Shown here piece after piece: positions 1 through 27,421 of a stretch of DNA of 27,421 bases (positions within the stretch are counted from its first letter, which is position 1; the number at the start of each line of letters is the position of its first letter). The translations under genes were made by a program, and so were the position numbers. Source of the DNA: an uncultured Collinsella sp. (GTDB lineage Bacteria > Actinomycetota > Coriobacteriia > Coriobacteriales > Coriobacteriaceae); NCBI GenBank assembly GCA_934630855.1, contig CAKTWW010000030.1, forward strand, positions 1 to 27,421, read 5' to 3'. Under the pieces are notes generated by a model, which worked only from the letters and a program-made list of their open reading frames with translations, ran no database searches and had not been told where the DNA came from.

Positions 1-64
1 GGTGCAATGGGGTCAGGTTACTTTGCACCAACATGATGCAGACAAACCCGTCCCCTTTGCGCCA
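1..64. repeat. REP-like palindromic motifs
   Basis: The bases ggtgcaa at 1-7 pair with ttgcacc at 23-29. A related second unit at about 36-64 also joins a GTCCCC core to a TTTGCGCCA end. Such GTGCAAA/GTCCCC units resemble REP-type intergenic palindromes. The left end may continue outside the window. The family assignment is from memory of similar intergenic motifs and is uncertain. Confidence 0.35.
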
Positions 65-77
65 GGCGCCCCCCCCT

Positions 78-217
78 TGCACCAACAATGGAAACGCCGC
101 AGGTTGAGCCAACGTCAGCGAAAGCCTGCCAGAGCGAGCAAGGCGCCCCCCTGCACCAACAATGGCAATGCCGCAGGTTGAGCATAAGTCAGCGAAAGCC
201 CGCCAGAGCGAGCAAGG
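78..217. repeat. tandem 74-bp direct repeat, two copies
   Basis: Positions 78-143 and 152-217 match at about 60 of 66 bases with a period of exactly 74 bp. Each starts with TGCACCAACAATGG and ends with CCAGAGCGAGCAAGG. The copies differ at a few scattered positions, so the duplication is not very recent. No coding frame explains them. Confidence 0.85.
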
Positions 218-293
218 TGACGTGAAAGAGGAGGGCATAGGCCTTTTGGCCATGCCCGACGATTGAACGTCAGATTGCCGCTCTGGCGGGCTT
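196..293. repeat. inverted repeat flanking a small hairpin
   Basis: AAGCCCGCCAGAGCG at 196-210 is repeated as its exact reverse complement at 279-293. The left arm is part of the second 74-bp direct repeat, so the right arm is a partial inverted third copy of the same element. Between the arms, 233-257 can fold as a hairpin with a TTTT loop (GGGCAT/ATGCCC and GCC/GGC pairs). Confidence 0.6.
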
Positions 294-309
294 GCAGCGT
301 CGAGCGGTT

Positions 310-410
310 CCGGCGTTTGGTAAAACGCCGGAACATAGAAGCGCCCCCTCCCGCGCACGGAACGGGAGGGGGCTAAAGGTAGGAGTCTACCGGTGGGTTG
401 ACCCCACCGG
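310..410. terminator. three consecutive stem-loops downstream of the antiporter gene
   Basis: Perfect arms are seen at 310-318/323-331 (9 bp, 4-nt loop), 343-353/363-373 (11 bp, GC-rich, 9-nt loop) and 390-397/403-410 (8 bp). They lie 66-166 bases past the stop codon of the leftward gene ending at 476. The 11-bp stem is the best terminator candidate, but its downstream tract on the minus strand is only weakly U-rich, so intrinsic termination is inferred, not certain. Confidence 0.5.
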
Positions 411-475
411 ACAGACGATGACCAGGTGATCCCTTACAGGATCGTCAAGGTTTCCGTGGGGTACCCGTTGGGTAC

Positions 476-1954
476 TTAGAGCATCACGCAGGCGATGGTC
501 AGGATGACGGCGCAGACGACGGAGAGCGCGACGATGAGCTTAAGGGCAAACTTGAGCCAGGTCGTCCACTCGATCTTGGCCAGGGCGAGACCGCCCATGA
601 TGGCGCCGGAGGTCGGGGTGAACAGGTTCACGACACCGATGGCGGCGGAGAAGATCATGACCATGACCTCGGGCGAGAAGCCGAGCTTAACAGCCAGCGG
701 TCCCATGATGGGCATGGAGACGGTAGCCATACCAGAGGTCGAGGGGATCAGGAAGGACAGGCCGAAGTAGACCAGGAAGCTCATGGGAGCGAAGATCACG
801 CCGGACAGACCAGCCAGAGCGTTGGCGGCAGCGTCGAGGACGTAGACGTCGAGGCCGGTGCTAGCCATGAGGACGGAGATACCACGGGCGAGGGCGATGA
901 CGAGAACAACGGACATCATGTCGGCAGCGCCGGTGATGAAGGTGTTAACGATCTGCTTCTCGGACAGGCCACCGATGATACCGATCAGGATAGCCATGAG
1001 GAAGAACCAGGTGGAAGCCTCGTCGAAGTACCACTGGCCAATGGGCAGGCCGGTGATCAGGGCAGACCAGCCCTGGACGACGGCGTTACCGTCGGCGTCG
1101 TAGACAGCGCCAGCGTCAAAGAAGTTGGCGACGCCCTCGTTGAGGTCAGCCAGCGGGATGAAGCCGACGATCATGACGACGAAGGTGAAGGCGAAGGCGA
1201 TCAGAACACCCTTCTGACGACCGGTGAGCTTGACCTCCTTGTTAACCTCGGAAGCAGCCTTGCCATGAGCCTCTTCGGCGTCCTTAAGCTCCTGCATCGA
1301 CAGGATGGTGGAACCCTTGTCTGCCTTGACCTTCTTGGCATAGCTCATCACAAAGACGATCGACATAGCGGTGGTGACAATCCACAGGACGGCGCCGAGG
1401 CCGATGATGATGGACTGGTTCACAGCGATGTCAACGCCGGTCAGAGCGTCGACGGCCGCGCCGACGGCGAACGGGTTAACCGTGGAGCCGAGGCAGCCGC
1501 AGCCAGCGCCGAGCAGGACGGTAGCGGCGCCGACCATGGGGTCGAAGCCGGCGGCCATCATGGTAGCGGCGAGCAGGGCATAGAAGGGAACGGTCTCCTC
1601 GCACATACCATAGGTGGTACCACCGAGGGAGAAGATGAGCATAAGAACAGGAATGAGCATGATCTCGTTGCCCTTAAGCTTCTGCACCAGAACGGCAATG
1701 CCGTTGTCCAGGGCGCCGGTCTCGGTCATCATGCCGAGGAAGCCGCCCAGGATCATAACGAAGAGGCAGACGGGCAGAGCGTCAGCGAAGCCCTTAACCG
1801 GGGCGGTGCAGAAATCGCTCAAGCGGGCAGCGGTAACCTCGCCGCCGGACGTGCCGGAGACGATAACGGTAACAATCGCAACAATTGCCAGCAGAGCAAG
1901 AAGAATGGTGAACGATGAAGGCATACCGCGCTTTTTCTTAGCGGTCTCAGTCAT
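476..1954 (-). CDS. YfcC/DcuC-family antiporter, probable arginine-ornithine exchanger
   Basis: This 492-residue polytopic membrane protein has about twelve hydrophobic segments. Its length and sequence fit the YfcC branch of the C4-dicarboxylate anaerobic carrier family, which in streptococci includes the arginine/ornithine antiporter ArcD. Recognisable stretches are the Gly-rich GGTTYGMCEETVPFY segment near residue 110 and the Gly/Ser-rich SFLIPSTSGMATVSMPI segment near residue 410. I place the start at ATG 1954 (MTETAKKK) because a strong G-rich Shine-Dalgarno sits nine bases upstream; earlier ATGs at 1963 and 1981 overlap or precede it. It follows the OTC gene in the same direction, but 148 bp and a strong stem-loop separate them, so it may be partly independently expressed. 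Substrate is inferred from context; an aminobenzoyl-glutamate or other amino-acid carrier is possible. Confidence 0.85.
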   Translation of the reverse strand: MTETAKKKRGMPSSFTILLALLAIVAIVTVIVSGTSGGEVTAARLSDFCTAPVKGFADALPVCLFVMILGGFLGMMTETGALDNGIAVLVQKLKGNEIMLIPVLMLIFSLGGTTYGMCEETVPFYALLAATMMAAGFDPMVGAATVLLGAGCGCLGSTVNPFAVGAAVDALTGVDIAVNQSIIIGLGAVLWIVTTAMSIVFVMSYAKKVKADKGSTILSMQELKDAEEAHGKAASEVNKEVKLTGRQKGVLIAFAFTFVVMIVGFIPLADLNEGVANFFDAGAVYDADGNAVVQGWSALITGLPIGQWYFDEASTWFFLMAILIGIIGGLSEKQIVNTFITGAADMMSVVLVIALARGISVLMASTGLDVYVLDAAANALAGLSGVIFAPMSFLVYFGLSFLIPSTSGMATVSMPIMGPLAVKLGFSPEVMVMIFSAAIGVVNLFTPTSGAIMGGLALAKIEWTTWLKFALKLIVALSVVCAVILTIACVML

Positions 1955-2040
1955 GGTTCTCATCCCCCCTTCATAAATCATTTAACTACTCTCGCGCGAA
2001 GCGGATCTTCCGTGCCGTGCCCACCGCTCAACGCGAGATA

Positions 2041-2050
2041 TTTACCAGAC
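2041..2050. promoter_or_regulatory. TTTACCAGAC box upstream of the antiporter gene
   Basis: This 10-mer recurs exactly at 4821-4830, where it forms the right arm of an inverted repeat upstream of arcA copy 1. It lies just before the antiporter gene in its reading direction, making it a candidate shared operator. No regulator is identified. Confidence 0.3.
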
Positions 2051-2055
2051 AAAAC

Positions 2056-2087
2056 CGCTCGGGGTGTGCAGCAATACACCCCGAGCG
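2056..2087 (-). terminator. stem-loop after the OTC gene
   Basis: CGCTCGGGGTGT at 2056-2067 pairs perfectly with 2076-2087, leaving an 8-nt loop. On the minus strand the stem is followed by GGTTTTGTC, a short U-rich tract. It lies 15 bases past the OTC stop codon, so it is a partial or full terminator between the OTC gene and the antiporter gene. Confidence 0.7.
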
Positions 2088-2102
2088 AGATGCTAGATGC
2101 TC

Positions 2103-3098
2103 TTACTTGAGCGTGGCGTACATGACAGCCTTGATGGTGTGCATGCGGTTCTCGGCCTCGTCAAAGACCTTGGAAGCGGGGCTCTCGAAGACCTCGTCGG
2201 TGACCTCCTGCTCGGTGATGCCGAACTGCTCGCACTTCTCGGCGCCAATGGTGGTGTTGGTGTCGTGGAAGCTGGGCAGGCAGTGCAGGAAGATGGCACC
2301 CGGGTTGGCCATGGCCATGACCTCGGAGGTGACACGATACGGGGTGAGCTGAGCGATGCGCTCGGCCCAGACCTCGTCGGGCTCGCCCATGGAGACCCAC
2401 ACGTCGGTGTAGAGAACGTCAGCGCCGGTGACGCCGTCCTTGACGTCGGTGGTCAGCTTGATGGTGCAGCCGTTGGCCTCGGCGATGGGCTTGCAGGCCT
2501 CGATGACGTCGTCAGCGGGCATGCACTCCTCGGGACCGCAAGCCACGAAGTTCATGCCGAGCTTGGAGCAGACGACCATGAGGGAGCGAGCGACGTTGTT
2601 CTTGCAGTCGCCCATGAAGACGAGGGTCTTGCCCTTGATGTCGTAGTTGAAGTTCTCCTGGACGGTCAGGATGTCGGCGAGCATCTGGGTGGGGTGCCAC
2701 TCAGTGGTCAGGCCGTTCCACACGGGCACGCCGGACTTAGCAGCGAGCTCCTCGACGTCGTCCTGGGCAAAGCCACGGAACTCGATGCCGTCATACATGC
2801 GGCCGAGAACGCGGGCGGTGTCCTCGATGGACTCCTTCTTGCCCATCTGCGACGAACCGGGATCGAGGTAGGTGACGCCCATGCCCAGATCCATGCCGCC
2901 GACCTCGAAGGCGCAGCGGGTACGAGTGGAAGTCTTCTGGAAGAGCAGGACGATGTTCTTGCCCTCGAGATAGCGGTGCGGAACGCCAGCGCGCTTCATG
3001 TCCTTGAAGTTCTTGGAGAGCTTGAGCAGGTACTCGATCTCCTCGGTGGTGAGGTCGAGGAGCTTGAGGAAGCTACGGCCGGAAAGGTTAACACCCAT
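2103..3098 (-). CDS. arcB: ornithine carbamoyltransferase (catabolic)
   Basis: This 331-residue enzyme interconverts citrulline plus phosphate with ornithine plus carbamoyl phosphate, the second step of the arginine deiminase pathway in the cytoplasm. The carbamoyl-phosphate loop STRTR is at residues 57-61, and the ornithine-binding HCLP motif is at 272-275 (catalytic Cys 273). Length is normal for the family. The ATG at 3098 (MGVNLSGRS) follows a good GAAAGGAAA Shine-Dalgarno; the 28 codons upstream have no family similarity. It lies 99 bp downstream of arcA copy 1 with the stem-loops at 3138-3185 in between. Its position points to the catabolic role (arcB), although the biosynthetic argF product has the same fold and cannot be excluded by sequence alone. 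Confidence 0.95.
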   Translation of the reverse strand: MGVNLSGRSFLKLLDLTTEEIEYLLKLSKNFKDMKRAGVPHRYLEGKNIVLLFQKTSTRTRCAFEVGGMDLGMGVTYLDPGSSQMGKKESIEDTARVLGRMYDGIEFRGFAQDDVEELAAKSGVPVWNGLTTEWHPTQMLADILTVQENFNYDIKGKTLVFMGDCKNNVARSLMVVCSKLGMNFVACGPEECMPADDVIEACKPIAEANGCTIKLTTDVKDGVTGADVLYTDVWVSMGEPDEVWAERIAQLTPYRVTSEVMAMANPGAIFLHCLPSFHDTNTTIGAEKCEQFGITEQEVTDEVFESPASKVFDEAENRMHTIKAVMYATLK

Positions 3099-3137
3099 GG
3101 TTCGTTTCCTTTCGAAGAAATGAATTACGTAAGTGGT

Positions 3138-3185
3138 GCCCGTTTGACGGGCGAAACCGGTGCGGTTGTAGGGGGACCGCACCGG
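3138..3185. other. intercistronic stem-loops between arcA1 and the OTC gene
   Basis: Two adjacent hairpins are visible: 3138-3143/3147-3152 (GCCCGT) and 3157-3166/3176-3185 (CCGGTGCGGT, 10 bp perfect). No good U-tract follows on the minus strand, so an RNA-processing, stabilising or attenuating role that sets the ArcA:OTC ratio is more likely than full termination. Arc operons of other bacteria have comparable intercistronic hairpins. Confidence 0.55.
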
Positions 3186-3196
3186 AAACGGAAAGA

Positions 3197-4463
3197 CTTA
3201 GAGGTCCTCGCGCCAGAAGGGCATGCTCATGCAGCGCGGGCCGCCGCGGCCGCGGGAGAGCTCGGCGGAGGGCACGACGAGAAGGTCCAGGCCCTCCTTG
3301 TACAGCACGTCGTTGGTGACGGTGTTGCGGGCGTAGACGCAGATCTTGCCGGGCTCGACGCACAGGGTGTTGGAGCCGTCGTTCCACTGCTCGCGGGAGG
3401 CCGCGATCGGGTCGCCGCCGCCGCAGGGGATCAGCTTGACCTGGTCGACGCCGGTGGCGTCCTCCAGGACGTGCTCGAGGGTGTCCTCGATCAGGCGGAT
3501 GTTCACGTCGCCCGGGTTCTTGCCGGCGGTCAGCTCGTAGACGCGCAGGGTGCCCATGATGGCGGGGTGGATCGTGAACTTATCGACGTCGATCTGGGTG
3601 AAGACCGTGTCGAGGTGCATGAAGGCGCGGGAGACCGGGATGTCGAAGGCCAGGATGCGCTCGACCTTGGAGTCGGAGTTCCAGAAGATGTTCTGGGCCA
3701 TGACGTCGATCGCGGCGGCCTGGGTGCGCTGGGAGATGCCGACGGCGAGGGTCTTCTCGTTGATGTTCAGCACGTCGCCGCCCTCGGTGTGGAACTGGCA
3801 GTCGCGGCGGAAGTACAGCGAGACGTCCTTGTAGTCGGGGTGGTACTTGAAGATGTACTTGCCGTACAGGGTCTCGCGGTTGCGGGTGACCGAGTACATG
3901 CGGTTGAGGTTGACGCCCTCGCCGACGACCGCGAACGGGTCGCGGGTGAAGTAGAGGTTGGGCATCGGGTCGATGATCAGGTCGGACTCGGACTCGGAGT
4001 TGACCAGGGAGTCGAGGGTCGTGGAGGCCGTGAGGGGCATCTCGATCTCGGACTTGGTCATGCCGGCCATGGTCTTCTTGACGAACTCGAGGTTGTCCTC
4101 GATGGAGTCCAGCTTCTCGCGGACGATCTGCGGCATGTGCTGGCCGCGGATGCCTGCCTCGGCGACGTACTGGTCGGTGAACTCGGCGCGGGCGCCGGGG
4201 ACCTGGTCGAACACCTCTGCGACGAGGTTCTCCAGATAGAGGACCTCCACGCCCTGGTCCCTCAGGATCTGGGCGAAGGTGTCGTGCTCCTGCTGTGCGA
4301 CCTCCAGGAACGGGACGTCGTCGAACAGGAGTCGCTCGAGCTCGTCGGGCGGCAGGTTGAGGAGCTCGTCGCCGGGACGGTGCAGGCAGACCTTCCTGAG
4401 CTTGCCGATCTCGGAAGGCACGTGCAGACCTTTCGTCATGGCCTCCTACCTTTCTTTCGGGCC
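3197..4463 (-). repeat. arcA duplication, copy 1 of 2
   Basis: This 1267-bp block reads as identical to 7769-9035 (offset 4572). It covers the whole arcA coding region, one base past the stop, and 24 bases upstream of the ATG including the Shine-Dalgarno. Identity breaks off sharply at both ends. All three forward-strand shadow frames inside also match exactly, consistent with base-level identity. Confidence 0.9.
3198..4439 (-). CDS. arcA: arginine deiminase, copy 1
   Basis: This 413-residue cytoplasmic enzyme hydrolyses arginine to citrulline and ammonia, the first step of the arginine deiminase pathway. The catalytic set of the guanidine-modifying superfamily is complete: FTRDP at 164-168 (Asp 167), EGGD at 219-222 (Glu 219), HLD at 275-277 (His 275, Asp 277), and nucleophile Cys 403 in the GGPRC motif. 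These align with the Pseudomonas enzyme's Asp 166, Glu 224, His 278, Asp 280 and Cys 406. Length is typical. The ATG at 4439 follows AGGAGG. The gene heads a leftward unit with OTC and a YfcC-type antiporter. It is base-identical to the copy at 7770-9011, which is unusual for paralogs with diverged flanks. Confidence 0.97.
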   Translation of the reverse strand: MTKGLHVPSEIGKLRKVCLHRPGDELLNLPPDELERLLFDDVPFLEVAQQEHDTFAQILRDQGVEVLYLENLVAEVFDQVPGARAEFTDQYVAEAGIRGQHMPQIVREKLDSIEDNLEFVKKTMAGMTKSEIEMPLTASTTLDSLVNSESESDLIIDPMPNLYFTRDPFAVVGEGVNLNRMYSVTRNRETLYGKYIFKYHPDYKDVSLYFRRDCQFHTEGGDVLNINEKTLAVGISQRTQAAAIDVMAQNIFWNSDSKVERILAFDIPVSRAFMHLDTVFTQIDVDKFTIHPAIMGTLRVYELTAGKNPGDVNIRLIEDTLEHVLEDATGVDQVKLIPCGGGDPIAASREQWNDGSNTLCVEPGKICVYARNTVTNDVLYKEGLDLLVVPSAELSRGRGGPRCMSMPFWREDL

Positions 4464-4590
4464 CTTGTCAGGGCCGATTCGTTAGCGCCCCTCCGTGTGA
4501 GGCGTTATTGCTGACGACATATTTATATCCAAAATCAGCTCATTCTTCCACCTTGCCCCCGAACGGTTTTTTATAGGGGGTGAACGGCAT
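4440..4590 (-). promoter_or_regulatory. arcA1 promoter and structured leader
   Basis: On the minus strand, a TATAAA -10 candidate (plus positions 4522-4527) is preceded by a poor -35 and by two CCGTTC boxes (plus 4561-4566 and 4582-4587) exactly 21 bp apart, at roughly -48 and -69 from the predicted start. The leader of about 75 nt carries a hairpin (4460-4465/4470-4475) just upstream of the AGGAGG ribosome site. The same arrangement precedes arcA2. The weak -35 with phased boxes suggests an activator-dependent promoter; the transcription start is inferred. Confidence 0.55.
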
Positions 4591-4925
4591 ACACATATAC
4601 TTCACGCATGGCACACTTTGTCTAAATAAAGTTTATTTACGTGCTTAAACGCGTTTTCAATCCCAAAATCGAATGGAACGAATCTTTGATAAACCACCCT
4701 CAAATTGCATATTTCCAATAAAGCTATGAATAGAATTAGCGATTCATACCGCGTCTCAACCATTTTCATTTTTATTCAGAAAAAAGTTTGTCCTATTCAT
4801 TTCTGGTAAACAACCAACCGTTTACCAGACACTTGATACCGTTCACCGGAAGCTCAGTATAAGGCCCAGCGGATACCGTCTCGCCTTGACGTCCTATTTG
4901 TAACAACTTGACTTCTCGGTATAGA
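4591..4925. other. AT-rich intergenic region with several inverted repeats
   Basis: No gene is supported. The region is much more AT-rich than its neighbours. It holds an exact 17-bp palindrome (TAAATAAA-G-TTTATTTA, 4623-4639), the inverted pair TATGAAT/ATTCATA at 4725-4731/4742-4748, and TCTGGTAAAC/GTTTACCAGA at 4802-4811/4820-4829. The TGAAT/ATTCA half-sites resemble ArgR boxes, but their 10-bp spacing does not fit the usual 4-bp spacing. These are candidate operators for the arginine genes. Confidence 0.45.
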
Positions 4926-4965
4926 AAAACAGACCCGCTCCCCTCGTGGGAAACGGGTCTGTTTT
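4926..4965. terminator. bidirectional terminator after the aminotransferase gene
   Basis: AAAACAGACCCG at 4926-4937 is the exact reverse complement of 4954-4965. The 12-bp stem carries a U-run on either strand. It sits about 50 bases past the stop codon of the leftward aminotransferase gene and ends the second arginine module. Confidence 0.85.
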
Positions 4966-5012
4966 CGATAATCATAGGCAGTTTTGAGCAGCCTTCGAGA
5001 GCCGTCGGGATC

Positions 5013-6137
5013 CTAGCGGTCAAACTCCGCCAGTGCCTCGCCCAAAAGCCTCAGTCCCTCGCGCAGGACGTCCTCGCTCGCGCAGTAGCCCAGGCGCGCG
5101 CCGCAGGGAAGCTCAAAGCGACTGCCGGGCACCAGCAGCACTCCCCTCTCGGCCAGCAGGCGCTTGCAGAACTCCTCGTCGTCCTCGGGGATATCCAGCT
5201 GGATAAACGAGGTGGACACGCCCTGCGGGGCCGTCCAGGAAACGCGATGCTGCGTGTCGATCCAAGCCTGCGCGATATCGCGGTTGCCAAACACGATTTT
5301 GCGGTTACGCTCGAGGATCTTGTCCTTATGCTCGAGCACATAGGTCGCCAGGGCGTCGTTGAACACGCCGCCGCAGATCATGGTGTAGTCGCGATAGGTG
5401 CGAATACGGTTGGAAACCTCTTCGTCTGCCACGACCCAGCCCACGCGGGCCGCAGGCGTCGAATAGGTCTTGGACACGGAGTTGGTGACGATGGCCTTCT
5501 CGTACACGTCAGCCATCGACATGAAGGCCTCGGTGTTCTCGAGCGGCAGGTACACCTCGTCGCACAGCACGTAGGCGCCCACCGAGCGGGCGATCTCGGC
5601 AATCTGGCCGAGCGTATCGGCATCGAGCACCGTACCGATGGGATTCGATGCGTTGTTAATGCAGATGAGCTTGGTGTTGGGGCGAACTAGGCGCTCGAGC
5701 TCCTCGATATCGGGCTTCCAGCCGAGCCCCTCGCGAAGCTCCCAGTACTCGACCTCGGCGCCCAGCGTGCGCGGAATCTCGTAGAGCGGCGCATAGGTGG
5801 GCCACTCGGCGATGACATGGTCGCCGGGCTCGACGACGGCCATGATGGCGTTGAGGTTCGCGCCCGTGCAGCCGTTGGTCTGCAGAATATGATCGGGGTT
5901 GACCTGGCGACGGTAGAGCTTGGCAACCTCCGCCTTAAAGTCGGGCGAGCCCTCGATCCAGCCGTAGTTCATCTTCTCGCGGTCCAGGCGCTCGTAGAAC
6001 GTGGCGCCGTCCTGCTCGTCGAGCGCGCGCAGCTCGCCCATGGTAAGCGACGAGATTGTCGACTGGGCGATATCCCACGTAGCGCTCTTCTCCCAAACGT
6101 TGAGCCACTCCTCAACGCCGATTGTCTTGATATCCAT
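5013..6137 (-). CDS. PLP-dependent class I/II aminotransferase-fold enzyme, ArcT-like
   Basis: This 374-residue protein has the fold-type I aminotransferase layout: SNPIG (the usual SNPTG) near residue 168, DEVY near 198, the PLP-lysine motif SVSKTYS near 224 with the following Arg-Val-Gly, and a C-terminal small domain. Start at ATG 6137 (MDIKTIG) is preceded by TTGGAG; the stop of the upstream antiporter is only 16 bases away, so the two are translationally linked. Some lactic acid bacteria carry a putative transaminase, arcT, within their arginine deiminase operon, and this gene sits in the equivalent context. The substrate is unknown; arginine, ornithine or citrulline are reasonable guesses. 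The same fold also includes PLP-dependent arginine oxidases (MppP/RohP type), so it need not be a transaminase. Confidence 0.85.
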   Translation of the reverse strand: MDIKTIGVEEWLNVWEKSATWDIAQSTISSLTMGELRALDEQDGATFYERLDREKMNYGWIEGSPDFKAEVAKLYRRQVNPDHILQTNGCTGANLNAIMAVVEPGDHVIAEWPTYAPLYEIPRTLGAEVEYWELREGLGWKPDIEELERLVRPNTKLICINNASNPIGTVLDADTLGQIAEIARSVGAYVLCDEVYLPLENTEAFMSMADVYEKAIVTNSVSKTYSTPAARVGWVVADEEVSNRIRTYRDYTMICGGVFNDALATYVLEHKDKILERNRKIVFGNRDIAQAWIDTQHRVSWTAPQGVSTSFIQLDIPEDDEEFCKRLLAERGVLLVPGSRFELPCGARLGYCASEDVLREGLRLLGEALAEFDR

Positions 6138-6153
6138 GGCTAGGCTCCAATCG

Positions 6154-7632
6154 CTAGAACACGGGGATGATGCCGGCAAAGGTCATGGGAATCGAGATGA
6201 TGCCCAGGATGGCGATAACGACCGCGCAGATGACCTGGCCCTTGTCCATGGACTGACCGGACTCGGAGAGCGCCTTGCGATAGAACAGGAAGCCGGGGAT
6301 ATAGCCCAGGCAAGCCAGCAGCAGGAAGCCCCAACCGGTAAAGAGTACGCCCACGACCTGGAACACCAGGGCAAGGATACCGATGAGCATCTGGCCCGTC
6401 TCGCCGCGCTCGCGGGAGAACTTAACCTGGTATGCCGCTGCGTAGGCCCAGGTGACGACGATGGTCACGGTGCACATGGAGATGGCGAAGGTGTAGGCGT
6501 CGGCGGCAAACGTGGCGATGATGATGAATGCCTCGGTCAGGGCACCGACGATGATCAGTGCCATCTGCGGAGCGCCCTTGGCATTGACCTCGCCCCACGA
6601 CTTGGGCAGCAGGCCGTGATCGGCCATCATCGAGGAAGCCTCGGCGGGAAGCATGGTAAAGGACAGCCAGGAGCCGCACACCGAAATGATGATGGCCCAG
6701 GAAATGAAGGCGCCGCCCCAGCCGGGAGCAAGCTGCTCGAACACGGTGATGGTGGCGGGCTTGGGAGCCGCGACCAGGTCGGCGTAGTCCACAACGCCAT
6801 ACGGAATGACGGAAGCGCCGATATAGAGGGTCAGCAGAACGATCAGGCCGATGATGGTGGCGGAGCCGACCTCACTCTTGCGCTTGGCGCGACCGGACAT
6901 GACCGAAGCGCCTTCGACGCCGATGAAGACCCACATCATGATGAGGATGCACTGCGTGACCTGGTTGGCAACGCTTCCGAGCTCAGCATCGTTCGCGGCG
7001 ACGATCGTGGCGTTGCGCGCAGCGGTACCCCAGAAGTCGGCGGTGAACACGCCGGCGTTAAAGGCAAAGCAGGAGAACGCGATGAACAGCAGGATGGAGG
7101 CAATCTTGATGACCATGACGATCGCGTTGAATGCCGCAGCGCTCTCGACGCCGCGAATGACCAGGAAGGTGATGCCCCACAGGACAAGCGACACGACAAC
7201 GACGCCGACGACGGCGGGGTTACCGGTCACAGGATCCGAGAACACGCCCGGCATGATCGTGCCCAGACAATAATCGGAACCCAGAACCTGGGCGATCATG
7301 GTGCCAAAGCCAACATTGCCGAGCCAGGCCGAAAGCCAATAGCCCCAGCCCGAGATAAATCCATGGAAGGGGCCAAAGCCCTCCTCGGCATAGGCGCAGG
7401 CGCCATCGAGATCGGGGCGCTTGGAGCCAATGTTGGCGAGCGAGAGCGCCAGCATCAAAAAGCCCAGGCCGCAAACGACCCAAGCGACGAGTGCGGCACC
7501 GGGGGAAGCGACGTTAGCGAGCTGACCGGTCAGAGCGAACACGCCCGTGCCGATGCAGGAGGAAACGACCATGCCGACAAGGCCAAAAAAGCCGACACCG
7601 TTGGGGTTGTCGACGTGACTGTCTTTAGACAT
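6154..7632 (-). CDS. arcD: APC-family basic amino acid antiporter
   Basis: This 492-residue inner-membrane protein has about twelve to thirteen hydrophobic segments. It matches the basic amino acid/polyamine antiporter (ArcD/ArcE) branch of the APC superfamily. The first membrane helix has the typical SSCIGTGVFAL motif near residue 25, and a second conserved segment, GVEGASVMSGRAKRKSEVG, lies near residue 245. Start at ATG 7632 (MSKDSHVDNPN) is preceded by AAGGTGG; the 14 codons upstream are not conserved in character. It lies between arcA2 and the aminotransferase gene. Arginine uptake in exchange for ornithine or citrulline is inferred. It is unrelated in fold family to the antiporter at 476-1954, so the two arginine modules use different transporter types. 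Confidence 0.92.
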   Translation of the reverse strand: MSKDSHVDNPNGVGFFGLVGMVVSSCIGTGVFALTGQLANVASPGAALVAWVVCGLGFLMLALSLANIGSKRPDLDGACAYAEEGFGPFHGFISGWGYWLSAWLGNVGFGTMIAQVLGSDYCLGTIMPGVFSDPVTGNPAVVGVVVVSLVLWGITFLVIRGVESAAAFNAIVMVIKIASILLFIAFSCFAFNAGVFTADFWGTAARNATIVAANDAELGSVANQVTQCILIMMWVFIGVEGASVMSGRAKRKSEVGSATIIGLIVLLTLYIGASVIPYGVVDYADLVAAPKPATITVFEQLAPGWGGAFISWAIIISVCGSWLSFTMLPAEASSMMADHGLLPKSWGEVNAKGAPQMALIIVGALTEAFIIIATFAADAYTFAISMCTVTIVVTWAYAAAYQVKFSRERGETGQMLIGILALVFQVVGVLFTGWGFLLLACLGYIPGFLFYRKALSESGQSMDKGQVICAVVIAILGIISIPMTFAGIIPVF

Positions 7633-7678
7633 AACGGCCACCTTATCTGTTGTTAATTTAGCGTCAATAAACAAGTTT

Positions 7679-7706
7679 GGGGCGGTGCGAAAACCCGCAC
7701 CGCCCC
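7679..7706 (-). terminator. stem-loop between arcA2 and the APC antiporter gene
   Basis: GGGGCGGTGCG at 7679-7689 pairs perfectly with 7696-7706, leaving a 6-nt loop. On the minus strand it is followed by AAACTTGTTTATT, a mediocre U-tract. It probably attenuates or processes the transcript rather than ending it fully, since no clear promoter is seen in the 137-bp gap. Confidence 0.6.
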
Positions 7707-7768
7707 AATGGGAGACATCTAATGGCAGCTAGATGTGTGTTTTAAGACCTGTACGGGTCCTTGAAGAC

Positions 7769-9035
7769 CTTAGAGGTCCTCGCGCCAGAAGGGCATGCTC
7801 ATGCAGCGCGGGCCGCCGCGGCCGCGGGAGAGCTCGGCGGAGGGCACGACGAGAAGGTCCAGGCCCTCCTTGTACAGCACGTCGTTGGTGACGGTGTTGC
7901 GGGCGTAGACGCAGATCTTGCCGGGCTCGACGCACAGGGTGTTGGAGCCGTCGTTCCACTGCTCGCGGGAGGCCGCGATCGGGTCGCCGCCGCCGCAGGG
8001 GATCAGCTTGACCTGGTCGACGCCGGTGGCGTCCTCCAGGACGTGCTCGAGGGTGTCCTCGATCAGGCGGATGTTCACGTCGCCCGGGTTCTTGCCGGCG
8101 GTCAGCTCGTAGACGCGCAGGGTGCCCATGATGGCGGGGTGGATCGTGAACTTATCGACGTCGATCTGGGTGAAGACCGTGTCGAGGTGCATGAAGGCGC
8201 GGGAGACCGGGATGTCGAAGGCCAGGATGCGCTCGACCTTGGAGTCGGAGTTCCAGAAGATGTTCTGGGCCATGACGTCGATCGCGGCGGCCTGGGTGCG
8301 CTGGGAGATGCCGACGGCGAGGGTCTTCTCGTTGATGTTCAGCACGTCGCCGCCCTCGGTGTGGAACTGGCAGTCGCGGCGGAAGTACAGCGAGACGTCC
8401 TTGTAGTCGGGGTGGTACTTGAAGATGTACTTGCCGTACAGGGTCTCGCGGTTGCGGGTGACCGAGTACATGCGGTTGAGGTTGACGCCCTCGCCGACGA
8501 CCGCGAACGGGTCGCGGGTGAAGTAGAGGTTGGGCATCGGGTCGATGATCAGGTCGGACTCGGACTCGGAGTTGACCAGGGAGTCGAGGGTCGTGGAGGC
8601 CGTGAGGGGCATCTCGATCTCGGACTTGGTCATGCCGGCCATGGTCTTCTTGACGAACTCGAGGTTGTCCTCGATGGAGTCCAGCTTCTCGCGGACGATC
8701 TGCGGCATGTGCTGGCCGCGGATGCCTGCCTCGGCGACGTACTGGTCGGTGAACTCGGCGCGGGCGCCGGGGACCTGGTCGAACACCTCTGCGACGAGGT
8801 TCTCCAGATAGAGGACCTCCACGCCCTGGTCCCTCAGGATCTGGGCGAAGGTGTCGTGCTCCTGCTGTGCGACCTCCAGGAACGGGACGTCGTCGAACAG
8901 GAGTCGCTCGAGCTCGTCGGGCGGCAGGTTGAGGAGCTCGTCGCCGGGACGGTGCAGGCAGACCTTCCTGAGCTTGCCGATCTCGGAAGGCACGTGCAGA
9001 CCTTTCGTCATGGCCTCCTACCTTTCTTTCGGGCC
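7769..9035 (-). repeat. arcA duplication, copy 2 of 2
   Basis: This block is base-identical to 3197-4463. Outside it, the 3' flank is unrelated. The 5' flank is related but clearly diverged (shared -10, CCGTTC boxes and leader hairpin). An identical core inside older, diverged flanks is the signature of gene conversion. Confidence 0.9.
7770..9011 (-). CDS. arcA: arginine deiminase, copy 2
   Basis: The 413-residue product is identical to the copy at 3198-4439, with all catalytic residues present (Asp 167, Glu 219, His 275, Asp 277, Cys 403). The ATG at 9011 follows AGGAGG. This copy heads a leftward unit with an APC-type antiporter and an aminotransferase-fold enzyme but no ornithine carbamoyltransferase. 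It could therefore feed an arginine-to-citrulline route, with citrulline exported or passed to the OTC made from module 1. Differential expression through its diverged promoter, rather than a different enzyme activity, must explain why both copies are kept. Confidence 0.97.
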   Translation of the reverse strand: MTKGLHVPSEIGKLRKVCLHRPGDELLNLPPDELERLLFDDVPFLEVAQQEHDTFAQILRDQGVEVLYLENLVAEVFDQVPGARAEFTDQYVAEAGIRGQHMPQIVREKLDSIEDNLEFVKKTMAGMTKSEIEMPLTASTTLDSLVNSESESDLIIDPMPNLYFTRDPFAVVGEGVNLNRMYSVTRNRETLYGKYIFKYHPDYKDVSLYFRRDCQFHTEGGDVLNINEKTLAVGISQRTQAAAIDVMAQNIFWNSDSKVERILAFDIPVSRAFMHLDTVFTQIDVDKFTIHPAIMGTLRVYELTAGKNPGDVNIRLIEDTLEHVLEDATGVDQVKLIPCGGGDPIAASREQWNDGSNTLCVEPGKICVYARNTVTNDVLYKEGLDLLVVPSAELSRGRGGPRCMSMPFWREDL

Positions 9036-9162
9036 TTACTGGCCGAATGTATCAGCGCCCCTCCATATGGGACGCTGCTTGCTGACAGCTCTAGTTATAT
9101 CCAATTTCCATTCGCAATGCCACCTCGCCCCCGAACGGTCAGCAAAGTACGATGAACGGTAT
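9012..9162 (-). promoter_or_regulatory. arcA2 promoter and structured leader
   Basis: On the minus strand a TATAAC -10 candidate (plus 9094-9099) follows a poor -35. CCGTTC boxes lie at plus 9133-9138 and 9154-9159, again exactly 21 bp apart and at the same distance from the -10 as at arcA1. The block 9120-9138 matches 4548-4566 at 18 of 19 bases. A GGCC/GGCC hairpin (9032-9035/9041-9044) occupies the same place as the arcA1 leader hairpin although the sequence has changed. Confidence 0.55.
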
Positions 9163-9560
9163 ATCGCATATGATTTCCCATGATGCACTTCAGTTTCGTA
9201 AAGCAGATTTTCCTAGGTAAACGTTATTTTTCTAGGAAATCAAGATTGAACACTCAAAGTTATCCATGATTCAAAATTGCATAGCGAAAACGGTTTTCTG
9301 CATATAAATGACGCTTGCCATCGATTCGACCTACATTCGATTATATTCAGCTTGTTATCATTCTTATTCATATATTCTCACCAGTTGAGTGAGGATATAG
9401 ATCGCTTGCTCAATACACCGGACGTTAGTTCTTCGGTTCGTCAGCGTTAGAAGTAGGTAAAGATACCGTTCGCGCGATACGTCCGCCCCATAGGTCGACT
9501 AAATTGAGACAATAGTGAATAGAGTTAGGCTACCGTCCCTTGCGGGGACTGAACGGACAG
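9163..9560. other. AT-rich divergent intergenic region between arcA2 and ppk1
   Basis: No gene is supported. It separates the leftward arcA2 from the rightward ppk1 and must hold the ppk1 promoter, which I could not fix. An inverted repeat TTTCCTAG/CTAGGAAA (9209-9216/9232-9239) is a possible operator. GATACCGTTC at 9462-9471 repeats a 10-mer at 4835-4844 upstream of arcA1. A CAAA(A)TTGCATA stretch near 9272-9283 also resembles one near 4701-4710, suggesting that the whole upstream region was once duplicated. Confidence 0.5.
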
Positions 9561-12125
9561 ATGCATATGCCGAGCAAAATCGAAAAGAAGCAAGCCGCCG
9601 CAAAGCGTCGCAAACCGCCGCGCGACTTCTCGTACACGCAGAACCGAGAGCTTAGCTGGCTGCGCTTTGACAACCGCGTGCTCGACGAGGCCTTCGATGA
9701 GTCCGTGCCGCTGTTCGAGCGCCTTAAGTTCGTCTCGATCTTCGAGTCCAACCTCGACGAATTCCTTATGGTGCGCGTGGGCGGCCTGTCCGACCTGGCC
9801 GAACTCAAAAAGCAACCCGTCGACAACAAGAGCAATATGACCGCCTCGGAGCAGGTCGAAGCCGTCGTGGCAGAGCTGCCCGGGCTCCTCGACCGCTGGG
9901 AGTCCATTTTCCAGAGCATCGAGGGCAAGCTCGACGCCCTGGGCGTTCACCGCGCGCGCGTCGATTCACTCACGCCCGAGGAGCGCACCTTTGTCACCCG
10001 TTACTTCCAGGCCTACGTGTCGCCGGTCATCTCGCCGCTGGTGATCGACCCGCGCCACCCCTTCCCCAACCTGCGCAACGGCGCACTCTACCTGGCCTGC
10101 GGCCTGGACGGCGTCACCGACGAGGAAAGCCTGCTGGGCCTCATCGAAATTCCCGCCTCGATGAACCGCGTGGTCGAGATTCCCTCGCCCACCGGAACCT
10201 ACTCCTACATTCTGCTCGAGGACGTCATCCTCGCCTGTCTGGACAGCTGCTTTGGCTCCTATAAGCCGCTCGACCGCGCGCTCATCCGCGTCACCCGCAA
10301 CGCCGACATCGATCCGGACGGCGAGGGCGTCGAGGAGGAAGAGGATTACCGCCAGCACATGAAGCGCATCCTCAAGAAGCGCCTGCGCCTGCAGCCGGTA
10401 GTACTCGCCGTTTCGGGCTCGCTCGAGAAGCAAACGCTCAAGACCATCCGCAAGGCGCTCGAGCTTTCGCGCCGCTCGGTCTTTACCTGCGATATCCCGC
10501 TCAACCTGGGCTACGTCTTTGGCATTGAGGGCAAGATCCCCGAGCACCTGCGCAACGAGTTGCTCTTTACGCCGTTTAAGCCGCAGCCCAACCCCACCAT
10601 CGACATGACTCGCTCCATCCGCGAGCAGGTGCTGCAGCACGACAAGCTGCTCTTTTATCCCTACGAGGCCATGAACCCGTTCCTGGACCTGGTGCACGAG
10701 GCCGCCTACGACCCCGAGTGCATCTCGCTGCGCATCACACTCTACCGCGTGGCCAAGCAGAGCCGCCTATGCGAGTCGCTGATCGATGCCGCCGAGAACG
10801 GCAAGGAGGTCACGGTGCTCATGGAGCTCCGCGCCCGCTTTGACGAGCAGAACAACATCGAGTGGGCCGAGCGTCTGGAAGAGGCCGGCTGCACCGTCAT
10901 CTACGGCTCCGAGGGCTTTAAGTGCCACTCCAAGATCTGCCAGCTCACCTATCGCGAGGGCATGGCGCTTACACGCCTGACGCTTTTGGGCACCGGCAAC
11001 TTTAACGAGAAGACGGCCAAGCTCTACAGCGACTTTATGCTCATGACCGCCCATCCCGGCATCGGCGAGGACGCCAACCTGTTCTTCCGCAACCTGTCGC
11101 TGGGCAACCTGCGCGGCGATTACCGCTTCTTGGGCGTGGCGCCCGTGGGCCTCAAGCCGCTCATCATGCGCGGCCTGGACCGCGAGATTCAGCGCGCCCT
11201 TGCCGGCGAGCCCGCCCGTGTGTTCTTTAAGCTCAACTCGCTCACCGACCGCGAGGTCATCGACAAAATCGCCGAGGCATCGTGCGCAGGAGTCCGCGTA
11301 GACATGATCATCCGCGGCATCTCGTGCCTCAAGCCGGGTGTTCCGGGCAAGACCGAGAACGTGCACGTCCGCTCTATCGTCGGGCGCTTTTTGGAGCATG
11401 CGCGCGTTTACGCCTTTGGCGTGGACTCGGACATGATCTACCTGAGCTCGGCCGACATGATGACGCGCAACACCGAGCACCGCGTGGAGATCGCCTTCCC
11501 CGTGCTAGACCCCACCTGCCGTGCCCTGGTGCACGAGTACATGGGCATGCAGCTGCGCGACAACGTAAAGGCCCGCAGCCTCACGAGCGACGGCACCTGG
11601 GTTCCCGTGGAGCGTGCAGAGGGCGAGAAGCCTTTCAACTCACAGGAAGCCCTGCTGGAACGTGCCTATCGCAACGCCGAGGCCGCCGCGCAGCAGCGCG
11701 CGCAGGAAAAGAAACGTGTGGCCGAGGAAGCTATTCAGGCCGAGCTTGAGCGCGAAGCAGCCGTCGAACCTGTTGCCGAGCCGGAGGTTGTCGTCGCTCC
11801 CCCGGCGGCAGAACCCGAGCCTGTCGAGGAGCCGGAGCCCGTCGTCGAGACGGAGCCCGTCACCGCCCCTGCTGCCAAGCCCGAGCCGCAGCCGGCAGCG
11901 CCCGAGGTCCAGAAGGTCCAGGCGACCGTTATCGAGCCCGAGTCCGAGTCTGTACCTCAGCCCGAGCCGCAGGTCGCCAAGCCCGCACCCGAGACGAGCG
12001 CCCGTCGCGATAAGCCCGCCGGCAAGACCAAGGCCATCGAACGCCATCGCCCCGGTCGCGTGCGCATGGGCCTGGGCCTGATCGGCCTGGGTCTTAAGAC
12101 GCTCATTACCGGCAAGACGAAATAG
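9561..12125 (+). CDS. ppk1: polyphosphate kinase 1 with a Pro/Glu-rich C-terminal extension
   Basis: This enzyme reversibly transfers the gamma-phosphate of ATP onto polyphosphate. Residues 1-695 or so cover the N-terminal, head and two catalytic domains of the Ppk1 family. The autophosphorylated histidine is His 456 (CHSKICQL) and the second catalytic histidine is His 613 (EHARVYAFG). Their spacing of 157 equals that in E. coli (435 and 592). Beyond residue 700 it adds about 155 residues not normal for Ppk1: an Ala/Glu/Lys-rich probable coiled coil, a long Pro-Glu-Val-rich segment, and a basic tail ending in GLGLIGLGLKTLITGKTK. The start is taken as ATG 9561 (MHMPSKIEKK); ATG 9567 and TTG 9540 are alternatives, and the ribosome site is weak. 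It stands alone with its own terminator. Confidence 0.95.
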   Translation: MHMPSKIEKKQAAAKRRKPPRDFSYTQNRELSWLRFDNRVLDEAFDESVPLFERLKFVSIFESNLDEFLMVRVGGLSDLAELKKQPVDNKSNMTASEQVEAVVAELPGLLDRWESIFQSIEGKLDALGVHRARVDSLTPEERTFVTRYFQAYVSPVISPLVIDPRHPFPNLRNGALYLACGLDGVTDEESLLGLIEIPASMNRVVEIPSPTGTYSYILLEDVILACLDSCFGSYKPLDRALIRVTRNADIDPDGEGVEEEEDYRQHMKRILKKRLRLQPVVLAVSGSLEKQTLKTIRKALELSRRSVFTCDIPLNLGYVFGIEGKIPEHLRNELLFTPFKPQPNPTIDMTRSIREQVLQHDKLLFYPYEAMNPFLDLVHEAAYDPECISLRITLYRVAKQSRLCESLIDAAENGKEVTVLMELRARFDEQNNIEWAERLEEAGCTVIYGSEGFKCHSKICQLTYREGMALTRLTLLGTGNFNEKTAKLYSDFMLMTAHPGIGEDANLFFRNLSLGNLRGDYRFLGVAPVGLKPLIMRGLDREIQRALAGEPARVFFKLNSLTDREVIDKIAEASCAGVRVDMIIRGISCLKPGVPGKTENVHVRSIVGRFLEHARVYAFGVDSDMIYLSSADMMTRNTEHRVEIAFPVLDPTCRALVHEYMGMQLRDNVKARSLTSDGTWVPVERAEGEKPFNSQEALLERAYRNAEAAAQQRAQEKKRVAEEAIQAELEREAAVEPVAEPEVVVAPPAAEPEPVEEPEPVVETEPVTAPAAKPEPQPAAPEVQKVQATVIEPESESVPQPEPQVAKPAPETSARRDKPAGKTKAIERHRPGRVRMGLGLIGLGLKTLITGKTK

Positions 12126-12148
12126 ACGTTTGTAGAAGCGGTTTGTAG

Positions 12149-12194
12149 AAGCGCCCCGCATTTGAGGAAAGCCTCGGGTGCGGGGCGCTTTTCC
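12149..12194 (+). terminator. rho-independent terminator of ppk1
   Basis: AAGCGCCCCGCA at 12149-12160 pairs exactly with 12179-12190. An inner GAGG/CCTC stem lies in the loop, and a short CTTTTCCC tract follows. It lies 23 bases after the ppk1 stop. Confidence 0.85.
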
Positions 12195-12239
12195 CTGCTA
12201 CCATGGTTGCGGACAACAATGCGAATGACAGGCAGGAAT

Positions 12240-13553
12240 ATGAAGCTCACCATAGAATCGATGACCTACGGCGCCGACGGGCTGGCACACGCCGACAACG
12301 GCAAGGCCGTTTTTGTGCAGGGCGCCGTGGCGGGCGACACCGTCGAGGCCGAGGTCGTGCAGGACGGCAAGTCGTTTATGCGCGCCCGTACCACCGAGAT
12401 TCTGGAGCCGAGCCCCGATCGCATTCAGCCTCCCTGCCCCTTCGTGGGCATCTGCGGCGGCTGCTCGTGGGGCAACCTCTCGCGTACCGCCCAGCTTACC
12501 GCCAAGGAGCAAAACCTGCGCTCCACGCTCGAGCGCATCGGCAAGTTCGCTCCTGAGCAGGTCGATGAGCTGGTGCAGCCCATCCGCCACACCAAGGACG
12601 ACTGGGGCTACCGCAATAAAATCGAGCTCGAACCGACCGTCGTCAACGGTCGCGTGCGCCTTGGCATGCACGGCGTTGACCCCAGCAAAATCGTGACCGT
12701 CGATGTGTGCCCGCTGTTCGATAAGCGCTTCCCGAAGGCGCTCAAATCGGTCGTCGGCGCGCTCAACTATCTAAGCGGCAGCCATGACCTGGGCCTCGAA
12801 CGCGTGGGCATTCGCGCTTCGCGTCGCACCAAGGCGCTTGAGGTCGCGCTCTGGACGCCCACAGGATCCTTTCCGCGCTCGCAGGTCTCCCGCGTGCTGG
12901 CGGACGCCGCTCATCCCACGAGCATTGTGCGTGTGATGAGCAAGGGCGAAAAGAAAGCCCGCCGTGTCTCCAAAGTCGAGATGCTCGCCGGCGAGGGCTC
13001 GTGGACCGAGAATATCGCCGAGGGCCAGATGCGCTTGTCTGCCCCGTCGTTTTTCCAGGTCAATACCAAGGGCGCCGAGATTTTGATTGAGCTCGTTATG
13101 GACGCCCTCGACCCGCAGGAAGACGAGCTGGCCGTGGACCTGTACTGCGGTGCCGGCACCTTTACCCTGCCGCTCGCCCGCCGCTGCGATTTTGTCGCCG
13201 CCGTCGAGGCTTATGGCCCGGCCGTGCGCGACCTACGCCGTAACCTAGAGATCAACAAACTTGATAACGTCGACGTCATCGGCGGCGACGCGGTGCGCGA
13301 ATTCCCCGACCAGGATGCCGACGTTTTGGTAGTCGACCCGCCGCGTGCAGGCCTCGCCCCTGAGGCGATCGACCTTATCGCTAGCACAAGCGCCCGCGAC
13401 GTGGCCTACGTAAGCTGCGACCCGGCAACTCTGGCCCGCGACCTCAAGCGCTTTGTCGAGGAAGGCACCTTCTCCCCCGTCAAGATCACGCCGGTCGACC
13501 TGTTCCCGCAAACCTTCCACTGCGAAACCGTCGTCCACCTCAAGCGCAACTAG
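12240..13553 (+). CDS. rlmD: 23S rRNA (uracil-C5) methyltransferase, RlmD type
   Basis: This 437-residue SAM-dependent RNA m5U methyltransferase belongs to the TrmA/RlmD/RlmC family. Residues 1-58 are a TRAM RNA-binding domain. An Fe-S cluster site is formed by Cys 66, 72 and 75 (CPFVGICGGC) and probably Cys 157. The SAM loop is DLYCGAGTFTLPLA near residue 300; DPPRAGL is near 366, and catalytic Cys 393 lies in YVSCDPATL. The C-terminal HCETV holds the catalytic base Glu. Start at ATG 12240 is chosen because it begins the TRAM domain and follows AGGCAGGA; the longer in-frame extension runs back into the ppk1 terminator. The four cysteines point to RlmD, but Gram-positive relatives may target other uridines (RlmCD), so the exact base is inferred. 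Confidence 0.92.
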   Translation: MKLTIESMTYGADGLAHADNGKAVFVQGAVAGDTVEAEVVQDGKSFMRARTTEILEPSPDRIQPPCPFVGICGGCSWGNLSRTAQLTAKEQNLRSTLERIGKFAPEQVDELVQPIRHTKDDWGYRNKIELEPTVVNGRVRLGMHGVDPSKIVTVDVCPLFDKRFPKALKSVVGALNYLSGSHDLGLERVGIRASRRTKALEVALWTPTGSFPRSQVSRVLADAAHPTSIVRVMSKGEKKARRVSKVEMLAGEGSWTENIAEGQMRLSAPSFFQVNTKGAEILIELVMDALDPQEDELAVDLYCGAGTFTLPLARRCDFVAAVEAYGPAVRDLRRNLEINKLDNVDVIGGDAVREFPDQDADVLVVDPPRAGLAPEAIDLIASTSARDVAYVSCDPATLARDLKRFVEEGTFSPVKITPVDLFPQTFHCETVVHLKRN

Positions 13554-13568
13554 CAAGATGAGTTTTCC

Positions 13569-13622
13569 GGGGCGGGGGTTCAGCAATCACCGAGTGGTGA
13601 ATGATTGCTGAACCCCCGCCCC
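13569..13622. terminator. bidirectional terminator with 21-bp perfect arms
   Basis: Positions 13569-13589 are the exact reverse complement of 13602-13622, and a small CACC/GGTG stem sits at the tip. It lies between the convergent rlmD and zinc-ribbon genes, 15 bases after the former and 6 after the latter, so it should stop both. ATTTCATT follows on the plus strand. The arm is longer than an ordinary terminator needs. Confidence 0.85.
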
Positions 13623-13628
13623 ATTTCA

Positions 13629-13946
13629 TTACTGGCGGCTGACTGGGGTGCCGCAGTTTTGGCAGAAGGAGGCATTTGCTTCCACCATGGAGCCACACTG
13701 AGCGCAAAAATGAGCGGGCTCAACTGGCTGAGCATCATCGACTGCTGTCGGTGTCTGCTGTGCCGGCGGAACCTGCTGCGTCGGCGGCATTTGCTGCGCC
13801 GGAGGCACCTGTTGGTACGAATTGAACTGTGGGGGCTGAGGTTTATTCGACGATTCCTTGTTCAAGATAACAGCAAAGGCGACGGCCGCGACACCGCCAA
13901 ACACAACTAGCAATACAAGAAGATCGGATACCCTAAGGCCTATCAT
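13629..13946 (-). CDS. small membrane-anchored zinc-ribbon protein
   Basis: The product is 105 residues long. One hydrophobic segment at residues 8-28 is a likely membrane anchor. A low-complexity Pro/Gln linker follows at about 35-66, with repeated (V/M)PP(A/T)QQ units. The C terminus, residues 80-100, is a zinc ribbon of two CxxC knuckles (FCAQCGS and FCQNCGT). The ATG at 13946 has a GAGGAGCTG ribosome site. Zinc-ribbon proteins of this type are widespread and mostly uncharacterised, so I assign no specific role. It is monocistronic, with a strong terminator immediately downstream. Confidence 0.85.
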   Translation of the reverse strand: MIGLRVSDLLVLLVVFGGVAAVAFAVILNKESSNKPQPPQFNSYQQVPPAQQMPPTQQVPPAQQTPTAVDDAQPVEPAHFCAQCGSMVEANASFCQNCGTPVSRQ

Positions 13947-14047
13947 CGTAAATCAGCTCCTCATGTAGCGAAATATGACGGATGCCGTGATTTTACGGCG
14001 CCAGCTCAAGCCCCACCTAGTGCGCAACACCCATACACGCCCAGTCT

Positions 14048-14103
14048 TTTTGGAACGGGGCTCCCGGGGTAGCTAAAACAGCCCCGTCCCAAATTAGCTA
14101 CCC
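14048..14103. repeat. palindromic intergenic element with two alternative stems
   Basis: One stem pairs 14055-14062 (ACGGGGCT) with 14080-14087, extendable by TTTGG/CCAAA past one mismatch. A competing stem pairs 14067-14076 (GGGTAGCTAA) with 14094-14103. The two cannot form together. The outer sequence TTTTTGG(A)ACGGGGCT resembles the arm of the 111-bp element at 25785-25895, so they may be one repeat family. It lies upstream of the DJ-1 gene. Confidence 0.65.
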
Positions 14104-14193
14104 AGAAAAATCATTGGGGAATGGCGCGTGGCAAGTGGGGGTCTTCGGGGTATAAGACGGCTAATTGTATGCCGCCTTACGAAAGGAACCCTC

Positions 14194-14736
14194 ATGCCCA
14201 GCGTTGCCGTTCTCGCCGCCGATGGCTTTGAAACGATTGAATGCCTGACCATGGTCGACGTCATGCGTCGCGGCGGCGTGCGCGCCACACTCGTCTCGAT
14301 CATGCCCACGCGCGAGGTCGTAAGCTCACTGCAGATCCCCGTGACCTGCGATGCGCTCTTTGACGAGATCAACTTTAACGAGTACGACTGCGTCGTACTG
14401 CCCGGCGGTCTGCCTGGCGCCACCAACCTGCGCGCCGACCAGCGCGTCTGCGACGTAGTCTGCGAGTTCGCCGCGACCAAGCATGTTGCCGCCATCTGCG
14501 CCGCCCCGTTTATCCTGGGCGAACTCGACCTGCTCGAGGGACGCCATGCCACATGCTTTCCCGGCTTTGAGAAGAGCTTCCCCGAGGGCGCCTATACCGG
14601 CGAAAAGGTCACGCAAGACGGCAATATCATCACCGCCAGCGGCATGGCCCAGTCGCTCCCCTTTGCGCTTGAGCTACTGCGTACGCTCGCCGGCGACAAG
14701 GCCGTCGAGAAGGTCGCCGAGGGCATCCAGCTATGA
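14194..14736 (+). CDS. DJ-1/PfpI superfamily protein (YajL/DJ-1 like)
   Basis: This 180-residue single-domain cytoplasmic protein has the DJ-1 nucleophile-elbow Cys 102 (AAICAAPFIL) and the conserved partner Glu 16 (DGFETIE), matching Cys 106 and Glu 18 of human DJ-1. Family members are linked to oxidative or carbonyl-stress protection; glyoxalase and deglycase activities have been proposed and are debated. The start is ATG 14194 (MPSVAVLAADGF), preceded by GAAAGGAACC; the upstream in-frame extension looks non-coding. Its stop overlaps the maf start in an ATGA, so the two are co-translated. Confidence 0.9.
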   Translation: MPSVAVLAADGFETIECLTMVDVMRRGGVRATLVSIMPTREVVSSLQIPVTCDALFDEINFNEYDCVVLPGGLPGATNLRADQRVCDVVCEFAATKHVAAICAAPFILGELDLLEGRHATCFPGFEKSFPEGAYTGEKVTQDGNIITASGMAQSLPFALELLRTLAGDKAVEKVAEGIQL

Positions 14737-15314
14737 TTTTGGCTTCGCAATCGCCGCGCCGCATCGAGCTCATGCGCGAGGCGGGCTATGACATCCGCGT
14801 CATCCCCGCTGACATCGACGAGACTCCTTTTGATGGCGAGGCCCCGCTTACACTTGTCGAGCGCCTGGCACGCGCTAAGGCGGCCGCCGTTGCCGCCGAG
14901 CATGCCGAGTCCAACGAGCTGACCGTCGCCGCCGATACCATCGTCACCTTCGACGGCAAGATTTTAGGAAAGCCGGCAAACGAGGACGAGGCGCGAACCA
15001 TGCTCCGCGAGCTTTCGGGGCGCACGCACCAGGTCGCAACCGGCGTCTGCATCGTTAAGGCAGGCGACACGGCCGCTCCGCATGCCGCCGAGAGTCTGTC
15101 GTTTGTCGATGTGACCGACGTGACGTTCTATGAGCTTTCTGACGAGCAGATTGAGCGCTATGTCGCCTCGGGCGAACCCATGGACAAAGCAGGATCCTAC
15201 GGCATCCAAGGCGTCGGCGGACGCATGCTCGTGCACGATATTTCGGGTGACTTCTACAACGTGGTGGGTCTTCCCATCGCCCGCGTCGCACGCGCGATTC
15301 AAAAACTCTCGTAA
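14733..15314 (+). CDS. maf: Maf-type nucleoside triphosphate pyrophosphatase
   Basis: This 193-residue house-cleaning pyrophosphatase hydrolyses noncanonical or pyrimidine nucleoside triphosphates to the monophosphate. The N-terminal substrate loop is ASQSPRR (residues 4-10), the catalytic-base region is AADTIV with Asp 68, and the later DKAGSYGIQG motif is intact. These fit the dTTP/UTP-type (YhdE) subgroup more than the m7GTP type, but the subgroup is inferred. The ATG overlaps the stop of the DJ-1 gene by four bases, so translation is coupled. A terminator follows at 15323-15345. Confidence 0.93.
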   Translation: MILASQSPRRIELMREAGYDIRVIPADIDETPFDGEAPLTLVERLARAKAAAVAAEHAESNELTVAADTIVTFDGKILGKPANEDEARTMLRELSGRTHQVATGVCIVKAGDTAAPHAAESLSFVDVTDVTFYELSDEQIERYVASGEPMDKAGSYGIQGVGGRMLVHDISGDFYNVVGLPIARVARAIQKLS

Positions 15315-15322
15315 TTGCATCT

Positions 15323-15345
15323 GGCGCTGGGTATCCCCCAGCGCC
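15323..15345 (+). terminator. terminator of the DJ-1/maf operon
   Basis: GGCGCTGGG at 15323-15331 pairs perfectly with 15337-15345 across a 5-nt loop and is followed by TACAATTTTGCC. It lies 8 bases after the maf stop. Confidence 0.75.
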
Positions 15346-15415
15346 TACAATTTTGCCGTACCGTACGGATCCCGACCGGGCACAAGGCCCGGCGGAAAAC
15401 CGATAGGAGTAAAAC

Positions 15416-16417
15416 ATGGATACAACGCTCGAAGCCATTGACGTCTGCGATGTCGATGGCTTTTGCTATGGCAACTATACGGACGAGGAAGCCGGCACCG
15501 GCTGCACCGTAATCGTGGCACCCGAGGGCGCTACCGGCGGCGTTGACGTTCGCGGCGGCGCCCCGGCATCGCGCGAGACCGATTTGCTACGCCCCGAGAA
15601 CACCGTCGACAAGGTCCACGCCGTCTGCCTCTCGGGCGGATCGGCCTTTGGTCTGGAGGCTGCAAGCGGCGTCGCCCGTGAGCTCGAGAGCCGCGGCATC
15701 GGCCTTCCCGTCGGCCCCACGCAGGTGCCCATCGTATGCTCCAGCTGCATCTTCGACCTTGCCTATGGCGACCCCACGGTGCGTCCTGATATCGAGGCTG
15801 GCATCTCCGCCGTGCGCGAGGCACTCGACAACACCCCCACCACGCTCGAGCAGGGCAATGTGGGCGCCGGCACCGGCGCCACGGTGGGTAAGCTCATGGG
15901 CCCCGCTACCTGCATGAAGGCCGGCCTTGGCGCTGCCGCCGTGGCACTCGGCCCTGTTAAGGTGGGCGCCGTGGTCTCGGTCAACGCCTGCGGCAACGTC
16001 GTCGACCCCTTCACGGGCGAGTGGGTCGCCGGCATGCGCGCCGCAGCCGATAGCGACCAGATCGTCGACATGGAGCTCGCGGCCTTTGCCGCCGCCGGCT
16101 CCATGCAAATGCCGCTCGACCGCACCAACACCACCATCAGCTGCATCGTCACCAACGTGGAACTCACCAAGGCCCAGGCAACCAAGATCTCCCAGATGGC
16201 CGCAGACGCCTACGCACACGCCATCCGTCCCACGCACACCACCAACGACGGCGACACCATCTACACCCTCGCCAGCGGTAAACTAGACGCCCAGGCAAGC
16301 GCCGCCGTTCCCTTGGACCTGTTGGGCATGCTCGTCGTAAGGGCCCTACAGACCGCCATCGTAAACGGAGCCAAAACCGCCAAAACCTCCCACGGCATCC
16401 CCGGCGCCGCCAAGTAA
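15416..16417 (+). CDS. P1-family peptidase/amidase (DmpA/NylC-like N-terminal nucleophile hydrolase)
   Basis: The product is 333 residues with the typical P1 layout: an N-terminal Gly-rich segment with CLSGGSAFGLEAA near residue 70, then GNVGAGTGATVGK near 145, and the autoprocessing site region. That site reads R236-T-N-T-T-I-S-C. By analogy with NylC, self-cleavage is expected between Asn 238 and Thr 239, leaving Thr as the catalytic nucleophile. DmpA and BapA relatives use Ser instead. Known members are L-aminopeptidase/D-esterases, beta-aminopeptidases and nylon-oligomer hydrolases; the natural substrate here is unknown. The ATG at 15416 has an AGGAGT ribosome site. No signal peptide is visible. 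It is monocistronic and ends just before the palindrome at 16430. Confidence 0.9.
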   Translation: MDTTLEAIDVCDVDGFCYGNYTDEEAGTGCTVIVAPEGATGGVDVRGGAPASRETDLLRPENTVDKVHAVCLSGGSAFGLEAASGVARELESRGIGLPVGPTQVPIVCSSCIFDLAYGDPTVRPDIEAGISAVREALDNTPTTLEQGNVGAGTGATVGKLMGPATCMKAGLGAAAVALGPVKVGAVVSVNACGNVVDPFTGEWVAGMRAAADSDQIVDMELAAFAAAGSMQMPLDRTNTTISCIVTNVELTKAQATKISQMAADAYAHAIRPTHTTNDGDTIYTLASGKLDAQASAAVPLDLLGMLVVRALQTAIVNGAKTAKTSHGIPGAAK

Positions 16418-16429
16418 ACTAGCTCGCCC

Positions 16430-16554
16430 GGTTGCCCGGTAGGGCTTGGTTATGTTTGCTGCTCTACAGTCCCGGCTCGCACGAAGAGCACATTAAGTGC
16501 TCTTCGGCTCGTGCGGAACTCGCGACAAACATAACCAAGCCCCACCGGGCAACC
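16430..16554. repeat. 125-bp nested palindrome
   Basis: The outer arms 16430-16458 and 16526-16554 are 29 bp with one mismatch. Inside sits a second perfect 10-bp stem, CGAAGAGCAC at 16482-16491 with 16497-16506. It lies 13 bases past the stop of the P1 peptidase gene. It may act as a terminator, but the two-tier structure is more than termination needs; a mobile or recombinogenic element is possible. Confidence 0.85.
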
Positions 16555-16670
16555 TACCAACCAGATTCTTTTCAGCCAAGGCACCTGTATACCGCGCGTC
16601 AAAGATCTTCAAATTCAACGAGTCTGACATAAAGCGAGATATAGCAGAGGACCCCTGGTCCTTAACTTGA
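16555..16670 (+). pseudogene. inverted 3' remnant of a family 2 glycosyltransferase gene
   Basis: In the plus frame ending with TGA at 16668-16670, the codons at 16590-16619 read YRASKIFKFN. The intact leftward glycosyltransferase next door ends in YRLASKIFKFN. At the base level, 16600-16619 matches the reverse complement of 16783-16802 at 19 of 20 positions. The remnant has lost the stop after KFN and reads on into the next palindrome. It carries no start or catalytic domain. It looks like the scar of a duplicated or inverted glycosyltransferase gene trapped between two large palindromes. Confidence 0.65.
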
Positions 16671-16757
16671 TACGAGTTCCGCACGCAAAGGAGGCGCCAG
16701 TGGCGCCTCCGTCTTGCGCAGGACTGTTCGAAGTAGCAAGTTAAGGACCAGGGGTCC
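16649..16757. repeat. 109-bp nested palindrome
   Basis: The outer arms 16649-16669 and 16737-16757 are 21 bp and perfect. An inner perfect stem, GGAGGCGCCA at 16690-16699 with 16701-16710, has a one-base loop and is followed by GTCTTGCG. It lies 22 bases past the stop of the leftward glycosyltransferase gene, on its terminator side. Its sequence is unrelated to that of the neighbouring palindrome although the architecture is the same. Confidence 0.85.
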
Positions 16758-16779
16758 CCGTTACCCAAGCGTTTCTGTG

Positions 16780-17811
16780 CTAGTTGAATTTGAAAATCTT
16801 TGAGGCAAGACGGTATATGCCGATTGTGGTTTTGTCTCCGGCCCGTCCACGCAGATTGGTGAAGAACCCGACCACGCCGTAGCGCGCGTGACGATACATA
16901 CGCTCGTCGTAAGCCTTCAGATCCTTCCACAGCGTCATCAGGCGTTCGCCAGCGCCCTCCTCATCGGAAAGCTTGGTGAACACCGAGCAGACCGCCATCA
17001 TCAGCGTGAAGTAGCTCATCATGTACGAACGCAGACGCGGCGACTCGACATCCCTATACAGGTGGAACGACTCCATCATAACGCGCGTAACGCGGAACTG
17101 CTGATCCAGGCGCTTGACCATCGTGGCCTCGTTGACGCTTTGGCCCTCACGGCCGATGAAGTAGCGGTAGAGGTCAATATCGGCGTAGTACATGGTCTTG
17201 CAGCGCGGCAGCGGCACGTAAGCGTAGATGTTGTCCACGTAGAAGGTGTGCGCCGGCATGGGCAGATTGGACTCGCGCAGCACGTCCGTGCGATAGCACA
17301 GGCTGTGCATGAGCAGGTTCTGATCAAGACGGAAATGTCCGACCTTGTCCCACGTAAAGACCTTCTTGCGCGGCAGGGCAAGCTTGTAGTCGATAGCGGC
17401 ATGCGTACCCTCATAGACCTTCTCGTACACATAGTTCGAGATAAACAGGTCTACGCGCTGGTCACGCTCCTCAAAGCCGCGCAGCAGCGACAGCATGGTC
17501 GAAAGGGCGTCACCATCGAGCCAGTCATCGGAATCGACGACCTTGTAATAGGTGCCCTGAGCCTCGCGAAGACCCGAAAGGACAGCGATGCCATGGCCAC
17601 CGTTTTCCTGGTGCACGGCGCGAATAATGCCGGGATATCGAGCTTCCCACTCGTCTGCTTTGGCGGCCGTCTCATCCTGAGAGCCGTCGTCGACGATGAT
17701 GATCTCGACATCGGTGGCAAAATTGCTTCCCTCAAGGATAGAGGTAATGCAGTGATCCATATCCTTGGCAGCATTGTACGAGGGGATGCCGAATGTAATA
17801 ACTTTATGCAT
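16780..17811 (-). CDS. family 2 (GT-A) glycosyltransferase
   Basis: The 343-residue product begins with a GT2 catalytic domain: ITFGIPSYNAA at about residues 5-15, the nucleotide-binding VDDGSQDET near 42, HQENGGHGIA near 68, and the metal-binding VDSDDW near 93. The C-terminal half (from about 200) is helical with aromatic-rich segments. It probably moves a sugar from a nucleotide donor onto a cell-envelope glycan. The ATG at 17811 lies inside the end of glf, an 8-base overlap, so it is translationally coupled to UDP-galactopyranose mutase. That makes a galactofuranose-containing polymer a likely product. Donor and acceptor cannot be read from the sequence. Confidence 0.9.
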   Translation of the reverse strand: MHKVITFGIPSYNAAKDMDHCITSILEGSNFATDVEIIIVDDGSQDETAAKADEWEARYPGIIRAVHQENGGHGIAVLSGLREAQGTYYKVVDSDDWLDGDALSTMLSLLRGFEERDQRVDLFISNYVYEKVYEGTHAAIDYKLALPRKKVFTWDKVGHFRLDQNLLMHSLCYRTDVLRESNLPMPAHTFYVDNIYAYVPLPRCKTMYYADIDLYRYFIGREGQSVNEATMVKRLDQQFRVTRVMMESFHLYRDVESPRLRSYMMSYFTLMMAVCSVFTKLSDEEGAGERLMTLWKDLKAYDERMYRHARYGVVGFFTNLRGRAGDKTTIGIYRLASKIFKFN

Positions 17812-19006
17812 GACAGGCGATAATCTCATCCGATAGATCGAGGGCGGAGTTGGTCACGGCGTCCATATCGTAATAGCGATACTCGGCCAGGCGACCAACC
17901 GGGTGGAAGTTCGTAAGGTTCTGGACGCGCTCAAGGTAGCGCTCGTAGAGCTCGCGGTTCTCGGGCTCAAGAATCGCGTAGTACGGCGTCTCGCCCGAGC
18001 CGGGCGTATAGGCCTTGGAGTACTCCTTCATGATGGTGGTCTTGCCGGGCAGGACCTGACCAGTCATGTTCTTGAACTCGGTGATGCGCGTGTAATCCTC
18101 GCTCGTGGTGTAGTTGACGGTACCCACGGGCTGGAACTGATCCATATCGAGCGTCTCGAACTTCATGTCGAGCGTGCGGTACGGCAGGGCGCCCAAGTCG
18201 AGATTGAACAGCTCATCGAGCGGGCCGGTGTAGACGATCTCGCCGCCGTAGACCTTGCCGTCGACCTTGACGGTGGTCTCGTCGATCTCAAAGAGGTCGC
18301 GAGCGTCAACGTCGCAGAACACGTCAATCAAGTCGTGGTCGAGCATGTGCTCAAACAGCGCCGTGTAGCCATCCTGCGGCATGCCCTGGAAGGGGGCCTG
18401 CGGGAAGTAACGGTCATCATCGCCCACAAAGACGGGAACGCGACCGGTGATCGACGGATCGATCTGGTCGGGCGTCTGGCCCCACTGCTTCATGGTGTAA
18501 TGCAAGAAGACGTTCTCGTAGACGTAATCGGCGACTTCGGCCAGATCGGGATCGTTCTTCTTGCGCAGTTCCATGATGGGCACCTTGACGTCCTTGCCAA
18601 AGGTCTCCACGAGCTTCTGATACAGCTCCTCGCCGCGCTCATCGCCAAAAGCGAGCTTAAGGCTCGCATGGTTGAAGGGCACGGGCATAAGAGTGCCGTT
18701 GATGTTGGCGAGCACCTTGTGCTGGTAGTCCGTCCACTTGGTAAAGCGCGACAGGAAGTTGTGCACGCGCTCGTTAAAGGTGTGGTAGATGTGCGGACCG
18801 TACTCGTGGACCAGGATTCCGGCCTCGTCAGTGCAGTCGTAGGCATTGCCCGCGATGTGGCTGCGACGCTCCAGAACGGCAACGCGGTAGCCGATGGTCT
18901 CTGCGAGACGACGGGCACAAACGGCACCGGCATACCCGGCACCGACGACGATCATGTCGTATGCGCCGGCGTTAAAGCCTTCAGGCAGGCCTGAGGTAAT
19001 CTGCAT
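17804..19006 (-). CDS. glf: UDP-galactopyranose mutase
   Basis: This 400-residue flavoenzyme converts UDP-galactopyranose to UDP-galactofuranose for cell-surface glycans. The N-terminal FAD-binding Rossmann motif is VVGAGYAGAVCARRL (residues 20-34), followed by ERRSHIAGNAYD and HEYGPHIYHT, a strongly conserved Glf stretch. The mutase domain is complete, with the expected late motifs NYTTSEDYTRITEFK and YYAILEPENRELYERY. The ATG at 19006 has AAGGAGT. It begins a two-gene operon with the overlapping glycosyltransferase. A long neighbouring glycan cluster is not present in the window, so the polymer made is unknown. Confidence 0.95.
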   Translation of the reverse strand: MQITSGLPEGFNAGAYDMIVVGAGYAGAVCARRLAETIGYRVAVLERRSHIAGNAYDCTDEAGILVHEYGPHIYHTFNERVHNFLSRFTKWTDYQHKVLANINGTLMPVPFNHASLKLAFGDERGEELYQKLVETFGKDVKVPIMELRKKNDPDLAEVADYVYENVFLHYTMKQWGQTPDQIDPSITGRVPVFVGDDDRYFPQAPFQGMPQDGYTALFEHMLDHDLIDVFCDVDARDLFEIDETTVKVDGKVYGGEIVYTGPLDELFNLDLGALPYRTLDMKFETLDMDQFQPVGTVNYTTSEDYTRITEFKNMTGQVLPGKTTIMKEYSKAYTPGSGETPYYAILEPENRELYERYLERVQNLTNFHPVGRLAEYRYYDMDAVTNSALDLSDEIIACHA

Positions 19007-19237
19007 CGATACTCCTTGTCAAAAGCCACGTGCTTGTTAGCTGGGCTTTTCTCGAACATTCTTCGAGACATATTTATCAGAGCGATTATAGCGCTAATGC
19101 GTCCTATAATGAGCTTGCCACACAAGGAAAGCTCAAGCACCACGGCGAACATAATTGAAAGGTAAACCCGCTAGCAGCGGGTTTATTCGTGAACAGCTGG
19201 GTGCCTGGAGCTTAGCGAAACGCTTGTAAGGAGTAAC
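19007..19237. promoter_or_regulatory. divergent glf/pta promoter region with a pta leader hairpin
   Basis: TATAAT occurs on the plus strand at 19105-19110 (toward pta) and on the minus strand at plus 19085-19090 (toward glf). Neither has a good -35 at the usual spacing. Downstream on the pta side are TGAGCTT/AAGCTCA (19110-19116/19129-19135) and a perfect 10-bp stem, TAAACCCGCT at 19163-19172 with 19176-19185, followed by TTCG. The latter could attenuate pta. The ribosome site of pta is AAGGAGTAAC. Confidence 0.5.
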
Positions 19238-20218
19238 ATGAGCGATTTCCTAAACCGTATGAAGTCTGCCGCCAAGGCCGACCTTAAGACCATCGTCCTG
19301 CCCGAGGGCGAGGATCCGCGCACCATCGTCGCGGCCACTAAGATCATCGAGGAGGGTCTGGCCAAGATCGTCATCCTGGGCAACCCCGACGAGATCGACG
19401 TTCCCGGCGCCACCGTTATCGACCCGCGCAATGCCGAGAAGCACGAGGAGTACGCACAGAAGTTTGCCGAGCTCCGCGCCAAGAAGGGCGTCACCATCGA
19501 GCAGGCTCGCGCCCAGGTGATGGACGCCACCTACTTTGGCACCATGATGGTCAAGATGGGCGATGCCGACGGCCTGGTCTCTGGCGCCTGCCACTCCACC
19601 GCCGACACCCTGCGCCCCGCCCTGCAGATCCTCAAGACCGCCCCGGGCACCAAGCTGGTCTCGGCCTTCTTCGTGATGTGCACCGACACCCCGCAGTTCG
19701 GTACCGACGGCACGCTGATCTTCGCCGACTGCGGCCTCAACATCAACCCGTCCTCTGACGAGCTCTCCGAGATCGCCATTGCCTCCGCTCACTCCTGGTC
19801 CACCTTCATGGGCAACGTCGAGCCGCACGTGGCTATGCTCTCCTACTCCACCATGGGCTCCGCCGGCGGCGAGGTCGCCAAGAAGGTCCAGGAGGCCGTG
19901 AAGTTCTGCAAGGAGAAGGCTCCCGAGCTCGCCATCGATGGCGACCTGCAGCTCGATGCCGCCATCGTCCCCACCGTCGCTCAGCTCAAGGCTCCTGGCT
20001 CCTCCGTCGCCGGCAAGGCCAACGTGCTCGTGTTCCCCGACCTCGAGGCCGGCAACATCGGCTATAAGCTGGTCCAGCGCTTCGCCGGCGCCGACGCTTA
20101 CGGCCCCATCCTGCAGGGCATCGCCAAGCCGGTCAACGACCTTTCGCGCGGCTGCTCTGCCGACGACATCGTGGGTGTCGTGGCCATCACCGCCGTCCAG
20201 GCTCAGATGGCTGAGTAG
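19238..20218 (+). CDS. pta: phosphate acetyltransferase
   Basis: This 326-residue cytoplasmic enzyme converts acetyl-CoA and phosphate to acetyl phosphate and CoA, supplying acetate kinase for ATP in fermentation. It is the short form of the family, lacking the N-terminal DRTGG/regulatory domain. Recognisable stretches are TIVLPEGEDPRTI near residue 18, GTMMVKMGDADGLVSGA near 100, FADCGLNINPSSDELSEIA near 165, and NVLVFPDLEAGNIGYKL near 263. ATG 19238 has AAGGAGT. The two acetate kinase genes lie just beyond it but on the other strand, so the usual pta-ackA operon is split into convergent units. Confidence 0.95.
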   Translation: MSDFLNRMKSAAKADLKTIVLPEGEDPRTIVAATKIIEEGLAKIVILGNPDEIDVPGATVIDPRNAEKHEEYAQKFAELRAKKGVTIEQARAQVMDATYFGTMMVKMGDADGLVSGACHSTADTLRPALQILKTAPGTKLVSAFFVMCTDTPQFGTDGTLIFADCGLNINPSSDELSEIAIASAHSWSTFMGNVEPHVAMLSYSTMGSAGGEVAKKVQEAVKFCKEKAPELAIDGDLQLDAAIVPTVAQLKAPGSSVAGKANVLVFPDLEAGNIGYKLVQRFAGADAYGPILQGIAKPVNDLSRGCSADDIVGVVAITAVQAQMAE

Positions 20219-20233
20219 CGAACGTACTCGCCC

Positions 20234-20364
20234 GAAGGCCGCACAGGGTAACCCCTGAAAACGTCCTCGACCAATGAAGCGCCCCCGTTCTGCTCCTTCG
20301 GAGCTGCGAACGGGGGCGTTTCTGGTCTGCGGGATGTTTTCAGGGGTTACCCTGTGCGGCCTTC
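20234..20364. terminator. 131-bp nested palindrome and terminator after pta
   Basis: The outer arms 20234-20262 and 20336-20364 are perfect over 29 bp. The inner stem CGCCCCCGTTC (20280-20290 with 20308-20318) has a GCTCC-TTCG-GGAGC-like tip and is followed by TTTCTGG. The inner stem is a standard terminator for pta, ending about 100 bases past its stop. The outer arms are extra. Between 20365 and 20513 I see no gene or strong site. Confidence 0.85.
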
Positions 20365-20513
20365 TACCGCTACGTGGCATTCAGGGAATCTGGAGTGGAC
20401 GGCGGCTTGGCTACGAGCTGGGGCTGAGAATCTGAATGGTTGGGTGCCGTTGCTGAGAGCGCAGGCGTTGCGGCACCGATCACTTTGGGACTAGGATTTT
20501 CGCCTGCTGACAA

Positions 20514-20547
20514 AAAGGCCTCCGGAGCTGTTGCTCTGGAGGCCTTT
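20514..20547 (-). terminator. rho-independent terminator of ackA copy 1
   Basis: AAAGGCCTCC at 20514-20523 pairs with 20538-20547. On the minus strand the stem is followed by TTTTTGTC. It lies 23 bases past the stop of the leftward acetate kinase gene. Confidence 0.85.
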
Positions 20548-20569
20548 CTCTCAATTGCAAATGAATGTG

Positions 20570-21748
20570 CTAGTTGTTCTTGGTCAGGCGCTCGACGTCG
20601 TGGGCGATCATGTATTCCTCGTCGGTGGGGATGACCATGACCGTGACAGCGGAGCCGGCAGAGCTGATGACCTGCGGGCCGTTGCCCACGGCCTCGCGGT
20701 TCTTGTTGTTGTCGATGCGGACGCCCAGCCACTCAAAGCAGTCGCAGAAGGCCTTGCGAATCGACCAGTCGTTCTCGCCGATGCCGGCAGTAAAGGTAAT
20801 GGTGTCCACGCCCGCCATGGAGGCGATCATGGAACCGGCCTGCTGCATGGCCTTGTAGGCAAACATGTCAAAGGCGAGCAGGCAGCGCTCGTCGCCCTCG
20901 GAGGCGCGCGTACGGATGTCGCGGGCGTCGTTGGAGATGCCCGAGATGGCAAGCAAGCCGGACTGCTTGTTCATCATATCGTCGACTTCCTGATAGCTAT
21001 AGCCACCCTCGCGCTGCAGGTAGCACACGGTGGCCGGGTCGATGGAACCGCAACGGGTGCCCATCATCAGGCCGTCGAGCGGCGTGAGGCCCATCGTGGT
21101 ATCGCGGCACACGCCGTCCTCGATGGCAGCGAGCGAGGCGCCGTTACCCAGATGGCACGACAGCAAACGGTGGCAGCGCGTGCCCAAGATCTCCTTGGCC
21201 ATCATCCACTCGTAACGGTGGCTCGTGCCGTGGGCGCCGTACTTGCGCACGTGGTACTTGTCGCACACGTCCTTGGGCAGGGCGTAGGTGTAGGCGACCT
21301 CGGGCATCGTCATATGGAACGACGTGTCGAAAACGGCCACGTTGGGCAGCTCCGGATACTTCTCGCGGCAATACTCAATTGCTGCGGCCTCGCCGTAGTT
21401 GTGCAGCGGGGCAAGCGGCGCCACCTCAAGGATCTTGGCCATGACCTCATCGTCGACGACCGCGGAATCATCGAAGTACCAGCCACCCTGAACGATGCGG
21501 TGACCGATGCCATCGATCGTAAAGTCAGTCTTCTCGAGTTCCTCGAGTACGCGCGCGATGGCAGAGCGGTGGTCGGGGAAAGGAATCTCCTCGGTCTGCT
21601 TGGCGCCACCGTTCTCGGAGTGGCCAAAGATGCCCATCTCCGAGCCGATACGCTCGCAGTTGCCCTTGGCAAAAACCTCTCGGGTATCGGTATCCAAAAG
21701 CTGATATTTAAGGCTCGAGCTGCCGGCGTTGACAACAAGTACGTTCAT
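20570..21748 (-). CDS. ackA: acetate kinase, paralog 1
   Basis: This 392-residue enzyme moves phosphate between acetyl phosphate and ADP to give acetate and ATP. The ASKHA-fold signature NAGSSSLKYQ starts at residue 7. The conserved stretches GHRIVQGG, FDTSFH, YGAHGTSHRY, CHLGNGASL, MGTRCGSIDP and the late PTDEEYMIA are in the normal order. Two substitutions stand out: the usual VVHGGE reads IVQGGW, and the usual TRSGDIDP reads TRCGSIDP. Both are shared with the paralog downstream. ATG 21748 has GAAGGAGTC. It has its own promoter candidate and terminator and lies 165 bp from the second copy. A propionate- or butyrate-type specificity cannot be excluded. Confidence 0.93.
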   Translation of the reverse strand: MNVLVVNAGSSSLKYQLLDTDTREVFAKGNCERIGSEMGIFGHSENGGAKQTEEIPFPDHRSAIARVLEELEKTDFTIDGIGHRIVQGGWYFDDSAVVDDEVMAKILEVAPLAPLHNYGEAAAIEYCREKYPELPNVAVFDTSFHMTMPEVAYTYALPKDVCDKYHVRKYGAHGTSHRYEWMMAKEILGTRCHRLLSCHLGNGASLAAIEDGVCRDTTMGLTPLDGLMMGTRCGSIDPATVCYLQREGGYSYQEVDDMMNKQSGLLAISGISNDARDIRTRASEGDERCLLAFDMFAYKAMQQAGSMIASMAGVDTITFTAGIGENDWSIRKAFCDCFEWLGVRIDNNKNREAVGNGPQVISSAGSAVTVMVIPTDEEYMIAHDVERLTKNN

Positions 21749-21812
21749 GAGACTCCTTCGTGATTACAGTACGGTCGGCAAACCCATAAGGCGGCCGTAT
21801 CCTTAATAAGAA

Positions 21813-21841
21813 GTTATCAGAATTCAATAAATAACTATCAA
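21813..21841 (-). promoter_or_regulatory. promoter candidate for ackA paralog 1
   Basis: On the minus strand TTGATA (plus 21836-21841) is followed after exactly 17 bp by GATAAC (plus 21813-21818), matching the -35 at five and the -10 at four of six positions. It lies about 65 bases upstream of the ATG in an otherwise AT-rich gap. Confidence 0.4.
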
Positions 21842-21862
21842 ACTCTTCGCCCAAAGAGCGTA

Positions 21863-21902
21863 AAAAGGGGGCTGAACGGCACAAGACCGTCCAGTCCCCT
21901 TC
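21863..21902 (-). terminator. terminator of ackA paralog 2
   Basis: AAGGGG at the left pairs with CCCCTT at the right, with further CTG/CAG and ACGG/CCGT pairs inside and a CACAAGA loop. On the minus strand the stem ends in a TTTTTACG run. It separates the two acetate kinase genes, so they are probably not one simple transcript. Confidence 0.75.
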
Positions 21903-21913
21903 TCCTGCGTCAA

Positions 21914-23092
21914 TTACTTGCCGTTGACGATGCGCTCGACGTCGGAAGCGATCATGAACTCCTCGTCCGTGGGGATGACGAAGATCTTGACCTTGGAATC
22001 CTTGGCGGACAGGCACCAAGCGCCGTCGCCACGCAAGGCATTGCGGGCATGGTCCATCTTGACGCCCATAAAGGCCAGACGGTCGGCCACGCCGGCGCGG
22101 ACAGCCGGGGCGTGCTCGCCGATGCCCGCGGTAAAGACGAGCGTGTCCATTCCGCACATGGAGGTAGCCATCTCGGCGGCCTTGGCGGCAATCTTGTAGA
22201 CGAACATATCGAAGGCGAGCTGAGCGTCGGGGTCGCCGGCGGCAGCGAGCTCCTCGACGTTGCGGCAGTCGTTGGTCTTGCCACCGGTCACGGCCATAAG
22301 GCCGGACTTCTTGTTCATCATTTCGTCGACCTCGTCGAAGGTGTAACCACCCTCGCGCTGCAGGTAGCAGACGGTCGCCGGGTCAATGGAGCCGCAGCGG
22401 GTGCCCATCATGACACCGTCGAGCGGGGTGAGGCCCATGGTGGTGTCCATGCACTTGCCGTCCTCGATGGCGCACAGGGAAGCGCCGGAGCCGATGTGGC
22501 ACACGACGACCTTACGGGCCTCGCCGTTGGTCATCTCGGCGACCTTCTTGGAAATGTAGCGGTAGCTGGTGCCATGAGCGCCGTACTTACGGATGTGAAG
22601 CTTCTCGCAGACGTCCTTGGGCAGGGCGTAGGTCTTGGCGACCTCGGGCATGTTGAAGTGGAAGGCGGTGTCGTAGACCGTGACGTTGGGCAGGTCGGGA
22701 TACTGCTCCAGGCAGTACTCGATAACGTTGGCCTCAGGGTTGTTGTGCAGCGGAGCCAGCGGAGCGACCTCACGGATCTTGGCCAGAACGTCCTCGTCGA
22801 CAAGAGAAGAATCGCCAAAGTACCAGCCGCCCTGAACGATGCGGTGGCCGATGCCCTCGATCTTGACGCCGTTAGCCTCGAGGTCCTTCAGGACGACCTC
22901 GATGGCGACCTTGTGGTCGGGGAACTCGATGTTCTCGGTCACCTTCTTGGAGCCGTTGGCAGCGTGGGTGAAGGTACCGCCGGTAAAGCAGACGCGCTCG
23001 CAGGAGCCCTTTGCGGACACCTTGTGGGACTTGGTATCGATGACCTGATACTTAAGGGTCGAAGATCCTGCGTTGACGACCAGAACGTTCAT
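21914..23092 (-). CDS. ackA: acetate kinase, paralog 2
   Basis: This 392-residue paralog is clearly homologous to the neighbouring gene along its entire length, with identity of roughly 60 percent by eye. It shares the unusual IVQGGW and TRCGSIDP segments. The signature NAGSSTLKYQ, YDTAFH, CHIGSGASL and PTDEEFMIA are present. One further difference is HGTSY where the family normally has HGTSH; the first His of the motif is kept. Charged residues and internal loops differ most at residues 30-70. ATG 23092 has AGGGAGAC. Same-strand tandem paralogs point to an old duplication with divergence in regulation or acyl specificity. Confidence 0.93.
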   Translation of the reverse strand: MNVLVVNAGSSTLKYQVIDTKSHKVSAKGSCERVCFTGGTFTHAANGSKKVTENIEFPDHKVAIEVVLKDLEANGVKIEGIGHRIVQGGWYFGDSSLVDEDVLAKIREVAPLAPLHNNPEANVIEYCLEQYPDLPNVTVYDTAFHFNMPEVAKTYALPKDVCEKLHIRKYGAHGTSYRYISKKVAEMTNGEARKVVVCHIGSGASLCAIEDGKCMDTTMGLTPLDGVMMGTRCGSIDPATVCYLQREGGYTFDEVDEMMNKKSGLMAVTGGKTNDCRNVEELAAAGDPDAQLAFDMFVYKIAAKAAEMATSMCGMDTLVFTAGIGEHAPAVRAGVADRLAFMGVKMDHARNALRGDGAWCLSAKDSKVKIFVIPTDEEFMIASDVERIVNGK

Positions 23093-23145
23093 GTGTCTCC
23101 CTACTAACAGGCGGTGTGGCGCCGCCAGGTTACATACGCTTCAAT

Positions 23146-23179
23146 AATAAACCCAAACGCCCTCGCGCTCGGGTTTATT
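23146..23179 (-). terminator. stem-loop between the MFS gene and ackA paralog 2
   Basis: AATAAACCC at 23146-23154 pairs exactly with 23171-23179. On the minus strand the stem is followed by ATTGAAG. It may end the MFS transcript or act in the ackA leader; its GGGTTTATT arm resembles the hairpin upstream of pta at 19176-19187. A second GC-rich stem (GGCGG/CCGCC at 23110-23126) lies closer to the ackA start. Confidence 0.5.
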
Positions 23180-23212
23180 GCGTTGATATATAAGTTATCG
23201 ATGCCTGAATGC

Positions 23213-24373
23213 TCATGGCCTTTGGTCTGTAAAACGAAAAAGCGCTGGAATATATCCCAGAGAAGAAATCCCAAGCGCAAAAAGCAATACGAGCTGAATG
23301 CCCATAATGCCACTCAGCGCGGCATTGAATAGATAGAAAAGGATAGCGCCCACCGCCACCATCTGGCTTTGAACCGAAATCAGCGAACAGCGCATCGATG
23401 AATCGGCGGCATTTTGAAAAACTGAGTATTTAATCGGGGCAAACAACGCGTAAGCGACCGTCTGCAGTACATAGAACACAGGCAGCAGGCAAACTGGAGT
23501 AAAGGGAATCAGAAACAAAGCAGTTAGGGAAAGGCGAACGATGCCGCAAATGCGCGCAAAACGTTTCTTGTCTACATGAGCAATTACGCTGGGCACGATA
23601 AAACCGATAGACGCGGAGACAAGAAGCTGGATCGCGATTGTCATCCCCGAAGCAACGGCGTCCATTCCGCGACCAGCGAGCAGCAGCGAGAAGAAGTCTT
23701 CGAGAGCAACGAAAGCAAATGCCTGGGAACAGTCCATGACGAACGCCGAGCGAAGAATGCTATTACCCGCAATAGCGGCCCTAATCATCTTCGGGTTAAT
23801 TCTACGCCCGGGTATTGCAGCAGCGCCCCCGCTTCGCCTCTCAGGAATACAGGCAACAGCAACCAACGTCAACGCCATTGCAACGATATCGATCGAAAGA
23901 CCGATGAGATACGCGCTGTTAGACGAGATGAAGCCGCCCACACAAGCGGAAAGGGCATATGCCGCATAGAAGACAAAACGCTCAACTACATTTAGTTCCA
24001 CGAGCTGGTCCCGAGAGACGCTGTCGATGTAAATCGCTTCGATGGACCCGCTCACGCATGCAACGGCAAAACCTTTGAGAGCAAACGCGCCGATTAAAAG
24101 CAGAGGAGATCGGACGAGAAGCAGGGCGGCGTAGTACACAAGCATTCCCATGATGCCAACGAGGCCGCTCGCCTTTCGTCCAAACCTGTCTGCAATATAG
24201 CCAGTAGGAACCTCAAGAATGAACTTGCTCATTTGGTATGCAATCATCATGCTTGAAATCGCCGCCATCGAGAATCCGACGAATTCAAGGTAAACCGTCA
24301 GAAAATACAAAATGGTGCTGAAGTTCGACAGGAAAACGAACGTCATATAAAGCAAAACCGTACGGTTTTTCAT
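23213..24373 (-). CDS. major facilitator superfamily transporter
   Basis: The 386-residue protein has about twelve hydrophobic segments in two halves joined by a basic loop near residues 175-200. The MFS motif A between helices 2 and 3 is clear: GYIADRFGRKAS near residue 60. Substrate is unknown; small drug or sugar efflux would be typical for this size. Start at ATG 24373 (MKNRTVLLYM) follows GGAGGG. It lies 119 bp downstream of a LysR-type regulator in the same direction and is likely its target. It appears more AT-rich, with less GC-biased codon use, than the fermentation genes beside it, so the pair may be a later acquisition. Confidence 0.85.
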   Translation of the reverse strand: MKNRTVLLYMTFVFLSNFSTILYFLTVYLEFVGFSMAAISSMMIAYQMSKFILEVPTGYIADRFGRKASGLVGIMGMLVYYAALLLVRSPLLLIGAFALKGFAVACVSGSIEAIYIDSVSRDQLVELNVVERFVFYAAYALSACVGGFISSNSAYLIGLSIDIVAMALTLVAVACIPERRSGGAAAIPGRRINPKMIRAAIAGNSILRSAFVMDCSQAFAFVALEDFFSLLLAGRGMDAVASGMTIAIQLLVSASIGFIVPSVIAHVDKKRFARICGIVRLSLTALFLIPFTPVCLLPVFYVLQTVAYALFAPIKYSVFQNAADSSMRCSLISVQSQMVAVGAILFYLFNAALSGIMGIQLVLLFALGISSLGYIPALFRFTDQRP

Positions 24374-24492
24374 GCTCCGCCCTCCAAGAGTCAGCAATCT
24401 AATTCGGAATCTTGGAAAAGCATGAGGGCAAAGCCGTCAACCATGCGTTACGAAGCGTCACTATTCACTTGACGACGCGATGCCAAATAGTC

Positions 24493-25383
24493 TCACGAAG
24501 CGAGATGGCACAATAGGTGAAGGAAAACCGTCTGGTGTCGATCGGTCCACGCATTTTGCCGATAGCAAAAGTAGATAGGCAGAGTTACGTCACGCGATCC
24601 TTCAATGGAACACTCGCTCACTTCTGATCCATCCGATGCGAGAGAAGAGCCTGACAAGCTCAGTATCAATCCCCCGGCTTGAAGAAATTCAACCTGAGCC
24701 CTGCTTCCGTATTCGACATCACGGAAGCGGAAATTAACGAGCTGGGCTTCGGGGCATTGGTTGATTGCATTAAGACAGGGCGACAAATTTATTGGAACAG
24801 CGAGTCTTCCGCCCAGTAGCTCACGAATGGTCATAGCGTCCACAGATTGATGGCCCGCCGGGCACGAAAGAACCTTGAGCCCCTTTTCACCCAAGTATTT
24901 CGAAGAAAGGGCGCTGTCCCGTGGTTCTTCAAATGAGATGGCTGCATCCGAAATACCAAGCATGAGCGACTCAAAACATGTAGCCGTTGGCTGATGCCAC
25001 ACATCGAGGTGGATCTGAGGATGCAAGCGCTCAAACGAGTCATACCAGTTTTCAACAAAAAGGCGCCCCCGTCCATGAAGGCAAGGGGCGTAAAGACGAA
25101 AGTGGCCGTCGGGCGAAACGCCATCGCCCCTCGATTGAGCGTACTTTTTGAGATCGTCGACTTGCGCCAGGATCACGCGTGCACGACGCGCAAATTCTCT
25201 GCCCGCCGGAGACAAAACAGCCTCCCCCGCCGATCGGTCGAGCAAAACAATCTGATACTCAGATTCCAACTTCTTAATTGCCGACGAAACGGCCTGTGGA
25301 CTCACATGGACGGCGCGAGCAGCCTTGCGCACGCCGCCATAGCTCGCTACTGCTTGAAGGTATTCGAGTTGAGAAAGCTGCAT
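24493..25383 (-). CDS. LysR-family transcriptional regulator
   Basis: The product is 296 residues. Residues 1-60 hold the LysR winged helix-turn-helix: MQLSQLEYLQAVASYGG, then VRKAARAVHVSPQAVSSAIKKLE as the recognition region, then LLDRSAGEAVLSPAG. A linker helix follows, and residues 90-296 form the ligand-binding domain, with several cysteines. ATG 25383 has TTTGGAG. Inducer and targets are unknown. The MFS gene directly downstream is the obvious candidate target, although LysR regulators are more often divergent from their targets. Like the MFS gene, it is less GC-rich than its surroundings. Confidence 0.9.
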   Translation of the reverse strand: MQLSQLEYLQAVASYGGVRKAARAVHVSPQAVSSAIKKLESEYQIVLLDRSAGEAVLSPAGREFARRARVILAQVDDLKKYAQSRGDGVSPDGHFRLYAPCLHGRGRLFVENWYDSFERLHPQIHLDVWHQPTATCFESLMLGISDAAISFEEPRDSALSSKYLGEKGLKVLSCPAGHQSVDAMTIRELLGGRLAVPINLSPCLNAINQCPEAQLVNFRFRDVEYGSRAQVEFLQAGGLILSLSGSSLASDGSEVSECSIEGSRDVTLPIYFCYRQNAWTDRHQTVFLHLLCHLAS

Positions 25384-25424
25384 AGATTACTCCAAAGGCA
25401 GCCAAGGCGACGGGCTGCGCGTCC

Positions 25425-25760
25425 TCAGATGAGGTTCTCGCCCAGGTTCTTGCCGCCGAGGACGTGCATGTGGAAGTGCATAACGGTCTGGCCGGCGTTG
25501 ACGCCCTTGTTGGAGATAACACGGAAACCGTCCTCCAGGCCCTTGGCCTTGGCGACCTCCTGGATAGCGTGAGCCATGGCACCCATGGTCTCGGCCGGTA
25601 CGTTGTCGGCGATATCGCTGTAGTGCTTCTTGGGAATCACGAGCGTGTGGACCGGCGCCTGGGGGTTAAGGTCATCGAATGCGATGACCTGGTCGTCCTC
25701 GTAAACGACGGTCGAGGGGATCTCGTGGTTGGCGATTTTGCAGAAAATGCAATCACACAT
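25425..25760 (-). CDS. HIT-family nucleotide hydrolase (Hint-like)
   Basis: The 111-residue product carries the histidine-triad motif HFHMHVL at residues 95-101, with His 97 as the expected nucleophile by comparison with Hint1. N-terminal Cys 2, 4 and 7 fit the CxxC-type zinc site of many bacterial HIT proteins. Known members hydrolyse nucleoside phosphoramidates and aminoacyl-adenylates. ATG 25760 has GAAAGGAACC. It is separated from xseB by a strong palindrome and from the LysR gene by 41 bp, so it is probably its own unit. Confidence 0.92.
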   Translation of the reverse strand: MCDCIFCKIANHEIPSTVVYEDDQVIAFDDLNPQAPVHTLVIPKKHYSDIADNVPAETMGAMAHAIQEVAKAKGLEDGFRVISNKGVNAGQTVMHFHMHVLGGKNLGENLI

Positions 25761-25784
25761 GGTTGGTTCCTTTCAGACGAATCA

Positions 25785-25895
25785 GGGTAGTCTTTTTGGG
25801 ACGGGGCTTTTTTGACTACTTTTTCGCAAACGCAAGCGCTCGGTGAGCCGTCGCCAAAGGGGAGTCAAAAAATCCCCGTCCCAAAAAGACTACCC
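25785..25895. repeat. 111-bp palindromic element with 33-bp arms
   Basis: Positions 25785-25817 and 25863-25895 are reverse complements at 32 of 33 bases. Each arm contains TTTTTGGGACGGGG and a second run of six T/A. The 45-bp centre has no strong stem. It lies between xseB and the HIT gene and would terminate on either strand. Its arm sequence is shared in part with the element at 14048-14103, which suggests a repeat family rather than a one-off terminator. Confidence 0.85.
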
Positions 25896-25915
25896 CCAAG
25901 TGGGCGGGGGAATGA

Positions 25916-26182
25916 TTAGAACGAGAGGTTGTCGTCGGTGTTGGCGGCTTCGCCGTCGGCGAGTACGTCGTTGCCGTCAACATCCTTCAGGAGCACCGAG
26001 ACCTTCTGCTCGGCATCGGACAGACGGGTACGCAGGCTCTTGAGAAGCTCAATGCCGCGGGTGTAGCTCTCGAGCGATTCCTCGAGCTCCATGTCGCCCG
26101 ACTCCAGGCTGCGAATAATGAGCTCCAGCTCCTGCGAGGCCTGCTTGTACGTAAGCTGCTCGACCGGGGTCTTCTCTGCCAT
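25916..26182 (-). CDS. xseB: exodeoxyribonuclease VII small subunit
   Basis: The 88-residue product is the small partner of exonuclease VII, which degrades single-stranded DNA to oligonucleotides. The helical-hairpin core is recognisable: QASQELELIIRSLESGDMELEESLESYTRGIELLKSLRTRL from about residue 14. The C terminus is acidic and longer than the minimal family. ATG 26182 has AAAGGAAA. It follows xseA by 42 bp in the same direction, the common order for this pair. Confidence 0.93.
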   Translation of the reverse strand: MAEKTPVEQLTYKQASQELELIIRSLESGDMELEESLESYTRGIELLKSLRTRLSDAEQKVSVLLKDVDGNDVLADGEAANTDDNLSF

Positions 26183-26224
26183 ATCTATTTCCTTTCCTAA
26201 AGGTCTATCACTATGAAACGCGGT

Positions 26225-27421
26225 CTACTCGACCGTATTGACGGTTGCCGCCACGTTGCCGTCTGCCATACGCACACGAATGGCGTCACCAGGCTTAAAC
26301 GTCTTAGCGCTCGTAGCCACACCGTCTTCGCTATACGCGATGGAATAGCCACGAGCAAGCACCTTAAGCGGCGACAGGGCGTCGAGCGAGGCCGCTGCGC
26401 GACCCAAGTCGGACGCCGGCTTGCTCAACATCGTGCGCCCCTGATGCTCCAGGCGGGAGCTCGCGAGCGTGAGCGCATGGCGCTTGCCGTCGAGCCCCGA
26501 GGTGCTTGCGACCAAGCGCTCGGGCAGACGCTCGAAGCTCGAACGGAACGCCCCGACCGAACGTGCAATGGCGCCCGACAGGCGATCGGCCGTCAGGGCG
26601 AGCTCCGACTCGCGACGCTCGACCATAAACGTTGGATCGTTGAGGCACGGGCGGTACGCGGCCGCATCGAGCGCATCGCCCAAGCGTGCCGTATAGGTGT
26701 CCCAGGCACGACGACCACGCTGATCGAGCATCTCCAGATCGACCTGATCCGACCCGATCATCGATGCCATCGCGGCGCCCAGACGTTGATGGCGCGTCTC
26801 GAGCACGTCGGCCAGCTCTGTCATGGCCGGCGCCACCGATTCTGCCGCCGCCGTGGGCGTGGAGGCGCGACGGTCGCTCACCATGTCGCAAATCGAGGTA
26901 TCGGGCTCGTGGCCAATACCTGTCACTACAGGCACGGGGCAGGCTGCCACCGCACGGGCGAGCTCCTCGTCATTAAAAGTCATGAGGTCCTCGAAGGAAC
27001 CGCCGCCGCGCACGAGCAAAATGCAGTCGGGCGCGGGCGTAATGGAAGCGGCGCGGTGCAAGCCTTCGATGAGCTCCGCCGTTGCACCCTCGCCCTGGAC
27101 CTTGGCACCCACGCAAACGAGCTCGACAAGTGGGTTACGCCGACGCAGCGTACGCTTGACGTCGTCGATCACGGCGCCCGAAAGCGAGGTGACGACCGCC
27201 ACGCGTGAACAAAACACCGGAATGCGACGTTTGCGTGCCTCGTCCATCAGGCCCTCGCGGCGCAGTTTTTCGGCCAATTGTGCCACTTGTTGACGCAGCA
27301 GGCCCTCCCCTGCCAGCGAAAATGAACGAGCGACAAAGCTCATGCGGCCCGTGGGCTTATAGAGATTGAAGCTGCCCTTAAAGCTCACCTGCATACCGTC
27401 GCGCAAATCGAAGGTGCGCTT
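26225..27421 (-). CDS. xseA: exodeoxyribonuclease VII large subunit, 5' end outside the window
   Basis: 398 residues are visible and the frame is open to the window edge, so the N-terminal part (start and most of the OB-fold) is missing. What remains starts at KRTFDLRDGMQVSFKG, the end of the OB domain. The catalytic domain follows: VAVVTSLSGAVIDDV, LLVRGGGSFEDLMTFNDE, GIGHEPDTSICDMV and RASTPTAAAE, all diagnostic. A long helical segment leads to the C-terminal GYSIAY. It is followed by xseB. Confidence 0.95.
   Translation of the reverse strand, partial: KRTFDLRDGMQVSFKGSFNLYKPTGRMSFVARSFSLAGEGLLRQQVAQLAEKLRREGLMDEARKRRIPVFCSRVAVVTSLSGAVIDDVKRTLRRRNPLVELVCVGAKVQGEGATAELIEGLHRAASITPAPDCILLVRGGGSFEDLMTFNDEELARAVAACPVPVVTGIGHEPDTSICDMVSDRRASTPTAAAESVAPAMTELADVLETRHQRLGAAMASMIGSDQVDLEMLDQRGRRAWDTYTARLGDALDAAAYRPCLNDPTFMVERRESELALTADRLSGAIARSVGAFRSSFERLPERLVASTSGLDGKRHALTLASSRLEHQGRTMLSKPASDLGRAAASLDALSPLKVLARGYSIAYSEDGVATSAKTFKPGDAIRVRMADGNVAATVNTVE

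Follow-up and report, generated by a model that had tools for sequence, protein, structure and literature searches.

We have compared the two arginine deiminase genes (arcA) in the window, i.e., the whole stretch of 27,421 nucleotides analysed here from a gut bacterium, an uncultured Collinsella sp. The results leave us with little doubt that the duplication is old and that gene conversion between the arcA copies is ongoing. In addition, we lean towards the view that this conversion is strongly GC-biased in Coriobacteriia, and that the base composition of the gene has been reset twice independently.

Two identical arcA blocks in one gene cluster

Base by base, positions 3197..4463 and 7769..9035 (both on the minus strand) agree at 1267 of 1267 sites with 0 mismatches, silent positions included, just as an earlier note on this DNA had claimed. 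The abrupt edges that it described are confirmed too: identity ends 24 nt 5' of the ATG and 1 nt 3' of the stop codon TAA, and extending the blocks in either direction gains 0 bases. That is, each block consists of a CDS and a 24-nt leader, which includes the Shine-Dalgarno sequence in the argF-side copy, arcA1 ('dn'; CDS 3198-4439, minus strand); the ppk-side copy is arcA2 ('up'; CDS 7770-9011, minus strand). Because of the block length, chance identity is excluded. Both ORFs are of 413 aa, and their product is above the cut-off of TIGR01078 (495.9 bits against 489.1, residues 5-412); both are predicted to encode arginine deiminase ArcA.

The cluster mates of arcA are an ornithine carbamoyltransferase gene and an arginine-ornithine antiporter-like gene. 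The former (argF/arcB, 2103..3098, minus strand; TIGR00658, 402.7 bits, above cut-off) has its start set here at an internal ATG, the ORF as listed reaching 3182. The latter (arcD-like, 6154..7674, minus strand) scores 475.2 bits for TIGR03810, under the cut-off of 591, and has been lost in three breakpoint patterns among the 13 other pair-bearing genomes described below. Between the two arcA copies lies a PLP aminotransferase gene of the PRK07324 family (5013..6179, minus strand; NF005593, above cut-off), whose start is probably at about 6137, since most relatives align from about residue 12. A YfcC-like basic amino acid transporter gene (yfcC, 476..1981, minus strand; NF008611, 206.9 bits, under the cut-off of 500) and the divergent polyphosphate kinase gene ppk (9540..12125, plus strand; TIGR03705, 712.5 bits, above cut-off), which marks the outer edge of the arcA cluster, have served together with argF as control genes. 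In the Rfam scan of the window, no family was found at gathering score.

The same pair has been found in the same arrangement in 13 of 43 Collinsella genomes. As an alternative, the earlier note had offered assembly collapse, in which one gene is read twice or two diverged genes are given one consensus. It is indeed a practical point that several assemblies break or hold N at arcA: contigs end there in G001, G006, G012, and G020, and N occur there in G005, G007, G009, G010, G011, and G019. However, the window has an N count of 0 and different flanks at each copy, and the pair is also present in contiguous assemblies, i.e., in G003 (one contig) and in G002 and G024 (3 contigs each). Since the one-contig genome has the same arcA pair, we give collapse almost no credence as the explanation.

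Several candidates from these assemblies have been rejected. Apparent pieces of a third arcA copy adjoin N runs in G005, G010, and G011; like a 25-residue arcA piece in G009, they are attributed to scaffold joining and are not taken for remnants. In G019, the 'half' arcA genes contain N runs, and a loss of the aminotransferase gene in G001, G006, G012, and G020 is not accepted, as arcA is at contig ends there.

Coding sequences group by genome and leaders by position

Counting the window, the pair is carried by 14 genomes, and the identity edges are sharp in 14 of 14; the 3' edge is identical in 13 of the 13 others and the 5' edge in 12 of 13. The two CDSs of a genome differ at 0 sites in 10 genomes, at 1 in 3, and at 7 in one (L125), where 6 of the 7 differences are non-synonymous and the leader is N-scaffolded. 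If only the 9 of 14 genomes that are N-free in the leader and tail stretches are considered, the copies differ by 0 in 8 and by 1 in one, and the one-contig G003 shows 0 differences.

Few CDS sites vary, so that the argument for conversion rests on 39 columns. At 29 of these the copies agree in all 14 genomes, and 0 are fixed by position. A clade of upstream copies is rejected (AU test, p = 3.3e-5; two of four outgroup loci were left out of the CDS grouping and AU analysis). Grouping of the copies by position among sister strains, which the earlier note had named as the outcome contrary to conversion, is thus not what the CDSs show; they group by genome.

The leader/promoter regions (4464..4663 for arcA1 and 9036..9235 for arcA2, both on the minus strand) are not homogenised, and each clusters with the same position of other genomes. 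Over -224..-25 in the 10 N-free genomes (four N-bearing ones left out), identity between genomes is 0.914 for up-up and 0.935 for dn-dn, while up versus dn reaches 0.741 (median, i.e., 74%) within a genome and 0.735 between genomes. In other words, the leaders are related but diverged, as had been claimed from the window. The earlier claims of an old duplication and of ongoing gene conversion are also borne out: the pair and its edges recur in 13 of 43 genomes with leaders that keep positional orthology, and the CDSs follow the genome while the leaders follow the position. One argF-side leader, that of L111, is chimeric, being up-type over the 95 nt adjoining the gene and dn-type beyond; it is the trace of a conversion tract that overran the gene edge. 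As in concerted evolution generally, the duplication predates the species split, the copies are closer within genomes, and a tract boundary is visible.

Silent changes number 0-1 within a genome and 7-12 between the window and the 13 others (upstream copies). Between genomes, the median dS of arcA is about 0.02, compared with 0.10 in argF and 0.34 in the aminotransferase gene, which lies between the arcA copies and shows the silent clock there. That is, the silent sites of arcA have hardly changed from one genome to another, either. The earlier note had taken silent identity as the sign of conversion, which holds in part only: some of the identity exists because little has changed that could be copied, and it is the genome-specific changes shared by the copies, not identity alone, that demonstrate conversion.

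Two other accounts would make the copies young. In one, the second copy is repeatedly lost and freshly re-duplicated in each species, instead of being converted. G004 and G034 fit this idea: a single arcA directly adjoins the outer neighbour on either side, as after a loop-out, and they have no aminotransferase match at E <= 1e-50, although the assemblies may have missed a loop there. But re-duplication would have renewed the leaders too, yet these have kept positional orthology across species, and we judge it very improbable. In the other account, one arcA allele has recently swept across species. A sweep agrees with the low dS and the rather low dN seen across species, but it would lower all classes of change alike, and the silent C-G changes of arcA run near the usual rate (see below); we see a slim chance for it. 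Against both accounts stands the old age of the aminotransferase gene between the copies (dS 0.34).

One arcA duplication thus took place before the Collinsella aerofaciens-like species diverged from each other. We propose that recurrent non-reciprocal recombination (intrachromosomal gene conversion) within the 1267-bp matching stretch keeps the copies identical, while the leaders, tails, and neighbours are too diverged for good pairing and evolve independently. The molecular route is presumably RecA-type homologous recombination. Less certain than this route is a GC bias of the conversion, by which G/C variants would tend to replace A/T variants; such a bias could raise GC3 up to 0.98 and suppress A/T-G/C substitutions but not C-G ones.

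Base composition and silent changes of arcA

The GC3 of converted arcA is about 0.97-0.98 (0.981), while in our sample of 154 distinct ORFs the 153 others do not exceed 0.908, and single-copy Collinsella arcA is at 0.82-0.93. Compared with argF, the GC3 of arcA is higher by 0.096 to 0.133 in the 20 rows of the complex; the 57 other rows have a median difference of -0.015 and a maximum of +0.061. The arcA/argF ratio of dS is 1.57 at single-copy loci (55 pairs; one of 12 loci omitted, having no argF) and 0.21 in the complex (118 pairs; 2 of 120 omitted, with argF dS not above 0.03). Low dS alone does not set arcA apart: a dS as low as that of arcA is seen in 10 of the 153 other ORFs, and in 2 of the 144 with dN < 0.6 dS (ORFs with dN > 0.6 dS at dS > 0.02 were left out of the GC3/dS survey).

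The slow-down is not even across the classes of change. Silent A/T-G/C changes of arcA are suppressed about six-fold relative to argF and yfcC, while C-G changes proceed at their rate; relative to ppk and the aminotransferase gene, the C-G rate of arcA is also lower, three-fold. Between G003 and G002, silent C-G changes amount to 3 in 206 (0.0146) in arcA and to 0.0188 in 144 control ORFs, for which dN < 0.6 dS was required (9 of 153 left out). At four-fold sites, the ratio of C/G to A/T-G/C changes is 11:10 in arcA and 71:389 in four neighbours (Fisher 1.6e-4), and stem changes to G/C and to A/T are 8:1 in arcA and 2:41 in these neighbours (Fisher 5e-7). GC-biased conversion is suggested because A/T-G/C changes are suppressed while C-G changes continue. 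The earlier reading of the pair is supported, but it had missed this concentration of the slow-down in A/T-G/C changes, with GC3 at 0.98.

The low silent divergence and the high GC3 could also stem solely from strong codon selection for translation, if arcA is very highly expressed, with conversion being incidental; this is possible, though rather unlikely. Actually, the CAI of arcA against the highly expressed set is the highest (0.846; next 0.791), and arcA shares with this set a preference for C rather than G in codons for Val, Ser, and Thr; since its G/C-ending codons lean to C like those of highly expressed genes, some codon selection is present. On the other hand, highly expressed genes retain GCT (.29), CGT (.36), GGT (.25), and GTT (.22), while only 2 of 112 arcA codons for Ala, Arg, Gly, and Val end in T (GCT 0/25, CGT 1/24, GGT 1/27, GTT 0/36; TCT is at 0/18). 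The highly expressed EF-Tu gene shows the opposite of arcA, with 1 C/G versus 29 A/T-G/C sites (Fisher 7e-5 vs arcA; five N-bearing and two single-copy genomes left out). C-G changes are few in the highly expressed set, 4 in 1033 (0.0039) versus the 3 in 206 of arcA, and 9 of the 11 C/G-variable arcA sites are in Val, Ala, and Ser, where highly expressed genes prefer C. The single-copy loci examined show neither high GC3 nor slow silent sites.

In theory, two copies that share each other's changes experience a doubled effective codon selection. Concerted evolution could in this way make weak codon selection twice as effective, with conversion itself being free of GC bias, and this would account for the change appearing only with the pair. 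We find this doubtful, as amplified selection should act on C- versus G-ending codons too, yet C-G changes are not slowed compared with argF, yfcC, and the genome sample.

As to the distribution along the gene, A/T-ending codons make up 15% of codons 1-20, 7% of codons 21-60, 0-3% in later bins, and 0% of the last 20. If conversion is GC-biased, its effect should fade towards both ends of the matching stretch; the crowding at the 5' edge but not the 3' edge is only half of this edge-effect prediction.

Further arcA pairs have been sought in 396 genomes of the class, where at least 33 outside the genus have at least two matches. Copies were compared from 9 of those 33, a non-random choice by near-equal scores and available coordinates. 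G291 has the sole near-identical pair among the 9; in the other 8, used as controls, the closest copies are 85-91% alike. For this independent pair from another family (with G284 taken from a search of G291's genus, 4 genomes), the ratio of C/G to A/T-G/C is 9:2 versus 3:31 (Fisher 1.2e-5). The GC3 of G291 arcA is above that of argF by 0.065, narrowly over the other-row maximum of +0.061, and the single-copy congener G152 is at -0.045. Some observations speak against the bias. Total dS in this lineage is 0.11-0.14 for arcA, not below yfcC (0.14) and above argF (0.02), and the L194 arcA, which has no near-identical partner, also has a GC3 of 0.935, in a region of 59% GC. The case for GC bias comprises two independent lineages only.

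Overall, conversion ranks above each of the accounts tested against it: codon selection alone, repeated re-duplication, a recent sweep, and assembly collapse.

Comparison with known systems

GC-biased gene conversion is well known in animals and disputed in bacteria. In mammals, converting gene families such as histones and Hsp70 have risen in GC; paralogue conversion and a GC3 rise are found together as in arcA, but these families are eukaryotic. The arcA pair overwrites itself in a known place and has single-copy relatives for comparison, which makes bacterial GC bias testable at one locus. If the bias is true, the pair would be a natural experiment separating bacterial GC-biased gene conversion from codon selection, with the single-copy relatives as control and the C-G changes as an internal clock.

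Judging by titles and abstract starts, none of the matches listed for gene conversion or GC bias with bacterial paralogues is on GC-biased conversion, most subscription papers being outside the coverage of that search; likewise, none of those listed for Collinsella and arginine deiminase is about an arcA duplication. According to the accessible text of PMC7230781, 16S data have been used in rheumatoid arthritis to infer counts of C. aerofaciens arginine deiminase, and arcA copy number would matter in such work for this reason.

Lassalle et al. 2015 (PMC4450053) describe, in the text available, GC-ending codons as enriched and AU-ending optimal codons as depleted in recombining genes. Their subject there is core-gene recombination, 'paralog' and 'duplicat' being absent from the main text, while the two arcA copies that recombine share a single chromosome, and single-copy relatives provide the control. 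A preprint on M. tuberculosis paralogue pairs (PMC13061034), as far as its accessible part goes, shares with our case conversion between bacterial paralogues in complete genomes and reports that GC content does not predict conversion frequency; it tests GC as a predictor of frequency, not base composition as an outcome as for arcA. Long-lasting concerted evolution in prokaryotes has been reported for 26 genes whose paralogues are closer within than between species (PMC6053082, available text). Concerted paralogues are what this study shares with the arcA pair, and the terms 'arca', 'arginine deiminase', 'gc content', and 'biased' are absent from its main text.

The tufA/tufB pair of Salmonella is similar in that near-identical genes of ~1.2 kb in different contexts are homogenised by intrachromosomal conversion, with rates that fall sharply towards the gene end, being in repair-proficient strains 1e-5 at nt 679 and, from a different assay, 2e-8 at nt 1126 (PMC5485169, available text). 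Unlike tufA/tufB, the arcA genes encode a catabolic enzyme but not a translation factor, are 4.6 kb apart in direct orientation, and combine an extreme GC3 with the contrast between C-G and A/T-G/C changes.

Gene cluster, distribution and age of the pair

The two blocks of the window at positions 3197-4463 and 7769-9035, described in the earlier note as identical over 1267 bp, are indeed equal at 1267/1267 positions in an exact comparison, and the match can be extended by 0 bases on either side. Each block contains one 413-codon minus-strand gene exceeding the curated arginine deiminase cut-off in profile score. In transcription order, all on the minus strand, the cluster runs from arcA2 (9011-7770) through an arginine-ornithine antiporter-like gene (7674-6154), an aminotransferase (about 6137-5013) and a leader to arcA1 (4439-3198), then to the ornithine carbamoyltransferase gene argF 3' of it (about 3098-2103) and a YfcC-like transporter (1981-476), with a divergently oriented polyphosphate kinase (ppk) on the outer side. 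By ArcA, the closest named relatives (99-100% identical) are Collinsella aerofaciens, plus Collinsella without a species name. Beyond the yfcC-like gene, two 72-nt direct repeats (72-217) are 90% alike with starts 74 nt apart. Elsewhere in the window, an inverted repeat lies at 25785-25895 (43-nt arms, 88% complementary, 25-nt loop).

Among 43 Collinsella genomes, 13 have two full arcA copies and one (G019) two copies with N runs inside; a single arcA of pair type is found in two (G004, G034), only contig-end pieces in four (G001, G006, G012, G020), a single arcA of 76-89% identity in 19, only a diverged paralogue in one, only an 82-residue piece in another, and no arcA match in two. In addition, G009, G011, G019 and G024 have an extra arcA-like gene elsewhere, 55-58% identical to the window's. 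The lone arcA of G004 and G034 (loci L121, L123) is flanked by ppk and argF, with no aminotransferase match at E <= 1e-50 in these genomes, which can be read as a loop-out deletion between copies or as an assembly loop omitted.

The arcA pair is old and real. The abrupt edges noticed before, one base past the stop and 24 bases before the ATG, are shared by 14/14 pair-bearing genomes (window included) and by 13/14, respectively, the remaining 5' edge lying 95 nt before the ATG. Between the copies of one genome, the coding sequences show 0 differences in 10 genomes, 1 in three and 7 in one; the single-contig G003 has 0, and the three-contig G024 and G002 have 0 and 1. The sole pair with 7 differences (L125; 6 non-synonymous, 1 silent) possibly reflects strain mixing in the assembly, because its leader is N-scaffolded, i.e., joined by runs of N.

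As to the origin, the order arcA-argF-yfcC was found in 4/4 single-copy relatives examined, one of which (G016, locus L129) continues with arcD-aminotransferase. The pair may thus have arisen by tandem duplication of an arcA-argF-yfcC-arcD-aminotransferase-type cluster, followed by complementary losses. The window still has an intact antiporter gene, whereas 13/13 other pair-bearing genomes have lost it by three distinct breakpoint patterns (shared by 9, 2 and 2 genomes), from which we infer that the window retains the older cluster state.

Homogenisation of the copies

Copies that evolve apart after duplication are expected to group by position. Among 39 variable coding sites across 28 arcA copies, none is fixed by position; both copies agree in every genome at 29, and the other 10 are differences in single genomes, 7 of them in L125. 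An AU test, which left 10 sets of identical rows free, rejected a clade of upstream (ppk-side) copies (p = 3.3e-5). The upstream copy of the window differs from those of the 13 other pair genomes by 9 to 19 bases each, and since the window copies are identical, all these differences are common to both. The leaders behave otherwise: in 10 N-free genomes, the 200 nt outside the block are 0.914 (upstream) and 0.935 (downstream, argF-side) identical between genomes by position, versus 0.741 within a genome. The picture proposed earlier, of related but differing leaders around a core under ongoing gene conversion, is thus borne out in sister genomes, where the copies group by genome at silent sites. 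In locus L111, the argF-side leader is of the upstream type in the 95 nt adjoining the gene and of its own type past a short shared word; this single case, with its other flank N-scaffolded, looks like a conversion tract that was donated by the ppk-side copy and overran the gene. Overall, we are highly confident that the arcA copies have been homogenised by gene conversion.

Both leaders (4440-4553 and 9012-9125, minus strand) may form predicted hairpins. An alignment of 12 leaders representing 6 genomes shows 3/17 predicted base pairs for which one or more sequences carry changes on both sides that preserve the pairing, and no Rfam family reaches its gathering score anywhere in the window. 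A predicted regulatory leader common to the diverged promoters is possible.

Silent-site rate and GC3 in paired and single arcA

The median dS between genomes is about 0.02 for arcA, compared with 0.10 for argF, 0.09 for yfcC, 0.26 for ppk and 0.34 for the aminotransferase; in the same 14 genomes, EF-Tu shows 0.046 versus 0.017 for arcA. From G003 and G002, ~200 kb per genome was sampled, giving 154 distinct ORFs (arcA and 153 others, a few short antisense ORFs still among them). GC3 is 0.981 in arcA, while the others have a maximum of 0.908 and a median of 0.774. A dS as low as that of arcA occurs in 10/153 other ORFs, and in 2/144 of those with dN below 0.6 dS, so low dS by itself is not unique to arcA.

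The arcA/argF dS ratio is 0.21 (118/120 pairs) in the complex, the C. aerofaciens-like species with the pair-type locus, versus a median of 1.57 (range 1.09-2.67) for 55 pairs from 11 single-copy loci (nine from Collinsella, one each from Slackia and Candidatus Limicola), a comparison valid for ratios only as the outgroup pairs are deeper. Single-copy arcA has a GC3 of 0.82-0.93 in eleven Collinsella loci (L035-L039, L041-L043, L053, L128, L129), and never exceeds that of argF in the ten that have argF. Therefore, high GC3 and slow silent sites accompany the pair, not the arcA gene as such. Where a locus has both genes and a GC content over 0.5 (some species twice, two complex rows one-copy), arcA exceeds argF in GC3 by 0.096 to 0.133 in the 20 rows of the complex and by 0.065 in G291, a genome from another family of the order, compared with a median difference of -0.015 in 57 other rows; G291 is only narrowly ahead, because three Bacteroidales rows reach the maximum of +0.061. 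In G192, two arcA (L193, L194) are 85% alike, with GC3 0.794 and 0.935 and regional GC 50% and 59%. Within the window, tandem genes at 20570-23092, presumably acetate kinase-like, are 76-80% alike over repeated stretches with GC3 0.837 and 0.858; this nearby duplication shows neither homogenisation nor a rise in GC.

The single-contig G291, found among 9 hand-picked genomes of at least 33 listed, carries two arcA on opposite strands, separated by 533 kb; they form an independent pair with 99.25% identity across 1203 nt and no likeness in the flanks compared, and their GC3 is 0.963 and 0.970 (argF 0.898). In its congener G284, two contigs both end inside arcA and share 513 nt with 5 differing sites (GC3 1.000 and 0.988); over the last 510 nt, differences number 5 and 4 within the two genomes and 19-22 between them. 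Congener G152 has one complete arcA (GC3 0.884 vs argF 0.929), and the fourth genome of the genus, G077, no arcA match at E <= 1e-60. Between G291 and G284, total arcA dS (0.11-0.14) does not fall below that of yfcC (0.14), in contrast to Collinsella, and argF has a very small value (0.023). The Slackia ArgF shares 88% identity with the window's, compared with 79% for ArcA and 60% for YfcC; the ArgF identity is 84-85% for G284 and G291 and 67% for G152 (L044, L213, L215 and L212 are flagged for argF). As this likeness exceeds that of ArcA and YfcC in Slackia, G152 differs and the dS of G284-G291 is so small, a transfer of argF between families is suggested.

Spectrum of silent changes

For silent C-G changes, different outcomes are predicted under codon selection, under a sweep and under GC-biased conversion. 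At four-fold sites, the variable C/G and A/T-G/C positions number 11:10 in arcA, 6:60 in argF, 6:91 in yfcC and 36:158 in ppk (16 genomes), and 23:80 in the aminotransferase (14 genomes); in the nine N-free pair genomes alone, arcA has 10:8 versus 64:343 in these control genes (p = 2e-4). EF-Tu and the ORF beside it show 1:29 and 3:25 (14 genomes). Per genome pair, the C-G rate of arcA (0.0125) is close to that of argF (0.0105) and yfcC (0.0085) and three-fold under ppk and the aminotransferase (0.037-0.038), while A/T-G/C changes in arcA (0.0123) are about six times rarer than in argF (0.077) and yfcC (0.076) and ten to twelve times rarer than in ppk (0.127) and the aminotransferase (0.152). 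When four-fold sites of G291 and G284 are compared, C-G and A/T-G/C changes number 9:2 in arcA (11:2 for the other copies) versus 3:31 in argF and yfcC taken together (p = 1.2e-5), though two lineages are few. A local shift in mutation bias would produce the same contrast.

Translational codon selection is evidently acting on arcA to some degree, as arcA prefers C among synonymous codons; 9/11 of its C/G-variable sites fall in codons for Val, Ala and Ser, amino acids for which highly expressed genes favour C. Between G003 and G002, C-G changes number 4/1033 (0.0039) in the highly expressed set, 3/206 (0.0146) in arcA and 385/20,532 (0.0188) in 144 control ORFs, and A/T-G/C changes 1/212 in arcA versus 3174/28,209 in the controls.

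On the stem of the complex, fixed changes to G/C and to A/T are 8:1 in arcA versus 2:41 in four neighbours (p = 5e-7; 9 ingroup loci, with 10 outgroup loci for arcA, 9 for argF, 9 for yfcC, 6 for ppk and 5 for the aminotransferase). Because most outgroups have a higher GC content than the complex, an excess of changes to A/T would be expected on those grounds alone; arcA runs the other way. The leftover A/T-ending codons of arcA are crowded at the 5' end and not at the 3' end; the 5' crowding would be expected from weaker conversion near the edge, a pattern the 3' end does not show. Gene 5' ends often have A/T-ending codons for unrelated reasons.

Judging from these substitution patterns rather than single tracts, the conversion of arcA is somewhat more probably GC-biased than not. 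In Mycobacterium tuberculosis paralogues, conversion frequency was not predicted by GC content, according to PMC13061034; this is a different question, yet gives no support for GC bias. The T-ending codons favoured by highly expressed genes have been dropped by arcA, and this agrees with Lassalle et al. (PMC4450053), who predict the loss of such favoured codons under GC-biased conversion.
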